Below, piece after piece: positions 1-64,000 of a stretch of 64,000 nt of DNA. Made by a program: the position numbers and the translations under genes. This stretch comes from Blautia luti. GTDB taxonomy: Bacteria; Bacillota; Clostridia; Lachnospirales; Lachnospiraceae. Each line of letters begins with the position of its first letter. Position 1 is the stretch's first letter. The notes below the pieces were generated by a model. The model made no database searches, was not told the DNA's origin, and was given only the letters and a program-made list of their open reading frames with translations. The stretch spans positions 2,188,501 through 2,252,500 of the forward strand of contig NZ_AP028156.1 of the NCBI RefSeq assembly GCF_033096465.1, in the 5' to 3' direction.

Positions 1-424
1 ACAGGAAAATAGTAGAGGTTACATGTTCTGTAGTCCAGTCCATGATCTCTGTAAGCTCCTGCCAGTAATCCACCTCCTCGAATTCCATCTGCTCTACAGG
101 TGCTCCGGTAATGATCATTCCATCGTATTTATTACCTTTAAGTTCCGGAAAAGTCTGGTAAAATTTATTCAGATGACTCATGGAAGTATTCTTGGACTCA
201 TGGCTCTGCACTGCCATAAAAGTCACATCTACCTGCAGAGGAGTGTTGGAAAGGGAACGCAGAAGCTGCAGTTCTGTCTCCTCCTTCAAAGGCATCAGAT
301 TCAGGATCAGAATCTGAATAGGACGGATATCCTGATGGGATGCACGGGATTCATCCATCACAAATATATTTTCTTTTTCCAGAATTTCTTTTACGGGCAG
401 ATCGCCCTGTATCTTAATAGGCAT
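1..424 (-). CDS. metA: Homoserine O-acyltransferase MetA, C-terminus cut by window edge
   Basis: Catalyses acylation of homoserine, the first committed step of methionine synthesis, in the cytoplasm. Only the first 141 codons are inside the window. The protein opens MPIKIQ and carries the family's RASHQDIRP and NLMP motifs near residues 27-45. Residue 111 is Glu (GAPVE). In characterised MetA enzymes Glu at this position goes with acetyl-CoA use and Gly with succinyl-CoA, so an O-acetyltransferase is the better prediction. The nucleophilic Cys142 would be the very next codon outside the window. A ribosome binding site AAAAAGGAGA lies just upstream of the ATG. The gene follows ligA by 45 nt and is probably its operon partner. 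Confidence 0.93.
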
Positions 425-469
425 TCTTTTTCTCCTTTTTCACTGTTATTTTCTTCTTATCTGCCAGGT

Positions 470-2428
470 TTATTGTCCTGCAAGTTTCAGGAAATCTTCT
501 TCTGAAAGAATTGGGATTCCAAGCTCTTTTGCTTTTTTATTTTTGGATGAATTGGAAGTGGTATCGTTATTGATCAGATAATTTGTTTTTCCGGTCACAG
601 ATCCCGTAACCTTTCCTCCCAGAGATTCGATAAACTCTTTCGCCTGGGCGCGGTTTGCAAAATGTTCTACACTTCCCGTGATCACGAAATTCATCCCCTG
701 AAAGATCTGTTCCTCTTTTTTTTCTTCTTTCTTAATATTCAGATACTCCATAAGATGGTCAAGCCGCCGGTTATTTTCCTCACTGGCGAAATATTCCGTC
801 AGGCTTCTGGCAATCACCGGGCCAATGGTATCTATCTCACTGACTTCTTCCTCTGAAGCATGACGAATCTGCTCCAGATCATCATCAAAATGTCTGCAGA
901 TCACTTTCGCATTGGCCAGCCCGATATTGGCAATTCCCAGGCTGTAGATCACTTTCGCCAGAGTGGTCTCTTTTGCCTTCTCCAGATTCACCATAAGGTT
1001 CTCGAAAGATTTCTCCCCGAATCCCTCCATCGCCACGATCTCATCTCTGTGTTTCCCGATTTCAAAAATATCTCCGAAATCATGAATAAAACCTCTGGCA
1101 ATAAATTTCTCCAGGGTAGCCTCTGAGAGTCCATCAATATTCATGGCATCTCTGCTTACAAAAAGTGCAAAAGACTTGATCTTTTTTGCCGCACAGTCGG
1201 GATTGGTACAATAAAGTGCCTCCACTTCATTCACTTTACGGATCTCTGTTGCGTGGCCGCAGGCAGGACAGGCTACCGGAATCTCCAGGTTACTGCTTCT
1301 GGTAAGGTTTTCTGCGATCTGAGGGATGATCATATTCGCCTTATATACAGTAATATTATCTCCAATCCCCAGCTCCAGTTCCTTCATAATACTGATATTG
1401 TGCACGCTGGCACGGCTGACTGTGGTTCCTTCCAGCTCTACAGGTTCAAATACAGCTACCGGATTAATCAATCCTGTTCTGGAAGGACTCCACTCTATCT
1501 TCTGCAGATGGGTCTCCCTGATCTCATCTGCCCATTTAAAAGCAAACGCATTCCTCGGAAACTTCGCAGTTCGTCCCAGCGAATCTCCGTATACAATATC
1601 ATCATACAGCGCAACCAGCCCGTCCGATGGAAAATCATTCTGGCTGATAGCTGTAGAAAAATACTCCATCGCCTCATCCAGTGTTTCGGCTGTCACCATC
1701 TGGTATTCTACCACATCAAATCCCTGCTCCTTCAGCCACTGAAACTGAAACGCCCGGGAATTGCCAAAGTCCACATTCTCTGCACTTACCAGGGCAAATG
1801 CATAAAATCGTACATTTCTTCTGGCAGTGATCTCATTATTCAGCTGACGCACTGATCCGCTGCAGAGATTTCTCGGGTTCTTATATTTCGCATCCACATC
1901 CTCAATGGATTCATTGATCCGCTGGAAATCAGAATAGGTAATGATGGCTTCCCCGCGAAGGACCAGCCTTCCCTGATATGGGATCTTCAGCGGAATATTT
2001 TTAAATACCCTGGCATTATTTGTCACAACCTCACCAACCACACCGTTCCCTCTGGTAACAGCCTTCACAAGTTCCCCGTTTTCATACGTAAGAACCACTG
2101 TAAGTCCATCCAGCTTCCAGGAAAGCAGCGTCTGGTGTTCCCCTATAAACTCTCGAAGAACTTCCCTGTCTTTCGTCTTATCCAGAGAAAGCATGGGGGT
2201 TTCATGTTCTTCTTTGGGAAGCTGCTCTACGGCTTCATATCCTACGCTGATGGTGGGACTGTTTGCCAGAACGGTTCCCGTTTCTTTTTCCAGAGCCTGA
2301 AGCTCGTCGTACATCTGATCGTACTCTCTGTTGCTTATAATCTCTGTATCTTCCTGATAATAAGCTTTTGCCGCTTTGTCCAGCTTCTGCGCCAGTTCTT
2401 TCATTCGCCTGATTGCCGCTGTTTCCAT
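470..2428 (-). CDS. ligA: NAD-dependent DNA ligase LigA
   Basis: Seals nicks in duplex DNA during replication and repair using NAD+. The 652-residue length fits bacterial LigA. The N-terminal adenylation domain has the catalytic KLDG motif with Lys105. A four-cysteine zinc finger lies near residues 390-415, followed by helix-hairpin-helix repeats and a C-terminal BRCT domain (about 575-652, FVITGS start). The ATG is preceded by an AGGAGG ribosome binding site that lies inside the reading frame of the upstream pseudouridine synthase. The two coding regions overlap by 194 nt in different frames. Confidence 0.97.
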   Translation of the reverse strand: METAAIRRMKELAQKLDKAAKAYYQEDTEIISNREYDQMYDELQALEKETGTVLANSPTISVGYEAVEQLPKEEHETPMLSLDKTKDREVLREFIGEHQTLLSWKLDGLTVVLTYENGELVKAVTRGNGVVGEVVTNNARVFKNIPLKIPYQGRLVLRGEAIITYSDFQRINESIEDVDAKYKNPRNLCSGSVRQLNNEITARRNVRFYAFALVSAENVDFGNSRAFQFQWLKEQGFDVVEYQMVTAETLDEAMEYFSTAISQNDFPSDGLVALYDDIVYGDSLGRTAKFPRNAFAFKWADEIRETHLQKIEWSPSRTGLINPVAVFEPVELEGTTVSRASVHNISIMKELELGIGDNITVYKANMIIPQIAENLTRSSNLEIPVACPACGHATEIRKVNEVEALYCTNPDCAAKKIKSFALFVSRDAMNIDGLSEATLEKFIARGFIHDFGDIFEIGKHRDEIVAMEGFGEKSFENLMVNLEKAKETTLAKVIYSLGIANIGLANAKVICRHFDDDLEQIRHASEEEVSEIDTIGPVIARSLTEYFASEENNRRLDHLMEYLNIKKEEKKEEQIFQGMNFVITGSVEHFANRAQAKEFIESLGGKVTGSVTGKTNYLINNDTTSNSSKNKKAKELGIPILSEEDFLKLAGQ

Positions 2429-3170
2429 GACGTCCTCCTGTTCCTGTCACTGTTTCACTTGTAGAAGATGCAAGCATTGCCTGCAAAGTCTTCCATTCTT
2501 CCGGACGGATTTCCCGGTATTCTCCCTCCTGGATCCCATCCAGGGTAAGATTCATGATCCGGATCCTTTTCAGCTTCAGCACTTCATACCCCAAATACAG
2601 ACACATACGCCTGATCTGCCGGTTCAGACCCTGGGTCAGTATGATCCGGAATGTATCTGAACTTGTCTGTTTCACTGTACATGGCCTGGTCACTGTATCC
2701 AGGATGGGGATCCCTCTGCTCATCTGCCGGATAAATTTCTCATCTATTGGCTTGTTCACTTTCACAAAGTATTCTTTCTCATGCTTATTCCCGGCACGCA
2801 TGATCTTATTCACCAGATCTCCCTCATTCGTCAGAAGGAGCAGCCCCTGGGACTCTTTGTCCAATCTGCCTACCGGATAAATGCGAAGAGGATAATCCAG
2901 ATAATCTGTTACTGTGGTTTCATCTCTCTGCTGTTTCGTGCTGCAGACGATTCCTCTTGGTTTATTAAAAAGAAGAAGTACTTTTCTGTTGTTTTTACTG
3001 ACAGGCATCTGATCCAGGCAGATTTCTTCATCAGGGGATACTTTCTGTCCACTTACTGCTTTCTCTCCGTTCACGGTAATCCTTCCCTGTTCGATCAGTC
3101 TGTCCGCTTCCCTGCGGGAACATACACCTGCGTCGCTTAAATATTTATTGATTCTTATTTTTTCGTCCAT
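2235..3170 (-). CDS. rluF: Pseudouridine synthase, RluF/RsuA family
   Basis: Converts a uridine in rRNA to pseudouridine. An N-terminal S4 RNA-binding domain (about residues 1-60) precedes a catalytic domain with the GRLDKESQG motif, catalytic Asp104. The sequence resembles RluF (23S rRNA) more than RsuA, but the exact target base is inferred. The conserved fold ends near residue 232. The last 75 or so residues are Gly/Arg/Ser/Asn-rich and are encoded across the ribosome binding site and first 194 nt of ligA, so this tail may be simple read-through rather than a selected domain. A consensus promoter places the transcription start almost on the ATG and there is no Shine-Dalgarno sequence. Confidence 0.9.
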   Translation of the reverse strand: MDEKIRINKYLSDAGVCSRREADRLIEQGRITVNGEKAVSGQKVSPDEEICLDQMPVSKNNRKVLLLFNKPRGIVCSTKQQRDETTVTDYLDYPLRIYPVGRLDKESQGLLLLTNEGDLVNKIMRAGNKHEKEYFVKVNKPIDEKFIRQMSRGIPILDTVTRPCTVKQTSSDTFRIILTQGLNRQIRRMCLYLGYEVLKLKRIRIMNLTLDGIQEGEYREIRPEEWKTLQAMLASSTSETVTGTGGRHGNSGNQANERTGAEAGQSGKSLLSGRYRDYKQQRVRSDVRRASGSGKRNGNRSGKQSHHQRRI

Positions 3171-3176
3171 TTTTCT

Positions 3177-3205
3177 ATTATATAATTTTTTCCAGAGGTT
3201 AGCAA
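3177..3205 (-). promoter_or_regulatory. Sigma-A promoter of rluF-ligA-metA
   Basis: Minus-strand TTGCTA (-35, 3200-3205), 17 nt spacer and TATAAT (-10, 3177-3182). Only AGAAAA separates the -10 from the rluF ATG, so the predicted transcript starts at or within a couple of bases of the start codon. Confidence 0.7.
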
Positions 3206-3279
3206 CCTTGAATCTCCTTGTAATTTTTTTTCATTTATTGTATCATATTGTAGAATAATAAAAATAAAGGAGGCATTTT

Positions 3280-4506
3280 ATGTCAGGCCATTCACCACAG
3301 ACAAGCCGCCTGCTGACTGTCATTGCTGTCTTTCTGTGTATCTGCATGAGCGGGATTTTTACACGTTCTTCAGCTCTGCCGTCACAGATCAGCCCAAGCT
3401 CTGATGCAGAAACCCTTGTCTCTGAAGAAATCTCCCTGACAGTTACACCAGTTGATATACCCCAGGCCACTCCAACCCCATCACCGAAAGTGACCAAGGC
3501 AGCTTCTAAAAATAAATCCAAAAAATCTTTCAAGGTTTCCCACGAAGCTTCCGAAGGTAACTGGACTTCCAGTGGAAGTAACTGGATGTTTCTTGTAGAT
3601 GGAAATGCATATACCGGCTGGCTCACAGACACAGACGGTAAACGTTATTATTTCGACGAAAACGGGATCATGCAGACCGGCTGGGTAGATGTAGATGGAA
3701 AACGATATTATATGGATCTGGACGGCATTATGCAGACCGGAGATATCACGATTGGCAAAAAGTCCTATCATCTCAATGATGACGGATCTTTAGAAGGCTA
3801 TAAAGCAAAAAAAACTTCAAAGAAAAAAAGTTCAAAGGAAAAAAATAGAAAAAATTCTTCTTCTGATAAAACTTCAGCCGTTTCCAGTACAGATTCTGAC
3901 AGCAAAAAATACGTTGCCCTCACCTTTGACGACGGCCCCAGTTCTTTTACAGACAGACTTCTGGACTGTCTGGAGGAAAATAACGCAAAGGCCACTTTCT
4001 TCATGGTAGGTACAGAAATCGCAAGTTTCCCCGAGGAAGTAAAACGTATGAAAGAACTGGGCTGCGAGCTTGGAAACCACACTTACGATCACACAGATCT
4101 GACCACTCTGTCATCAGAAGACATCAGTTCCGAGATCGCCCGGGTAGATCAGCAGCTTGTTGACCTCACCGGCCAGGGTGCATCTGTGGTACGTCCGCCT
4201 TACGGTTCTGTGAATGATACTGTCAAAGCAACCATCGGCACACCTATGATCCTGTGGTCTATCGATACCCTGGACTGGAAAACACTGGATTCCCAGTCTA
4301 CAGTGGATGAAGTCATGAATAATGTTCAGGATGGATCCATTGTTCTTATGCATGACATTTACAGCACTTCTGTAGATGCCGCAGAGATTTTGATCCCTCA
4401 GCTGATCGAAGACGGATATGAACTGGTAACAATTCATGAACTGGCTTCTGTCCATGGGATTGAACTTCAGACCGGCATTACATACGGAGATTTCCATAAC
4501 AACTGA
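3280..4506 (+). CDS. Secreted polysaccharide deacetylase with cell-wall-binding repeats
   Basis: Probably removes N-acetyl groups from peptidoglycan or another surface glycan outside the membrane. The protein has an N-terminal hydrophobic signal/anchor (about residues 10-26), a Thr/Pro/Lys-rich linker, and three choline-binding-type repeats around residues 103-174 (GWLTDTDGKRYYFDENG style). A Lys/Ser-rich spacer leads to a NodB deacetylase domain from about 209 to 400. NodB motifs are all visible: TFDDGP (215-220), the zinc-binding HTYDH (267-271), RPPYGS (305-310) and LMHD near the C-terminus. An AAGGAGG ribosome binding site precedes the ATG. It is a single gene, divergent from rluF. Substrate is inferred from the family. 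Confidence 0.92.
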   Translation: MSGHSPQTSRLLTVIAVFLCICMSGIFTRSSALPSQISPSSDAETLVSEEISLTVTPVDIPQATPTPSPKVTKAASKNKSKKSFKVSHEASEGNWTSSGSNWMFLVDGNAYTGWLTDTDGKRYYFDENGIMQTGWVDVDGKRYYMDLDGIMQTGDITIGKKSYHLNDDGSLEGYKAKKTSKKKSSKEKNRKNSSSDKTSAVSSTDSDSKKYVALTFDDGPSSFTDRLLDCLEENNAKATFFMVGTEIASFPEEVKRMKELGCELGNHTYDHTDLTTLSSEDISSEIARVDQQLVDLTGQGASVVRPPYGSVNDTVKATIGTPMILWSIDTLDWKTLDSQSTVDEVMNNVQDGSIVLMHDIYSTSVDAAEILIPQLIEDGYELVTIHELASVHGIELQTGITYGDFHNN

Positions 4507-4530
4507 TGCAATTGTCAGATTTATAGCTGC

Positions 4531-4566
4531 TGCCGGAGAGCATTTCCTGTCTTTCCGGCACATATT
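4531..4566 (+). terminator. Terminator after the deacetylase gene
   Basis: Inverted repeat TGCCGGA/TCCGGCA with a 15 nt loop followed by a T-rich run, 25 nt after the stop codon. Confidence 0.6.
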
Positions 4567-4604
4567 TTTATATCACAATGATGATTTTTAACACCGTCAG
4601 CTCC

Positions 4605-4670
4605 AAATAAAACTATCCCGGCAAGTACAAGGCTTTTACGCTTTACTGCTTGTTCGGGATAGTTTTATTT
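4605..4670. repeat. Long hairpin at the end of a transposase remnant
   Basis: Perfect 16 bp stem AAATAAAACTATCCCG (4605-4620) with its complement at 4655-4670. T-runs on both sides allow bidirectional termination. It abuts the truncated transposase reading frame and may be the surviving end of the old insertion sequence. Confidence 0.75.
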
Positions 4671-4870
4671 TAAGAAATATTTTTTATTTTTGAGCGCAAA
4701 AAGCCCCTATCCGAACAATTGGCTAACAAGCCTGAAAAATCTAATTTCTCCATCACTTTTTTAAGGGTATAGACGGGATCGTCGTCAGGTAAACTCAATT
4801 CATAGAAACTAAAGTTAATTTTCTGTTGTCCTAATTCAAAAAAGTCATTATAATAATTAATTGTTAGCAT
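4670..4870 (-). pseudogene. IS1182-like transposase, N-terminal fragment
   Basis: A 66-codon frame begins MLTINYYNDF and contains PVYTLKKVMEKLDFSGLLA, the characteristic N-terminus of IS1182/IS1182-like (DDE) transposases as I recall the family. Intact proteins run to roughly 450-550 residues. Here homology stops after LLANCSD, and the frame ends twelve codons later next to a long hairpin. The catalytic DDE region is absent, so this is an internally deleted, inactive remnant. Confidence 0.7.
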
Positions 4871-4942
4871 AGTTACATTATAACATGTAACGGAGAAAAA
4901 GATGGTTGTCGTTAGCCATCTTTTTTTCTTTTTATAGATATA

Positions 4943-4985
4943 AACAAGAAGGATGTAATTCGAAACGAATTACATCCTTCTTGTT
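4943..4985. repeat. Perfect 20 bp palindrome with 3 nt loop
   Basis: The arms, beginning AACAAGAAGG at 4943-4962 and complemented exactly at 4966-4985, surround an AAA loop. Neither side has a clear T-run, so it is not a standard terminator. It lies between the transposase remnant and the SH3 gene and may be the other end of the decayed element. Confidence 0.75.
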
Positions 4986-5029
4986 CTAGGACTATCTATT
5001 TCCTGACAGCCCTTTTATTATTTTCCTAT

Positions 5030-5947
5030 TCAGTTCTGTTCAAGGAGATCTCCACGGATATATCCCGTTTCACCATCATAATCAATCTGCACCCATTCAC
5101 CTTCGGTGCCCTGCTTCTCTACCTGATCTCCCGCTGAAATTACGCCAAGAATCTCAGCATCCGTATTCGCTTCCGCACGGACATTACAATCCTCGGAAGC
5201 AGTCAGCATTGTGCCGTTCTGCGCCTCTGTCGATGCGTTGACAGTAGATTCTTCTCCCAGTCCGTTCAGGAACTCTTTCAGAGCAGAATCATCCTGCTGT
5301 GCCTTATCCAGCTCAGTCTGTACTTTCGATACAAGTTCTGATACATCGCTGTCAGAAATCTGAGAATCCATATATACAGAAATCTGAGAATCCTGCGATG
5401 CATCATTGTCAATAATCCAGTTTCCGTCGCTGTTCTTATATACATAGAACTGTGTCAGCGCCGGAGCTTTGGTATCAATACCCTGACAGATATAATAGAA
5501 ACAGGCGTATACCACATAAGAGTCATCTGTCATACCCTTCTTGGTGTAAACATCGCCTACTTCATACCCTTCGATATAATCGTTTAAATTTTCGACTTTT
5601 GACTCATCGGACGGTGTAAAATCATCTTCCAGAGTCTTCAGCGTTGCAATATCTTTTTCCCCCAGAGCTTTATAATAGCTCTTAATTAATGCAGTGATAT
5701 CTGCATCTGCTGTTTCCATAGGATTGGCGTCTTCTTTCTTCTCGTCAGACTCCCCTTCATTTGTCGGAGAAGAAGGAACATTTCCCTGGTCACCGGATGT
5801 GGTCGTCTGTCCGTCACTGGAATTCCCCTTATTACTTCCTGTGCAGGCACGGATACCAAAGAACAAAACCACCACGATTATCAGAATTCCACCGCCCAGC
5901 ATAAAATACCGGAGGTTATCTGACAACCATTCTCTAAAATCATCCAA
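5030..5947 (-). CDS. Membrane-anchored protein with C-terminal bacterial SH3 domain
   Basis: Unknown function; probably an envelope protein that binds cell wall through its SH3b domain (last about 65 residues, with RAEANTDAEILG and GDQVEKQG). The N-terminus is short and cytoplasmic, followed by one transmembrane helix (MLGGGILIIVVVLFFGI), a Ser/Gly/Asp/Glu-rich linker and an NTF2-like middle domain. The start chosen is a TTG at 5945-5947, eight bases behind AAGGAGG. A start 28 codons upstream would lie in the tRNA-Arg gene and is rejected. 305 residues. The product is a generic Lachnospiraceae SH3 protein. Confidence 0.85.
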   Translation of the reverse strand: MDDFREWLSDNLRYFMLGGGILIIVVVLFFGIRACTGSNKGNSSDGQTTTSGDQGNVPSSPTNEGESDEKKEDANPMETADADITALIKSYYKALGEKDIATLKTLEDDFTPSDESKVENLNDYIEGYEVGDVYTKKGMTDDSYVVYACFYYICQGIDTKAPALTQFYVYKNSDGNWIIDNDASQDSQISVYMDSQISDSDVSELVSKVQTELDKAQQDDSALKEFLNGLGEESTVNASTEAQNGTMLTASEDCNVRAEANTDAEILGVISAGDQVEKQGTEGEWVQIDYDGETGYIRGDLLEQN

Positions 5948-6002
5948 GTTCTTGTCCTCCTTATGATACAACGCACCGGAACTGTACATACGTCCCAGGC
6001 AG

Positions 6003-6074
6003 CACACCTGAAGGGAATCGAACCCCCGCACATGGTACCGGAAACCACCGCTCTATCCACTGAGCTACAGGTGC
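6003..6074 (-). tRNA. tRNA-Arg (anticodon CCG)
   Basis: The cloverleaf can be folded by eye. Acceptor GCACCTG pairs with CAGGTGT, the D-arm is GCTC/GAGC, the anticodon stem GTGGT/ACCAT holds loop TTCCGGT with anticodon CCG, and the T-arm is GGGGG-TTCGATT-CCCTT. CCA is not encoded. It decodes CGG. The SH3 gene starts 56 nt downstream and may be read from the same promoter. Confidence 0.93.
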
Positions 6075-6132
6075 AAGTAACATAATCAGATCATCTGAAA
6101 TTGTCATAGATGTTCATCATTAGTTAACATTG

Positions 6133-6161
6133 ATTCTATCACATGACCCTGAAAATGTAAA
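6133..6161 (-). promoter_or_regulatory. Promoter of tRNA-Arg
   Basis: Minus-strand TTTACA (6156-6161), 17 nt spacer, TAGAAT (6133-6138). The predicted start is about 50 nt before the mature tRNA. Confidence 0.65.
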
Positions 6162-6311
6162 GTTTTTTTTGGGAATATGCTTAAATGCACAAAAGTTATC
6201 TACTGTTTCGACATTTTCTCCAACAGAGACTTCAAGGGCGGACACGTCAGCATGCTGACATGTTCACCCTTTTGTTCACCCTTTTATTCCCTTTTCTTTC
6301 CAGCTGAGCCT

Positions 6312-7934
6312 TTACATCTTAAGGGTATCAAACTTAAATCTGACAACCAGCAGAGTCAGAAACATTAAAACAAATCCGGCAGGAAGTGCGATCCACGGAG
6401 TCTGCACAAAGCCTGCTATAATATAAGTTACGAAAGAAACAACCGCTGCCATCAGCGCATATGGAAGCTGTGTGGTAACATGATTTACATGATCACACTG
6501 TGCGCCCGCTGAAGCCATGATCGTAGTATCTGAGATTGGTGAACAATGATCACCGCATACAGCCCCTGCCATGCATGCAGAAATAGAAATGATCATCAGT
6601 TCATGATTCGTTCCTGAAAATACATCTACTACGATAGGGATCAGGATACCGAAAGTTCCCCAGGAAGTACCTGTGGCAAATGCGATCACTGCACCGATCA
6701 CGAAGATAATAGCAGGAAGCAGGTTCATCAGACCGCCTGCAGAAGATTTTACAACACTGTAGACGAAATCAGATGCTCCCAGACTGTCTGTCATTGCCTT
6801 CAAAGTCCATGCAAAGCTGAGGATCAGAATTGCAGGAACCATTGCCTTGAATCCTTCCGGAAGACATGCCATACAGTCACGGAAATTCATAACACGGCGT
6901 ACCAGATAAAGCACAATCGTGATGACCAGTGCAAAGAAACTTCCCAGTACCAGACCAACAGAAGCATCACTCTGTGAAAATGCAGTAACAAAATCAGTAC
7001 CGCTGAAGAATCCACCTGTATAGATCATTCCGATGACACAGCAGATCACAAGACTGATGATAGGGATCAGAAGATCGATCACTTTTCCACGGGGATTCAC
7101 TTTCGCATCATCCTCCGCATTGGCATACGGTCTTCCCGCAGTGGTGTAAATATCACCCTTCAATGCATTTGTTTCATGAACACCCATAGGTCCGAATTCC
7201 ACTTTCATAAAGACCATGGCGATCATCATGAAAATAGTCAGCAGTGCATAGAAATTGTAGGGGATCGCATGCACAAAAAGAGAAATACCATCCTCTCCTT
7301 CTACGAATCCGCTTACTGCTGCTGCCCAGGAAGAAATAGGGGCAATAATGCAGACAGGTGCTGCTGTAGCGTCGATCAGATATGCCAGCTTCGCACGGGA
7401 TACATTATGTTTGTCCGTTACAGGCCGCATAACGCTTCCTACTGTCAGGCAGTTAAAATAATCATCAATAAAGATCAGTACACCCAGAACAATAGTAGCA
7501 AGCTCCGCACCTACTCTTGTCTTGATCTTCGTACCTGCCCAGCGTCCGAATGCTGCTGAGCCTCCTGCCCTGTTCATCAGGCATACCATCGTTCCCAGGA
7601 TAACCAGAAAGATCAGAATACCCATATTGTAAGAACTTGTGAGCACAGAGATCAGCCCGCCTTCAAAGATATGAAGGACAGTTCCCTCGAAACTGAAATT
7701 AGAATAAAACAAAGCTCCCACCAGGATTCCAGCAAACAGAGAACTGTATACTTCCTTGGTGATCAGAGCCAGGGCGATGGCCACGATCGGCGGGATCAAC
7801 GCCCAGAAAGTTCCGTAAAATTTCGCAGATGCCGCTGTTTCCTCCTCCGCTGCCAGAGCAGTCAATGGACTGGCAAGAAGCATCAGCATGATCATGGAGA
7901 ATCCCAGTGACCATTTCTTTAAGTTACTTTTCAT
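6312..7934 (-). CDS. NhaC-family transporter under lysine riboswitch control (LysW-like)
   Basis: Polytopic membrane protein of 540 residues from the NhaC Na+/H+ antiporter superfamily, with about eleven to twelve hydrophobic segments. Family features include FIDDYFNCLTVGSVMRP (about 150-170), a GTSWGTFGI segment and GDHCSPISDT near residue 465. The N-terminus looks like a cleavable signal peptide (MKSNLKKWSLGF, then LTALAAEEE), which is unusual for this family. The leader carries a lysine riboswitch and attenuator, so by comparative genomics of lysine regulons (the LysW class) it is more likely a sodium-coupled lysine transporter than a general antiporter. It stands alone as a single gene. 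Confidence 0.9.
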   Translation of the reverse strand: MKSNLKKWSLGFSMIMLMLLASPLTALAAEEETAASAKFYGTFWALIPPIVAIALALITKEVYSSLFAGILVGALFYSNFSFEGTVLHIFEGGLISVLTSSYNMGILIFLVILGTMVCLMNRAGGSAAFGRWAGTKIKTRVGAELATIVLGVLIFIDDYFNCLTVGSVMRPVTDKHNVSRAKLAYLIDATAAPVCIIAPISSWAAAVSGFVEGEDGISLFVHAIPYNFYALLTIFMMIAMVFMKVEFGPMGVHETNALKGDIYTTAGRPYANAEDDAKVNPRGKVIDLLIPIISLVICCVIGMIYTGGFFSGTDFVTAFSQSDASVGLVLGSFFALVITIVLYLVRRVMNFRDCMACLPEGFKAMVPAILILSFAWTLKAMTDSLGASDFVYSVVKSSAGGLMNLLPAIIFVIGAVIAFATGTSWGTFGILIPIVVDVFSGTNHELMIISISACMAGAVCGDHCSPISDTTIMASAGAQCDHVNHVTTQLPYALMAAVVSFVTYIIAGFVQTPWIALPAGFVLMFLTLLVVRFKFDTLKM

Positions 7935-8031
7935 TTAAGTACCTCCCTCTTTTTTCCAGATACATAACAAGAAAGAATCCTGCCCGGAAGGCCTTTTGCA
8001 TAATAGGAAATTCGTCAAATTCTCCTGTTAT

Positions 8032-8070
8032 ACAAAAAACCACGAATGTATTATGAAACACATTCGTGGT
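8032..8070 (-). terminator. Attenuator terminator of the lysine riboswitch
   Basis: Eleven base pair stem ACCACGAATGT (8039-8049 and 8060-8070 on the plus strand) followed on the minus strand by six U. It lies between the riboswitch aptamer and the transporter, as expected for transcriptional OFF control by lysine. Confidence 0.85.
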
Positions 8071-8094
8071 ATCTAACGTAGTATACGTTATTTC

Positions 8095-8249
8095 GATAGC
8101 GCTTCACCCAGGTGACAGTACGGCACATATTCTGTGACGTCCCAGGAACCAGCCTCCTGACCTGTCAGGTTCCTTCGGCGGTTTCCCCTTTCACCGGATG
8201 GCTGTCATACCATACTCCCCGGTCTACTGATGAATCCCGCGCCTCTATC
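8095..8249 (-). promoter_or_regulatory. Lysine riboswitch aptamer
   Basis: Read on the minus strand, the leader has the conserved L-box elements in order: GATAGAGGCGCG at the P1 5' side, AGTA, GAAAGGGGAA, CGCCGAAGG, CTGG, ACTGTCACCTGG, and GCGCTATC closing P1. Length and order fit the lysine riboswitch. Binding lysine should favour the downstream terminator. Confidence 0.88.
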
Positions 8250-8261
8250 TTTACATATCAT

Positions 8262-8290
8262 TTTTTACACTTTATCAGTTTTTCAGGCAA
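8262..8290 (-). promoter_or_regulatory. Probable promoter of the lysine riboswitch transcript
   Basis: Minus-strand TTGCCT (8285-8290), 17 nt spacer, TAAAAA (8262-8267), with the aptamer starting about 13 nt downstream of the -10. The -10 is weak, so the assignment rests mainly on position. Confidence 0.45.
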
Positions 8291-8369
8291 ATAGCAATAG
8301 ATATCCTGCTATTTCTGCTTATTTTTCCAAATTAAGCAGTATTTCCTGCATCCTAGCATTAATCATATC

Positions 8370-9203
8370 CTATCCGTTGTATTTATAAACATAATAGGAT
8401 CCTGTCTGCGCCAGCAGTTCACATCCGCATTCTGTGAGGAATTCATGATCTCCCCCATCTGTTTTCACTATGACAAAATCTGTTTTTGTCTTTTTAAGCG
8501 CATTTATAAATCCCTCTTTATCCTCATGGATATGGTATTCTACCACATCCAGCAGTGCTTTCTGTTTCTTATAGAAACTGCCGTTCTCATTATATTTTCC
8601 AACTGCTGTACTGCCTGCCCGGTAAAGACTGGCATTTCTGCTGATCACCAGACGGATGCTGGCATCATACTGCCGCACAATACTGTTCAGATCATTGTCA
8701 AAAACTGCCCGCGGAGCTTCATTTTCCTGATTCTGATGGATCACATCACAGATGGCCCGCAGATCATCCGGAACTTTATAAATATTCTCCGCTTTCGCGA
8801 AATTGGTCACCACTCCATCCAGAGGATTTCCCAGTACGATCAGCGCCGCTGCCACCAGAACCGCCATAATGGGTCTTAACCATTTCCAGCGGATAACAGT
8901 TACAAGACGCACTCCGTAATAAGCCACCGCCGGTATCACCGGAAGGATCCAAATAAAACGGTAATACTCATTTTCAAATTTTGCCTTTGAGATCAGATAT
9001 TTTACAACCAGAGGATTATAGACCGTCAATAATAAGAAAAATGTATATCCTATAAAAATCCTGGAACTTCTCCTACGCCCCCATATCAGCGTACACAAAA
9101 GCCCTACTGCAAACAAAAGAGGATACCAGCAAGAACTCCAATATATTTTCATGCAGGCACTGACAAACTGCATCCCCATTTCTTCAATTGTTACTCCTGC
9201 CAC
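8370..9203 (-). CDS. Membrane protein, second half of a DUF6077-like pair
   Basis: 277 residues starting at a GTG seven bases behind AAGGAG. About four transmembrane helices in the first 150 residues precede a soluble C-terminal domain ending YYVYKYNG. The arrangement (multi-helix membrane part followed by an extracytoplasmic domain) resembles GT-C glycosyltransferase-like proteins, but no catalytic motif is recognised. It follows the preceding membrane gene by 30 nt. Together they could be one ancestral protein split in two, or two subunits. Function unknown. Confidence 0.7.
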   Translation of the reverse strand: MAGVTIEEMGMQFVSACMKIYWSSCWYPLLFAVGLLCTLIWGRRRSSRIFIGYTFFLLLTVYNPLVVKYLISKAKFENEYYRFIWILPVIPAVAYYGVRLVTVIRWKWLRPIMAVLVAAALIVLGNPLDGVVTNFAKAENIYKVPDDLRAICDVIHQNQENEAPRAVFDNDLNSIVRQYDASIRLVISRNASLYRAGSTAVGKYNENGSFYKKQKALLDVVEYHIHEDKEGFINALKKTKTDFVIVKTDGGDHEFLTECGCELLAQTGSYYVYKYNG

Positions 9204-9233
9204 TGTTTTCTCCTTTCCACCTTATCTTCCGTT

Positions 9234-10292
9234 TTATGATGCTGCCAGCGTGAGCCAGCCCAGTCTGCAGGCAAAAAACACACCTGCATAAAGAATGGAC
9301 GGGATCATACAGATCACACAGCACAACAGTCCGAAAGGTTTTTTGTTCATGACTGCAGCCGGAGCCATACCGGCTGTGATCACAACAGGAAAAATAATGG
9401 CAGAACCTGAAAACGTCAGCGCACTGATCGCTGTGATAAACAATATGATCCACACATTCCTGTTATCTTTTTCCTGAAGATACCATATCGCACACATCAG
9501 AACTGTCGGAATAGCAATATTGGCAAGTATGGCCTTTCCCTCATAACATCTTGTAAAGAAAAAGGTTCCTGAAGAATACAATGTTCCGCAGAATAACTGA
9601 AGCATACAGGTAAATACCACCATCAGATCTGCTTTTTTTGCGTCATTTTCCAGAAGCCTCTTTCCAATCTGATAAATGATCAGGTTCGCCGTTAGTACAT
9701 TCATACAGGACATGACGATCTTCGCCTGGACAATGGGATGGATCCCCAACAGTCTGCACCATACCGCATTGTTCATGGGATATGCCGAAAATATATATCT
9801 TGCCTGAAATGTCTTCAACGCAGCACCGTTAAAAGGATTATACCTGGCAAGAGTATCCGTATATACAGATGTACTGACAGTTCCTACATAATAGGCAGCA
9901 TCCACCGTAGTATCATTGTAAAAGATAACGATCAGACACTGAAGTAAAACCGCTGCACCTGCCAGAAAGATCATCCAGGAGTGCTGTTTCCAGATCCCTG
10001 CACTCTTCCTGTTTCTTTTTCTCAGGGAAATGATTCCCCAGACTGCAGCTGCCACAACCAGAACCGCCATAAAAACAGCCCAGACATACGCCGCCGTAGT
10101 CAAAGGTACCCAAAGCAGTGTCATCGGAACAATCAGCAGCTCAAACACTGCAAAATATCCCAGATATCCCAGTATAAAAACAAAGGAAATATCGGCTTTG
10201 ATCTTCAGGATCTTTGCGAGAAGGCTGCCCGCTGCATAAAAAATCAGAAATTCCAGCACGAACCCTATACACGCAAGACACGCTTCTCTCAA
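9234..10292 (-). CDS. Polytopic membrane protein, DUF6077-like
   Basis: 352 residues with about nine hydrophobic segments and the motif DAAYYVGTVSTSVYTDTL, which resembles the first external loop of GT-C type membrane glycosyltransferases (Asp-containing). The start chosen is TTG at 10290-10292, overlapping the TGA of the molybdenum subunit (TTGA overlap) with AGGTGG just upstream; longer versions would run inside that gene. The translational coupling places it in the hydroxylase operon, but no functional link is known. Family assignment is tentative. Confidence 0.65.
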   Translation of the reverse strand: MREACLACIGFVLEFLIFYAAGSLLAKILKIKADISFVFILGYLGYFAVFELLIVPMTLLWVPLTTAAYVWAVFMAVLVVAAAVWGIISLRKRNRKSAGIWKQHSWMIFLAGAAVLLQCLIVIFYNDTTVDAAYYVGTVSTSVYTDTLARYNPFNGAALKTFQARYIFSAYPMNNAVWCRLLGIHPIVQAKIVMSCMNVLTANLIIYQIGKRLLENDAKKADLMVVFTCMLQLFCGTLYSSGTFFFTRCYEGKAILANIAIPTVLMCAIWYLQEKDNRNVWIILFITAISALTFSGSAIIFPVVITAGMAPAAVMNKKPFGLLCCVICMIPSILYAGVFFACRLGWLTLAAS

Positions 10293-12703
10293 CTGTCCAC
10301 CTGCTCTTCTGCCTGTTTTTTCAGAATACCCATGGCAATCTTTTCCGGTGTCATGGGTAATTCCGTCAGACGTACACCGGTTGCATTGTAGATTGCTTCT
10401 GCCAGTGCAGGGCACGGAGTATCAATAACCAATTCTCCGATAGATTTCGCTCCAAAGGGACCTGTTTTCTCATAACTGCTCTCAAATTCCACTCGGATAT
10501 TTCCGATATCCTGTCTGGTCGGAATCTTGTACTGCATGAAAGAGTTATTGCGGATTTTTCCCCTGTCTGTATACTGCACCTCTTCACTGAGTGCCATACC
10601 GATTCCCTGCGCAATACCGCCCTCTGTCTGTACACGGGCAAGATTTGGATTGATTGGCGTACCACAGTCAACTGCTGCCACATAGTCCAGAACATCTACA
10701 TTTCCGGTTTCTGTGTCAACTTCAACTTCTACCATACCAACCATGAACGGAGGCGGTGAAAGCGGTGAAGAATGCTGTTTTACTACCTGAAGTTCAATGT
10801 TATTGAAGAATGTGCTCTTCAGCGCGATATCTTCCAGCGATACTTTCTTTTCTGCATCTGCTGAACTGTTAAATTTCACATCTCCACTGTCAAAACCGTT
10901 CTCTGCAGAAGCATTTTCTGTGTTATTTTCTCCATTGCTCAAATCTGTGGCATCCATACCAAGTGTTTCATCATAGAAAACATAAGAGCCATCGAAGTCA
11001 ACTTTTTTCTCATCTACTTCCAGCATCTCTGCGCCAAGTTTGCAGATTCTTTTCTTCAGTTCCTCACATGCTTTCATAACTGCCACACCTGTTGTATAAG
11101 TTGTGGAGGATGCATAAGAACCGGAATCATATGGAGAAATATCGGTATCTACGCTGAATACCACAATATTATCCATCGGTGTATTCAGACAGTCTGCTGC
11201 AATCTGTGCCATGATCGTGTCACAGCCTGTCCCCATGTCCGTACATCCAAGTGCAAGTGTATAAGAACCGTCTTCATTTAATTTAATGTCAGCTCCGCCT
11301 ACATCAACTCCTGCAATAGAAGATCCCTGCATTGCCATGGCAACACCAACTCCGCGGACTTTGCCGTTACCCATATCCCGGCGTGGATATTTGGAATCCC
11401 AGTCCATCATCTTCTTTGCACGTGCCATACAGCGATCCATGGAACAGCTCTGCGCAAACGGTACATCATGATATCCCGGAAGTGGGCCACCCTCTACAGG
11501 CATATTCAGTTCTTTAAGCTTAACAGGATCCATTCCCATCTTGTGGGCAAGTTCATTGACTGCAGATTCCACTGCGAAAATACCCTGCGTAGCGCCATAG
11601 CCACGATATGCTCCTGCTGCCTGCACATTTGTATATACAACATCAAAAGAAAATCTGTATGCTTCTGTATGTCTGTAAAGTGCAATAGACTTGTGTCCGC
11701 TCAAACCTACAGTTGTAGAACTGTGCTCTCCATATGCGCCTGTATTGGACAGCGTATGTACATCGATCGCTCTGACAATACCGTTCTCATCTGCACCTGC
11801 ACGTACTGTGATCTCCATTTCATGACGTGGAGAAGAACAGATCATGGACTCATATCTGGAGAAGATCATCTTAGATGGGCGACCTGTTTTCCATGTCACG
11901 ATCGCCGGATAAATTTCACTAACAGAAGTCTGCTTCGCACCGAAACCGCCACCGATCCTTGGTTTGATGACACGTACTTTGGAAGCAGGGATATCCAGGG
12001 CTCTTCCCACGATTCTTCTCACATGGAAAGGTATCTGAGTAGAAGACAATACGATCAGTCTGCCGAAATGATCCATATAGCAGGCTGTACGGAATGTCTC
12101 CATCATGGTCTGCTGGTTGGCTTTTGTATGATAAGTGCGTTCTACTGTGTATTTACACTCTGACAGGACTTTGTCTACATCGCCCTGTTCTTCCATTGCC
12201 GTGGCACACAGATTTCTTTTATTATCTCCTCCAAGCGGGATTTTCAGCTTCCAGTTCTCTTCCGGATGAACAAGGATCGGGTTATCCTTCGCCTTATGCA
12301 TATCCAGGACAGGTGCTTCCACACGATAGTTTACGCGGATTCTCTTTAAGGCCTTATCTACTGCTTCCTCTGTCTCACCGGCTACAAGGGCAACAACATC
12401 TCCCACGAAACGCACATGGCGGTCAATGATCAGTCTGTCGTCAGGACTCATCTCCGGCGCAGTCTGACCTGCAAGGGTAAAACGCTTCTGCGGTACATCT
12501 TTATAGGTAAGAATGCATGCAATACCGGCCACTTTCTCTGCATTGCCTGTCTTAATGTCTTCTACCCAGGCATTGGCATGGGGGCTTCTCAATGCTTTGA
12601 CGATCAGGCAGTCCTTTGGTGCCAGGTCATCTGTATAAACAGGTTTTCCAGTTACCAGTGACATTGCATCAGTTTTCCGTACAGGTTGATTTACATATTT
12701 CAT
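10289..12703 (-). CDS. Molybdenum hydroxylase large subunit (xanthine dehydrogenase family)
   Basis: 804-residue molybdopterin-binding subunit that would hydroxylate a purine or N-heterocycle. The N-terminal aldehyde oxidase/xanthine dehydrogenase a/b hammerhead domain (about 15-125) precedes the Moco domain, with GGGFGAKQ, AYRGYGATQ and the C-terminal GAKSIGE, whose Glu (about 758) is the catalytic base in this family. About 40 residues near 590-630 are an Asn/Ser/Asp-rich insertion. It is the third gene of an FAD/Fe-S/Mo operon. No molybdenum cofactor or XdhC maturation genes are in the window. Substrate cannot be read from the sequence; xanthine is the default guess. Confidence 0.92.
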   Translation of the reverse strand: MKYVNQPVRKTDAMSLVTGKPVYTDDLAPKDCLIVKALRSPHANAWVEDIKTGNAEKVAGIACILTYKDVPQKRFTLAGQTAPEMSPDDRLIIDRHVRFVGDVVALVAGETEEAVDKALKRIRVNYRVEAPVLDMHKAKDNPILVHPEENWKLKIPLGGDNKRNLCATAMEEQGDVDKVLSECKYTVERTYHTKANQQTMMETFRTACYMDHFGRLIVLSSTQIPFHVRRIVGRALDIPASKVRVIKPRIGGGFGAKQTSVSEIYPAIVTWKTGRPSKMIFSRYESMICSSPRHEMEITVRAGADENGIVRAIDVHTLSNTGAYGEHSSTTVGLSGHKSIALYRHTEAYRFSFDVVYTNVQAAGAYRGYGATQGIFAVESAVNELAHKMGMDPVKLKELNMPVEGGPLPGYHDVPFAQSCSMDRCMARAKKMMDWDSKYPRRDMGNGKVRGVGVAMAMQGSSIAGVDVGGADIKLNEDGSYTLALGCTDMGTGCDTIMAQIAADCLNTPMDNIVVFSVDTDISPYDSGSYASSTTYTTGVAVMKACEELKKRICKLGAEMLEVDEKKVDFDGSYVFYDETLGMDATDLSNGENNTENASAENGFDSGDVKFNSSADAEKKVSLEDIALKSTFFNNIELQVVKQHSSPLSPPPFMVGMVEVEVDTETGNVDVLDYVAAVDCGTPINPNLARVQTEGGIAQGIGMALSEEVQYTDRGKIRNNSFMQYKIPTRQDIGNIRVEFESSYEKTGPFGAKSIGELVIDTPCPALAEAIYNATGVRLTELPMTPEKIAMGILKKQAEEQVDS

Positions 12704-12705
12704 CT

Positions 12706-13173
12706 TTATGCTTCCTCCTGTGCTTTCTTATATTTAAGGAATTTCAGAATACTCTTGGTCTGAGAAACAAAACCGGAACATCTGCACAGATTTCCTGCCA
12801 GATATTCTTTGATCTGCTCCTCTGTCGGGTCTTTGATCTCAGCAAGCATTGCAAACACATTCATAATAAATCCCGGATTGCAGAAACCACACTGCTCTGC
12901 TCCCTCATTGGCCAGGAAACTTCCGAACTCCTGTGCTTCTCTCTGCATTCCTTCCAGGGTTACGATCTTCTTTCCTTCGATTCGAGCTGCAAGTGTACTG
13001 CAGGAAAGCACCGGGCGTTCATCCATCAGTACCGTACAGAGGCCGCAGTTGGCTGTTTCACAGCCTCTTTTTACGCTGAAGCAGCCCTGTTCACGCAGAA
13101 AATCAATAAGCAGTGTATCCGGCTGGATCTCTGCGTTACGGTTCACACCGTTAAGCCAGAAATTAATATTCAT
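12706..13173 (-). CDS. Molybdenum hydroxylase [2Fe-2S] subunit
   Basis: 155 residues carrying both clusters of the family. A plant-type ferredoxin domain has CETANCGLC plus a distal Cys, and an all-helical domain has QCGFCNPG and CRCSG. It passes electrons from the molybdenum site to the FAD subunit. It overlaps the upstream FAD gene by 11 nt and lies 2 nt before the Mo subunit, so expression is coupled. Confidence 0.95.
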   Translation of the reverse strand: MNINFWLNGVNRNAEIQPDTLLIDFLREQGCFSVKRGCETANCGLCTVLMDERPVLSCSTLAARIEGKKIVTLEGMQREAQEFGSFLANEGAEQCGFCNPGFIMNVFAMLAEIKDPTEEQIKEYLAGNLCRCSGFVSQTKSILKFLKYKKAQEEA

Positions 13174-13981
13174 TCTTCATTCCTCCTACTGCTTCCCACG
13201 CTCTCCTTGTAAGAACCCGCACCAGAAGAGCCCTGTATTCTGCTGAACCGCGCATATTTCCATCAACATGCACTGTCTCTGCTGCATAGGATGCAAAATC
13301 TGCAATCGCCTGGGTACGCTGGTTCCTGGTCATATTCTTAAAGTTCTTCAGGATCTGTTTCTCATCTTTCACTACCATTGCCTTATACGGTCTGGCACCG
13401 ATCACTGTTCTTGCTTCCTCTCCGATCAGGGATGCTGTACAGGTCAGTACCGGAAAATCTGTCTTCGTATTTCTCTGACTCTGGTAGCAGATAAAAAGCG
13501 GTTCTTTTCTGACTATAATATTTACAAGGATATCATTATCCTTCTTCATGTTCACGAATTCTGTCAGCGGAACACGTCCACCATTGTACAGTTCCACCCA
13601 GGTATCCATTCCCAGGAACATGGTAAGAACATCAGAAAATCCAAATCTTCCATAAATACTTCCCCCCACTGTGGCACAGTTACGGAATTGCACACCTACA
13701 ATGTGACAAAGGCTTTCTTTCATAGCTCCATGTGTGTAGGTGTCCAGAGCCTCATTTGTTTCCAGATCCCTGAGGGATGTCATACATCCGATGACAAATT
13801 CCTCATCATTTTCCATAATGGTATCCAGTCCAAGGCCTGACAGGTCAATGGCTGTGGATACTGCTCTGTTGCCCATTTTCATCCAGACCATTCCACCAAT
13901 GATACGGGCAGTTTTTTTCTGGTTCAGCTCATAGGCTTCTGCCAGACTTTTTACCTTTACATAGCTTTTGATTTTCAGCAT
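13163..13981 (-). CDS. Molybdenum hydroxylase FAD-binding subunit
   Basis: First gene of the hydroxylase operon. A CO dehydrogenase medium-chain type FAD fold has a PCMH motif IIGGMVWMKMG near residue 28 and ATVGGSIYGRFGFSD near residue 110. The C-terminal domain runs to about residue 272. The start at ATG 13979-13981 was chosen because AAAGG lies nine bases upstream; an upstream in-frame start adds 13 lysine/arginine-rich residues. It reoxidises the Fe-S subunit, with NAD or another acceptor. Confidence 0.9.
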   Translation of the reverse strand: MLKIKSYVKVKSLAEAYELNQKKTARIIGGMVWMKMGNRAVSTAIDLSGLGLDTIMENDEEFVIGCMTSLRDLETNEALDTYTHGAMKESLCHIVGVQFRNCATVGGSIYGRFGFSDVLTMFLGMDTWVELYNGGRVPLTEFVNMKKDNDILVNIIVRKEPLFICYQSQRNTKTDFPVLTCTASLIGEEARTVIGARPYKAMVVKDEKQILKNFKNMTRNQRTQAIADFASYAAETVHVDGNMRGSAEYRALLVRVLTRRAWEAVGGMKNEY

Positions 13982-14174
13982 TATGTAATCCTTTCTCTTT
14001 TTTCTATACTGAAATTTCACTTCTTCTCTCAGTATTCTGTCCGTTTCTTCCGGACAACCAATTTATCATATTAACATAATCTGATAGAAAAATCTACAAA
14101 TCTGTCTTTTTTCCCCGATCATTTTAACATAATCCCGAAGTCTGTGTCTATTGATAAAAATACCCAAATTATAA

Positions 14175-14211
14175 ATAAAAAAGGTGTATATCATGCTCTG
14201 ATATACACCTT
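14175..14211 (-). terminator. Terminator after the broken MacB gene
   Basis: Perfect 13 bp stem AAGGTGTATATCA around a 5 nt loop, followed on the minus strand by TTTTTTATTTAT. Confidence 0.85.
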
Positions 14212-14229
14212 CGCCAGTCCCGGATGCTG

Positions 14230-14763
14230 TCAGCCGGAATATCTTAATGCATTGATTGGTTTCTTTCTGGCCGCTTTATTTACCGGATATAATCCGAATA
14301 CGATCCCGATCATACAGCCCATCATACTTACCAGAAGTGCTTCAATAAGAAACTGCAGCATGATTGTTCCTCTGCTTGCACCAATGGCTTTGCGGATTCC
14401 AATTTCCTTCGTTCTCTCTGTCACAGAAACCAGCATAATATTCATAATTCCAATTCCTCCTACAAGGAGGGAAATTGCCGCGATTCCTCCAATCATCAGA
14501 GACATGGTATTGGTTACACTTTCCATAGTATCCATGATCTGTGACTGATCTGTAACAGTGAATGCATCTTCATCTTTTTCAAAACGTTCTAGAATTTCCT
14601 GTGTCAGAGCTTCCTTCGCATAGTCCAGCGTATCTTCTCTGGATGCATATGCATAAAACTGGGTAACATCCAGTACATTATCTGCGATCCTTGTCATCGT
14701 AGAGTACGGAATATATCCTTCCAGAGAAACGCTGCTGTCCCTGTCACCTGGGTTCCGGAAATC
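14230..14763 (-). pseudogene. MacB-type permease, C-terminal fragment
   Basis: The reading frame encodes only the last part of an FtsX/MacB permease: the end of the extracytoplasmic domain ([14 protein letters not shown]), then three or four hydrophobic segments with [21 protein letters not shown] and a C-terminal [11 protein letters not shown] full permease has about 400 residues. The first transmembrane helix and most of the periplasmic domain are missing. The frame joins abruptly, near 14763, to a membrane-fusion-protein reading frame. No ATPase gene is left. Confidence 0.82.
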
Positions 14764-15120
14764 AGTGCACCGTTCTCCAGCATCACATCTGCTGTATCAT
14801 CTCCTGTCTGTGCATAGATCAGTTTCACCCTGCCGCTTACAGAAGCTTCCAGGGTTTCTTCATCATCCTCATCCTGGCAGGCACTGATCTTCTCATCCAG
14901 GTCCTGAATATCTCTTCAATACCTCTTCGATCTCGATTCTCGACGGGACAGTCTGAGACTGTGCATCAGCCAGCGTCAGATTACCGGTTCCTGTGATAGT
15001 ATCGGAAATCTTTCCAATCTCTACAGTAGCTGACTGAGCCTGTTTCGTTTCCTCCGGCATTTTCATCGCTGTGTTCTTTTTCCCTGATTTCTTCTTTTTT
15101 ATCACCTTGCTCTCAGACAT
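14764..15120 (-). pseudogene. HlyD/MacA-type adaptor, N-terminal remnant with frameshift
   Basis: The first 65 codons (MSESKVIKKKKSG... then GKISDTITGTGNLTLADAQSQTVPS) match the start of efflux adaptor proteins of Lachnospiraceae MacAB-like exporters. A frameshift near 14915-14925 follows EIEEVL. Reading then resumes in another frame with DLDEKISACQDEDDEETL and [14 protein letters not shown], and is cut off by fusion to the permease fragment. A signal-anchor segment normally found near residues 20-40 is also missing, so at least two deletions have occurred. Confidence 0.75.
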
Positions 15121-15390
15121 CTTTCTTTCCCTCCATTTATTCAGTCTGTCATACAGTTTTTTGCCCTGACTGCTTTTTATGCAATTAACTATATCTGGAA
15201 ATTGTGAGCAATTTTTGAGGCGAATATGAAAAGCCTGTACACAAAATGTGATGTCAAATAGATTCCTGGTTTATTTTTATGTGCAAGATTCAGTCATAAT
15301 CTATCGTACTCTTATTTTGTGTATTATATATAATAATGTTCTTTTAATTTTGTTTTTTTATGTATTTTACTGGTATTTTTCTGACATTAG

Positions 15391-15399
15391 TGTTATAAT
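15391..15399 (+). promoter_or_regulatory. Extended -10 promoter of the cytidylate-kinase-like gene
   Basis: TGTTATAAT is an extended -10 (TGnTATAAT). No good -35 stands at the right distance. Start to ATG distance is about 35 nt. The rest of the 15121-15438 gap is AT-rich with no gene or stable hairpin seen. Confidence 0.55.
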
Positions 15400-15438
15400 G
15401 TTAACAAACAACAGAATATCACAAAGGAGGGTTTGATT

Positions 15439-16026
15439 ATGAGTAAACGCGTAATTACCATAAACAGGATGCTTGGCAGTAACGGACGCCTGATTGGCAG
15501 AGCTCTGGCAGATGAACTTGGGTTCACATTTTATGACAAGGAACTGATCGACATTGCAGCACAGAAAGAAAACATCCCCTTCGATATACTTGCCAAAGTT
15601 GATGAGAAAAAGGGCAGCCAGTGGCGTTTCCCCATCGAGCATGAGCTCCAGCTTGACAGTGATTTTCATTTCGTGCCTATGAATGATGTACTTTTTGATC
15701 TGCAGCGTAAGATCATTGTAGAGACAGCACAGAAAGAAGACTGTGTGATCGTTGGCAGATGTGCCAACCATATTCTGGAAGGAAACTGTCTCAGTGTATT
15801 CATTTATGCACCCTTTGATTACCGTGTACAGACTGTTATGCAGCGTACAGGCAGAGAAGAAAAAAGTGTCCAGAAAATGATCCGGAAAGTAGATAAAGAA
15901 CGCCGCACTTATTATGAATATTTCACTGATAAAAAATGGACGGATTTCTCTCAGTATCATCTGGCAGTTGACAGCAGCAGATTCGACCAGGATACCATCA
16001 TAAAGATGATCAAACTTGGATTGTAA
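15439..16026 (+). CDS. Cytidylate kinase-like family protein
   Basis: 195 residues of the cytidylate-kinase-like (Cmk2) P-loop family. The nucleotide loop is degenerate (MLGSNGRLIGRALADELG rather than GxxGxGK). Further family features are YDKELIDIAA, a VGRCANHIL beta strand, RVQTVMQRTG, and a lid helix with RRTYYEYF. It probably phosphorylates a nucleotide or small molecule, but true CMP kinase activity is doubtful because the housekeeping enzyme has a different layout. Start ATG 15439 follows AAAGGAGG. It is a single gene with its own promoter and a strong terminator. Confidence 0.85.
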   Translation: MSKRVITINRMLGSNGRLIGRALADELGFTFYDKELIDIAAQKENIPFDILAKVDEKKGSQWRFPIEHELQLDSDFHFVPMNDVLFDLQRKIIVETAQKEDCVIVGRCANHILEGNCLSVFIYAPFDYRVQTVMQRTGREEKSVQKMIRKVDKERRTYYEYFTDKKWTDFSQYHLAVDSSRFDQDTIIKMIKLGL

Positions 16027-16091
16027 CAGACGACCTGCAGATAGCCCTTCTTTGATCATGTAAATCATACAGAAATAACATAGAATAATAT

Positions 16092-16150
16092 AAAAACAGG
16101 CTTTCAGCAGATATTTCCTTACCGGACATCTGCCTGGAAAGCCTGTTTTA
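16092..16150. terminator. Bidirectional terminator between convergent genes
   Basis: AAAACAGGCTTTC...AGCAGAT and its near-perfect complement ATCTGCC..GAAAGCCTGTTTT form a long stem flanked by A and T runs. It serves the kinase-like gene and the DUF362 gene. Confidence 0.8.
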
Positions 16151-16164
16151 CTATGTCAGACAAC

Positions 16165-17262
16165 TTATTTATAATTTAAAATATAATCTTTCAGGAAATC
16201 ATAGATCTGATTTTCCGTAGGCGGACAGCCTTTCACATTATGAACAAATCTGCAGGTGCATGCCCCTACTCCCAGATTCCCGGTCTTTCCCCTGAAGCCC
16301 TGTCCGATGCAGATCTTTTCATCCAGTTTTTCAAACAGGCCGTCATTTTTCAGCATTTCCAGTGCAGGGATCAGATAACCATAGCAGGCGCTGCAGGATT
16401 CCACCTCTTCCACGGCATCCTGTAATTCCACTACTTTCCGGGATTTCGGCAGTTTCTTTCTGGCTGTATCCTCACAGTATATGATGCGGGCATGTTTCAG
16501 ATCCGTACTTCCCACGCCCAGTTCTTCCGCCAGTTTAATATATGGTACCTCCTCTGTCTTATAATGCATCATCTCACAGACATAAGAATCCATAAGCACA
16601 GGATCCATTCCTGCCAGAACGCGGTTCATCACAACCGGATTTCCTCCGTCTTCGAAGTCCAAATCTCCGCAGATATTATCTACCACTATGAAATCCTGAT
16701 GGATTCCTGCATTTAAATGAGCGATTGGTTTATGCAGTCCCATTGCATGGAATCTTCTTTTCTCCGTGTTCGGGATCAGGCCTTTCATATTTTTCAGGGC
16801 ACAGGTGATCTTTGTCTGACAGTGTCCCTTCAGAACCGGAACATTGATCAGAAAGTCTACCTCTGCCACACGTTCACAGATATTTAACTTCACACCTTTG
16901 CAGTCACGCTCAATGCCTTTATCCTTCTGCATATCCCAGAAAGGCACCTGATATTTCTCCGAAAGTTCACAATATCCGCATACCTCATATGCTTCCGTAG
17001 TCTTATCTCCTACCCAGGAGCCCTCAAGAACAGCTATTTTCTTATATCCTCTCTCCTGCAGATACTCAATAATCCCCGCCACAATCTCCGGATGCGTAGT
17101 AGCTCCCCAGGAAGCCTCAGATGGCGCAACAAGATTAGGCTTGATACCAATCTGCATATCCGTATCAAAAATCTGTGCTGCCAGATTACATTGTGTCAGG
17201 AGTTCTTTGGTCATTTCTTTGTATTGCGTGCCGTTTTTTATATAAATTTCGTTCGTGTTCAT
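16165..17262 (-). CDS. DUF362 domain protein
   Basis: 365 residues of the DUF362 family (cytoplasmic, function uncertain; some members sit beside Fe-S or corrinoid metabolism). Typical segments seen are IGIKPNLVAPSEASWGATTHPE, VPVLKGHCQTKITCALKNMKGLIP and GMDPVLMDSYVCEMM. The C-terminal part lacks a ferredoxin domain but has several cysteines (CSACYG, CTC, CPP) that might bind a cluster. The start at ATG 17260-17262 gives the conserved N-terminus; an upstream start at 17307 is also possible. A second DUF362 protein with real ferredoxin motifs lies at 52347-53480. Confidence 0.85.
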   Translation of the reverse strand: MNTNEIYIKNGTQYKEMTKELLTQCNLAAQIFDTDMQIGIKPNLVAPSEASWGATTHPEIVAGIIEYLQERGYKKIAVLEGSWVGDKTTEAYEVCGYCELSEKYQVPFWDMQKDKGIERDCKGVKLNICERVAEVDFLINVPVLKGHCQTKITCALKNMKGLIPNTEKRRFHAMGLHKPIAHLNAGIHQDFIVVDNICGDLDFEDGGNPVVMNRVLAGMDPVLMDSYVCEMMHYKTEEVPYIKLAEELGVGSTDLKHARIIYCEDTARKKLPKSRKVVELQDAVEEVESCSACYGYLIPALEMLKNDGLFEKLDEKICIGQGFRGKTGNLGVGACTCRFVHNVKGCPPTENQIYDFLKDYILNYK

Positions 17263-17346
17263 AGATTCTTCTCTTTCACAATCCTTTTTATATATCTCTC
17301 TGAGCACAGCCTGTACATGCTCTGATTTCTTTTCTTATATGCAGCC

Positions 17347-18216
17347 TCATCTGGTCGTTCCCCAGAAAATCAGCGCCAGCATTCCCGGACCTGTATGTGC
17401 TCCGATAACAGGGCCAATATCCGCAATGCGTACTTCTGAATCCGGATATTTGGAAAGTACAGTTTCTTTCAGCTCCAATGCAGTTTCCATACTGTCTCCA
17501 TGTCCGATCACTACCAGCTTTCCAAGTTCAGGCAGCCATCCCTGCTCCATTTTGGACATCTGCAGTTTAAATGCTTTTTTTCGTCCTCTTGGTTTATCCA
17601 TAACTTTCAGAGTACCATCCTCTGCCACATGCAGCAACGGTTTGATATTCAAAACAGTTCCAATTGCGGCAGATGCTGCTGAAATACGTCCTCCATGACG
17701 CAGATGATCTAACATATCTACAGTAAACCAGTGGCATACCTGAAGTTTATGTTCCTCTGTCCACTTCTGCAGTTTCTCCATGGACATCCCCTCTTTCTGC
17801 ATCCGCAATGCTTCACGGACAATAAATCCCTCTCCTACAGAAGCACATAAAGTATCCACACAGATAATCTTTCTCTCAGGATACTTCTCCTTTAAATCTG
17901 CAATAACCATATTCGCAGTATTATATGTACCGGATAATCCGGATGTAAAACATAAATAAAAAATATCCTGTCCGTTTTTCAGCACAGGCTCGAAATGATC
18001 ATAATAAGTCTGAGGATTGATCTGGGAAGTAGAAGCAAATTTCCCAGATCTCTGCATCTCATAAAACTGCTTTACAGTAAGATTTCCTCCCGGTCCAAAC
18101 AGAAACTGCTCTCCTCCAACCTCAACCTGCATAGGAATGATCTCCAGTTTCGGATAACCTTCCAGCATTTCTTCACTCATATCTGCTGTTGCATCTGTAA
18201 GAATCTGATATTCCAT
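17347..18216 (-). CDS. DegV family fatty-acid-binding protein
   Basis: 289 residues of the DegV/FakB family, which bind a fatty acid and present it to the FakA kinase. Visible motifs are TDATADMS, the lipid head-group loop SGLSGTYNTA, DMLDHLRHGGRIS, and the C-terminal GPVIGAHTGPGMLALIFWG. No FakA is in the window. It lies 84 nt upstream of the DUF362 gene and may be cotranscribed. Confidence 0.93.
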   Translation of the reverse strand: MEYQILTDATADMSEEMLEGYPKLEIIPMQVEVGGEQFLFGPGGNLTVKQFYEMQRSGKFASTSQINPQTYYDHFEPVLKNGQDIFYLCFTSGLSGTYNTANMVIADLKEKYPERKIICVDTLCASVGEGFIVREALRMQKEGMSMEKLQKWTEEHKLQVCHWFTVDMLDHLRHGGRISAASAAIGTVLNIKPLLHVAEDGTLKVMDKPRGRKKAFKLQMSKMEQGWLPELGKLVVIGHGDSMETALELKETVLSKYPDSEVRIADIGPVIGAHTGPGMLALIFWGTTR

Positions 18217-18320
18217 AAGCATTCTCTAAGTTCCCTTCGTATTTAGTCATTACCACTGCATTCAGTATACCATAGGAATCGTTAATTTACCACATCTTCT
18301 GATTCCTGCCACTGCCTTGA

Positions 18321-18513
18321 TCAGCTGTTCAGGCGGTACCCGGCACCCCAGACTGTTTCGATGATCTGTGGGTTTCTGACATCATCTTCTAATTTTTCTC
18401 TGAGGCGATTGATGTGTACGGATACGGTTGCTACATCTGAGACATATTCATAGCCCCATATTTTCTCAAATAATTCTTCTTTTGAAAATACAATATCATT
18501 GGCGGTTAAAGAT
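18321..18513 (-). pseudogene. OmpR-type response regulator, DNA-binding-domain remnant
   Basis: About 60 codons encode the winged-helix end of an OmpR/VanR-type regulator: ELFEKIWGYEYVSDVATVSV, HINRLREKLEDD and IIETVWGAGYRL, then a stop. The receiver domain with its phospho-acceptor Asp is absent, a stop lies just upstream, and there is no start signal. No histidine kinase is present. Confidence 0.85.
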
Positions 18514-18545
18514 TATAGTAGAAAAAGTTAAACAGTTTTTAAACA

Positions 18546-18581
18546 AAAATGCCACCAGTCGTTTTCAACTGGTGACATTTT
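18546..18581 (-). terminator. Terminator of the four-helix protein gene
   Basis: Stem AAAATG.CACCAGT with its complement, loop of about 8 nt, and T-run TTTTTGTTT on the minus strand seven bases after the stop codon. Confidence 0.8.
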
Positions 18582-18587
18582 GTATAA

Positions 18588-19022
18588 TTACAAATATTTC
18601 TGCATATCATCCCGCAGATTCTCTTCCATTCTGATAAGTTTCTTTGCTGCGGAGATGCTTTCTGAGGATGCATCTTTGCATTGGTGCAGAGCTTCTGTGA
18701 TGGACTGGATTCCCATGTTGCATCCGTTCATGATGATTTTGACTGCCTGTTTGTTTTCGTCTTCTCCTGTCACCATTTTGACGCCTGTGGTCATCCAGGA
18801 GAATGTGGAGACCATGACTCCCGGTTCTTTCTCCGGCTGACCGGCACGCAGGAACATTTTGGAGACTTCTGCCTCCAGTTCTTTGTGTCTGGAACAGTAT
18901 TTCTCGATCACACCTGCGATCCCGGCGTCTGTTACATGGTGCTGGACCTGCTCCATACTTTCGATTCCCATTTTACATCCGACACTGCATTCTTCCAGCA
19001 GTTTTTTGGTGCTGTTATCCAT
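18588..19022 (-). CDS. Predicted four-helix-bundle protein (DUF2383-like)
   Basis: 144 residues, no signal peptide, almost all helical. It shows an internal repeat: an N-terminal SVGCKMGIESMEQV and a later MNGCNMGIQSITEAL, so it may be a duplicated two-helix unit. The layout resembles ferritin-like DUF2383/PA2169 proteins, but the metal ligands cannot be confirmed by eye. Clear GGAGG ribosome binding site. Function unknown. The 267 nt on its upstream side (19023-19289) contain a hydrophobic, stop-interrupted frame that may be a decayed membrane gene. Confidence 0.7.
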   Translation of the reverse strand: MDNSTKKLLEECSVGCKMGIESMEQVQHHVTDAGIAGVIEKYCSRHKELEAEVSKMFLRAGQPEKEPGVMVSTFSWMTTGVKMVTGEDENKQAVKIIMNGCNMGIQSITEALHQCKDASSESISAAKKLIRMEENLRDDMQKYL

Positions 19023-19289
19023 TTGGGTTCCTCCTGTCAGAATTCAAAAAATAATTTCTGTATCGGATATAGTATGTGTATTTGCCAGTTATCTATGCAA
19101 TGCGATCACTATGTTTAAATATGTTGCAAAAGTCAGCCAGATCAGATACCATAACAGTAGTATCCAGACTACTGCGAACAGCTGCCATCCCAGATTAAAG
19201 GAAAAGATTGGTCAGAGGATCAACCACACTATCGGAAGTACCGTTTCCGGCTGATAAACCGGTATGATCACTATTGCATGCATCTTGTC

Positions 19290-19868
19290 TTATTCCCTCT
19301 TCCATTTGTGAGAGAGACCCTCTGACTGCTCCTTTGCTTTTTTACAATATGCCTGCACCAGATGATAGGCCAGTGTACTTGTAAATACTGCTACGAGAAA
19401 TCCGCCCAGAACATCGCCCGGATAATGTACACCAAGATAAAGTCTGGAAAAAGCTACCATGCCTGCCAGGATTACTGCAGGAACTCCATATTTCTTTGGC
19501 AGCATTCTGAAGAAGACCAGGGCGCATGCAAAGGATGCGCATGTATGACCGGACGGGAATGAGAAGTCCGTCGGTCTGGTGATCAGAGGAATGATCTCTG
19601 TATAAGCGTCAAAAGGTCTCGGGCGGGCAACCATATTCTTGAGCAGTACATTTGTGATCAGGAATCCTATTGCAATGGAAAGTAATGCCGCGCTTCCTGT
19701 CCTGCGTGTTTTTTTCGAGATCAGCAGTACTGCTGCCACTACAAGCCAGAACCATCCTCCATTTCCCAGGAAAGTGATCACTTTCCAGAATGGGGTCAGG
19801 GCATCTATTCTCAAATGTTCCTGTATCCACAATAAAATATTCATATCTATCTGCTGTAATGTCATCAT
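19290..19868 (-). CDS. PAP2-family membrane phosphatase
   Basis: Integral membrane phosphatase with about five transmembrane helices. All three signature motifs are present: KNMVARPRP, FPSGHT and SRLYLGVHYPGD, with the catalytic histidines in the second and third. Likely substrates are undecaprenyl pyrophosphate or phosphatidate; the sequence does not decide. ATG at 19866-19868 stands eight bases behind GGTGGG; a GTG three codons upstream is an alternative start. Confidence 0.93.
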   Translation of the reverse strand: MMTLQQIDMNILLWIQEHLRIDALTPFWKVITFLGNGGWFWLVVAAVLLISKKTRRTGSAALLSIAIGFLITNVLLKNMVARPRPFDAYTEIIPLITRPTDFSFPSGHTCASFACALVFFRMLPKKYGVPAVILAGMVAFSRLYLGVHYPGDVLGGFLVAVFTSTLAYHLVQAYCKKAKEQSEGLSHKWKRE

Positions 19869-20036
19869 AATGTTCACCCACCATGTTAGTTTTGTTATAT
19901 AAGTTTCATATGCCCCTTGTAGTCAACACATATTAATTTTGTTTTTTATCATAATGAACACTCCTTTCATTTAAAATGTGCTTAATATAATTCCCAGTCT
20001 TAAATCCATAAGGGAAATTTCCTAAACATTTCTTAA

Positions 20037-20110
20037 ACTCTGTGTTTACCGTTCACTTCGCGCCCAATAACACTCTGTGCGGTATATCGCCTGTGACCAG
20101 CAACACCCTG
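20037..20110. repeat. Remnant of GTTACTG-type repeat
   Basis: Bases such as CCCAATAACACTCTGTGCGG resemble the left end of the 198 bp repeat at 22624-22821 (CCCAGTAACACGCTTCGCG). It is a diverged fragment that supplies the last 20 or so codons of the small membrane protein gene. Confidence 0.5.
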
Positions 20111-20322
20111 TGTTCTTTTTCTTCTGTCTTCGTGTCTGTTTCTGCCGGAAAATGCTTCCAGAATTGCATAGGAAATACAGAAATATACAGTGTATATGGT
20201 ATAAAGACTGCATGTCCTGCAAAGTCCATATAAGGATTATACCAGTCCAGTACTTTTAGCGCAATGCAAACCATACTGCATATATTTAATAAAATTCCCT
20301 TGATCAAACTGACTGCCCGCAT
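20053..20322 (-). CDS. Small membrane protein of unknown function
   Basis: 89 residues with two hydrophobic helices (residues about 5-24 and 32-52) and a charged C-terminus. Start ATG 20320-20322 follows AAAAGGTGAG at good spacing; the longer version adds nine residues. The last 20 residues (LLVTGDIPHRVLLGAK) are encoded by a decayed repeat, so the original C-terminus may have been different. No homologue recognised. Confidence 0.5.
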   Translation of the reverse strand: MRAVSLIKGILLNICSMVCIALKVLDWYNPYMDFAGHAVFIPYTLYISVFPMQFWKHFPAETDTKTEEKEHRVLLVTGDIPHRVLLGAK

Positions 20323-20582
20323 AGATCTCACCTTTTCCTTTCTTATCAATAAAGTATTAATAAAGTAATTGTTGCTTCAATCCAAGTTCCCAGTCCACTG
20401 CTTACACAATAAAGATTCCATCCGGAACTTCATAATCCGGTCTGTATGGATGATTTTCGATCTGGCTGTTTTTTACTTCGTAACTTCTCAATCAAAATGT
20501 CAAAATATCATATAAATCTGTCAAAATAAAGATAGCGTCTGAACTGAAAAAAAGTTATGATAAAAACAGATTAAAAAAGATT

Positions 20583-20627
20583 GTCTGATCAGACAGATAA
20601 AAATTTTCTGTTACTGTTCTCAGTAAC
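20583..20627 (+). promoter_or_regulatory. Palindrome and hairpin before the MATE gene
   Basis: GTCTGATCAGAC (20583-20594) is a perfect 12 bp palindrome. GTTACTG/CAGTAAC (20610-20627) forms a small hairpin whose arms match the ends of the GTTACTG repeat family. Both lie 30-75 nt before the MATE start codon and could be an operator and a repeat remnant. Confidence 0.45.
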
Positions 20628-20657
20628 AAATTTATAATTTTTATTATGGGGGTAAAT

Positions 20658-22043
20658 ATGACAAATACGTTATCAACCGGTAAAGATGATTTTTACCGGC
20701 AGATGTTTAAGCTGACGCTTCCGATCATTATTCAGAATCTGCTCAGCGCAGCGGTCAACTCCGCAGACGTGATCATGCTTAATTACGTCGGACAGTCTGC
20801 GATTTCCGCAGTGTCTCTGGCTGCCAATTACTCCAATATCCTGTTTATGGTATATTACGGACTTGGCACCGGCGCATCACTTCTGTGTGCGCAGTATTTT
20901 GGAAAAAATAATATGCAGGCAATACATGCCATCGAGGGAATTGCGCTTCGTTTCTCCATCGCAATTTCTGCAGTTGTTGCATTGATCGCATTTTTTACAC
21001 CTCAGCTTATGATGAAGATTTTCACATCTGATCCGGAGCTAATCTCTATTGGTTCTTCTTATTTAAGAGTTATGGGAATTACCTATCTGTGCTGGGGTGT
21101 TACGGAAGTTTATCTTGCAATCCTGCGCAGTGTTGGCCGTGTAACGATCAGTATGGCACTGAATATGCTGGCGTTTGTTCTGAATATTATCTTAAATGCG
21201 ACTTTCATCTTCGGATTATTTGGAGCACCAAAGCTTGGCACTACAGGTGTTGCTATCGCGACAGCTACTTCCAGGCTGGTAGAACTCGCTGCCTGCGTGA
21301 TCGTATCTTTCCTGAGCAAGAATGTAAAGCTGAATCTGACTTATATGTTTATCCGCAGTAAGGTGCTGTTTCGTGACTTTATGAAACTTTCACTTCCTGC
21401 ACTTGGAAATGACGTTTCCTGGAGTGTGGCATTCTCTATGTACTCTGTAATCCTTGGCCATCTTGGTACAGATGCAGTTGCTGCCAACTCATTGGTTACG
21501 GTTGTCCGTAACATCGGCTCTGTTTTCTGCTTTGCCATTGCCAGTGCGGGAACGATTCTTCTTGGAAATGTTATGGGAAAAGGCGATCTGGAGAAGTCAA
21601 AGGTATACGCTTCCAGAATGCTGAAGATGACGGTAATTGCCGGTGCGATCGGCGGTGTGATCGTGTTTGCTATCACACCTCTGGTTATGAGATTTGCTTC
21701 TCTGAGTGATGGGGCTATGCATTATCTGAAGTATATGCTGCTTATCAATACTTACTATATTATGGGATCTGCGGTGAATACCGCGTTGATCGCCGGAGTA
21801 TTCCGGGCTGGTGGTGATACGAAGTTTGGTCTGATCTGTGATACCATTGATATGTGGATGTATGCAGTACCTCTGGGATTCTTCGCAGCATTTGTTCTGA
21901 AGCTTCCGGTGCTTTGGGTATATTTCCTGTTATGTACAGATGAATTTGTAAAATGGCCTTGGGTATTCCGCCATTACCGTCAGGGAAAATGGGCGCAGAA
22001 TATTACACGGGAAGATTTATTTGAGCAGGAGAAAGCTTCATAA
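20658..22043 (+). CDS. MATE-family efflux transporter
   Basis: About 461 residues and twelve hydrophobic segments in two homologous halves. Typical MATE features are LPIIIQNLLSAAVNSADVIML near the N-terminus, a GLGTGASLLCAQYFGKNN loop and a second-half LPALGNDVSWSVAFSMYS. It exports drugs or metabolites by Na+ or H+ antiport. ATG at 20658 stands behind GGGGG; an upstream ATG at 20646 is less well spaced. Single gene with its own terminator. Confidence 0.95.
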   Translation: MTNTLSTGKDDFYRQMFKLTLPIIIQNLLSAAVNSADVIMLNYVGQSAISAVSLAANYSNILFMVYYGLGTGASLLCAQYFGKNNMQAIHAIEGIALRFSIAISAVVALIAFFTPQLMMKIFTSDPELISIGSSYLRVMGITYLCWGVTEVYLAILRSVGRVTISMALNMLAFVLNIILNATFIFGLFGAPKLGTTGVAIATATSRLVELAACVIVSFLSKNVKLNLTYMFIRSKVLFRDFMKLSLPALGNDVSWSVAFSMYSVILGHLGTDAVAANSLVTVVRNIGSVFCFAIASAGTILLGNVMGKGDLEKSKVYASRMLKMTVIAGAIGGVIVFAITPLVMRFASLSDGAMHYLKYMLLINTYYIMGSAVNTALIAGVFRAGGDTKFGLICDTIDMWMYAVPLGFFAAFVLKLPVLWVYFLLCTDEFVKWPWVFRHYRQGKWAQNITREDLFEQEKAS

Positions 22044-22072
22044 AATATAATAATGACTAGCAAAACAGCAGG

Positions 22073-22106
22073 TCCGCTCATTCATTGAACATTCCTGCTG
22101 TTTTTG
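22073..22106 (+). terminator. Terminator of the MATE gene
   Basis: AAACAGCAGG paired with CCTGCTGTTT, followed by a T-run. Confidence 0.85.
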
Positions 22107-22156
22107 TGTCTACAGACTCTCTCTGCGGACATTCATTTTTCAATTATAAAAAATGA

Positions 22157-22588
22157 TTATAATGTATTCAGGTCAATTTTGTAATCGTCGGAGCCCTGGC
22201 CGTCTACGGTGTAGTATGCAGCTTTCTGCTCTACATTTAAATAAACGCTGACTTCTTTTCCTGCGATGCCTTTTACTTTGATGTCTTCTTTGATTGCTTC
22301 TTCGATGGAGCTCATTGTAACTGCAAAACCAGGTAATTCGATAGTTGTTTCTACGAATTTTTTGATGTCAATGTTCTTGGTCACTTCTTTTACTGCTTTC
22401 TTTACAGTTTCTTTTGCTTCTTCTACAACTGGAGCTTTTGCAAGGTCAGCAGCTGCATCCTTTGCTTCTTCGATCACTTCGGTAGCTTTAACAGTTGTTT
22501 TCTCTACTGTTTCTTTTACTGCCTCTGTAGCCTTGGTTGTTGCTTCTTTGATAGTTGTTTTTGCTCTTGAAGTTGATTTTTTTCTCAT
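22157..22588 (-). CDS. DUF6465 family protein
   Basis: 143 residues. The first 75 are a Lys/Glu/Ala/Thr-rich helical stretch with repeated KEA, KAT and VKE units, like a coiled-coil or LEA-type segment. The last 65 form a compact domain (ELPGFAVTMSSIEEAIKEDIK, then EVSVYLNVEQKAAYYTVDG) typical of DUF6465 proteins of Lachnospiraceae. No function is known. It is a single gene whose leader contains a complete 198 bp repeat. Confidence 0.85.
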   Translation of the reverse strand: MRKKSTSRAKTTIKEATTKATEAVKETVEKTTVKATEVIEEAKDAAADLAKAPVVEEAKETVKKAVKEVTKNIDIKKFVETTIELPGFAVTMSSIEEAIKEDIKVKGIAGKEVSVYLNVEQKAAYYTVDGQGSDDYKIDLNTL

Positions 22589-22623
22589 AATAATCTCCTA
22601 TTCCAAACTGATGGTCTAACAGT

Positions 22624-22821
22624 GTTACTGTTCGCTCCGTACCCAGTAACACGCTTCGCGATGCAGGGAAGATGACCCCCCTTGTGCAAAGCCCAAGGAG
22701 TATCGTTTGCTCCGCAAACTTAATTTATGCCTAAGGCATAAATTCGCACGGTATGTCTCGGGTTTTCTGTGACCTTCGCTCACCAAAAACACCTCGCGGG
22801 ATATTACCTGTAAACAGTAAC
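22624..22821. repeat. 198 bp GTTACTG-ended repeat, best-preserved copy
   Basis: The ends are GTTACTGTT and AACAGTAAC, a perfect 9 bp terminal inverted repeat. Inside are two small hairpins, GTTTGCTCCGCAAAC and AATTTATGCC..GGCATAAATT. A diverged copy stands at 35887-36090 and fragments at about 20040 and 35630. It carries no gene. MITE-like non-autonomous element is the best description. Confidence 0.75.
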
Positions 22822-22838
22822 CTAACAATTCCTTATCA

Positions 22839-22867
22839 ACCCTATCACAAAATCCAGATAATGTCAA
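22839..22867 (-). promoter_or_regulatory. Probable promoter of the DUF6465 gene
   Basis: Minus-strand TTGACA (22862-22867), 17 nt spacer, TAGGGT (22839-22844). The -35 is consensus and the -10 is poor. The repeat element would lie wholly within the 5' untranslated region. Confidence 0.5.
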
Positions 22868-22942
22868 ATTTTTGTCATAATTAATCAGAATCAGACAGAT
22901 AAAATCATCCGCTTACATGTATAATTTTTCAAAGAAGCTGTT

Positions 22943-25360
22943 CTATTCTACATTCTTCAAAGCTTCATCCATCGGCACTTTCTTTATTTTTCTGAATTCC
23001 AGCAGTGCTACGATTCCATAAGTAATGATTCCTGCCACAAACATCTGTACATAGATCATCGGGTCGATCCATAGTGTGATCCATCCTGAAATACTGGACA
23101 GCATCATCTCACGGAACAGTATATTCATGACTGCTGTCTCAATCGGAAGACTGAGAAGCAGACAGATTATAACTACAGCGGAAGTTGACATAATATAAAG
23201 TCTGCTAATTTCACCGTTTGTATAGCCCAGGATCTTTACCATAGAAATGGACTGGGCGTTTTTCTCAATGATAATCTTAGACAACAGATAGATCAGTACC
23301 ATGTAGATCATGATAGCAAATCCGTTGATCAGACCCATCATGCTTCCCATTGATACATCCAACTGTCTGGAAATCTTTGTCAGAGCATCCAGATCGACTA
23401 CAGAACCGATATACTGATTCTTGATATCTGTAAGCTCTGTATCTGAGAAATAACCGCTGTAGTAGTCATCTCCCAGATCAAAGATATCGTTGAGTTCGCT
23501 TCTCGGCATGAACACGCAGAGTGCAGCTGTATAATCGTAAATTCCCGCTACCCTGAATGAATACTCATCTTTTTCATATTTTTCTTTCAAGGTAATAGTA
23601 TCACCAGTTTTAATCAGGAATTTATCTGCATATGCACTGGAAATATATACGCCTGTGGTATTTTTTCCTGTGTTAATACTATTATTGTCTGTTTTTTCAT
23701 TTATCTCTTCTGTATCAGCACTAACAGCAGAGCCATCCTCATCTGAGCTTTCTTCATTATCAAAGTCTATTTTTACATACTTACTGTTCGGCTCGATGCC
23801 ATAGAACAGTACTTCCTCACTCTTATACTTTCCAGGCAGTGTATTTAAAGAATATGCGGAAAATTTCTCTGCATCTTCATTGTCTGTCTCAGAGTCCATG
23901 TAGAATTCCAGCAATGAGATCAGACTGTCCAATTTATTTCCGCTCACTGCACTGACCGGAACCTGAAGCATATACTGGTATTTCGCCAGCATATTTCCCT
24001 GTATTTCTCCCTGATAATGAGACAGGGCAGATGGAAGCAACAGACCAAACATCAGAAGCAGATTAGCAAAGATGATTCCAATAAACAGGACAATATAGTT
24101 GCTCATGTTCTGGAAAATGACACGCAGACGGAATCTGGAGAATATTTTAATCCTCGAACTTAAATGGACAGCTCTCTTCTGTCTGCGTCCTGACGAAAGA
24201 TCCCTGCGCAGAAATTTCAGAGGAGACAGTTTTAATTTGTGTCTGAGAACTACGTAATTTACGACCAGCATAATGATCACCGGAACTACCGTTGTAAGCA
24301 GAAATGCTTCTGCATTCCAAACGGTCACATAAGTCGGGAGGCTGTAACTTCCATAGTACATAGCTGCACAGATATCTTTAAACACTGTATATCCAAGAAT
24401 ATTTCCAATCAATGCACCAACCAGCGTAACCAGTACCGGAAGTGTCATATAATGCAGAACCAACTCCTGTCTGGTATAGCCGGATGCACGCAGCGTACCG
24501 ATAACACCGGCTTCTTTTCGGATCGTGTTGCTGATGGTGATCCCGAATACAAACGCCATGATCACCATGACAATATAAAGCAGCATAATTACCATAGCCT
24601 TATCACCGCCCATATCATCACCTGTAAAAGTAATCGCCTGATTCAGATACTGTGGTACAAAGGATTCCAGTGTAACAATCTCCCCGATATCCTCCATCAG
24701 GTCCTCGGAGACTTCTTTTTCCTCTTTCTCCGTTTTCGGTTTCTGATCGTATATCCAGGAGTAATTGTACTGCAATTTATCCTGATTCAGAGAATCAAAT
24801 TCTTCTCCGGTTACAACAGAAACGCCAAACTTTACAGAATCAAACATAGAGTCATTATTATTCTGGAACAGGCAGCTATAATCAGAAAGAGCCACCAGAC
24901 CTGTAATCTTCCAGGTCTTTTTGCCGCTTTGAAGTATATCTCCTACAGACAGGCCGTTATTATCTGCATACATTCTGTCAATGGCTATTTCCCCTGTTTT
25001 TACCGGAAGTTCCCCGTCCATCAGGCATACTTTATTGATTTCTTCTCTGTTTTTGAAAATACGCATGGTGCTTCCATTATCCAGAGGTTCTTCCAGGTAA
25101 AAGTTGTCATACAGCTTTACGCCCAGCTTTTCAATCTCTTCCCTCTGTGTTTTGTAAATCTGTTCTACGGTGCGGAAATTTCCGTCTTCGATGTTGTATT
25201 TCTCGAATCCCTCATTGTAGGCAGTGATCATACTTCCATCTGCTACAAGGAAACCGGACACAAAACCTATGGTCGCTACCATCAGGATAAATACTACCAG
25301 GTACTTTCCGATCTCAATCTTTAACTCTCGCGGCAAACGCTTTCTTAAAGGACTTTTCAT
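22943..25360 (-). CDS. ABC transporter permease, FtsX/MacB type with two FtsX domains
   Basis: 805 residues: one N-terminal helix, a large extracytoplasmic domain (about 45-250), three helices of a first FtsX domain, a basic cytoplasmic linker, a further helix and a second extracytoplasmic domain (about 430-650, with an acidic insertion), and three C-terminal helices of a second FtsX domain. This arrangement is that of BceB/MacB-like exporters of peptides or lipids in Firmicutes. It is coupled to the ATPase gene 14 nt upstream. Substrate unknown. Confidence 0.93.
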   Translation of the reverse strand: MKSPLRKRLPRELKIEIGKYLVVFILMVATIGFVSGFLVADGSMITAYNEGFEKYNIEDGNFRTVEQIYKTQREEIEKLGVKLYDNFYLEEPLDNGSTMRIFKNREEINKVCLMDGELPVKTGEIAIDRMYADNNGLSVGDILQSGKKTWKITGLVALSDYSCLFQNNNDSMFDSVKFGVSVVTGEEFDSLNQDKLQYNYSWIYDQKPKTEKEEKEVSEDLMEDIGEIVTLESFVPQYLNQAITFTGDDMGGDKAMVIMLLYIVMVIMAFVFGITISNTIRKEAGVIGTLRASGYTRQELVLHYMTLPVLVTLVGALIGNILGYTVFKDICAAMYYGSYSLPTYVTVWNAEAFLLTTVVPVIIMLVVNYVVLRHKLKLSPLKFLRRDLSSGRRQKRAVHLSSRIKIFSRFRLRVIFQNMSNYIVLFIGIIFANLLLMFGLLLPSALSHYQGEIQGNMLAKYQYMLQVPVSAVSGNKLDSLISLLEFYMDSETDNEDAEKFSAYSLNTLPGKYKSEEVLFYGIEPNSKYVKIDFDNEESSDEDGSAVSADTEEINEKTDNNSINTGKNTTGVYISSAYADKFLIKTGDTITLKEKYEKDEYSFRVAGIYDYTAALCVFMPRSELNDIFDLGDDYYSGYFSDTELTDIKNQYIGSVVDLDALTKISRQLDVSMGSMMGLINGFAIMIYMVLIYLLSKIIIEKNAQSISMVKILGYTNGEISRLYIMSTSAVVIICLLLSLPIETAVMNILFREMMLSSISGWITLWIDPMIYVQMFVAGIITYGIVALLEFRKIKKVPMDEALKNVE

Positions 25361-25374
25361 CTCTTCATCCTCCT

Positions 25375-26073
25375 TTACCAGTCAAGCTCTGCAGCAGGAA
25401 TTTTGTGTTCGTTGATGTAATTCTTACGGATCATGCCATCTCGAAGTTTCACTACCCGGTCTGCCATGTCTTTAATGGCATCATTATGCGTTACCATAAC
25501 AATCGTATTGCCATATTTCTGGTTTACCGTCTCGATCAGTTTCAGAATTTCCTTGGAAGTATTATAATCCAACGCTCCTGTAGGCTCATCACACAACAAA
25601 ATATCCGGATTCTTCACAATCGCCCTGCCAATCGCAGTTCTCTGCTGCTGACCACCGGAGAGCTGGTTCGGAAGTTTTCTCTGATGTTCATAAATCCCCA
25701 ATGTATGCAGCAATTCATCCACATCCAGCGGTTTATCACTGAGATACGCACCGACTTCTATATTCTCACGTACTGTAAGATTCGGAATCAGATTATACAT
25801 CTGAAAAATGTAGCCAAGATGCTTACGCCTGTACAAAGATAACTTCTTCTCCGACATATCCGCCAGGCGTTCCCCATCTATAATCAGATTCCCCTCATCT
25901 GCGCTGTCAATCCCACCAATAATATTCAACAACGTAGACTTACCCGAACCAGACGGTCCCAAAAGAACACAAAACTCTCCTCTCTCTATTTCAAGATCCA
26001 GACCTTTCAGTACATCCACACGACTGTCACCCACACCAAAAGACTTCTTAATGCCCTGTATCTGCAAAAACAT
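25375..26073 (-). CDS. ABC transporter ATPase (MacB/LolD type)
   Basis: 232 residues with Walker A GPSGSGKST, Q-loop, signature LSGGQQQR, Walker B LLCDEPTGALD and the switch His in VTHND. This is the LolD/MacB subfamily that powers FtsX-type permeases. Its leader contains an inverted-repeat operator and half of a mobile repeat. No regulator gene is next to it. Confidence 0.96.
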   Translation of the reverse strand: MFLQIQGIKKSFGVGDSRVDVLKGLDLEIERGEFCVLLGPSGSGKSTLLNIIGGIDSADEGNLIIDGERLADMSEKKLSLYRRKHLGYIFQMYNLIPNLTVRENIEVGAYLSDKPLDVDELLHTLGIYEHQRKLPNQLSGGQQQRTAIGRAIVKNPDILLCDEPTGALDYNTSKEILKLIETVNQKYGNTIVMVTHNDAIKDMADRVVKLRDGMIRKNYINEHKIPAAELDW

Positions 26074-26133
26074 TTTTCTTCATTCCTCCCTCGTAACTGC
26101 TCTTATAGAGCAAATTTTTTTGGCATAATACTA

Positions 26134-26184
26134 CTGGTACAATGAATATTAAGTAGCCGCCATATTGACTTGTCTTAATTTTCG
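26134..26184. repeat. Half copy of the CTAGTAC palindromic element
   Basis: About 50 bp, CTGGTACAATGAATATTAAG through CATATTGACTTGTCT, match one arm of the 165 bp element at 38417-38581 (arm with GAATATTAAGTAATCGCC and GTTGACTTGTCT, read in reverse complement). Only one arm is recognisable. It lies in the 5' leader of the ABC exporter operon. Confidence 0.7.
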
Positions 26185-26213
26185 TTATACTAGTTTATAG
26201 CAATGTTATGCTG

Positions 26214-26252
26214 CACTAACTTTATGTTAGTGTAAACTTACTGCATTGTCAA
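26214..26252 (-). promoter_or_regulatory. Promoter with CACTAAC-N5-GTTAGTG operator for the ABC exporter
   Basis: Minus-strand TTGACA (26247-26252), 17 nt spacer, TAACAT (26224-26229). A perfect 7 bp inverted repeat CACTAAC-TTTAT-GTTAGTG (26214-26232) covers the -10 and start site, the position expected for a dimeric repressor. Confidence 0.7.
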
Positions 26253-26454
26253 CTGATTTTCGTAGTTTCGTAAAAATTTCGCGGATATCCATTACTGCTC
26301 AGACATTATTATTTCAAGATTGTAAGAAAGCATTGCCTTTCACAACAATGCTTTCTCCATTTTAGAACACGTTCAGAGTATTTATTTCTTCCATCCAGAA
26401 TTAAACAATTGATCAAAGTACCCAAACGTTCTTCACCTTTTGCCTTTTCTTTAC

Positions 26455-26503
26455 ACAAAAAAGACAGTCACACTATATACTTGATATAGTAGAAACTGTC
26501 TTT
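26455..26503 (-). terminator. Terminator of the peptidase-transporter-reductase operon
   Basis: Nested stem AAAGACAGT and ACTATAT with their complements, followed on the minus strand by a T-run, 14 nt after the reductase stop codon. The rest of the 26253-26454 gap holds only a small hairpin (AGAAAGCATTG at 26325-26355). Confidence 0.8.
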
Positions 26504-26516
26504 CTCTCACTTATTC

Positions 26517-28802
26517 TTAATGTCTGACTTCCACAAACTTAGCCCTGTTCATCAACGGATGTACCAGCTTGATTGCATCTTTCGGGCAGACCATGACGCA
26601 GGCACCGCAGTAATAGCACTCACCCGGATACATAATGATCGGATGTTTTCCTTTTTCCGGTGATGGGAGCAGGATGTCGCACTGACAAACATTTGCGCAG
26701 CGGTTACATCCAATACACTTGCTTTCATCATACTTCAGCGGATTTGTACTGCAAGGTACCGGCTCTACTTCAAAGCTGGCTTTTGCATCTCCAGGTTCCT
26801 GCTCTTCCTCCTGAACCTTCGCAGCAGTCACATATTTCTCCGCACGGTCCGGTGTCTGTGCTTCTTCTGTAATATAATCCTGGTTTCGCTTCTCATACTC
26901 ATCTTTCAGCTTGCCAAAGAAGTTCAGCGGAACAATTCTTGTCACTGCCTGACCATTCTCCTGATGGATCACGATATGCTTACGATCTTCTACAGAATCC
27001 ATTTCCGGATAGTCACTTCTGGTAAAGCATAGCGGAGCAGAACTTGACTTACGTGCCAGACATGCATGAAGCACAAGCTGAGCAACTATAAGAATGTCCA
27101 GAACCTCATGGGTACGCATCAGATCATGTGGATTATCTGCAACAAGTTCTGGTACAACGTCTTTCTCAAAACTCTGTAACAGATCCAGTCCCTCTTTTAA
27201 CAGTGCCTCACACTTCACACCACCGCAGTAATTCTGCATAGCCTTGGAAATCGCCATATTCAATTCTTTCCATCCCATGCCGTTCTCTCTGTCCGCATAA
27301 AACGGTGCATATAAACGCTTCTTCTCTGCATCCGCATCTGCTCTGTTAAAATCTGCCAGCTCTACTGTCTTTGCATAAGCAGAAGCCTTACGTCCTGCAT
27401 AATATCCAGTCGCACACGCAAAACCGGCGCAATCAGAAGCATAAAGCTGATCACCAGCTGCATAAATACCGTCAATATTTGTCTTCAGATCCCAGTCATG
27501 CATAATTCCACCCGGTGCACCAAAGAACTGTCTCTCCTGATCCAGAAAGCTTGCGGACTGCCATCCTGTGCCGTAGCTCTGAAGCATATGTTTCTTAGGG
27601 TCAAAGCCTCGCTCTGTATAATTCTGGAAGATTGGAATCTTTGTCTTAGCTTCCTCACCTACCATCATACCCCAGATAACTCTACGCTCTGCATCCGGCA
27701 TACGGCTTAAATCTGCGTAGAACGGAAGCTGATAACCTCGCTTGATCAGCTCAGCAAAATCAACTGTCTCCGGTCCTCTGTATTCATATTTCGGATTGTC
27801 GATCACACCACCCTTTAAGAAGAACTTCTGTCCTTTTGCAGGGTAATATCTCTCGGAAACTGTTTTCAGCTCTTTTCCGTCACGATCTACATATGGGATT
27901 TCCACACCTCTGGCATCTACCATTGTAGCTGCATACCAGGTATTATGGTTATTTCCTGCACCATATGGTGGGAAACTTCTTCCTGCTGCTGAGAACTCTG
28001 CACGGACAGATTTCTCCATCATGGTAAACTCAATTCCGGCTCTCCATCCCATCGCATGACCACTTCCGATACTCTGCATTGGTCTGAACTCGCAAAGTCC
28101 GGTCATATCTGCATTGAAAAGCCATACACGGGCCGGACGTGACATGGTAAGGATCGTGGATTTCGCACGGAAAATATAGAATTTTCCTGTATGTACGTTC
28201 ATACCCATGGCACCTGCACCACGCTTTTTGCCATTTTCTTCTGCTACAAGCAATGCTGTGGCTTCTGTACGGTCCATGATGTTGACGCCAAGACGCTTCA
28301 TTTCTTTTACCAGTGCAGGTTTAAAAGTGGAGCCCCATACACGGATGGTAAATTTATTCTTGTAATCATAAGCAAACATTAGCTTTGTTTTCTCATCGCG
28401 GAATTCTGCTCCCACGAATTCATCCTCTGTGTCACGGATCTTTCCACCAAAAGATTCCAGATCAACAAGACGGTCGTAACCCTCACGGCATTCGATGTAA
28501 TGTGCGATACCATTGCTGTACCAGTCCTGTTCATTGACATAAGCCTCTGCGATTTCTTCAGGTGTTACCTCTGAACATGGATTTGTACACGCAGATTCCC
28601 AGTGGTCAAAACCGGTTCCTGCTGATCCGCTCTTCTCTGTGGCACCTTTCTCTACCAGAGTAACAGAAAGACCTCTTCTTGCCGCAGCAATTGCCGCAAA
28701 ACATCCGGAAAGTCCGCCGCCGAGTACCAGCACGTCACTGGTGATGGTCTCTTCCTGTCCTATTTCATTGGCATATGGCCAGTTAAACTTTTTGTTTTTC
28801 AT
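26517..28802 (-). CDS. FAD-dependent reductase with two C-terminal [4Fe-4S] clusters
   Basis: 761 residues from the fumarate reductase/AprA-like flavoprotein superfamily. A dinucleotide-binding GGGLSG motif lies near residue 30, with a GSGHAMGWRAG segment near 250 and AAGDQLYASDCAGFACATG near 450. A C-terminal capping domain is followed by a ferredoxin module (about 690-750) with CIGCNRCANVC and CYYCGACVMVC, two 4Fe-4S sites. No signal peptide, so it acts in the cytoplasm, probably passing ferredoxin-derived electrons to an organic substrate. Start ATG 28800-28802 has GGAGG nine bases upstream. It is the last gene after a complete peptide-type ABC importer. Substrate unknown. Confidence 0.88.
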   Translation of the reverse strand: MKNKKFNWPYANEIGQEETITSDVLVLGGGLSGCFAAIAAARRGLSVTLVEKGATEKSGSAGTGFDHWESACTNPCSEVTPEEIAEAYVNEQDWYSNGIAHYIECREGYDRLVDLESFGGKIRDTEDEFVGAEFRDEKTKLMFAYDYKNKFTIRVWGSTFKPALVKEMKRLGVNIMDRTEATALLVAEENGKKRGAGAMGMNVHTGKFYIFRAKSTILTMSRPARVWLFNADMTGLCEFRPMQSIGSGHAMGWRAGIEFTMMEKSVRAEFSAAGRSFPPYGAGNNHNTWYAATMVDARGVEIPYVDRDGKELKTVSERYYPAKGQKFFLKGGVIDNPKYEYRGPETVDFAELIKRGYQLPFYADLSRMPDAERRVIWGMMVGEEAKTKIPIFQNYTERGFDPKKHMLQSYGTGWQSASFLDQERQFFGAPGGIMHDWDLKTNIDGIYAAGDQLYASDCAGFACATGYYAGRKASAYAKTVELADFNRADADAEKKRLYAPFYADRENGMGWKELNMAISKAMQNYCGGVKCEALLKEGLDLLQSFEKDVVPELVADNPHDLMRTHEVLDILIVAQLVLHACLARKSSSAPLCFTRSDYPEMDSVEDRKHIVIHQENGQAVTRIVPLNFFGKLKDEYEKRNQDYITEEAQTPDRAEKYVTAAKVQEEEQEPGDAKASFEVEPVPCSTNPLKYDESKCIGCNRCANVCQCDILLPSPEKGKHPIIMYPGECYYCGACVMVCPKDAIKLVHPLMNRAKFVEVRH

Positions 28803-28823
28803 TATCGATTCCTCCATATTTTG

Positions 28824-29777
28824 TTACCCCTGTACCGGACACGCTGAGAAATGTCCCGGTGACACTTCTACAAGTGGCATTTCTCCTGTACGGCAGCTCT
28901 CTTTCGCCAACGGACAGCGGGCTGCGAAACGGCATCCCGGTTTCGGATTGATCGGGCTTGTTACTTCGCCCTGCAGAAGTGTTCTCTTCTTATGACAGGA
29001 TTCAATGCTCGGGATCGGGATTGCAGCCAGAAGAGCCTTTGTATATGGATGTACCGGATTTCGGAAAATCTCCTCTGCCGGCGCTTTCTCAACGCATTTG
29101 CCAAGATACATAACCATGATCTCGTCAGAAATATGCTTTACAACTGAAAGGTCATGGGTAATAAACAGGTAAGTCAGTCCCATCTGTTCCTGCAGATCCA
29201 TAAGAAGATTCAAGATCTGTGCCTGAATCGAAACATCAAGGGCAGATACCGGTTCATCGCAGACGACAAATTCCGGATTCAGTACCAGAGCACGGGCAAC
29301 ACCGATACGCTGACGTCTTCCACCATCCAGCTCATGCGGATAAGCCATTGCCAGACGTTCTGACAGACCTACTGTATCCATGATCTCGCTGACGCGCTCC
29401 TGGATTTCTTTCTTATTTTTGCATACTTTGTTTACAATCAGCGGCTCAGCGATCAGCTGCTGCACTGTCATACGTCCGTTCAGACTGGAGTATGGATCCT
29501 GAAAGATCATCTGCAGCTTCGGACGTACCTGCCGAAATTCCTTTTTGGAAAGATTTGCAATATTTTTCCCTTTAAAATCAATCTCACCGGAGGTTGGCTC
29601 ATAAAGCTGAAGCAGCGTTCTTCCAAGTGTGGATTTTCCGCATCCGGACTCTCCTACCACTCCCATAGTGTGTCCTTGTTCTATGGAAAAGCTGACATCA
29701 TCTACTGCATGGAGCATACCGGCATTTGTCTTAAAATATTTTTTCAGATTTTTGACATTAAGAAGTATTTCACTCAT
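28824..29777 (-). CDS. ABC importer ATPase, DppF/OppF type
   Basis: 317 residues with Walker A GESGCGKSTLGR, a signature loop, Walker B VCDEPVSALDVS and the oligopeptide-transporter C-terminal extension containing Cys residues (CRFAARCPLAKESC) that in this family can bind an Fe-S cluster. The signature reads LDGGRRQR rather than the usual LSGGQRQR, so two positions deviate. It overlaps the partner ATPase gene by 4 nt. Confidence 0.94.
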   Translation of the reverse strand: MSEILLNVKNLKKYFKTNAGMLHAVDDVSFSIEQGHTMGVVGESGCGKSTLGRTLLQLYEPTSGEIDFKGKNIANLSKKEFRQVRPKLQMIFQDPYSSLNGRMTVQQLIAEPLIVNKVCKNKKEIQERVSEIMDTVGLSERLAMAYPHELDGGRRQRIGVARALVLNPEFVVCDEPVSALDVSIQAQILNLLMDLQEQMGLTYLFITHDLSVVKHISDEIMVMYLGKCVEKAPAEEIFRNPVHPYTKALLAAIPIPSIESCHKKRTLLQGEVTSPINPKPGCRFAARCPLAKESCRTGEMPLVEVSPGHFSACPVQG

Positions 29778-30781
29778 TTGCCTGCCTCCTTTGCATTTTC
29801 AGAATTCATTTCCGGAGAAGAAAACAGATGGCATCTGATCTGGTGACCGTCTTTTTCCCATACTTCCGGCTGTTTGTTTTTGCAGAGTTCTGTGCAGTGA
29901 CTGCATCTTGGTGCGAAATTGCATCCTTTTGACAGGTTGGTCGGATCAGGCATCAAGCCTTCGATCGGATGAAGTCTGCGGGCATTTTCCTGAAGATTCG
30001 GGATGGAGCCGAACAGACCTGTTGTATATGGATGATGATTTTCTCCTGTAAAAATATCTTCCAGAGTTCCATACTCTACAATCTCACCGGCATACATAAT
30101 GCCTACTTTGTCGCAAGTTTCTGCCACAACACCAAGATCGTGAGTGATCATAATTACAGATGTGCCGTATTTTCTCTGGAGGTCGCAGATCATAGATAAA
30201 ATCTGTGCCTGAATGGTCACATCAAGAGCTGTGGTCGGTTCATCCGCAATCAGAAGTTTCGGGTTGCAGACAAGTGCGATTGCGATAACTACACGCTGAC
30301 GCATTCCACCGGAAAACTGATATGGATAATCGTTCTTTCGCTCTTTCGGAATACCTACAAGTTCCAGAGTTTCCTCTGTTTTCTTATCTATCTCTTTCTG
30401 GGAAAGTCCCTCTTCGTTGTGAAGATACAGGGCCTCTCCGATCTGGTCACCTACTGTAAGGACAGGGTTTAAAGCTGTCATCGGATCCTGGAAGATCATG
30501 GAAATCTTCTGGCCGCGGATGCGCTCCATCTCACGTTCTTTTAATGTACAGACATTCTGGTTTTCAAAGAGGATCTGGCCTGAAGTAATCCTGGCGGTTC
30601 TTTTCGGCAGAAGTCCCATGATTCCCATGGCTGTGGTTGTTTTTCCGGCACCTGTCTCACCTACCAGACCCATTGTCTCACCCTGTTTCAGGGAAAAACT
30701 GATGCCATTGACTGCATAAACAGTTTCAAGATCTGTCTTATAAATAATGGACAGGTCTTCTACCTTTAAAATTTCTTCCAT
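29774..30781 (-). CDS. ABC importer ATPase, DppD/OppD type
   Basis: 335 residues with Walker A GETGAGKTTT, signature FSGGMRQR, Walker B LIADEPTTALDVT, and the C-terminal Cys cluster (CNFAPRCSHCTELC). Works as a heterodimer with the DppF-type ATPase encoded next. Sits 20 nt downstream of the permease gene. Confidence 0.95.
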   Translation of the reverse strand: MEEILKVEDLSIIYKTDLETVYAVNGISFSLKQGETMGLVGETGAGKTTTAMGIMGLLPKRTARITSGQILFENQNVCTLKEREMERIRGQKISMIFQDPMTALNPVLTVGDQIGEALYLHNEEGLSQKEIDKKTEETLELVGIPKERKNDYPYQFSGGMRQRVVIAIALVCNPKLLIADEPTTALDVTIQAQILSMICDLQRKYGTSVIMITHDLGVVAETCDKVGIMYAGEIVEYGTLEDIFTGENHHPYTTGLFGSIPNLQENARRLHPIEGLMPDPTNLSKGCNFAPRCSHCTELCKNKQPEVWEKDGHQIRCHLFSSPEMNSENAKEAGK

Positions 30782-30801
30782 ATTAATCAGTATCTCCCTT
30801 C

Positions 30802-31662
30802 TTAGTCTTTCAGTTTCGGATCCAGGGCATCTGTCAGTCCGTCACCTACCAGGTTAAAAGCAAGGGAGGATAACAGGATAAACATACCCGGGAAAAGCAG
30901 CATATACGGTGCAGAAAACAGATAAGTCTGGGCATTAGAAAGCAGTGCCCCCCATTCCGGTGACGGCGGCTGGATACCCATTCCGATAAAGCTCAGTCCT
31001 GCTGCAGAGAGCATCATATCTGAAATACTCATGGTTGTATTTACAATGATCGGTCCCATTGCATTCGGCAGTACATAACGAAAAATAATTCTCGCATTGG
31101 AGGTTCCGTAGGATTTCGCTGCCTCTACGTAATCCTGCTCTGCGGTTGTCAGGACTACCGAACGGATCAGTCGGACATTTCCCGGAATACAGGAAACGGT
31201 AATCGCAATGATCAGATTTCGTAAGTTTGTTCCCAGGGCTGCTACCACTGCCAGGGAAAGGAGGATTGGAGGCACGCACATGAATACGTCCATGATACGG
31301 CTGATCACATTATCAACAACTCCACCGAAATATCCGGCACTTGCACCAAGGATTGCACCGACTACCAGTGCCATCAGACTGGTCGCAAGTCCGATCAGCA
31401 GAGAATATCTGGAACCGTGAACGATTCGTGCAAAGAGGTCTCGTCCCAGTTCGTCTGTTCCAAAGAAATGTTTCAGGCTCGGTCCCTGAAGACGGTCGGC
31501 ACCAACCTGTTCAATACATTTGCTATAAGGTACGATCAGGTCTGCAAATACTGCCATTCCAATGATCAGTACCAGCAGAACCAGTCCCAGAACAGCTGCT
31601 TTGTTCTTGCGGAAACGACGCCAGAATTCTGAAAGCTGGGCATGTTTTTTTCTTCTATTCAT
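30802..31662 (-). CDS. ABC importer permease, DppC type
   Basis: 286 residues with an N-terminal helix, the OppC N-terminal region (FRKNKAAVLGL), five further helices and the EAA-type loop EAAKSYGTSNARIIFRYVLPN. The start at 31660-31662 is preceded by GGAGG and overlaps the upstream permease by 8 nt; a longer reading is possible but lies in that gene. Confidence 0.94.
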   Translation of the reverse strand: MNRRKKHAQLSEFWRRFRKNKAAVLGLVLLVLIIGMAVFADLIVPYSKCIEQVGADRLQGPSLKHFFGTDELGRDLFARIVHGSRYSLLIGLATSLMALVVGAILGASAGYFGGVVDNVISRIMDVFMCVPPILLSLAVVAALGTNLRNLIIAITVSCIPGNVRLIRSVVLTTAEQDYVEAAKSYGTSNARIIFRYVLPNAMGPIIVNTTMSISDMMLSAAGLSFIGMGIQPPSPEWGALLSNAQTYLFSAPYMLLFPGMFILLSSLAFNLVGDGLTDALDPKLKD

Positions 31663-32605
31663 GATGCTTTCCTCCATTCTGATATTTCGCCTTAATTCTT
31701 GGATCAATAAACGCATATAAAATATCTACAAGCAAGATGACAAAGCTGAAAAGCACTGCCAGGAATAAAGTTGCTCCCATAACCATCGGAATATCTTTCT
31801 GGCGGATCGCAGTTGTCATCAAAGTTCCCATTCCAGGCATTGCAAAAACGGTCTCCGCAATGATCGCACCACCCAGAGATGCACCAAAACCAGTTCCCAA
31901 TGCTGTTACAACCGGAAGAAGTGCGTTTCTCAGCGCATGTTTCCAGATCACACGTTTGCTGGAAGCACCTTTTGCCTTGGCTGTGCGGATATATTCCTGA
32001 CGGATGGTTTCCAGCATGGCTGATCTGGTCAGTCGTAGAAGTCCTGCTGCCGAGGTCAGCGAAACCGTCAGTGTCGGCAGAATAAAATGTTTCAACGAAG
32101 CAGCTCCGAATGATGGGAACCATCCAAGCTTTAAGGAAAATACGATCAGCAGCATCAGTCCAAGCCAGAATCCAGGCATGGATGCAAAAACCAGCGCAAC
32201 AACTACGCATACATGGTCTGTGATGGAATACTGGCGTACTGCGGAAAGGATTCCCAGTGAGATTCCGATAATGGAGGAAACACACATGGAAAGCAGTGCC
32301 AGGATAAATGTGTTCGGAAATCTTGCCAGGATATCGTTGATCACCGGCTGACGGGAAGCATAGGAAGTTCCCAGGTCAAAATGAAAAATAATATTTCCGA
32401 TGTAACTAAAGAATCGGATAAGAAACGACTTATCATAGCCAAACTGCGCATTCAGCGCAGCAACGTCTTCCGGTTTGGCGGTAATTCCCAGAATGATCGT
32501 TCCCGGATCACCAGGTGTCAGGGAAAGGATGGTAAATACCAGAAATGCTACGCCGAAAAGAACCGGTATCATATATAAAATTCTCTTAATTATGTACTTA
32601 GCCAT
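31655..32605 (-). CDS. ABC importer permease, DppB type
   Basis: 316 residues with six helices. It starts MAKYIIKRILYMIPVLFGV, as usual for DppB/OppB, and has the EAA loop RTAKAKGASSKRVIWKHALRN. Forms the channel with the DppC-type protein. Confidence 0.95.
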   Translation of the reverse strand: MAKYIIKRILYMIPVLFGVAFLVFTILSLTPGDPGTIILGITAKPEDVAALNAQFGYDKSFLIRFFSYIGNIIFHFDLGTSYASRQPVINDILARFPNTFILALLSMCVSSIIGISLGILSAVRQYSITDHVCVVVALVFASMPGFWLGLMLLIVFSLKLGWFPSFGAASLKHFILPTLTVSLTSAAGLLRLTRSAMLETIRQEYIRTAKAKGASSKRVIWKHALRNALLPVVTALGTGFGASLGGAIIAETVFAMPGMGTLMTTAIRQKDIPMVMGATLFLAVLFSFVILLVDILYAFIDPRIKAKYQNGGKHHE

Positions 32606-32638
32606 ATGGACAATGTGCCCCTTTCATATTGCATATCA

Positions 32639-32724
32639 TAAAAGACTGCTGCAGCAAGCATTTTCATGAACTCACTCACGCTTTCGGGTAAGTCATGTCT
32701 ATTGCTTAATGCAACAGTCCTTTT
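32639..32724 (-). terminator. Large imperfect hairpin between binding protein and permease genes
   Basis: AAAGACTGCTGCAGCAAGCA and the nearly complementary TTGCTTAATGCAACAGTCCTTT enclose a second small stem. With the GCCC-ACC-GGGC hairpin and T-run at 32791-32818 just after the binding-protein stop, it can reduce read-through so that the binding protein is made in excess. Confidence 0.5.
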
Positions 32725-32790
32725 GTTTATTCATCTGGTTCAGTCAAATTCAGTTATCTTATCTCTTTTTTATAACTCATTTTGTACTGT

Positions 32791-32818
32791 AAAAAGAATC
32801 CTGCCCGGTGGGCTTTTT
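32791..32818 (-). terminator. Short hairpin after the substrate-binding protein gene
   Basis: GCCC-GGT-GGGC core (32803-32813) between AAAAAG and CTTTTT, 16 nt after the stop codon. Likely a partial terminator. Confidence 0.5.
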
Positions 32819-32833
32819 ATATAAAAAATCAGT

Positions 32834-34342
32834 TTATGCCCAGTTGAAATCATATACGTAGTAGTTTCCTTCAAATGGGAACTCTTCCGGGCATGTAAGT
32901 TCTGCGTTGTATGCATACAGGGTAAGAGGATTGCAGAGAACTGCATAAATTGCCTCGTCCTGTGCTTTTGTAAAAATCTGGTCAAAGATCTCAAGTCTCT
33001 TATCGTTGTCTGTCTCTGCTCTTGCTTCATCGAACAGTTTATCCATCTCTTCATCAGAATATCTTGCATTGTTTGCAGTTCCGATGTAATCAGATGTAAA
33101 TGCCATTTCAAGACTCTGTGTGTCGCCGTCCAATGTCATTGTCAGAGCTGTGATACCATAGTTTCCGCTTGTCAGATCACTGATGTAAGAGTTGAATTCT
33201 TTAACAGAAATTTCCATTTCAAGGCCAACTGCTTTCAGGTCATTCTGGATAACAGTTGCAAGATTGGAATATTTCTCTGCTACAAGGATCTCGCCCAGAT
33301 CATATGGTGTTTCGATTCCCGCCTCTGCAAGAAGTTCTTTTGCTTTATCAGGATCATAAGTGTACTGCGGCTGATCATCAGAATATCCAAATCTTTCTTT
33401 TGCGCAGATATTGGAGTTTACTTCTGCTTCACCATCGTAGCATACAGAAACGAGGTTATCTCTGTCGATAGCGTAGTTAATTGCCTGACGGACTTTCTCA
33501 TTATTGAATGGCTTTTTTTCAAGATTCATGGATACATAAGCGAATCCGGAATTCTCTACTTCTGCGATTTTGATCGCTGAGTTTGCCTGAAGCTGTGGAA
33601 GTACGGAAGAATCAACCTCTGCAAAGTTTACCTCTCCTGTCTGGAGTGCGATTGCCTTTGTAGCTGCATCCGGGATTACTTCAAATGTAAGGTTCTTGAT
33701 CTCCGGTGCTCCGCGGTAGTAATCTTCGTTTGCTTCCAGAGTAATGTTACTTCCTGTTGCACGGCTTACAAATTTATATGGGCCACTTCCGATCGGATTT
33801 GTAGCAAATGCATCTTCATCTTTCTCATAGTATGCTTTCTCGCAAATGTAAGGAGTCAGAACACCCTGCAGGAATGGTGCATATGGAGTATCCAGATGAC
33901 ATACAACTGTCTTATCATCTGTTGCTTCAACACTTGACAGCATGGAAATCTGTGATCCCTGATATTCAGACTGTTTGAACAGTTCCAGGGAGAATACAAC
34001 ATCATCTGCTGTTACTGCAGCTCCGTCGTGGAATTTTGCATCATCTCTTAAATGGAAAGTATAATCCAGACCATCTTCGCTGACCTCATAACTCTCAGCA
34101 ATTCTTGGTTCCGGGTCATGTTTTCCATCCGGGTTATAGTACATTAAGGTGTCGTAAATCTGGTTTAAGACATCCTGCTCTACGCCTGTGGAATAATTAG
34201 TTGCATGAAGTGTATCGATGTCCGCATCAAGAGCAATAACAAGATCAGTCTTGTCTGCTGCGTGTGCAACGGTTGCAAAACACATGGACGCTGTCACTGT
34301 GCATACAGCTGTTAAAATTGCAAGGGCTTTTTTCATTCTCAT
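32834..34342 (-). CDS. ABC importer substrate-binding protein, family 5
   Basis: 502 residues of the DppA/OppA (SBP family 5) type. A signal peptide ends near VAHA-ADKT. Family motifs are YDTLMYYNPDGKHDPEPRIAES (about 65-85) and YTFHLRDDAKFHDGAAVTADDVVFS (about 95-118). There is no Cys at the expected lipoprotein position, only one inside the signal sequence, so anchoring to the membrane is unclear. It would capture a peptide or peptide-like compound for the DppBCDF-type genes downstream. Confidence 0.93.
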   Translation of the reverse strand: MRMKKALAILTAVCTVTASMCFATVAHAADKTDLVIALDADIDTLHATNYSTGVEQDVLNQIYDTLMYYNPDGKHDPEPRIAESYEVSEDGLDYTFHLRDDAKFHDGAAVTADDVVFSLELFKQSEYQGSQISMLSSVEATDDKTVVCHLDTPYAPFLQGVLTPYICEKAYYEKDEDAFATNPIGSGPYKFVSRATGSNITLEANEDYYRGAPEIKNLTFEVIPDAATKAIALQTGEVNFAEVDSSVLPQLQANSAIKIAEVENSGFAYVSMNLEKKPFNNEKVRQAINYAIDRDNLVSVCYDGEAEVNSNICAKERFGYSDDQPQYTYDPDKAKELLAEAGIETPYDLGEILVAEKYSNLATVIQNDLKAVGLEMEISVKEFNSYISDLTSGNYGITALTMTLDGDTQSLEMAFTSDYIGTANNARYSDEEMDKLFDEARAETDNDKRLEIFDQIFTKAQDEAIYAVLCNPLTLYAYNAELTCPEEFPFEGNYYVYDFNWA

Positions 34343-34592
34343 ATTCTTGGTCCTCTTTCTTTTTATGCCGGTTTGTAAGTTGCTTATTTTAAGACAGGAC
34401 TTAAACGGGTTTCTTTACTTTCCCTGTCTGAATTTCTCGCTTTACAGATTCATAAGCTGATTCAATCAGATATTCTGCTTGTCTCATCTCTTTTTATATT
34501 CGCATCAGGAATTTCGTTTGATTCAAGTCAAGCGGATAAAATCATCCGTTTCGCTACCTGCTCATAACTGAATAACTGCTCCGCAGTTTCGG

Positions 34593-35606
34593 TTAAAATT
34601 TAAACGTATATTTGGAAAATGCATTCATCAGATCTACACCGGCTTCAATATCTTTCTTGGAAGCTACAGCACTCTGACAGTGTGGATATCTGGTGACTAC
34701 TACGATTCCGCCTGTACGCACACCATAATGGGACTGATTCATGCTGGAAGCATCTGTACCACCCTGGTCAATAACCTCTCTCTGGTATGGAATGTGATTC
34801 TCTTCGCAGCACTTGTACATTGCTTCTACTACATCTTCATCACATACAACTGACGGGTCGCAGATCTTAACGCCGATTCCACCGTCCACTTCGTTGCTTC
34901 CCTCCAAGTCACACGGATAATCATGTGCCGGGGAAATGTCTACTGCGATTCCGATATCCGGCTGGATTCTCTCTGCTGCTGTCTTGGAACCACGGCATCC
35001 TAACTCTTCCTGTACGCAGAATACATAATAAATATCATTTGGATAAGTTCCGTCATTCTCTTTTAAGGCTTCCAGAAGCTGGTAGCATCCGATTCTGTTG
35101 TCAAGGCTCTTAGAACATACACGGTCATTGTGAAGTTCCAGATATTCTCCGCGATATCCGCATGGATCACCGAGATTTACATATTTCAGTGCATCTTCCT
35201 TTGATGTAGCTCCGATGTCGATATAAAGTTTGCCGGCTTTGTTGGCAGCTTCTTCGATTGATCCCATACAGCTTACTACGCCGATTGTTCCGTTCTTAAA
35301 CTGTACTCTGCTGTTGTATGCAGATCCTGTCCAGTTCCATCCCAGATTGCAGACACGTAATCTTCCGTCTGCCTCAATGGTCTTTACCATAAATCCGATT
35401 TCATCCATATGCGCTGCATACATGATCTTCTTGGAATCCGGTCCACCTGTACCGTTCTTCTTAACGATCAGGTTTCCCATTGCATCTGTCAGCATTTCGT
35501 CAGCATAAGGAGCGGCCTCTTTCTCAATATATTTGCGTACCTCTTTCTCATATCCGGATACGCCCCAGAGCTGTGTAAGCTCTTTTAACAGTTTTTCATC
35601 TCTCAT
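34593..35606 (-). CDS. M42 family metallopeptidase
   Basis: 337-residue cytoplasmic di-metal aminopeptidase of the FrvX/PepA (M42) family. Metal and catalytic residues are visible: His and Asp in AAHMDEIG, the bridging Asp in SLDNRIG, the Glu pair in CVQEELGCRG, Asp in AVDISPAHD, and the His near the C-terminus in RYPHCQSA. First gene of the transporter-reductase operon with a consensus promoter. It probably trims the peptide brought in by the importer. A 250 nt gap with no gene separates it from the binding-protein gene. Confidence 0.93.
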   Translation of the reverse strand: MRDEKLLKELTQLWGVSGYEKEVRKYIEKEAAPYADEMLTDAMGNLIVKKNGTGGPDSKKIMYAAHMDEIGFMVKTIEADGRLRVCNLGWNWTGSAYNSRVQFKNGTIGVVSCMGSIEEAANKAGKLYIDIGATSKEDALKYVNLGDPCGYRGEYLELHNDRVCSKSLDNRIGCYQLLEALKENDGTYPNDIYYVFCVQEELGCRGSKTAAERIQPDIGIAVDISPAHDYPCDLEGSNEVDGGIGVKICDPSVVCDEDVVEAMYKCCEENHIPYQREVIDQGGTDASSMNQSHYGVRTGGIVVVTRYPHCQSAVASKKDIEAGVDLMNAFSKYTFKF

Positions 35607-35731
35607 CTGATCACCCCGGTTGTCTTATTTGTCACTGTTCACTTTCCCATCGTTCGCAGTAACTCTTATTTTTCTAAGCTTGTTTTTAATCGCCTTAACG
35701 CGTTGTCCCATTAAAGTTTTAAATTGTAATT

Positions 35732-35760
35732 AGTGTACCACTTTCGATGAATTTTTGCAA
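35732..35760 (-). promoter_or_regulatory. Promoter of the M42/transporter/reductase operon
   Basis: Minus-strand TTGCAA (35755-35760), 17 nt spacer, TACACT (35732-35737). It runs away from the GntR gene. Confidence 0.7.
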
Positions 35761-35772
35761 TATGCATTTTGC

Positions 35773-35784
35773 ATTTTGCAAAAT
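35773..35784. promoter_or_regulatory. Candidate GntR operator between divergent promoters
   Basis: ATTTTGCAAAAT is a perfect 12 bp palindrome preceded by two further TGCATTTTGCA-like half repeats (35760-35784). It sits exactly between the two -35 boxes. Confidence 0.5.
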
Positions 35785-35793
35785 ATAAAATCC

Positions 35794-35822
35794 TTGACTT
35801 TTATGCTTTTGAACTATATCAT
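35794..35822 (+). promoter_or_regulatory. Probable promoter of the GntR regulator
   Basis: TTGACT (35794-35799), 17 nt spacer, TATCAT (35817-35822). The transcript would carry a 320 nt leader that contains the second copy of the GTTACTG repeat. Confidence 0.55.
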
Positions 35823-35886
35823 TACAAATAATATATAAGAATAAGTCGGTTCTTACTTCTCCTGTTCATCAGGTAAAGTTATTCTT

Positions 35887-36090
35887 GTTACTGTCTGCTC
35901 TGTGTTCAATAACATACTTTACAGGGCAAAAAAAATGTGAACCATCTCGTGATAAACTCAAGGAGTATTGTTTGCTTCGCAAACCTAATTTATGTCTCAA
36001 TCATAAATTCAAATCCGTACAATATATTTCGGGATTTTGGCATATTCATGCCAAATCACCTTACGGGATAGTAGCATGTGAATAAATAAC
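35887..36090. repeat. 204 bp GTTACTG-ended repeat, diverged copy
   Basis: Aligns along its length with 22624-22821, with shared AAGGAGTAT, GTTTGCTTCGCAAAC hairpin, TAATTTATG and CATAAATTC blocks, then TCGGGATTTT, CACCTTACGGGATA. The left end GTTACTGT is kept; the right end is eroded. It fills most of the gap between the M42 and GntR genes. A shorter related piece is at about 35628-35655. Confidence 0.7.
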
Positions 36091-36144
36091 TTATCTCTAC
36101 TTAAAAACGAAAATCTACTATATTATAATTATAAGGAGTCTACC

Positions 36145-36813
36145 ATGGCATTAAATAAATCAACCTTATCCGAGCAAATTTACCAGATTCTCCGCTCTGA
36201 TATCCTGCATCAGAGAATCCCTCTGGGTGAAAAATTAACGCTTAAAAATCTCCAGGCGCAGTTTGAAGTCAGCTCCACTCCTATTCGCGAGGCACTTACC
36301 CGCCTTACAGAAGATGGTCTGGTTCGCTATTATTCTAATATCGGAGTAAATGTAATTGAATTATCGAAGCAGGATCTGACAGAGCTTTATCAGTTCATGG
36401 GCGATCTGGACCGGCTTGCGATTCTTTACAGTGGAAATTCTCCTGAGCATGAACAGATCTGTAAGATATTAGAAGATAATATCTGCCATACCCTGAAACT
36501 GGAAGAAAAAGCCCAGCAGTCGCCTCTTTCCAAAGAAGAAACTGAGAAATGGATTAACTATTCTGACCATTTTCATTTAATCTTCTACGATTATTGTGCA
36601 AACAGCCGCCTGACACTGGCAGCTGAAAAGCTTCGCAGTCAGCTTACGATCTTTTCTAATTTATATGAAACGCAGGCGGAATCTCAGCATAATATCGGGC
36701 AGATGCATAAGCAGATCTTTGAAGCGTATAAAAATGGAGAAATCACCAAAGCCGGAGATCTGATGAAACAGCATCTGGAAGATTCCCTGCAGTATGCTCT
36801 GTCCTGTCTGTAA
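36145..36813 (+). CDS. GntR-family regulator with FCD domain
   Basis: 222 residues. The N-terminal winged helix (about 8-72) has IYQILRSDILHQRIPLGEKL and STPIREALTRLTEDGLV. The C-terminal all-helical FCD ligand domain (about 82-215) keeps the metal-binding histidines in HFHLIFYDYC and the QMHKQIFEAYKNGE helix. It is divergent from the peptidase/importer/reductase operon and is the obvious candidate to control it in response to a small metabolite. Confidence 0.93.
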   Translation: MALNKSTLSEQIYQILRSDILHQRIPLGEKLTLKNLQAQFEVSSTPIREALTRLTEDGLVRYYSNIGVNVIELSKQDLTELYQFMGDLDRLAILYSGNSPEHEQICKILEDNICHTLKLEEKAQQSPLSKEETEKWINYSDHFHLIFYDYCANSRLTLAAEKLRSQLTIFSNLYETQAESQHNIGQMHKQIFEAYKNGEITKAGDLMKQHLEDSLQYALSCL

Positions 36814-36839
36814 ACTACAAAATAGAATTTTCGTCAAAT

Positions 36840-36888
36840 ACTGTATCTCCCATGTTTTATGATATTCATGAGATGTACAGTATTTTTT
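36840..36888 (+). terminator. Terminator of the gntR gene
   Basis: ACTGTATCTC..CATG and CATG.GATGTACAGT form an imperfect stem followed by ATTTTTT. A second stem with arms TTTTATGTCATA and TATGACATAAAA follows at 36886-36934. The rest of the gap up to 37072 has no gene. Confidence 0.65.
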
Positions 36889-37072
36889 ATGTCATAAGAA
36901 ATTGTTTTATAATATTCTTACTATGACATAAAATTCCCCCGGGCAGGATTTCACTGCAACAAAAGGAAATTATATCGCTGAGCCAACACACCTCAGACAG
37001 AGACTCCGGTATGCAGGATTCTTTTTTATTACAAATATTATGCCATTCATATTTTTTGATATTCAAAATATA

Positions 37073-37101
37073 TTGACTTTTCTTTTTCACCTTGCTATAT
37101 T
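37073..37101 (+). promoter_or_regulatory. Promoter of the alcohol dehydrogenase gene
   Basis: TTGACT (37073-37078), 17 nt spacer, TATATT (37096-37101). Confidence 0.65.
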
Positions 37102-37193
37102 TTTCTTAGTTATCTATTGATTCGGGCGAAGTTCTTTTGTTCTGGACGATGTACCGGTCATTTATTCATTAATTTCAGAGGGAAAAACTTATT

Positions 37194-38420
37194 ATGAATC
37201 TAGTCAGAAAAATATATTGCAGGGCTTTTCAAAAAGCTTTTCACATTGCTATTCCATTTTTGCCTTACCGCAAACCGAAAATCGCAGGAAGTGTCAAAGA
37301 ACTTCCGGAGATCATTATGCGTCACAAATGTACACACGTACTGATCATTACAGATGCAGGAATTGCCAGACTCAGACTTACCAGACGTCTGGAAAAAGCC
37401 CTGAAAGAGGCAGGTATCCCATATACCATGTATGACAAAACAGTTGCCAACCCTACTACTGTAAATGTCCAGGAAGCACTGGATCTCTATCATGAGAACG
37501 GATGTGACGTGATCATCGGTTTTGGCGGCGGTTCCAGTATGGACTGTGCCAAAGCTGTCGGTGCACGTGCAGTAAAACCAAAACAATCTCTGGCTCAGAT
37601 GAAAGGAATCCTGAAAGTATACAAAAAACTGCCGCTTCTCATCGCAGTTCCGACCACTGCTGGTACAGGAAGTGAAACTACTCTCGCCGCTGTCATTACC
37701 GATGCGGATACCAGATATAAATATGCGATCAATGACTTTCCGCTGATCCCGCGCTATGCAGTCCTGGACCCGAAAGTTACCTTAAGCCTTCCGCCTTTTA
37801 TCACCGCCACTACAGGTATGGATGCACTGACTCACGCAGTGGAAGCATATATCGGAAATTCCACAACCATTGATACACGTAAAGACGCTTTAAAGGCTGT
37901 AAAGCTGATTTTTGAGAACATTTATACTGTTCATGACCAGGGCGATAATATTCATGCCAGACGAAATATGCTCCATGCTTCTTTCTATGCCGGCTGTGCT
38001 TTTACCAAATCTTATGTAGGATACGTACATGCAGTTGCACATTCACTTGGAGGAGAATATAATATTCCTCATGGACTTGCCAATGCAGTCCTGCTGCCGA
38101 TGGTGCTTCGTGAATATGGAAGCTGTATTGACAAAAAGCTCCACAACCTGGCTGTTTCTGCCGGAGTTGCTGATAAAAGCATTCCGGATCATGAGGCAGC
38201 AGAACTTTTTATCCAGGCAATTGAAGAAATGAAAGAGAAATTTGGAATTGGAAATACTGTAAAAGAAATTCAGGAAACTGATATTCCGAAACTGGCACAT
38301 TATGCAGATAAAGAAGCAAATCCATTGTATCCAGTGCCGAAACTGATGGATGCTTCTGAACTTGAGAAATTCTATTACATGCTGATTCCTGCAGAAAATA
38401 ATTCAGAAATTGCTTGCTAG
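37194..38420 (+). CDS. Iron-containing alcohol dehydrogenase
   Basis: 408 residues of the group III Fe-ADH family; reduces aldehydes or oxidises alcohols with NAD(P)H. Cofactor loop GFGGGSSMDCAKAVG (about 103-117), PTTAGTGSETT (about 152-162), and metal ligands in GMDALTHAVEAYIG and HAVAHSLGGEYNIPHGLANA are all present. It is followed by an aldehyde dehydrogenase, so the pair may convert an acid or acyl group to an alcohol or the reverse. The stop codon TAG lies in the first bases of a repeat element. Confidence 0.95.
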   Translation: MNLVRKIYCRAFQKAFHIAIPFLPYRKPKIAGSVKELPEIIMRHKCTHVLIITDAGIARLRLTRRLEKALKEAGIPYTMYDKTVANPTTVNVQEALDLYHENGCDVIIGFGGGSSMDCAKAVGARAVKPKQSLAQMKGILKVYKKLPLLIAVPTTAGTGSETTLAAVITDADTRYKYAINDFPLIPRYAVLDPKVTLSLPPFITATTGMDALTHAVEAYIGNSTTIDTRKDALKAVKLIFENIYTVHDQGDNIHARRNMLHASFYAGCAFTKSYVGYVHAVAHSLGGEYNIPHGLANAVLLPMVLREYGSCIDKKLHNLAVSAGVADKSIPDHEAAELFIQAIEEMKEKFGIGNTVKEIQETDIPKLAHYADKEANPLYPVPKLMDASELEKFYYMLIPAENNSEIAC

Positions 38421-38581
38421 TACATCGAAAATTAAGTATCTGCTATATTGACGCCGGATGATTTTCTCATATGCAAGGCGGAGAAATGAGGCGTAGCGGT
38501 GGCTACGGCGATTGACGACAACGCGGCATATGAAAAATCAGACAAGTCAACATGGCGATTACTTAATATTCGATGTACTAG
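38417..38581. mobile_element. 165 bp palindromic MITE-like element
   Basis: The left arm (38417-38474, starting CTAGTACATCGAAAATTAAG) is matched at about 80-85% by the reverse complement of the right arm (38526-38581, ending CGATGTACTAG). The 50 bp centre includes GCGTAGCGGTGGCTACGGC and GACGACAACGCG. It has no gene. Another half copy is at 26134-26184. Its first bases overlap the alcohol dehydrogenase stop codon. Confidence 0.75.
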
Positions 38582-38615
38582 TATTCCAACTTTGATGATA
38601 AGGAGAGTTTGTTCT

Positions 38616-39995
38616 ATGACAGAAACAGAAATCAAAGAAATCGTCCAGAAACAACGCAGTTATTTCTATACAGATGCTACTTTACCGGTAGAAAAAAGGC
38701 TGGAAGCTTTAAAGAAATTAAGGGTCTGTATTCAGAAATATGAGCCGCTTATCAATGAAGCCCTGAAACGTGATCTGGGAAAAAGTAATTTTGAGTCTTA
38801 TATGTGTGAAGTAGGTCTTGTACTCTCAGAACTCAGCTACATGATCCGCCACACCCCATCTTATGCAAAAGAAAAGACTGTACTGACTCCAATCGCTCAG
38901 TTCGCTTCCAGAAGTTACAAAAAACCATCTCCTTACGGTGTGGTTCTGGTCATGAGCCCATGGAATTATCCTTTCCTGCTCACAATCGATCCGCTGGTAG
39001 ATGCCATTGCCGCCGGAAATACAGTTGTACTGAAACCAAGTGCGTACTCACCGAATACAAGCCGTGTGATCGAATCTATCATCGACGAATGCTTTGATCC
39101 GCATTATGTAGCAGTCGTAAATGGTGGACGTGCAGAGAACACTTCTCTGCTTAATGAACATTTTGACTATATCTTTTTCACCGGAAGCCAACACGTAGGT
39201 CGTGAAGTAATGGCAAAAGCCTCTGCACACCTGACTCCTGTTACCCTCGAACTCGGCGGAAAAAGCCCATGTATTGTAGAGAAAAGCGCCAACCTGAAAC
39301 TGGCTGCCAGACGAATTGTATTTGGAAAGTATCTCAACTGCGGACAGACCTGTGTTGCACCGGATTATATTTACTGCGACAAAGAAATCAAGGATGAACT
39401 GATCCGTCAAATTCAGAAACAAATAAAAAAACAGTTTGGTTCTACCCCTCTGAATAACAAAAATTACGGAAAAATCATTAATGAGAAACACTTCTCGCGC
39501 ATCCATAACCTGATCGATCCGAACAAAGTTGTCTGTGGCGGTGACAGCAATCCAGGTACTCTGCAGATTGCACCTACTGTAATGGATCACGTCACTTTCC
39601 AGGATGCTGTCATGCAGGAAGAAATCTTTGGCCCGGTACTTCCAATACTGACTTATGATTCACTGGATGAAGCTATTGTGAACGTTAATTCCATGGCACA
39701 TCCGCTGGCCTTATACATCTTTACTTCCAATAAAGAAGTTGCTGAAAAAGTAACCTCCCACTGCGGTTTCGGCGGTGGCTGTGTAAATGATACTATCATT
39801 CATCTGGCTACCAGTGAGATGGGATTTGGAGGCTTCGGAGAAAGCGGTATGGGATCCTACCATGGAAAAGATGGCTTCAATACTTTCTCTCATTACAAGA
39901 GTATTGTAGACAAAAAAACATGGCTAGACCTCCCGATGAGATACCAGCCATATAGAAAAGTTTATGAAAAACTGCTTAGAAAGTTCCTGAAATAA
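38616..39995 (+). CDS. Aldehyde dehydrogenase, class 3-like
   Basis: 459 residues, short form typical of fatty-aldehyde/class 3 enzymes. It has MSPWNYPF near residue 112, the NAD-binding FFTGSQHVG, catalytic Glu in LELGGKSP (about 210), catalytic Cys in NCGQTCVAPDY (about 244), and EEIFGPVLP. ATG 38616 follows AAGGAG; an in-frame extension to 38499 would run through the repeat element and is rejected. Oxidises an aldehyde with NAD(P). Confidence 0.95.
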   Translation: MTETEIKEIVQKQRSYFYTDATLPVEKRLEALKKLRVCIQKYEPLINEALKRDLGKSNFESYMCEVGLVLSELSYMIRHTPSYAKEKTVLTPIAQFASRSYKKPSPYGVVLVMSPWNYPFLLTIDPLVDAIAAGNTVVLKPSAYSPNTSRVIESIIDECFDPHYVAVVNGGRAENTSLLNEHFDYIFFTGSQHVGREVMAKASAHLTPVTLELGGKSPCIVEKSANLKLAARRIVFGKYLNCGQTCVAPDYIYCDKEIKDELIRQIQKQIKKQFGSTPLNNKNYGKIINEKHFSRIHNLIDPNKVVCGGDSNPGTLQIAPTVMDHVTFQDAVMQEEIFGPVLPILTYDSLDEAIVNVNSMAHPLALYIFTSNKEVAEKVTSHCGFGGGCVNDTIIHLATSEMGFGGFGESGMGSYHGKDGFNTFSHYKSIVDKKTWLDLPMRYQPYRKVYEKLLRKFLK

Positions 39996-40080
39996 GGGAA
40001 CTCTCTTTTATGCTTAGAGCATTTATTACTCTTATTCAGACCATGTAAATTTCTGAGTCTGTTTCAACTTATAAACGAAC

Positions 40081-40117
40081 TCAATTTAGTCATTTTACCT
40101 CAAAATGACTAAATTGA
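40081..40117. terminator. Bidirectional terminator
   Basis: Perfect 16 bp stem TCAATTTAGTCATTTT with complement at 40102-40117 and a 5 nt loop, between convergent genes. Confidence 0.8.
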
Positions 40118-40142
40118 ATTTCCATCTTTTATAGCACCAACC

Positions 40143-40802
40143 CTAATTCCTCAATATTTTTTTCAAAAATCCCTCATCTGGTCGATCTGGGTTTTCAAAA
40201 AAGATGTCTATTTTCCCAGGCTCTGAGGAGTGATCTTCAAATGCAGGAAAAATGAAGCCACATTTCGGGTTTCCGGCATTATAATCCTTATCTACCGGAG
40301 CTACAACACATACCAGAAAACTGTAGACTTCTTCAGATTCCCACTGTTCGCTCTGATCTGAGCCTTTCTTTGGGATATCATATATACCATGATAAATGTA
40401 TATCCCGAATTCACGTCCATGTAAATGGCTGGTCTTATTCGGTGCATCTTCTGTTCCGCAGATTCCCTCTGCGAGCTGTTCGCAGAGAGTCTGTACCAGC
40501 AGGTCATCCTTTAATCCATACTGAGATAATGCCATCAGAAGCTTATGACTACTGTCATATGCCATGTCTCCTGCCGGAAATTTGTAGCATTTTAACTGTT
40601 CGTTAGTTTTCGAAAACGGAATTGTCTTTGCAAGATCCAGATTTACCTGCTGGTCATGCTTTCCCATATTCTTAAAGTTTACATTAAATGTATTATCTAT
40701 AAATCCATCTTCATCTATGTATGCACCTGCTGCACGCATAAAACAATTTCTGGATAATGTCATTCTGCGTGTTAATTCCAGCATGTCATTTCTGTTGATC
40801 AT
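40143..40802 (-). CDS. Hypothetical protein, DUF4317-like
   Basis: 219 residues, cytoplasmic. The N-terminus (MINRNDMLELTRRMTLSRNCFMRAAGAYIDEDG) resembles the start of DUF4317 proteins, which have a similar RRM, arginine and GxYxDxxG pattern; the family is not certain, and typical members are longer (about 380-480 residues). The C-terminal part contains FGIYIYHGIYDIPKKG and CGFIFPAFEDHS. It lies 12 nt after a small open frame and downstream of a decayed HipA-like gene. Confidence 0.65.
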   Translation of the reverse strand: MINRNDMLELTRRMTLSRNCFMRAAGAYIDEDGFIDNTFNVNFKNMGKHDQQVNLDLAKTIPFSKTNEQLKCYKFPAGDMAYDSSHKLLMALSQYGLKDDLLVQTLCEQLAEGICGTEDAPNKTSHLHGREFGIYIYHGIYDIPKKGSDQSEQWESEEVYSFLVCVVAPVDKDYNAGNPKCGFIFPAFEDHSSEPGKIDIFFENPDRPDEGFLKKILRN

Positions 40803-40814
40803 ATATCTGTACTC

Positions 40815-41057
40815 CTACTTCTTTAACTTATTTTCTCTGATTGGTTCTTTTACAGAAATTGTGCAATTCGCTCTTTTTCCATACTCTCTCGCAGGTTGAA
40901 TTCTTTCTACAATTTCGCATGCCGCTGATAATAATATTTTCTCTGCACGCTGTTTGGGCATTTTGGTATATTCTGCCAAAAGTTCCTCAGTCTCTTTCAG
41001 GAATCCTTGAAGTTTTTGTTTATTGATCAATTCCTTATTTTTTATATAAGAAAGCAT
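40815..41057 (-). CDS. Small helical protein of unknown origin
   Basis: 80 residues, Lys/Glu-rich and helical (KQKLQGFLKETEELLAEYTKMPKQ). There is no convincing ribosome binding site, and codons just upstream also read as protein (SAKKEAN), so the ATG may be internal to a decayed gene. It could be the end of the broken HipA-like gene or an independent short gene coupled to the DUF4317-like gene. Confidence 0.35.
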   Translation of the reverse strand: MLSYIKNKELINKQKLQGFLKETEELLAEYTKMPKQRAEKILLSAACEIVERIQPAREYGKRANCTISVKEPIRENKLKK

Positions 41058-41540
41058 GTTTGCTTCTTTTTTGCAGAAAGAACTTATCCATAATTATTTG
41101 CATTTATTTTCATCAAATAGCGTTTACCATCTCTGATAATCCATTTCTTCTTCATTTCTCCATTTACAGAAGATGCTGGAGAAAAAAGTGAAATGTGTTC
41201 TTCTGTATCTATCCCCCAGTATCTGTCAACAAATCACCCAACTCCTCTGAGAAATCATTTTCAAAAAATTAATATCCTTCCAGTACAGTTCTTTGAAAAT
41301 GGGCTGCATCCAGTAATGATCTGTCAGGCTCAGACCATAAGCCGCCAGCATCAGAGATTGAGGTGTTTCCTTATTTAAAACTCTCAGTACCTGCTGAATT
41401 CCCTTTCTCGTATCAGGAACTGCACGCATGTTCCACCATTCTATGAGTCCAGTACCATCGGAACCTCATCCGACCGGAAGTTCTTCCGCAACCATAAAGA
41501 AGCAGAAAACGACTGGTCCGAACTTTAACTCGTTCATGCC
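41058..41540 (-). pseudogene. HipA-like kinase-family gene, decayed
   Basis: Pieces in different frames reproduce the N-terminal half of HipA-type proteins of Firmicutes: LPVG and LIEWWNMRAVPDTRKGI (41430-41490), LMLAAYGLSLTDHYW and ELYWKDINF (41260-41360), then after a frameshift in a T-run ENDFSEELGDLLTDTGG, and after a second one IDTEEHISLFSPASS plus KKKWIIRDGKRYLMK. A stop follows. The kinase catalytic region is absent. At least three lesions. Confidence 0.7.
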
Positions 41541-41616
41541 AAAACATCACTAAAGAATAATAGCAAATAAAACCAATTGTAATTTCATTTATTAAAAGAA
41601 TCGTCAGATATTCATT

Positions 41617-41675
41617 GATATGCTACTTCATATAGGACTTTTATATTTCATTGTCCTATATAAGAGTAGCATATC
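41617..41675. repeat. Imperfect hairpin downstream of the PTS gene
   Basis: The arm GATATGCTACTTCATATAGG (41617 onward) and its near complement ending at 41675 form a stem of about 20 bp with a 14 nt loop and a few unpaired bases. There is no T-run directly after it, so it is a weak terminator or a small repeat. Confidence 0.6.
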
Positions 41676-41724
41676 ATTTGATCATCTAACTGTTCTTTTA
41701 TTTTGTTATTTCTATTCTATAATA

Positions 41725-44025
41725 TTATTCCAATGTTTCCACCGCAAATAACGGCTCACCAGCCTTGATCTCGCCATTTGCGAGAAGTCTGATTCTCTGG
41801 TTATCTTCCGGTTCTGTATCAAGAATCGGGGAGGTGATAGACGGAGCGTTGGCGGTTAGGAACTCTAAATCGAGTTTCATTATCGGCTCTCCTTTTTTCA
41901 CTTTCTGGCCTTCTGTTACTAGGATTTCGAAGCCTTTTCCTTCCAGTTTTACAGTATCGATTCCCATGTGGAGAAGCATTGGGATGCCGGAATCTGTCTG
42001 GAAGCCGATGGCGTGTTTTGCGTCGAAAATGAACTCAACTTCGCCGTCTGCCGGAGCGTATACGGTGTCTTCTGTCGGAGTTACGACTGCACCGTCGCCC
42101 ATCATTTTTTCTGCAAATCCTTCGTCCGGTGCAGTAGAAAGGTCCGCTGCGATTCCGTCTACCGGGCTGTAAATAATAGCTGTTTTTCTGATTTTTTCTT
42201 TTTTTACAGGCGCAAATGTCTTTGCTGCATTATCTGTATTATCTACATTTTCAGTTTCTATATTCTGGTTCTGCACTGCAATGCTGTTACTGTTCTGGCT
42301 ATCTATATTTTCGGCTGCGTTATTTTCAGCTTCTACTACAGTATTATTCTGTGTTCCTGGTATATTCTTCTGGGTATCCTCCGCAAACTCACTCGGAGCA
42401 GTTTCCAGATATTCTTCCAATTTCGCTTTGATAACTGTTACATGAGGACCATAAATAACCTGTACGCCCTGTCCTTTTTTCACGATTCCTCTGGAACCTG
42501 TCTGCTTCAGAAGTTCATCACGGACTCTCTCCGGTTCCGCAACTGTGACACGAAGTCTGGTTGCACAACAGTCAACATCTAAGATATTTTTCTTTCCGCC
42601 AAGACCTCTGGTGATCAGTTCACTTACCGGATCACTGGAGGTTGTTACAGCTGCACCTGCTGTATTTCCAACCTCTTTTCTCGCATTTACATCTGCTTTT
42701 GTATAAAGTTTTGTCTCTGTATCGTCGTCTTCACGTCCCGGAATTTTGAAATCAAATTTCTTGATCATAAATGTAAAGATCACATAGTACAGAATGAAAT
42801 AAATAATACCCACCGGAATGATTCTCAGCCAGCTTGTCTTTGCATTTCCCTGAAGGATTCCAAACAGGAACAGGTCAAGGAAACCACCTGAAAAAGTAAG
42901 TCCTACTGCGATATTCAGCATATGTGCGATCATATAAGCCGCACCTGCCAGAATTACCTGCACTACAAACAGCGCCGGAGCTACGAACAGGAACGAGAAT
43001 TCCAGTGGCTCTGTGATACCTGTAAACATACATGCCAGTGCTGCGGAAAGAAGAAGTCCGCCTGCTGCTTTTTTCTTCTCAGGTTTTGCGCAGCGGTACA
43101 TTGCCAGTGCTGCTCCCGGAAGACCGAAGATCATAAAGATAAATTCACCGGAGAAATATCTGGTTGCATCTGCGCTGAAATGTGCTACATTTACAGAATC
43201 AGCAAGCTGTGCAAAAAAGATATTCTGTCCGCCCTGTACTATCTGTCCTGCAATTTCCATAGTACCACCGACTGCTGTCTGCCAGAATGGCATATAGAAT
43301 ACATGGTGAAGACCAAACGGAATCAGCGCACGTTTGACGATACCAAAGATTAAAGTTCCAACATAACCGCTGCCTGTTACCAGACCTCCCAGTGCGTAAA
43401 TACCGTTCTGAACTACCGGCCATACAAAGTACATCAGGATTCCCACAAACATATATATGATCGTGGAAATGATCGGTACAAATCTGGAACCGCCGAAGAA
43501 TGACAGTGCATTCGGAAGCACGATCTTATGAAAACGGTTATGAAGTGCCGCAACCCCAAGGCCTACGATAATACCGCCAAATACACCCATCTGCAGAGAC
43601 AGAATCCCGCATACAGAAGTAATGGTTCCTTCCAGTACATCTGCTGCAATCTGCCCATCTGTAGTAATCTCATTGTTGATAAGAAGCATCGCACTGACAG
43701 CCACATTCATAACAAAATATGCGATCAGTGCGGAAAGAGCAGCAACCTCTTTCTCTTTCTTCGCCATACCGATGGCAACACCCACTGCAAAAATCAGCGG
43801 CAGGTTATCAAATACTGCACTTCCGACCTTATTCATAATAAGCAGAAGCGAATTAAGTAATGTCCCGCTTTCCAGGATATTCTGTAATCCATAGGTAGCA
43901 ATGGTCGTTTCATTTGTGAAAGAGCTGCCGATACCTAGCAACAGACCTGCAACAGGGAGAATTGCAATCGGAAGCATAAAGGATCTTCCTACACGTTGCA
44001 AAACTCCAAAAATTTTGTCTTTCAT
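41725..44025 (-). CDS. PTS transporter EIICBA, glucose/N-acetylglucosamine/maltose family
   Basis: 766 residues: membrane EIIC (1 to about 410, starting MKDKIFGVLQRVGRSFMLPIAILP), EIIB (about 460-535) with the phospho-Cys in VDCCATRLRV, a roughly 80-residue Asn/Gln/Thr/Glu-rich linker, and EIIA (about 615-766) with the phospho-His in GIPMLLHMGID. It takes up and phosphorylates a hexose using PEP by way of EI and HPr. The exact sugar is not decided by sequence. Single gene. The 200 nt leader has no antiterminator-type hairpin that I can recognise. Confidence 0.95.
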   Translation of the reverse strand: MKDKIFGVLQRVGRSFMLPIAILPVAGLLLGIGSSFTNETTIATYGLQNILESGTLLNSLLLIMNKVGSAVFDNLPLIFAVGVAIGMAKKEKEVAALSALIAYFVMNVAVSAMLLINNEITTDGQIAADVLEGTITSVCGILSLQMGVFGGIIVGLGVAALHNRFHKIVLPNALSFFGGSRFVPIISTIIYMFVGILMYFVWPVVQNGIYALGGLVTGSGYVGTLIFGIVKRALIPFGLHHVFYMPFWQTAVGGTMEIAGQIVQGGQNIFFAQLADSVNVAHFSADATRYFSGEFIFMIFGLPGAALAMYRCAKPEKKKAAGGLLLSAALACMFTGITEPLEFSFLFVAPALFVVQVILAGAAYMIAHMLNIAVGLTFSGGFLDLFLFGILQGNAKTSWLRIIPVGIIYFILYYVIFTFMIKKFDFKIPGREDDDTETKLYTKADVNARKEVGNTAGAAVTTSSDPVSELITRGLGGKKNILDVDCCATRLRVTVAEPERVRDELLKQTGSRGIVKKGQGVQVIYGPHVTVIKAKLEEYLETAPSEFAEDTQKNIPGTQNNTVVEAENNAAENIDSQNSNSIAVQNQNIETENVDNTDNAAKTFAPVKKEKIRKTAIIYSPVDGIAADLSTAPDEGFAEKMMGDGAVVTPTEDTVYAPADGEVEFIFDAKHAIGFQTDSGIPMLLHMGIDTVKLEGKGFEILVTEGQKVKKGEPIMKLDLEFLTANAPSITSPILDTEPEDNQRIRLLANGEIKAGEPLFAVETLE

Positions 44026-44330
44026 GTCCTTTGTCTCCTTTTCCTAAAATCATGCAGACAATGTTATCCATATCAATTTTCCCACTCTTCATTATGACTC
44101 CAGCAAAGAGCTCCTGCCTGAATAACCGCCTTGTTTTCTGGGAGATTAAAACCTTCTGACAAATGATTATTCCGCGTTTTGCCACAAAAAATGCATCAAA
44201 AAAGGCACTAACCCACATAATTCGTTAGTTCTATCTAACTTGTAATCATCATATCATGAAGCCAACACATTATCCAGACCGAAACAGACAGCTCTAATCC
44301 ATTCAGACAAAGAAAATTATGAAATAAAAA

Positions 44331-44366
44331 GGACCCCACAGTACAATTGCTCATACTGTGAGGTCC
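44331..44366 (-). terminator. Terminator downstream of the Fic gene
   Basis: GGACC.CACAGTA stem with complement, then TTTTTATTT on the minus strand. The preceding bases (TATATAGATTCGCG...GTGATAGTGTACAAA) repeat the ppdK downstream region. Confidence 0.85.
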
Positions 44367-44464
44367 GGTATTACTCCTTTTGTACACTATCACGCTTTTG
44401 CGCGAATCTATATAAATCGCTTCCAAAGTTTCCAGAAACCTTAAAATATGGTAGTTTATTATGG

Positions 44465-45133
44465 TCAAATTGTTATACCCTGTATTGCATTTTGATATAA
44501 AAATTGTTTTAGATCTTCCCTTTCACCAGTATTATAATAATCCAACAATAATGAATTAAACTGTTCCATATATTTATCCGTAATGGTCATAATACCAGCG
44601 CCGGCCAAAATTAGTATTTTATTTGCAAGCATTAAACTGGTACGCTTATTTCCATCCCAGAAGAACTGTCCTCTTATTCCCCATGTAAAAGCTTTTAACG
44701 CTTTATCTGTTGCAGAAGCATTCGTATCATATAAAATATCTGTCAATTCTTCTATTGTTTTCTCTTTGTTGGGAACAGGTGGTTCATAGTCTGTTCCTGA
44801 AATACCAACTGTCCCTGTACGAAGTTTTCCCCACTCCAGAGCTTCATTTCTTGCAATATATTCATTCAGCCTGCACCAGTATTCGAATGTAATTTCTTCA
44901 TTTACTGTATTCAACAGAAACTTCCATGCATCACGCATATTCAAAATTGCCTGAATGTCATCAAGCTGTACATTCGGCACATTAACACCGTTTAATATGG
45001 TTTGAGTCTGGGGAAATGTAACTGCTCTGTTTTCCATTTTCATTCCGCAATATACATTCTCATCCCATTTCTTTTTTGCAAGAAATAAACTCTGCTCTGA
45101 TGTCAAATGAAATTTATCCTCAAATTGCATCAT
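44465..45133 (-). CDS. Fic family protein with Gln in the catalytic His position
   Basis: 222 residues of the Fic/DOC fold, which usually transfers AMP to a target hydroxyl. The signature region reads RGQFFWDGNKRTS, where canonical Fic has HPFxDGNKRT or HPFxxGNGR. Gln therefore stands in place of the catalytic His and Phe in place of Pro. The phosphate-binding Gly-Asn-Lys-Arg part is intact. A clear inhibitory (S/T)xxxE(G/N) helix was not found. AMPylation activity is doubtful; the protein may bind nucleotides or act differently. It stands between two similar terminator modules after ppdK. Confidence 0.88.
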   Translation of the reverse strand: MMQFEDKFHLTSEQSLFLAKKKWDENVYCGMKMENRAVTFPQTQTILNGVNVPNVQLDDIQAILNMRDAWKFLLNTVNEEITFEYWCRLNEYIARNEALEWGKLRTGTVGISGTDYEPPVPNKEKTIEELTDILYDTNASATDKALKAFTWGIRGQFFWDGNKRTSLMLANKILILAGAGIMTITDKYMEQFNSLLLDYYNTGEREDLKQFLYQNAIQGITI

Positions 45134-45181
45134 CTCTCACCCAAATCTTTATAATATAGAAACAAATTTCTGTATCAAAAA

Positions 45182-45220
45182 GACCCTGGAACTTCAGATT
45201 TCTCCCAAGTTCCAAGGTCC
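45182..45220 (-). terminator. Terminator of ppdK
   Basis: GGACCTTGGAACTT stem with complement AAGTTCCAGGGTC, then TTTTTGA on the minus strand. A small hairpin CATGCTTTCGCATG stands just before it. Confidence 0.9.
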
Positions 45221-45274
45221 ATTTTACGTTTGGACACTAATCATGCTTTCGCATGAATCTATATTTTATGTTAA

Positions 45275-47905
45275 TTATGCATTCTTCTCAGCGATAGCTG
45301 CCTGTGCTGCTGCAAGACGAGCGATCGGTACACGGAATGGTGAGCAGGATACATAGTTAAGACCGATCTTGTGGCAGAATTCTACAGAAGACGGATCTCC
45401 ACCATGCTCGCCGCAGATACCTACGTGAAGGTTCGGGTTAACCGGTTTGCCGAGTTCGATAGCCATCTTCATCAGCTTGCCAACGCCAACCTGATCCAGT
45501 TTTGCAAATGGATCGTTCTCGAAGATCTTAGCGTCATAGTATGCGTTGAGGAATTTACCTGCATCATCACGGGAGAAGCCGTATGTCATCTGAGTAAGGT
45601 CGTTTGTACCGAAGCAGAAGAAGTCTGCTTCTTTAGCGATCTCATCAGCTGTAAGAGCTGCTCTCGGGATCTCGATCATTGTACCAACTTCATACTGAAG
45701 GTCAGAACCAGCGGCTTTGATCTCAGCATCAGCTGTCTCAACTACGAATTTCTTAACATATTTAAGCTCTTTTACATCGCCAACAAGTGGGATCATGATT
45801 TCCGGTTTGATTGTCCAGTCCGGATGAGCTTTCTTAACTTCGATTGCTGCGCGGATAACTGCTGTTGTCTGCATCTTAGCGATTTCAGGATAAGTAACAG
45901 CAAGACGGCATCCACGATGTCCCATCATCGGGTTGAACTCATGAAGAGAAGCGATGATAGTCTTAATCTGCTCTACAGTTTTGCCCTGAGCATCTGCAAG
46001 TTTCTTGATGTCAGCTTCATCTGTAGGAACGAACTCATGAAGAGGCGGATCCAGGAAACGGATAGTAACAGGGTTACCTTCCAGAGCTTCAAAGAGACCT
46101 TTGAAGTCATCCTGCTGATATGGAAGAACTTTTTCAAGTGCTTTCTCTCTCTCTTCTGCTGTTTCGGAGCAGATCATTTCACGGAATGCATCGATACGTC
46201 CCTCACCGAAGAACATATGCTCTGTACGGCAAAGACCGATACCTTCTGCACCAAGCTCTACAGCTTTCTTAGCATCTGCAGGAGTATCTGCGTTTGTACG
46301 AACTTTCATTGTTCTGTACTTGTCAGCCCATGCCATGATGCGTCCGAACTCACCAGCGATTGTAGCGTCTACAGTCGGGATGATTCCGTCGTAGATGTTA
46401 CCAGTTGTACCATCGATGGAGATGAAGTCTCCTTCATGGAACTCTTTACCAGCAAGTGTAAATTTCTTGTTTTCTTCGTCCATAGCGATATCACCGCATC
46501 CGGATACACAGCACTCACCCATACCACGGGCAACAACTGCTGCGTGAGATGTCATACCACCACGAACTGTCAGGATACCCTGAGCAGATTTCATACCTGT
46601 GATGTCTTCTGGAGATGTCTCAAGACGTACAAGTACGACTTTCTCTCCTCTTTCAGCCCATTCAACAGCGTCATCAGCTGTGAATACGATCTTACCGCAA
46701 GCAGCTCCAGGAGAAGCGCCAAGGCCTTTGCCCATTGGTGTAGCAGCCTTAAGAGCAGCAGCATCAAACTGTGGGTGAAGAAGAGTATCAAGGTTACGTG
46801 GGTCGATCATAGCTACAGCTTCTTCTTCTGTTCTCATTCCCTCATCAACAAGGTCACAAGCGATCTTTAAAGCAGCCTGAGCTGTTCTCTTACCATTACG
46901 TGTCTGAAGCATATACAGCTTACCATGCTCTACAGTAAACTCCATATCCTGCATATCTCTGTAGTGTTTCTCAAGTGTTTCGCAAACCTGTTTGAACTGT
47001 ACGAATGCTTCCGGGAATTTCTGTTCCATTTCAGAGATGTGCATAGGTGTACGAACACCGGCAACAACGTCTTCACCCTGAGCATTTGTAAGGAATTCAC
47101 CAAACAGACCGTTAGCTCCTGTAGCAGGGTCACGTGTGAAGGCAACACCTGTACCACAGTCATCACCCATGTTACCAAATGCCATCATCTGTACGTTAAC
47201 TGCAGTACCCCAGGAATATGGGATATCGTTGTCACGACGATATACATTTGCACGTGGGTTGTCCCATGAACGGAATACGGCTTTGATAGCACCCATTAAC
47301 TGTTCCTTAGGATCAGTTGGGAAATCAGCACCGATTTTTGCTTTATATTCAGCTTTGAACTGTTCAGCTAATTCATGAAGGTCTTCTGCAGTAAGTTCAA
47401 CATCCTGCTTAACACCTCTTTTAGCTTTCATCTCATCGATAAGTTCTTCGAAATATTTCTTTCCGACTTCCATAACTACATCAGAGTACATCTGGATGAA
47501 TCTTCTGTAGCAGTCCCATGCCCAACGAGCATTGCCGGATTTTTCAGCAAGTACGTTAACAACGTCTTCATTTAAACCAAGGTTCAGGATAGTATCCATC
47601 ATACCTGGCATAGAAGCTCTCGCACCAGAACGAACGGAAACAAGCAGAGGATTTTCTTTGTCACCGAATTTCTTTCCGGTAACTCCTTCCATTTTGGTGA
47701 TTGCTTCCATGATCTGAGCCATGATCTCATCATTGATCTGTCTTCCGTCTTCATAGTACTGAGTACAAGCTTCAGTTGTGATTGTGAAGCCCTGAGGTAC
47801 AGGAAGACCAAGGTTTGTCATTTCAGCAAGGTTGGCACCTTTACCACCCAGAAGGTTTCTCATATTAGCGTTACCTTCTGTAAACATGTAAACCCATTTT
47901 GCCAT
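45275..47905 (-). CDS. ppdK: Pyruvate, phosphate dikinase
   Basis: 876 residues, full length. Interconverts PEP + AMP + PPi and pyruvate + ATP + Pi. An N-terminal ATP-grasp domain starts GGKGANLAEM, the phosphohistidine domain has GGMTSHAAVVARGMG (catalytic His about 453), and the PEP-binding TIM barrel has GTNDLTQMTYGFSRDD and the catalytic Cys in VGICGEHGGDP. It has its own promoter and terminator. In these anaerobes it often works toward ATP formation with PPi from biosynthesis. Confidence 0.98.
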   Translation of the reverse strand: MAKWVYMFTEGNANMRNLLGGKGANLAEMTNLGLPVPQGFTITTEACTQYYEDGRQINDEIMAQIMEAITKMEGVTGKKFGDKENPLLVSVRSGARASMPGMMDTILNLGLNEDVVNVLAEKSGNARWAWDCYRRFIQMYSDVVMEVGKKYFEELIDEMKAKRGVKQDVELTAEDLHELAEQFKAEYKAKIGADFPTDPKEQLMGAIKAVFRSWDNPRANVYRRDNDIPYSWGTAVNVQMMAFGNMGDDCGTGVAFTRDPATGANGLFGEFLTNAQGEDVVAGVRTPMHISEMEQKFPEAFVQFKQVCETLEKHYRDMQDMEFTVEHGKLYMLQTRNGKRTAQAALKIACDLVDEGMRTEEEAVAMIDPRNLDTLLHPQFDAAALKAATPMGKGLGASPGAACGKIVFTADDAVEWAERGEKVVLVRLETSPEDITGMKSAQGILTVRGGMTSHAAVVARGMGECCVSGCGDIAMDEENKKFTLAGKEFHEGDFISIDGTTGNIYDGIIPTVDATIAGEFGRIMAWADKYRTMKVRTNADTPADAKKAVELGAEGIGLCRTEHMFFGEGRIDAFREMICSETAEEREKALEKVLPYQQDDFKGLFEALEGNPVTIRFLDPPLHEFVPTDEADIKKLADAQGKTVEQIKTIIASLHEFNPMMGHRGCRLAVTYPEIAKMQTTAVIRAAIEVKKAHPDWTIKPEIMIPLVGDVKELKYVKKFVVETADAEIKAAGSDLQYEVGTMIEIPRAALTADEIAKEADFFCFGTNDLTQMTYGFSRDDAGKFLNAYYDAKIFENDPFAKLDQVGVGKLMKMAIELGKPVNPNLHVGICGEHGGDPSSVEFCHKIGLNYVSCSPFRVPIARLAAAQAAIAEKNA

Positions 47906-47983
47906 TTTACATTTTCCTCCTAATTATTGTTCTTTCACACATAAGTAAATATTATAAAATATGTTTCTTATACGCACATAGTT

Positions 47984-48012
47984 ATTTTATAGAGTTTGTG
48001 TCGTTTCGTCAA
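47984..48012 (-). promoter_or_regulatory. Promoter of ppdK
   Basis: Minus-strand TTGACG (48007-48012), 17 nt spacer, TAAAAT (47984-47989). Confidence 0.7.
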
Positions 48013-48194
48013 GGTTATTCTGCTAAATTCAGCTAATTTTTTTATACATTCTGCATAATATGATTTATTTTATGATTCCTGTTATTGTTGAGGTTTTTAC
48101 TGTCCTTTATTTCGGTCTCTTTTTTATTTAAAAAATTTACATAAACGCCAGAAAGAAATCCGGGCATAACGATTCTTTATAAGTCTATTGCAGC

Positions 48195-48242
48195 AAAAAA
48201 CAGACAGTAAAACTGGATTTTCCACCGATTTTCCTGTCTGTT
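48195..48242 (-). terminator. Terminator of the phosphofructokinase gene
   Basis: AACAGACAG paired with CTGTCTGTT around a 26 nt loop, then a T-run on the minus strand. The gap 48013-48194 is AT-rich and holds nothing I can name. Confidence 0.75.
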
Positions 48243-48269
48243 GTAATCTTCTGCTTTTATTTCAGTTTA

Positions 48270-49526
48270 TTATTTCTTTCTGCCCTTTTTCAGATTCAGT
48301 ACCAGATGTCTCGGCATACCATTCACCATGATAGGCTGATAATCACCCTGGATCAGAGGTTTGATGTAATCTACAAAGTCTTTGGTTACATTTGTAGCGT
48401 CTTTGTTCATCCAGTCTCTCGGTACTAATTTCTCTTCGTTTGCGATTCTGTGCACATCATAGATACCTGTAGCTGCCATATACGGGTCATCAGAAACACG
48501 GTCGATAACAACCATTTTACCTGTGTCCCCTTCATCTGCTGCCTTAACTGCAGCACCTCCTACCATAAATGCTTCGTCGATATCCACTCTGGATGCCATG
48601 TGGGAAGCACTTCTCTGTAAGGTGGAAAGCTCCACTGCTCTTGTCTTGCATCCGCACTCTGCTGCCAGGAAATTTGCCAGGTATGTAGCTGTTCCCTGAA
48701 GCTGTTTGTGTCCAAATGCATCTACATAGTCTCCTACATTTCCAAGTTCACATACGTATCTGCCGTCTGCAAGCTTGATTCCCTCAGAAACAGCGATAAC
48801 AATAGAGGATTTTTTCTTAAGAAGGTCTTTTACTTTTGCAAGGAATTTCTCAACATCAAAAGGTACTTCAGGAAGGTAGATCAGATCCGGTCCGTCGCAG
48901 TCTTCGGATTTCGCAAGAGCTGTGGCGCCTGTAAGCCATCCGGCATTACGTCCCATGATTTCCATAATGGTGATCATGTTTTTCTTATAAGTCAAACCCT
49001 GTGCATCGCGGATCACTTCTTTTGTGGAAGTACCGATATATTTCGCTGCACTCCCGAATCCAGGTGTATGGTCTGTCAGTGCCAGGTCATTGTCTATGGT
49101 TTTCGGAACGCCGAGGAACTTCTGGGTCTGTCCTGTAAGGATCGCATAATCAGACAGTTTCTTGATAGTATCCATGGAATCATTTCCGCCGATATAAATG
49201 AATGCATCAATGTCCAGCTTATTCAGGATTTCGAAAATCTTTTCATAAATTGCTTTATCTTCATGAATCTCAGGAAGTTTGTAACGGCAGGAACCTAAGA
49301 ACGCAGATGGTGTTCTCTTCAGTAATTCGATATCCAGTTCTGAATGGATCTGTGTTGATAAGTCAATATACTGTTCATCCAGAAGCCCCTGAATTCCATG
49401 AAGCATTCCATATACTTTATCAAATCCACGTTCAATGGCATTCTTGTAAACGCCTGCAAGACTGGAATTAATTACAGCAGTAGGTCCTCCTGATTGTCCA
49501 ACAATAATATTTCTTTTTTTCGCCAT
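48270..49526 (-). CDS. 6-phosphofructokinase, PPi-dependent type
   Basis: 418 residues. It phosphorylates fructose 6-phosphate. GQSGGPTAVINSS opens the fold, GGNDSMDT is the donor loop, and PKTIDNDL has Lys in the position that is Gly in ATP-dependent enzymes, the classical sign of pyrophosphate use. MEIMGRNAGW and the longer length also fit PPi-type enzymes (clade with about 400-420 residues). GGND instead of GGDD is a small deviation. It has its own consensus promoter. Together with ppdK next door this suggests PPi-linked glycolysis. Confidence 0.92.
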   Translation of the reverse strand: MAKKRNIIVGQSGGPTAVINSSLAGVYKNAIERGFDKVYGMLHGIQGLLDEQYIDLSTQIHSELDIELLKRTPSAFLGSCRYKLPEIHEDKAIYEKIFEILNKLDIDAFIYIGGNDSMDTIKKLSDYAILTGQTQKFLGVPKTIDNDLALTDHTPGFGSAAKYIGTSTKEVIRDAQGLTYKKNMITIMEIMGRNAGWLTGATALAKSEDCDGPDLIYLPEVPFDVEKFLAKVKDLLKKKSSIVIAVSEGIKLADGRYVCELGNVGDYVDAFGHKQLQGTATYLANFLAAECGCKTRAVELSTLQRSASHMASRVDIDEAFMVGGAAVKAADEGDTGKMVVIDRVSDDPYMAATGIYDVHRIANEEKLVPRDWMNKDATNVTKDFVDYIKPLIQGDYQPIMVNGMPRHLVLNLKKGRKK

Positions 49527-49594
49527 AACAATGACCTCCTTGTTTTCATGTCTTCGTTGTCATGTCTTTTTTGTTATAAGACTTGTTTAGGTGA

Positions 49595-49623
49595 ATTGTA
49601 ACAAAATTATTGTTGTTAGTCAA
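49595..49623 (-). promoter_or_regulatory. Promoter of the phosphofructokinase gene
   Basis: Minus-strand TTGACT (49618-49623), 17 nt spacer, TACAAT (49595-49600). Confidence 0.75.
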
Positions 49624-49753
49624 TGTTTTTTGTTGTTATTATACATATTGTTTTTATTAAACATTATAATATTTTTACATTTTTCGATTTTATAGCAGCG
49701 ATTTTTATTATTTTTTGTATATTATATTCATTTTAACAAAAAACAAGTTAAAA

Positions 49754-49788
49754 AGACACTGATATGGAAATTTCCTATACCTGTGTCT
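49754..49788 (-). terminator. Terminator of the short secreted peptide gene
   Basis: Stem AGACAC..TATGGAAA with its imperfect complement, followed on the minus strand by TTTTTAACTT, about 100 nt after the peptide stop codon. Confidence 0.7.
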
Positions 49789-49887
49789 CTATACCCTATA
49801 TGTTTTATCAACATATCAAATCATACGCTTCACTATTGGGTTAAATCCGTCAGATCCAAATGAATTCTTGTTTCTTGTAAAACTGCC

Positions 49888-50037
49888 TTAATTAGCTGAG
49901 TCATCTGTGGAAGCATCTGTTGTATCTGCTGCCTCAGTTGTTATTTTTGTTGTTGAATCTGTTGCTGCAAAAGCAACGTTCATAGAAGTAAATGTCAAAG
50001 CTAAACCTAATGCTACTGCTAAATATTTACGTTTCAT
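49888..50037 (-). CDS. 49-residue secreted Thr/Asp-rich peptide
   Basis: The frame starts MKRKYLAVALGLALTFTS and has a textbook signal peptide ending NVAFA-ATD, then a 24-residue acidic tail made of Thr, Ser, Asp, Ala (TTKITTEAADTTDASTDDSAN). AAAAGGA stands about ten bases before the ATG, and a terminator follows. The gene is complete from start to stop. It might be a true small exported peptide, or the surviving start of a larger surface protein. No homologue recognised. Confidence 0.6.
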   Translation of the reverse strand: MKRKYLAVALGLALTFTSMNVAFAATDSTTKITTEAADTTDASTDDSAN

Positions 50038-50222
50038 AATCTCAAGTCCTTTTCTGTTTTTCGTTGATGGTTATGCAATAGTTTGAAATTGCGTTCAAAT
50101 TGTGACGATTTTCGTAAGAAATTGTGATTTTCCTTACACAAATTATTCCGCATTCAAAAGTGCACAATATTTATATGCAATACGTGTAAAAAGAAATCAC
50201 ACTAACCAAATGATAACTCTAT

Positions 50223-50251
50223 TTGTACTCATTCATACATTGTGTTATACT
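50223..50251 (+). promoter_or_regulatory. Promoter of the aldose epimerase gene
   Basis: TTGTAC (50223-50228), 17 nt spacer, TATACT (50246-50251). Confidence 0.7.
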
Positions 50252-50360
50252 TAAGAAAATCGCATCAGAAATTTAGAAATATTTTTTCTGACTTTTATCA
50301 GTGAATTGCTGTATTAAGATTTTAAGCAATTCAAATACTTATATCAGGGAGGATTCACCT

Positions 50361-51239
50361 ATGCTTCATACAATTGAAAACGACTATCTGAAAGTATCTG
50401 TAGATGATCACGGTGCTGAACTTTGCAGCATTTTTGATAAAATACATAACAGAGAAGTGATCTGGCAGGCAGACCCGGCTTACTGGAAACGTCATGCGCC
50501 GGTTCTTTTTCCTAATGTAGGCCGTCATTTCGAAGACCATTATCGTATTGATGGAACAGAATATCCGTCCAAACAGCATGGATTCGCCAGAGACAGCGAA
50601 TTTACCTGCGTAGACATGACTGCTGATTCTATCACACATAAACTGAAATCTTCTGATGCCACAAAAGAAAATTACCCTTATGATTTTGAACTGAAGATCA
50701 AACATGTTCTGGAGAAAAATCAGGTCAGTGTTTGCTGGGAAGTCGTAAACCACAGTGATGAAACTATGTACTTCACAATTGGCGGACATCCGGCATTTAA
50801 TGTTCCTGCCAACGGGAACAATGACAAAAAAGAAGATTATCTTCTGACATTCAACGGCGAAAAATCTCTCACTTATCTGCTTCTTGATCCTGCTTCCGGT
50901 ACTGCTCTTCCAGATCAGACAAAGACATTGGAACTTACAGACGGCACCTGTCACATTGATGCCCATATGTTCGACAATGATGCATTAATTTTTGATAACC
51001 AGATTGAAAAGGCCGGCATTGCTTTTCCTGACGGAACACCTTATCTGGAACTTACCTGCCACCGTTTTCCGAATTTCGGTATCTGGTCTGTTCCCGGTTC
51101 TTCATTTGTATGCCTGGAGCCATGGATGGGAAGATGTGACGACTGTGGATTCAAAAATGACCTTTCCGAAAAGTCAAATATCAATGCATTGAATACAGAT
51201 GAAATTTTTAATGCCTCCTATGAAATAAAAATTTACTAA
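50361..51239 (+). CDS. Aldose 1-epimerase family protein (LacX-like)
   Basis: 292 residues of the galactose-mutarotase superfamily. Features: HGAELCSIFD near the N-terminus, the YWKRHAPVLFPNVG strand, KQHGFARDSEF with a probable catalytic His, and TIGGHPAFNVP with the second His. It probably interconverts anomers of a sugar or sugar phosphate. ATG 50361 follows GGGAGG; an upstream extension is not supported. Single gene. Confidence 0.9.
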   Translation: MLHTIENDYLKVSVDDHGAELCSIFDKIHNREVIWQADPAYWKRHAPVLFPNVGRHFEDHYRIDGTEYPSKQHGFARDSEFTCVDMTADSITHKLKSSDATKENYPYDFELKIKHVLEKNQVSVCWEVVNHSDETMYFTIGGHPAFNVPANGNNDKKEDYLLTFNGEKSLTYLLLDPASGTALPDQTKTLELTDGTCHIDAHMFDNDALIFDNQIEKAGIAFPDGTPYLELTCHRFPNFGIWSVPGSSFVCLEPWMGRCDDCGFKNDLSEKSNINALNTDEIFNASYEIKIY

Positions 51240-51368
51240 TTTTTCCCATTTATCTCTGCATTGTGCTATAATGGCAAATAGCATTTGCAGACAAAAGAGA
51301 CAAATGCCTGTTATTGCTTTTCCTATAACTGAAGCGATAACAATTATATGAAACAGGAGGAAATTCCC

Positions 51369-52241
51369 ATGACAAAAGAAGAATTTCAGAAACTGACACA
51401 GGATATCGTAGTGCTTGACGGTGCTACCGGTTCCAATCTTATGGCAGCCGGAATGCCAAGAGGAACCTGTACAGAGGCATGGATCATGGAGAACAGGGAA
51501 GTTCTTCAGAATCTCCAGAAAGCTTATGTGGAAGCAGGAAGCCAGATCGTATATGCTCCTACTTTCGGCGGCAACCGTTACAGTCTCGGACTCCACGGCC
51601 TGCAGGACAAGCTTGCTGAAATGAACCATACACTGGTCAATATTTCCAGAGAAGCTGTCGGACATAAGGTTTACCTTGCCGGTGATATCACTACAACCGG
51701 AAAGATGATGGAACCTGCCGGAGACCTCACCTACGAGATGGCATACGAAGCATACTGTGAGCAGATCAAAGTTCTTGAGGATGCCGGTGTTGATCTGATC
51801 GCTGCGGAAACCATGATCAATATTGAAGAGACACTGGCTGCCATTGATGCAGCTGCATCTGTAAGTTCTCTTCCTGTAATGTGTACAATGACCGTAGAAG
51901 CTGACGGAAGCATTTTCAGCGGAGGAAATGCTGTAGAGGCTGCGATCACCCTTGAGGGTGCCGGTGCCTGCGCAGTTGGTATCAACTGTTCTGTAGGACC
52001 TGACCAGCTGGTATCCGTTGTCCGCAATATTAAAGAGAACGTATCTATTCCTGTCATTGCCAAACCTAACGCAGGTATGCCGACAATTGACGATCAGGGA
52101 AATGCCATTTACAGCATGAATGCACAGAGTTTCGCAGAACATATGAAAGTTCTGGTTGAGAACGGTGCATCTATCATCGGAGGATGCTGCGGCACAACTC
52201 CGGAATTTATCCGTAAAGTGAATAAGATTCTCGGAAGATAA
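51369..52241 (+). CDS. Homocysteine S-methyltransferase family protein
   Basis: 290 residues forming one barrel domain, like the N-terminal module of MetH or MmuM. It opens VVLDGATGSNL and has the zinc-binding Cys in GINCSVGP and the paired Cys in GGCCGTTPEFI. It transfers a methyl group to homocysteine or removes one from a methylated thiol or amine; the donor is not known. No corrinoid-binding domain is attached. ATG 51369 follows AGGAGG. Confidence 0.93.
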   Translation: MTKEEFQKLTQDIVVLDGATGSNLMAAGMPRGTCTEAWIMENREVLQNLQKAYVEAGSQIVYAPTFGGNRYSLGLHGLQDKLAEMNHTLVNISREAVGHKVYLAGDITTTGKMMEPAGDLTYEMAYEAYCEQIKVLEDAGVDLIAAETMINIEETLAAIDAAASVSSLPVMCTMTVEADGSIFSGGNAVEAAITLEGAGACAVGINCSVGPDQLVSVVRNIKENVSIPVIAKPNAGMPTIDDQGNAIYSMNAQSFAEHMKVLVENGASIIGGCCGTTPEFIRKVNKILGR

Positions 52242-52266
52242 TACTTAACTCAAATTATTTACCGCC

Positions 52267-52318
52267 AAAAAAGCACATGCTTTCAGAAGTGAGAATATCT
52301 TCTGTCATGTGCTTTTTT
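52267..52318. terminator. Bidirectional terminator
   Basis: AAAAAAGCACATG and CATGTGCTTTTTT arms around a 26 nt loop that folds again, between convergent genes. Confidence 0.85.
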
Positions 52319-52346
52319 ATTTATACTTTCTTTTGTTTCAGATTCT

Positions 52347-53480
52347 TCACTTTACCTTTATCGCTTTCTTTGGGCACATTTCCTGGCAGCAGAAACACCG
52401 GATGCATTTTCTGTAATCATAGACCGGCAGTTTTCCTTTACCTTTTCTGAAATCTACTGCTTTTCCCGGAACCGGGCAGCTCTGGACGCAGATACCACAG
52501 CGGACACATTTGTCAGCGTCTATATATGGCTTCTTCTGAAATACCTTTAATGCTCCTGCCATTCTTGTCCAGATATTCTTACGTACTTCGGTACGGTCTA
52601 CATGAAAATCAGGATTTCCGTACTTCTTTACTGCCTCTGCCATGGAAATCTTCCCATCTGGCGTCAGAAGCGCGATCTCCTCTTCTTTCCATGTACCAAG
52701 TCCCATTTTTTCGCCATGATAGTTCGTCGGAACCATTTCCGGTTTCAGGTAGACCAGGCGGCTGAATACACTGTCCAATGCAACCGGATCTGTGGACATC
52801 AGCAGCACATTCATCGGAACCGGATCTCCTGAGCCCGGTCCATTGCCTTCCATGGCTAAGATCCCGTCTATCACATACAGCTTTGGTGCCACACATTTAT
52901 TCAGGTCAATGAGCATTCTGGCAAAGCTGTCTGCACTTGGATACTGTGTGTGTCCTTTCGCCTTATGAAATCCATATATAAAACCATAGCTGTTCTTAAC
53001 TGCACCTGTAATTCTTTCCAGCGCATGAGTTTTCATCTTACTCAATGAAATTACACAGTCCTGTTCTAACAGTTCTTTTGGCAGGATGAATTCTTTTGCC
53101 TGGATTCCCTGCGGATAAACAGTCTTCACACCCTCAGAATAATCAATCGCGGGAATATGATATTTCTCCAAATACATATCCATTCCAGTTCCACGGATCA
53201 CCGCCTGTGTAGTTCCATGGCCACAGGAATCTGCCAGTACGATATGCTCATATCCATTTTCCCGAAGGATTCTTGCAAAAGCTCCCACTACAACCGGATG
53301 TGTGATCACTGCTTTCTCTACTTCTGCCTTTTTCAACAGATTCGGTTTGAGCAAAATCTTTGCATCTTTTGGGATCAGATTTTCCAGACCGCCCAGAAAA
53401 TCCAGGCCCTGTTTCAGCAACGTATAGATCTTTTCTTCATCATATTCTCTACAGGGAAGTAACACTACCTTACTCTTCAT
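52347..53480 (-). CDS. DUF362 protein with two C-terminal [4Fe-4S] clusters
   Basis: 377 residues. The DUF362 domain (about 1-290) has ILLKPNLLKKAEVEKAVITHP and SLSKMKTHALERITGAVKN. A ferredoxin domain (about 305-377) has CVRCGICVQSCPVPGKAVD and CIRCFCCQEMCP, two 4Fe-4S motifs. Cytoplasmic redox protein of unknown role. The start at 53480 lacks a strong ribosome binding site; 53489 is an alternative. Single gene after the enzyme I terminator. Confidence 0.9.
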   Translation of the reverse strand: MKSKVVLLPCREYDEEKIYTLLKQGLDFLGGLENLIPKDAKILLKPNLLKKAEVEKAVITHPVVVGAFARILRENGYEHIVLADSCGHGTTQAVIRGTGMDMYLEKYHIPAIDYSEGVKTVYPQGIQAKEFILPKELLEQDCVISLSKMKTHALERITGAVKNSYGFIYGFHKAKGHTQYPSADSFARMLIDLNKCVAPKLYVIDGILAMEGNGPGSGDPVPMNVLLMSTDPVALDSVFSRLVYLKPEMVPTNYHGEKMGLGTWKEEEIALLTPDGKISMAEAVKKYGNPDFHVDRTEVRKNIWTRMAGALKVFQKKPYIDADKCVRCGICVQSCPVPGKAVDFRKGKGKLPVYDYRKCIRCFCCQEMCPKKAIKVK

Positions 53481-53516
53481 AAAATTCAATACCCCATCAT
53501 TTTTTCATCATAAGTT

Positions 53517-53551
53517 AAAAAGCCACTCGTTTTCACACGATATGGCTTTTT
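53517..53551 (-). terminator. Terminator of the pot operon
   Basis: AAAAAGCCA and TGGCTTTTT with a 17 nt loop, 12 nt after the enzyme I homologue stop codon. Confidence 0.85.
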
Positions 53552-53563
53552 GCTGAAAAATTT

Positions 53564-55192
53564 TTATTTATCATCTCCGGACAGATCTGCCTGTCTCAGC
53601 GCTTTTCTCACCGGTAAAATACATGCTGGCACTACAGAAAGACAGTCCACACCCATCCTCAGAAACTCTTCTGTCAGAGCTGTATCTGCTGCAAGTTCCC
53701 CACAGATACATACTCGCTTATTCTCCGCATGTCCTGCTTCAATCACCATTTTGATCATGCGCAGTACTGCCGGGTGATGGTCATTATATTTCTTGCGCAG
53801 GAGAGGATTCTGTCTGTCCATCGCCAGAGTATACTGGCTCAAGTCATTGGTTCCAAGGCTGAGGAAATCCACTCTTCTTGCGAGCTCGCGGCTGATCATA
53901 ACTGCTGCCGGAGTCTCAATCATGATTCCGGTCTTTACCTTTTTATACGGAATCTGTTTCTCATCCAGACCTTTTTTTACTTCCCGGATGACTTCATCAA
54001 TCTCATCCATTTCCTCTTCAGAACTGATCATCGGATACATCAGCGCCAGATTTCCATAAGCACTGGCACGGAAAATAGCGCGAAGCTGTGCCTTAAACAT
54101 CCTCTTTCTGTCAAGGCAGAGACGTATTCCTCTGTTCCCCATGATGGGATTCGTCTCATCTTGGATATTCAGATATTCCGCCTGTTTGTCAGCACCCAGA
54201 TCAGCAGTACGGATCACGGCGATCCTGTCGCCCATGGTCTCAGCAATCTTCTTGTATGCCAGAAAAAGTTCATTCTCACGGGGATAATTCTCTCTCCCCA
54301 GATACTGAAACTCGCTTCGCAGAAGCCCAATTCCGGATGCTCCGTAATAGACCACACTGTTCAGATCATCCATGTTTCCGATATTGGCATAAATCTCAAT
54401 TCTTCTGCCATCTTTTGTGATATCCGGTTCTTCTCTTAGTTTCAGAAGCTCTTCCCGTTCTTCCATATCAGCCTGTCTGCGGATCTCATATTCTTTTTTT
54501 ACTTCTTCATCAGGATTGATATACAGAAATCCTGTGTATCCGTCAACAATGGCTATCTGTCCATCCCACTCTGTGTCCGTATCAATCTCGATCAGTGCCG
54601 GTATATTCATGGTCTTTACCAGAATAGCAGCATGTGAAATATCGGAGCCATGATGTGTGACGATCGCCATCAGTTTATCCTTATCCATCTCCATCAGTTC
54701 TGTAGGTGTAATACTCTCTGTGACAACGATCACAGGTTCATCACCAAGATCGATCCTCGGGGAAACGCCTCCAAGCTCACTGAGCAGACGGTCTGATATC
54801 TCTCGTATATTGGCCAGTCTTTCTTTGATCGCAGGCTCCTCCAGATTTCTGAAAGTAGACAGTATTTCATCTCTGGTAGTCATTACTGCATACGCAGAAT
54901 TTACTTTTTCATTCTGAATAATACTCTCGATCGCCCGCTGGAAACTCTTTCCCTCCAGCAACTCTTTCTGCCGGAGAAAAAGTTTCGCCTGAGATTCCTG
55001 GATGGTGCAGTTCTTCTCGTACAATTCTGTCAGCTGTTCCATCACTCTGGCACGTGCCTGACGGAAAATACCAAGTTCCCCTTTCACATCCGCTATCTCA
55101 TGCTGGCGTATCTGATATTCACTTCTGTGATAATAAACAATCTTACCGATGGCAATTCCTGAGAAAGCACCGATTCCTTTGTAAATGTCCAT
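53564..55192 (-). CDS. ptsI: Phosphoenolpyruvate-protein phosphotransferase (enzyme I) homologue
   Basis: 542 residues with full EI layout: the N-terminal HPr-binding and phosphohistidine domain (about 1-230) and the PEP-binding barrel. The barrel motifs are standard (GLLRSEFQY, DLGADKQ, NPIMGNRGIRL, GTNDLSQYTLAMDRQN, Cys in CICGELA). The phosphohistidine site reads HHGSDISHAAIL where most EI proteins have GGxTSHxAI, so the His is kept but its surroundings differ. It is the last gene of a polyamine-type transporter operon with no HPr beside it, so it may be a dedicated paralogue rather than the general EI. Confidence 0.9.
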   Translation of the reverse strand: MDIYKGIGAFSGIAIGKIVYYHRSEYQIRQHEIADVKGELGIFRQARARVMEQLTELYEKNCTIQESQAKLFLRQKELLEGKSFQRAIESIIQNEKVNSAYAVMTTRDEILSTFRNLEEPAIKERLANIREISDRLLSELGGVSPRIDLGDEPVIVVTESITPTELMEMDKDKLMAIVTHHGSDISHAAILVKTMNIPALIEIDTDTEWDGQIAIVDGYTGFLYINPDEEVKKEYEIRRQADMEEREELLKLREEPDITKDGRRIEIYANIGNMDDLNSVVYYGASGIGLLRSEFQYLGRENYPRENELFLAYKKIAETMGDRIAVIRTADLGADKQAEYLNIQDETNPIMGNRGIRLCLDRKRMFKAQLRAIFRASAYGNLALMYPMISSEEEMDEIDEVIREVKKGLDEKQIPYKKVKTGIMIETPAAVMISRELARRVDFLSLGTNDLSQYTLAMDRQNPLLRKKYNDHHPAVLRMIKMVIEAGHAENKRVCICGELAADTALTEEFLRMGVDCLSVVPACILPVRKALRQADLSGDDK

Positions 55193-55201
55193 TTAAACTC
55201 C

Positions 55202-56236
55202 TTAGTCGCAGGCAGCCTTGAATTCAGTCCAGTTCTTCTGGTACTGTGCGTCTGCTTCCTGGCTTACATTCTGGACGATCTCGCCCTTTGTAACGTCATC
55301 CGGAACTACCAGATCCGGATTTACCAGTTCATCTGCTGCTTTATTTGTGCTGTAATAGCCGATATAGTCTGTGCATTTTGCCGCAACTTCCGGCTGCATA
55401 ATATAATCCATGAAAGAATATGCTGCATCTTTATCCGGTGCTTCACTCGGGATAAACATACCCATGATACCAAAGCCAAGACCTTCTTCCGGATATACCA
55501 CCTTCAGGTCAGGATTCTCAGCAAGTGCTGCTGTTACCTGTGAAGTGTAAAGGAATCCTACGCTTGCCTCTCCATTAAGAAGTGCATTCTGCGTATTATC
55601 ATCCTGGATCAGACGTACGTTCGGAGCAAGTTCCAGAAGTTTCTCTCCTGTTTTCTTGATCACATCTACATCCTGTTCATTCATACTCTCTCCCATGGAA
55701 AGCTGAGTGATACCATTGATCACACGATAGTTTGCTGTCAGAGCAATGCTGTCTTCAAGAGAGGAATCCCAAAGGTCTTTGTAACCTTTGATGTCAATTT
55801 CAACCTGCTCCGGATCATAAACGATCAGAGGGATACCTGCTCCATAAGGAACTGTGTATTCATCATCCGGATCATAGAACTGTCCCTGATACAACGAATT
55901 AATGTTTCCGATGTTCTCCAGAGAATCTTTGTCAAGTTTCTCTGCAAGTCCTTCCTGGATCGCAGTTTCCAGAATGTAATCATCTGCGATTACGATATCA
56001 TAGTCGCCACCCTTTGACATGGAAAGCTTCTCAAGCATTGTTTCATCTGTATCAAAGTTTGAGTAAACAACTTTCACACCTGTCTCTTTTTCGAAGTCAT
56101 CGAGAACTTCCTGAGGGAACATTCCCTCCCAGGTAAAGAGAACAAGTTCTTTATCATCGCCTGCATCTTTGAATCCGGTGAATGCTGTTCCTGCCATTAA
56201 TGCACACATCACTACTGCAAGTACTCTTTTTTTCAT
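55202..56236 (-). CDS. potD: Spermidine/putrescine-type binding protein, free PotD
   Basis: 344 residues of the extracytoplasmic PotD/PotF family. Features: LVLFTWEGMFPQEVLDDFEKE and YDIVIADDYILETAIQEGL, then PYGAGIPLIVYDPEQV. The N-terminus is a lipoprotein-like signal (MKKRVLAVVMCALMAGTAFTG) but the Cys expected after TG is Phe, so the usual lipid anchor is lost. It follows the PotC-PotD fusion by about 90 nt and precedes enzyme I by 10 nt. It may serve the upstream potABC set that has no binding protein of its own. Confidence 0.9.
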   Translation of the reverse strand: MKKRVLAVVMCALMAGTAFTGFKDAGDDKELVLFTWEGMFPQEVLDDFEKETGVKVVYSNFDTDETMLEKLSMSKGGDYDIVIADDYILETAIQEGLAEKLDKDSLENIGNINSLYQGQFYDPDDEYTVPYGAGIPLIVYDPEQVEIDIKGYKDLWDSSLEDSIALTANYRVINGITQLSMGESMNEQDVDVIKKTGEKLLELAPNVRLIQDDNTQNALLNGEASVGFLYTSQVTAALAENPDLKVVYPEEGLGFGIMGMFIPSEAPDKDAAYSFMDYIMQPEVAAKCTDYIGYYSTNKAADELVNPDLVVPDDVTKGEIVQNVSQEADAQYQKNWTEFKAACD

Positions 56237-56325
56237 AAATGATCTCCCTTCTTATGCTCTGCATTGTTGTCTATATCAGCCACTGTCCGCCTTCCACCGT
56301 ATCGGCAGACAGCGACTATCCTTTT

Positions 56326-58170
56326 TTACTTTGCTTTTACTTTTGTCCAGAGTTCCGCAAATTTCTGCTTGATCTTTGGCTTCTGATAAGCAAAGATTTC
56401 GTTATTCGGGTTGGTTGTATCCGGAATATAAGAACTGATCCCGGCATAGTCCCCCTCCTTCATGGTTTCAAAAGCACTCTTCACTGTAGAAGTATACCCT
56501 ACTTCTTCCGTATTGGAAAGAGCAGATTTATCACTGATCATAAAATCAATAAATTCATGGGCAAGCTGTACTTCGCTGCAGTCCTTTGTGATAACCATTG
56601 CATCATACCATCTGTTGGTTCCCTGTTCCGGTGTGAAGTAGTCCAGATTCGGGTTCTCACTGATAATATAAGATGCATCTCCTGAGTAAACAACTGCCAG
56701 AGCCTTGTTTCCTGAGATCATATTGTCGATCACATCATCGCCTGCGTAGATCGGGTCCATGGTATCACGCTGATCGATCAGCCACTGATACGCTTCCTCG
56801 ATCTCAGCTTCATTGGTGGTATTCATGGAATATCCAAGTGCCTTTAATGCTATCATAAAGGAATCTCGTTCAGAATCATACATGTAAATATTTCCTTTAT
56901 ATTTTTGATTGCGCAGAAGTTCCCATCCCTCTTTTAAATCAGCCTCATCTACTACCGTCTTATCATAAAGGATTCCTACTGTTCCCCAGAAATACGGGCA
57001 GGAATAACGGTTGCCCGGATCATAGCTCTGGTTCATGACATCGTCCAACAGATTTTTCTTGTTCGGAATTTCATTCCAGTCAAGAGCCTGCAAGTATTCC
57101 TCTTTGATCAGTCTTTCGATCATGTAATCGGACGGAACCAGTACATCATAAGTCTCACCGCTGGAAAGTTTCGTGTACATCATTTCATTTGACTCAAAAG
57201 TCTCGTACACAACCGTACAGTTGTACTCTTTCTCAAATTCATCAATAAGAGACAGATCCATATATTCTCCTGCATTATAAACTTTCAGCACATGTGTGGA
57301 TTTCGTCACAAATCCCCATTTAACAAGGCCTGCTGTAACTGCAATGACCAGAACTACAGATATGATTTTTACTGCTTTCTGATTCAGTTTCTTTGCCTTA
57401 TTTCTCAGCTTCGGAATCACATTTGCCAGAAGCAGTACCACAACGATGACTACGATCACGATGGTTGACAGGGCATTGATGGTAGGATTGATACGCTTCG
57501 TCATATTATATACAACAATAGAGATATTTTTTACACCATTTCCTGATACGAAATAAGAAATTACGAAATCGTCAAAGGACATGGTAAATGCAAGTAAAGC
57601 ACCTGCAAAAATACCCTCTTTGATCATCGGCACAATAACCTTTGTCAGAGCCTGAAAAGGAGTTGCACCAAGGTCCATGGCTGCATTTGCCATGTTCGGA
57701 TCCAGTGCTCTTACCCTCGGGTAAACGCTGGTAATTACATACGGAGTACAGAATGCAATATGTGCCAGCAGCATAGTCAGGTACCCTTTCCTGAATCCAA
57801 GAGAAGAAAACAACAGCATCAGGCTGATAGCAGTTACGATCTCCGGGTTCAGGATCGGAATATTATTAATGTTTAAAAGCAGTTCCTTGATCACTTTCTT
57901 TGACTTGGATAAACCAATCGCTGTAATAGTTCCAAGTATCGTAGAAACAATTGTTGCGATGATCGCAATGGTAACAGATACATAAACCGCCTTAATTACT
58001 TCCCCGTTACCGAGAAGTTCCTCATACCAGCGCAGGGAAAATCCTGTAAATCTGGTCAGTGACTTGGATGAGTTAAAAGAAAAGATCATCGTCACCAGGA
58101 TCGGCAGGTAAAAGAAAGCAAGGCAGAGTACTACATATAACATTGAGAAAAATTTATTTTTACGTTTCAT
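56326..58170 (-). CDS. potC: PotC-PotD fusion: permease joined to binding protein
   Basis: 614 residues. The first 260 are a PotC-type permease with six helices and an EAA-type loop NAAMDLGATPFQALTKVIVP. A seventh helix (about 270-292) follows a basic linker and leads into an external binding-protein domain (about 300-614) starting VLKVYNAGEYMDLSLIDEFEKEY. The fusion keeps the binding protein tethered. Such PotCD fusions are known in Firmicutes. It sits 11 nt after potB. Confidence 0.95.
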   Translation of the reverse strand: MKRKNKFFSMLYVVLCLAFFYLPILVTMIFSFNSSKSLTRFTGFSLRWYEELLGNGEVIKAVYVSVTIAIIATIVSTILGTITAIGLSKSKKVIKELLLNINNIPILNPEIVTAISLMLLFSSLGFRKGYLTMLLAHIAFCTPYVITSVYPRVRALDPNMANAAMDLGATPFQALTKVIVPMIKEGIFAGALLAFTMSFDDFVISYFVSGNGVKNISIVVYNMTKRINPTINALSTIVIVVIVVVLLLANVIPKLRNKAKKLNQKAVKIISVVLVIAVTAGLVKWGFVTKSTHVLKVYNAGEYMDLSLIDEFEKEYNCTVVYETFESNEMMYTKLSSGETYDVLVPSDYMIERLIKEEYLQALDWNEIPNKKNLLDDVMNQSYDPGNRYSCPYFWGTVGILYDKTVVDEADLKEGWELLRNQKYKGNIYMYDSERDSFMIALKALGYSMNTTNEAEIEEAYQWLIDQRDTMDPIYAGDDVIDNMISGNKALAVVYSGDASYIISENPNLDYFTPEQGTNRWYDAMVITKDCSEVQLAHEFIDFMISDKSALSNTEEVGYTSTVKSAFETMKEGDYAGISSYIPDTTNPNNEIFAYQKPKIKQKFAELWTKVKAK

Positions 58171-58181
58171 GCCGTCCTCCC

Positions 58182-58997
58182 TTATTCGTCTTTATCCATC
58201 TTCTTCATCAGGCTCATAAAGACCAGAATGAGCACTGCCAGAATCAGAGAAATGGCGCTGCCGAAGTTCCAGTCACCTACAGAGATAAACTGTGATTCGA
58301 TCAAGTTACCGATGAGCATGTACTGTCCGCCACCCAAAAGCTTCGGAATAACGAAAGTAGAGATTGACAGCAGGAATACCATCATGATCCCGTTAAGTAC
58401 ACCAGGGATGGACAACTTCCAGATCACCTTTGTGAAAGTCTGAAATCGATTGGCCCCCAGATCATAAGCTGCCTCAATAAACGACTTGTCCATTTTGCTC
58501 AAAGATGTATGAATCGGAATGATCATAAACGGCATGAAATTACAGACCAGACCGACCACTACGGAAAAATCTGTATACATCATTGTAACCGGTGAAATTC
58601 CCAAAAATCCCAGAAGATGATTAATAATGCCATTGTCGGACAGCAAATTCATCCACGCATAAGTACGAAGAAGCATATTGATCCATTCGGGAATGGTTAC
58701 CAGCAGGATCAAAAAGCTCTGGGATTTCTCAGGACACTTGGAAATAATATATGCCAGTGGATATCCAAGTCCCAGACAGATCACTGTAGTCAGGATACCC
58801 AGCTTAAATGATTTGAAGATCACACTCATATAAGTGGCTTCCAGAAATTTCCTGAAGTTTTCAAAAGTGAAGGAAAAGGTCAGAACCTCATTTCCATCCT
58901 CTGTAAAAGCGTAAAGAGCGATCAGTATCAGCGGGATGACAATGATCACAAACGCCCATACCAGATAAGGTTTTATCATATTCTTGTACTGTTTCAT
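58182..58997 (-). CDS. potB: Polyamine ABC permease PotB, second set
   Basis: 271 residues, six helices. N-terminus [22 protein letters not shown] and EAA loop EAAYDLGANRFQTFTKVIWKLSIP are typical of PotB. Its ATG overlaps the potA stop by one base (TGATG). Confidence 0.94.
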   Translation of the reverse strand: MKQYKNMIKPYLVWAFVIIVIPLILIALYAFTEDGNEVLTFSFTFENFRKFLEATYMSVIFKSFKLGILTTVICLGLGYPLAYIISKCPEKSQSFLILLVTIPEWINMLLRTYAWMNLLSDNGIINHLLGFLGISPVTMMYTDFSVVVGLVCNFMPFMIIPIHTSLSKMDKSFIEAAYDLGANRFQTFTKVIWKLSIPGVLNGIMMVFLLSISTFVIPKLLGGGQYMLIGNLIESQFISVGDWNFGSAISLILAVLILVFMSLMKKMDKDE

Positions 58998-60040
58998 CAG
59001 TAGCTTCCCATTCTGTACATAACATGGATGTCTTCAGGCCCGAATTTCAGTCCCACTTCCCTTCCGACTTCCGCATAATCTGTGGTATGAACCATATAAG
59101 TACGAAGTTTTGTTTCAATAAGGATCTCATAATGTACACCCTTGAACGTAATATTCCGCACGATTCCCCTGATCTTCGCCTGATCCGGATCTACGATATC
59201 CAGATCCTCCGGTCTTAACACTACTTCAATCTCTTCATTATCTTCGAATCCTTTATCCACACATTCAAATTCAAAGCCATCAAATTTAACCAGATAATCC
59301 TTTACCATGATTCCTTCTATAATATTGGACTCACCGATAAAGCTTGCCACAAAACGGTTCTCCGGTTCATTATAGATATCTGTAGGTGATCCGATCTGCT
59401 GGATCTCACCGTTATTCATAACTACCACCGTATCAGACATGGACAGGGCTTCTTCCTGATCATGAGTAACATAGATAAAAGTGATCCCTACTTCCTGCTG
59501 GATCTTTTTCAGTTCTACCTGCATCTGCTTACGGATCTTCGCATCCAGTGCACCTAAAGGCTCATCCAGAAGAAGGACTTTCGGCTCATTTACCAGAGCT
59601 CTTGCAATGGCCACACGCTGCTGTTGTCCACCGGAGAGCAGGGTAACGTCTCTTTTTTGGAAACCTTCCAGTCCTACCATCTTCAGCATACGCTCTACTT
59701 TCTGGGCGATCACAGTCTTATCCACTTTCTTCAGGTTCAGACCGAAACCTATATTTTCTGCCACATTCAGATGGGGGAAAAGTGCATACTTCTGAAATAC
59801 TGTATTTACCTCTCTCTTATAAGGGGGGAGCTTGGAGATCTCTATCCCGTTAAACAGCACTTCACCGTCGCTTGGCTCCTCAAAACCGGCAATGATACGC
59901 AGTGTGGTTGTTTTTCCACATCCGCTTGGACCAAGAAGGGTCAGGAATTCCTTTTCATAGATATCCAGATTGATTCCGCGCAGAACCTGCTGGTCATCAA
60001 AATTCTTGGTCAGATTTTTTAACTCAATCAGTTTGTTCAT
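58997..60040 (-). CDS. potA: Polyamine ABC ATPase PotA, second set
   Basis: 347 residues. Walker [11 protein letters not shown], signature LSGGQQQR, Walker [12 protein letters not shown], and a C-terminal TOBE domain (about 265-345). Start ATG 60038-60040 follows GGAAGG; six codons upstream is another ATG. 25 nt separate it from the first-set potC. Confidence 0.95.
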
Positions 60041-60065
60041 CGTCTCTTCCTTCCTCATAATGTAT

Positions 60066-60842
60066 TTATTTATGCCTCTTCTTCGTAAGCAGAGAATAAA
60101 TCAGAAAAATGATCAGTGTCACAGCCAGCAGGATCGTACATAATGCATTGATCTCCGGTGTTACTCCGGTTTTCAGCTGTGTATACACTTTGATCGGTAA
60201 AGTGGACAAACGAGGTCCATTTACAAAAATGCTGATCACCACATCATCCATAGACATGGCAAATGCCAGAAGGGATCCTGAGATCACAGCAGGCATGATC
60301 AGCGGCAGTGTGATATCCCAGAATGCCCGCAAAGGCCCTGCTCCCAGATCCCTGGCTGCTTCTTCCAGGGACGGATCCATTCCTACCAGTCTTGCTTTCA
60401 CCTCCATGAGAATATAAGGCACACAGAAAACTGTATGTCCGATCAGAAGGGTCAGCATTCCGAATGGAAGGTTCAGCATATAAAAGAACGCCATCAGGAC
60501 CATACCTAAAATGATCTCCGGGATCATAAGTGGAAGTATGGAAATATATTCCAGCGCATCTTTGCTCTTCCAGTGGATCCTGGAAAGTCCCACTGCTCCC
60601 AGAGTTCCGATCACCGCACTGACCAGACAGCTTAATACCCCAAGCACCAGACTGTTAACAAGTGCTTCCAGCATTGCGCTGTCATGGATCAGTTCCTGGT
60701 ACCATTTCAGGGAAAAACCGGTCAGTTTCACCGGAAGTCTGGACTCATTAAAGGAAAATATCACCACAACTGCAATGGGCAGATACATCAGAAAAAAGAT
60801 CAATCCCATATAAAAATGTTCAAATTTTGTACTCTTTTTCAT
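60066..60842 (-). CDS. potC: Polyamine ABC permease PotC, first set
   Basis: 258 residues, six helices, EAA loop [22 protein letters not shown] normal-length PotC without the binding-protein fusion. Overlaps the upstream potB gene by 4 nt. Confidence 0.95.
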
Positions 60843-61693
60843 CCGATTCCCTCCAGTTCTCTGGCATTGGAAACTTTCCTGTAGATCATGATCATAACAG
60901 TTGTAAGAACCATCATCACCACTGCCAGCGCTGCTGCAAAAGGCCAGTTGCTTCCCCTGGTCATCTGATCCTGGATCAGACTTCCGACAAGCACTATTTT
61001 ATTTCCACCAAGGATATCTGCAATAAAAAACAGTCCCATAGACGGTACAAAAGTAAGGATCACTCCTGACAGAAGTCCGGGCAGTGTAAGTTTCAACGTA
61101 ACTGTAAAAAATGCCTGCACCCTGGACGCTCCCAAATCACGTGCAGCCTCCACATAAGACCAGTCCAGCTTTTCTGCGCTGGAATATACAGACATGATCA
61201 TAAAAGGCAGCAATACATAGATCATTCCCACCACAATAGCAGGATAACTGTATAAAATAGCCAGCGGCTTTTTTATCAGCCCCAGTTTCATAAGAACGAA
61301 ATTCAGCAGTCCCTTTTTCTGAAGAATAATGATCCATCCATAAAGACGTATCAGGGAATTCACCCAGAAAGGAAGCGTCAGAAGCAGATGTGCTTTCTTT
61401 TTCCTGTGTTCCGGAAGTTTCGCCATAAAGTATCCGAATGGATAGCCGATCAACACGATCGCCGCCGTACTTGTCAGTGCCAGCTTTAATGATTCCACAA
61501 ATGTATTCAGATATACAGGTTCCAGAATATTCTTATAATTATCCAGTGTAAATTTCCATGTCACTCCGTAACCTCTGTTAGGTGTGGCGAAACTTAATGC
61601 CACCACATAAAGCAGCGGACAGATCACAAATACTATGGTGAAGATATACAGGGGAAGGGCCATCCATGCAGAGCTGTTTTTCTGCTTTTTCAT
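60839..61693 (-). CDS. potB: Polyamine ABC permease PotB, first set
   Basis: 284 residues, six helices, with VNSLIRLYGWIIIL and [21 protein letters not shown]. One nt after potA. About a third identical by eye to the second-set PotB, so the two sets are old paralogues, not a recent duplication. Confidence 0.95.
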   Translation of the reverse strand: MKKQKNSSAWMALPLYIFTIVFVICPLLYVVALSFATPNRGYGVTWKFTLDNYKNILEPVYLNTFVESLKLALTSTAAIVLIGYPFGYFMAKLPEHRKKKAHLLLTLPFWVNSLIRLYGWIIILQKKGLLNFVLMKLGLIKKPLAILYSYPAIVVGMIYVLLPFMIMSVYSSAEKLDWSYVEAARDLGASRVQAFFTVTLKLTLPGLLSGVILTFVPSMGLFFIADILGGNKIVLVGSLIQDQMTRGSNWPFAAALAVVMMVLTTVMIMIYRKVSNARELEGIG

Positions 61694-61694
61694 A

Positions 61695-62768
61695 TCACGC
61701 CCTCCTGTCCACCAGCACTGCAGAAGATGGATGAAATCCCCAGCTTACCTGCTGTCCTTCTTCTACTGTCACATCAATCCCATATCTGCTGGCGATAAGC
61801 CTGGTTCCATCTGCAAGTCCCAGCGTAACCCGAAGCTGTCCGCCTGCGAAATTTTTCTCCAGAACTTTTGCCTTTAATCCACTGCTGACCTTCTCATTCA
61901 GAATAATATTCTCACTGCGGATCGCAATGGTAACGTTCTCACCTTTTTTCGGCTTATCCTCCGGTGCCAGTACAGAAACTGTATCATTTCCAATCTGTAC
62001 AGATACCAGATCCTTACCTGTTTCCGTTACCACTCCTTTCAGAATGTTGGCATTTCCCACAAAAGCAGCCACATAACTGGTTTCCGGATGATTATAAATC
62101 TCATCCGGTGTGCCGATCTGCTCAATCTGTCCGTGATTCATAACTGCGATTCTGTCAGACATATTGATGGCTTCTTCCTGATCATGGGTGATATAGATAA
62201 AAGTCAGCCCCAGCTTCTTCTGCAGATGCTTTAATTCGATCTGCATGGCTCTGCGAAGCTGCAGATCCAATGCCCCCAGAGGTTCATCCAGAAGTAAAAC
62301 CTTGGGATTATTCACCAGTGCCCTGGCAATGGCTACGCGCTGTTTCTGTCCACCGGATAGCTCAGAAGGTTGTCTTTTTCCATATCCTTCCAGCTGAACC
62401 AGTTCCAGCATTTCGTTTACCCTTTTTTTTATCTCTGCTCTGGGAACTTTTTTCAGTTTCAGTCCATATCCGATATTTTCCACTACATTCATATGGGGAA
62501 AAAGAGCATAATTCTGAAATACAGTATTTACATCCCTTTCATTGGGCGCCAGGTTCGTCACTTCCCTGCCGTCCAGCCATACGCTTCCTTCATCCGGCTG
62601 TTCCAACCCTGCAATGATACGCAGAGTGGTTGTCTTTCCACATCCGGAAGAACCTAACAGGGTGATGAATTCCCCTTTTTCAATAGTCAGATCAATGTTA
62701 TTCAGAACCGTTTCCTCAGATGTGAAACTTTTTTTGATATTCCTTAATTCCAGTGAGATTTCTGCCAT
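61695..62768 (-). CDS. potA: Polyamine ABC ATPase PotA, first set
   Basis: 357 residues. Walker [11 protein letters not shown], signature LSGGQKQR, Walker [13 protein letters not shown]-terminal TOBE domain (about 275-355). Its AGGAGG ribosome binding site is inside the end of the M20 peptidase gene, 4 nt away. Confidence 0.96.
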   Translation of the reverse strand: MAEISLELRNIKKSFTSEETVLNNIDLTIEKGEFITLLGSSGCGKTTTLRIIAGLEQPDEGSVWLDGREVTNLAPNERDVNTVFQNYALFPHMNVVENIGYGLKLKKVPRAEIKKRVNEMLELVQLEGYGKRQPSELSGGQKQRVAIARALVNNPKVLLLDEPLGALDLQLRRAMQIELKHLQKKLGLTFIYITHDQEEAINMSDRIAVMNHGQIEQIGTPDEIYNHPETSYVAAFVGNANILKGVVTETGKDLVSVQIGNDTVSVLAPEDKPKKGENVTIAIRSENIILNEKVSSGLKAKVLEKNFAGGQLRVTLGLADGTRLIASRYGIDVTVEEGQQVSWGFHPSSAVLVDRRA

Positions 62769-62772
62769 ATTT

Positions 62773-64000
62773 TTATGCCTCCTGTTTTCGGGAATCTGCT
62801 GTCTCTGTCTTCAGGCTGTTTTCAACATATCTGCAGTAACCTTCCCGATCAAATACCGGCTGGAATCCCTGTATGATCTCTTTCGCCTGGATGGCATCTT
62901 CTTTCAACAGTTTGTATACTGTAAGTGCGATCATTTTCGCAGGCAGGATATAGGCCTTTTCTTCATCTGTGATCCTGAAATCAGTTCCGTGAAGCTTTCC
63001 TTCGAAACCATTAAAAGTGAAATTTACCACAGGAAAAAGATGCGTCAGGTCTCCTACATCTGTACACGCATTATTAAAATCATATTCTGTGACTTCCCGG
63101 AAAGAAACGCCCAGCTGGCTGGCTGATTCGATCAATGCCTGGTCTGCCTTTCTCCAGCGTATGGGCATATACCCCTGCAAAGGCTCTGTTTCAATTCTGC
63201 CTCCAAATGCATAAGCAGCTCCCTCATACGCTCTGTTTACCATATTCATCGTATGCTCGATGCATTCCAGGGAACCTGCACGTACCTTTGTCTCGATCAC
63301 AGCCTCGTCCGGAACACTGTTTATCACATCTCCGGCCTTTCGGATCACATTATGAAGTCTTACATGATCCTCTTCCCGGAAAGTTTCCCGCATCAGTCCC
63401 ATCATCTGTATGGCACTTGAGGTAATGCTCAGTGCATTGACACCATCCCAGGGATCAATGGCTGCGTGGGCCGCCTTCCCTCTTACTGTGACCCGTTCTG
63501 CTGCATATCCGTTACATGCAGGGTTTCCCAGATACAGGTCTTCTGATACAGGAACCATGTGTACATGAGTCGTCATCATGATATCTGTTCTGTCAAAAGC
63601 CCCTGTACGGATCAGCTCACTTTTTCCTGATCCCGGGAAACCGATGCCCTCTTTTTTCAGGCGTTTGCGTTTATCTGCATCTATATATTCTTCTGCCGGA
63701 ACGGCAAAAAAAGATACGGACCCAGACAGAGAAGCTCTCACTTCTTCATCGGCTAATGCCAATGCTGCGCCAATCATGGCTGCAAGCTGTGCGTGGTGTC
63801 CGCATGCATGTGCTGTTTGATTATGGGGATCCGCCATTGGATGAGTTCTGCATCCGATCGCATCCATTTCACCAATTACAGTGATATTTGGTCCATCCTG
63901 TTCCATCCAATCTGCGCGTACTCCTGTACGTGCAAGGTCTGTATGTACCTCCAGACCCAGGTCACGCAGAACAGCCGCAGTTTTCGCTGCGGTTCTCTCT
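62773..64000 (-). CDS. M20 family amidohydrolase/peptidase, N-terminus beyond window
   Basis: At least 408 codons are in the window; the start lies outside. M20 di-metal residues are visible: Asp in GEMDAIG, the GHHAQLAAM His pair, the Glu pair in PAEEYID, and a His in HVHMVP. A dimerisation domain with GKAAHAAIDPWDGVNAL follows. The family includes aminobenzoyl-glutamate hydrolases and N-acyl amino acid deacylases. As first visible gene of the polyamine transporter operon it may release an amine or amino acid from an acylated form. Note that reading continues in frame through 63906 to the edge. Confidence 0.92.
   Translation of the reverse strand, partial: ERTAAKTAAVLRDLGLEVHTDLARTGVRADWMEQDGPNITVIGEMDAIGCRTHPMADPHNQTAHACGHHAQLAAMIGAALALADEEVRASLSGSVSFFAVPAEEYIDADKRKRLKKEGIGFPGSGKSELIRTGAFDRTDIMMTTHVHMVPVSEDLYLGNPACNGYAAERVTVRGKAAHAAIDPWDGVNALSITSSAIQMMGLMRETFREEDHVRLHNVIRKAGDVINSVPDEAVIETKVRAGSLECIEHTMNMVNRAYEGAAYAFGGRIETEPLQGYMPIRWRKADQALIESASQLGVSFREVTEYDFNNACTDVGDLTHLFPVVNFTFNGFEGKLHGTDFRITDEEKAYILPAKMIALTVYKLLKEDAIQAKEIIQGFQPVFDREGYCRYVENSLKTETADSRKQEA

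Follow-up and report, generated by a model that had tools for sequence, protein, structure and literature searches.

What is an iron-sulfur flavoprotein doing at the end of an operon for the uptake and cleavage of peptides? The question is raised by the window analysed here, a stretch of 64,000 nucleotides from Blautia luti, in which seven minus-strand genes lie opposite the gene of an FCD-GntR regulator (Table 1). This arrangement, proposed in the initial annotation, was borne out by the coordinates and a Pfam scan: all eight open reading frames were found on the expected strands and carry the domains assigned to them, including both the N-terminal GntR helix-turn-helix and the C-terminal FCD domain of the regulator. 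It had also been proposed that an imported peptide-like compound is cleaved and its product used as an electron sink, and this reading is partly supported by the data below.

Table 1. Features of the operon region, in window coordinates
Feature	Position	Strand	Evidence
FCD-GntR transcriptional regulator, 222 aa	36145..36813	+	GntR 1.1e-16, FCD 1.1e-12
Operator, overlapping palindromes TTTTGCAATATGCATTTTGCATTTTGCAAAA	35753..35783		conserved among relatives
Promoter: -35 TTGCAA (35760-35755), 17 bp, -10 TACACT (35737-35732)	35732..35760	-	comparison with relatives
M42 aminopeptidase, first operon gene, 337 aa	34593..35606	-	PF05343 7.9e-76, 255.3 bits vs cut-off 23.2
Family-5 solute-binding protein, 502 aa	32834..34342	-	SBP_bac_5 4.4e-90
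Short GC hairpin after binding-protein gene, possible partial terminator	about 32803..32813	-	weak
DppB-type permease	31655..32605	-	BPD_transp_1 1.6e-44
DppC-type permease	30802..31716	-	BPD_transp_1 + OppC_N
DppD-type ATPase	29774..30781	-	ABC_tran + oligo_HPY
DppF-type ATPase	28824..29777	-	ABC_tran + oligo_HPY
FAD flavoprotein fused to two-[4Fe-4S] ferredoxin, 766 aa	26517..28817	-	FAD_binding_2 + Succ_DH_flav_C + Fer4
Ferredoxin part of flavoprotein, residues about 690-754	26553..26750	-	Fer4 / Fer4_7
Intrinsic terminator, 50-base hairpin, -20.8 kcal/mol, T run at end	26457..26506	-	hairpin fold

The uptake and cleavage genes are of familiar types. The importer set is complete, with one SBP_bac_5, two BPD_transp_1 and two ABC_tran genes, the latter with oligo_HPY. 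The listed start of the DppC-type permease overlaps DppB, and its true start likely lies further in. The closest solved structures to the M42 gene product are M42 aminopeptidases, and apart from this gene the genome contains no strong M42 match, only a weak and partial one. The binding protein is NikA/DppA-like, yet remains under the listed NCBIfam cut-offs, and a substrate assignment from it gave no result, as its scores for AgaA, dipeptide-binding and heme-binding proteins are similar. On the basis of the M42 and other peptidases encoded at such loci, we favour peptides over nickel, opines or other ligands as the predicted cargo. Dpp/Opp importer operons with peptidases combine SBP-DppBCDF and a peptidase as in the window; we know of none that ends in an Fe-S flavoprotein.

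The seven genes had been assigned one promoter and one terminator. The terminator, missed by a simple scan, follows the last operon gene, and the promoter is supported by comparison with relatives; that it is the only one for all seven genes is inferred. Gaps of 250 bp between the M42 and binding-protein genes and of 228 bp between the binding-protein and permease genes leave room for internal promoters or attenuation. An amidohydrolase remnant was sought in the 250-bp gap and not found. The promoter matches 8 of 12 consensus letters (counted by hand), and its -35 box lies inside the conserved operator. A simple promoter scan found no minus-strand promoter before the M42 gene, with a total of 27 compared to 26.5 by chance. 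The layout of the proposed promoter, a TTGC-type -35 box at a half-site and a 17 bp spacer, recurs in 16 of 30 operator regions, counting that of the window, and some of the regions are shortened by gene calls; the strict pattern matched 18, of which those of L038 and L040 lie away from the half-site and were not counted.

Without mismatches, TTTTGCAAAATGCA occurs once in the 3.74 Mb genome, at the operator. The 9-mer of the operator was found in 30 of 33 GntR-flanked intergenic regions, which include some near-duplicates, versus 18 of 639 other regions, and 10 of these 18 lie directly before the unit itself. A count of the 9-mer anywhere within a locus (50/92) was set aside. In a 22-base form with at most one mismatch, the operator is present in 14 of 33 carrier genomes, compared to none of 33 for the reversed control. 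Allowing two mismatches gave 112 matches in the window's own genome and 29 for the reversed control, therefore weaker operator sites may exist elsewhere in it. One palindromic near-match (G000:C1:2345169) was rejected as a second operator because it lies inside a coding ORF. Judged by its distribution, the putative palindromic operator, which covers the -35 box, is a marker of the unit.

To follow the unit beyond the window, relatives of the flavoprotein were collected, at least 2728 among 7997 candidates scored, distant relatives included. The initial annotation had suggested checking the co-occurrence of the reductase with M42 and peptide-type importer genes. Among 59 loci, M42 was found in 30, peptide-type ABC genes in 32 and a relative of the GntR regulator in 30; these counts leave out relatives of 26-42% identity (L108-L112, L240), L118 and four duplicates, and include the broken-frame L117. 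In 19 comparison regions, M42, permeases and the binding protein were absent throughout and ATPase matches alone occurred in 4, the regions (7 HypD loci, 5 distant flavoprotein loci and 7 pieces of the window's own genome) being hand-picked, 8-18 kb long and not size-matched. Within the genus, 6 of 60 sampled genomes carry the unit, the window's own included. By gene content and operator, the peptidase-importer-flavoprotein set is a recurrent, apparently regulated unit.

The flavoprotein is the better conserved part of this unit compared to the importer. In gut Clostridia, flavoprotein, ferredoxin and GntR regulator, frequently joined by M42, form a constant core, and the uptake module varies between peptide-type ABC, Liv-type ABC, SSS sodium symporter, APC amino acid permease and MFS. 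The carrier type switches at least 10 times (10-11) along a tree of 66 labelled rows, a quick-method tree with many weak forks and script-set labels, from which six distant or long rows were omitted and in which L114 counts as symporter, adjoining the flavoprotein, and not as ABC. Gene calls at all loci were made by codon usage and are uncurated. Other peptidases at the relatives' loci belong to M29, M24, M20 and M14; one M24 is PepQ-like but under its cut-off, and an amidohydrolase has Xaa-Pro dipeptidase as its best NCBIfam match, far under the cut-off. NADH-dehydrogenase-type genes adjoin the flavoprotein/ferredoxin pair in three distant relatives (34-36% identity). A glycyl radical enzyme at L058 is a 4-hydroxyphenylacetate decarboxylase with its activase 2.9 kb from the GntR gene, and was not taken as linked.

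It is conceivable that the operon serves general peptide nutrition and that the flavoprotein has a side function unrelated to the imported peptide, e.g. redox balancing of keto or enoic acids. SBP_5 importers and M42 peptidases are indeed broad, and importer or M42 is frequently missing or replaced among the loci. On the other hand, the association recurs with various carriers while regulator and operator keep their type, which is hard to explain without a shared ligand, and we consider general nutrition unlikely. That enzyme and switch are kept while the importer is swapped suggests an undescribed route of amino acid use, perhaps for dumping electrons. No description of this unit was found in titles and abstracts of one library of open-licence literature, and a preprint on riboflavin breakdown in Lachnospiraceae concerns a different gene set.

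The sequence of the flavoprotein was then compared with known reductases. Its FAD-binding alpha part belongs to the fumarate-reductase family and its beta part is of the two-[4Fe-4S] type, as in AprAB, and by alignment its start may lie five codons downstream of the listed one. Two complete CX2CX2CX3C motifs are present (C701/704/707/711 and C734/737/740/744), and both are conserved wherever a ferredoxin domain is present in the alignment (26 of 56 rows). In most relatives the ferredoxin is a separate ORF, and 70 of 74 such ORFs carry two of these motifs. Sequence profile and predicted fold place the protein closest to (P)APS reductase and not to urocanate reductase, the fold comparison concerning chiefly the flavoprotein part and barely covering the ferredoxin part. 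Cut-offs and marker histidines agree with neither AprA nor fumarate reductase. Against aprA (TIGR02061) the protein scores 94.6 bits, below the cut-off of 641.75, and the best curated fumarate reductase/succinate dehydrogenase model gives 166.5 bits with a cut-off of 587. The histidine that we take to be catalytic in the AprA alpha subunit is, by alignment, a histidine in the AprA-like protein L108 of the same genome and Q420 in the window; over 56 rows this column reads Q in 46, T in 4, H in 3 (L108 and two distant relatives) and K in 2. The stretch where fumarate reductase presumably carries its covalent-FAD histidine, in the first third of the protein, reads KSGSAGTG, with no histidine at residues 62-70 and with S63 and G64 in 56 of 56 rows. 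An FMN-binding or heme domain, which we assume for urocanate-type respiratory reductases, was not found in the Pfam scan at E <= 0.001. Sulfate activation or transport genes are absent from the seven unit genes and the GntR gene in the same scan. True AprA membership was rejected on the missed cut-off, the absent histidine and the absent sulfate-gene context.

Two other chemistries were considered for this enzyme. It might work oxidatively, as an L-aspartate-oxidase-type amino (imino) acid dehydrogenase that passes electrons to some acceptor in a unit feeding on amino acids; this seems improbable, as profile and fold both point to (P)APS reductases as its closest kin and amino acid oxidation should be thermodynamically too uphill with a low-potential ferredoxin acceptor. 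It is very doubtful that the unit scavenges sulfur from peptides, with the flavoprotein reducing the sulfur-oxygen group of a sulfonate, sulfoxide or S-sulfo amino acid through an FAD-N5 adduct like that proposed for (P)APS reductase, since Q420 replaces the presumed catalytic histidine with no histidine at residues 412-439, a DHW motif takes the place, in 55 of 56 rows, of the VNAxNAY-type stretch that (P)APS reductases have near the FAD, a separate AprA-like protein (L108) is encoded beside CysN/CysD-like genes, and the neighbours scanned, a minority of all, include no sulfur genes.

Our preferred reading, which we put forward tentatively, is an inducible unit for uptake of peptides or amino acids, cleavage if needed, and reduction of the product with low-potential electrons. 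Without ligand, the GntR protein would occupy the palindromes that are centred on TTGCAA and overlie the -35 box, thereby repressing transcription; with ligand bound, it would leave the operator. The DppBCDF/SBP_5 importer would take up a small peptide, which the M42 aminopeptidase would split. An amino acid set free in this way, or one of its derivatives, could then bind to the (P)APS-reductase-like flavoprotein next to the FAD and receive two electrons from reduced ferredoxin or NADH via the two [4Fe-4S] clusters, its reduction disposing of reducing equivalents. Relatives with a sodium symporter, amino acid permease or Liv-type ABC would import the free compound, with enzyme and switch unchanged.

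As to the substrate, the proline/hydroxyproline group is a weak lead. In Emergencia-type loci (L037, L038) a paralogous GntR gene with the 9-mer precedes HypE, HypD, an M18 aminopeptidase and ProC, HypD of L037 scoring 1438 bits (cut-off 1100). HypD was rejected as a general partner, as it shows no co-occurrence with the unit across the family sample (2/18 matches vs 36/397). Among 37 stretches with HypD, taken from 30 genomes as 30 short loci plus 7 longer ones of the same genomes, 8 contain the 9-mer, 6 within the HypD gene and 2 at a distance of more than 1 kb upstream. Stickland reductases of the selenium-type family PF09338 were found in 5 of 33 carrier genomes and not in 28, carriers alone being sampled. 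A more specific version of our reading is quite unlikely as it stands: a selenium-free flavin/Fe-S amino (imino) acid reductase of gut Clostridia, built on a remodelled (P)APS-reductase fold, with plug-in importers and one GntR switch, for which an amino acid obtained from a peptide, most likely one of the proline/hydroxyproline group, would serve as electron sink.

Among known systems, the PAPS reductase of Methanothermococcus thermolithotrophicus and AprAB are the best profile and structural match. According to PMC10322725, they pair a fumarate reductase-family FAD subunit with a ferredoxin-like beta subunit holding two [4Fe-4S] clusters through eight cysteines. In contrast, the window flavoprotein has both parts fused, shares 24% identity across the structural alignment, has its own DHW motif and belongs to a unit with a peptide/amino acid context and no sulfate activation genes. 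UrdA, through which urocanate reportedly serves bacteria as electron acceptor, and flavocytochrome c fumarate reductases have a related FAD fold. Cgr2 of Eggerthella lenta, reportedly a digoxin reductase that depends on flavin and [4Fe-4S], is predicted to be a secreted protein supplied with electrons by the heme protein Cgr1, whereas in the window protein a two-cluster ferredoxin domain is built in. The HypD/ProC pathway, which adjoins the unit in the Emergencia-type loci, lets gut Clostridia use a collagen imino acid as precursor for reductive Stickland metabolism (PMC9044972); unlike the window unit, it consists of the glycyl radical enzyme HypD, which is the hydroxyproline dehydratase, and P5C reductase without a flavoprotein.

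Thanks to the conserved operator and the exchange of importers, the substrate question can be tested. If our reading is true, gut Firmicutes would have recruited a (P)APS-reductase-like enzyme into their amino acid metabolism, and the carriers would gain an electron acceptor system that annotation calls a fumarate/succinate flavoprotein. The potential for fumarate respiration or sulfate reduction may therefore be miscounted in metagenomes.

Sequence comparison established the genes and domains of the unit, its operator, promoter layout and terminator, and the co-conservation of its parts. The ORFs, strands and domains assigned in the initial annotation were borne out by an ORF check and a domain scan. 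The C-terminal ferredoxin of the flavoprotein carries two complete CX2CX2CX3C motifs. Because the terminator lies in between, the gene pair beyond it is predicted to form a separate unit. The B. luti genome is one contig of 3.74 Mb.

Coordinates of the unit and adjacent features in the window
Feature	Position	Strand	Description
Operon	35606 -> 26517	minus	M42 aminopeptidase, family-5 binding protein, DppB, DppC, DppD and DppF homologues, flavoprotein
Flavoprotein		minus	766 residues; fumarate-reductase-type FAD domain and C-terminal ferredoxin
FCD-GntR gene	36145-36813	plus	domain scan
Overlapping palindromes	35753-35783		upstream of M42 gene
Pair past operon terminator	22943-26073	same as operon	ABC ATPase and 805-aa permease-like protein (by eye)
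Genes 3′ of GntR	37194-39995	plus	iron-type alcohol dehydrogenase-like and aldehyde dehydrogenase-like (by eye)

Carriage of the flavoprotein is patchy. It was found in 18/397 genomes sampled from the family (15 at ≥60% identity), 6/60 of the genus sample, 6/392 of the order sample (two distant) and 9/371 of the class sample (one distant), the B. luti genome included each time. A protein search with a threshold of E ≤ 0.001 returned at least 2728 proteins, distant relatives among them; of 126 named loci, 80 were retained for comparison. Of 89 tree rows, 81 have the ferredoxin separate from the flavoprotein, and the other 8 have the two fused, as in the window. At one locus (L117, G205:C47) the flavoprotein frame is split into several pieces, by assembly error or decay.

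Neighbours were counted in 59 of 92 distinct loci, those with at least 3.5 kb on each side. Thirty of these loci have M42 (≥50% identity) and 30 a GntR relative; in 32, two or more of the three proteins binding protein, DppB and DppC are present (≥25% identity). Other carriers were symporters (12), permeases (3) and MFS carriers (2); any of these or the peptide-type ABC importer occurred in 47. By comparison, 19 hand-picked other regions showed neither M42 nor a permease or binding protein of the unit's kind. Across the 66 labelled rows of a quick maximum-likelihood tree, the carrier type switches no fewer than 10 times, and on a deeper branch flavoprotein, ferredoxin and M42 are followed by a Liv-type ABC importer (L233; L234 resembles it, judged from the first residues of its proteins). 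These counts, the changes of carrier and the Liv-type importer define a core of flavoprotein, ferredoxin and GntR switch, often joined by M42, with the importer as a plug-in. M42 and the Dpp-type genes each accompany the reductase in about half of these loci; elsewhere either is often missing or exchanged. That the flavoprotein serves a side function without a tie to the imported peptide is considered unlikely.

A single regulated unit had been proposed, and a terminator hairpin (50 bases, -20.8 kcal/mol, 3′ of the flavoprotein), a conserved operator and the promoter layout were identified for it. The operator 9-mer ATTTTGCAA was present in 30/33 GntR-flanked intergenic regions compared with 18/639 other intergenic regions of the compared loci; the 33 include close relatives, are not independent, and in two cases precede HypE instead of the flavoprotein. 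Ten of the 18 precede M42, symporter or flavoprotein. When the 33 regions were shuffled 20 times (plain shuffling), the best 9-mer never exceeded six regions. Exact TTTTGCAAAATGCA occurs once in the B. luti genome, in the gap upstream of M42. A 22-base operator form (at most one mismatch) was found in 14 of 33 genomes carrying a window-type flavoprotein (reversed control, 0/33). By coordinates, the sites of 13 of the 14 precede a unit; that of G202 lies on a short contig and adjoins a GntR gene 56% identical to that of the window. The second half-site is the -35 box, a TTGC-type hexamer followed after 17 bp by the -10, in 16 of 30 regions, window included. GntR bound there would block RNA polymerase, and we infer repression.

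Carriers in the compared loci are of peptide and amino acid types. An amidohydrolase occurs in nine loci (first clustering), in seven between M42 and the binding protein; its best NCBIfam match is Xaa-Pro dipeptidase (73 bits against a cut-off of 500). Further peptidases are M29 and aminopeptidase-P-type M24 in L080 (domain scan), with similar proteins in L081 and L082 (clustering), a PepQ-like M24 in L079 (155.7 bits, cut-off 630), M20 in L236 and M14 in L077. A GntR paralogue with the same 9-mer precedes HypE, HypD (hydroxyproline dehydratase), M18 aminopeptidase and ProC in both L037 and L038; in L037, HypD scores 1438 bits (cut-off 1100) and this GntR is 60% identical to that adjoining the flavoprotein. 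This arrangement and the peptidase set make proline or hydroxyproline peptides a lead for the substrate. It is held as a lead only, because HypD did not co-occur with the flavoprotein in the family sample (2/18 flavoprotein matches vs 36/397 genomes), HypD loci elsewhere have no such operator directly upstream and no close GntR, and HypD was not found in the B. luti genome. L038 and L080 share contig JAETRU010000014.1, where two flavoprotein units, a Dpp importer, M42, M29, M24, M18, HypDE and ProC lie within about 40 kb; the stretch looks like an island for imino-acid-containing peptides.

In three distant loci (L109-L111, 34-36% identity), two NADH-dehydrogenase-type genes adjoin the flavoprotein-ferredoxin pair, which suggests that NADH can feed such enzymes; these loci may represent an NADH-linked form of the system that acts on other substrates. 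The domain scan, made for L110, identified a NuoF-like protein and one with 2Fe-2S and Fe-hydrogenase-type domains. TRAP-type carrier genes are present in L110 and L111 (DctM by scan in L111). An oxidative direction of the flavoprotein appears improbable. PF09338, the selenium-type Stickland reductase family, occurs in 5 of the 33 carrier genomes, a count over carriers only that gives no measure of enrichment (0/22 from the family, genus and order samples; 5/11 from named loci).

By profile and predicted fold the flavoprotein is nearest to (P)APS reductase; reduction of a sulfur-oxygen group is the least likely of the readings. The B. luti genome holds a second AprA-like flavoprotein (L108, G000:C1:3355000-3367000; 600 aa), accompanied by a ferredoxin frame of 105 codons. 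Next to them lie a CysN-like GTPase, a CysD-like protein with a PAPS_reduct domain, and an ABC importer whose binding protein is of the SBP_bac_11 family. This locus probably represents sulfate assimilation via an APS-reductase-type enzyme in this gut Blautia.

No description of the unit was found in titles and abstracts of the open-licence literature searched, and one may exist elsewhere. Its components are all of familiar types; for the way they are combined, and for the subfamily of the flavoprotein, the same literature gave no description. We infer the substrate class and the direction of the reaction, and tentatively regard an inducible unit as the likeliest of four readings. A ligand would release GntR from the operator, a small peptide would enter the cell and be cut by M42, and the flavoprotein would reduce a cleavage product, with electrons passing through its two clusters.
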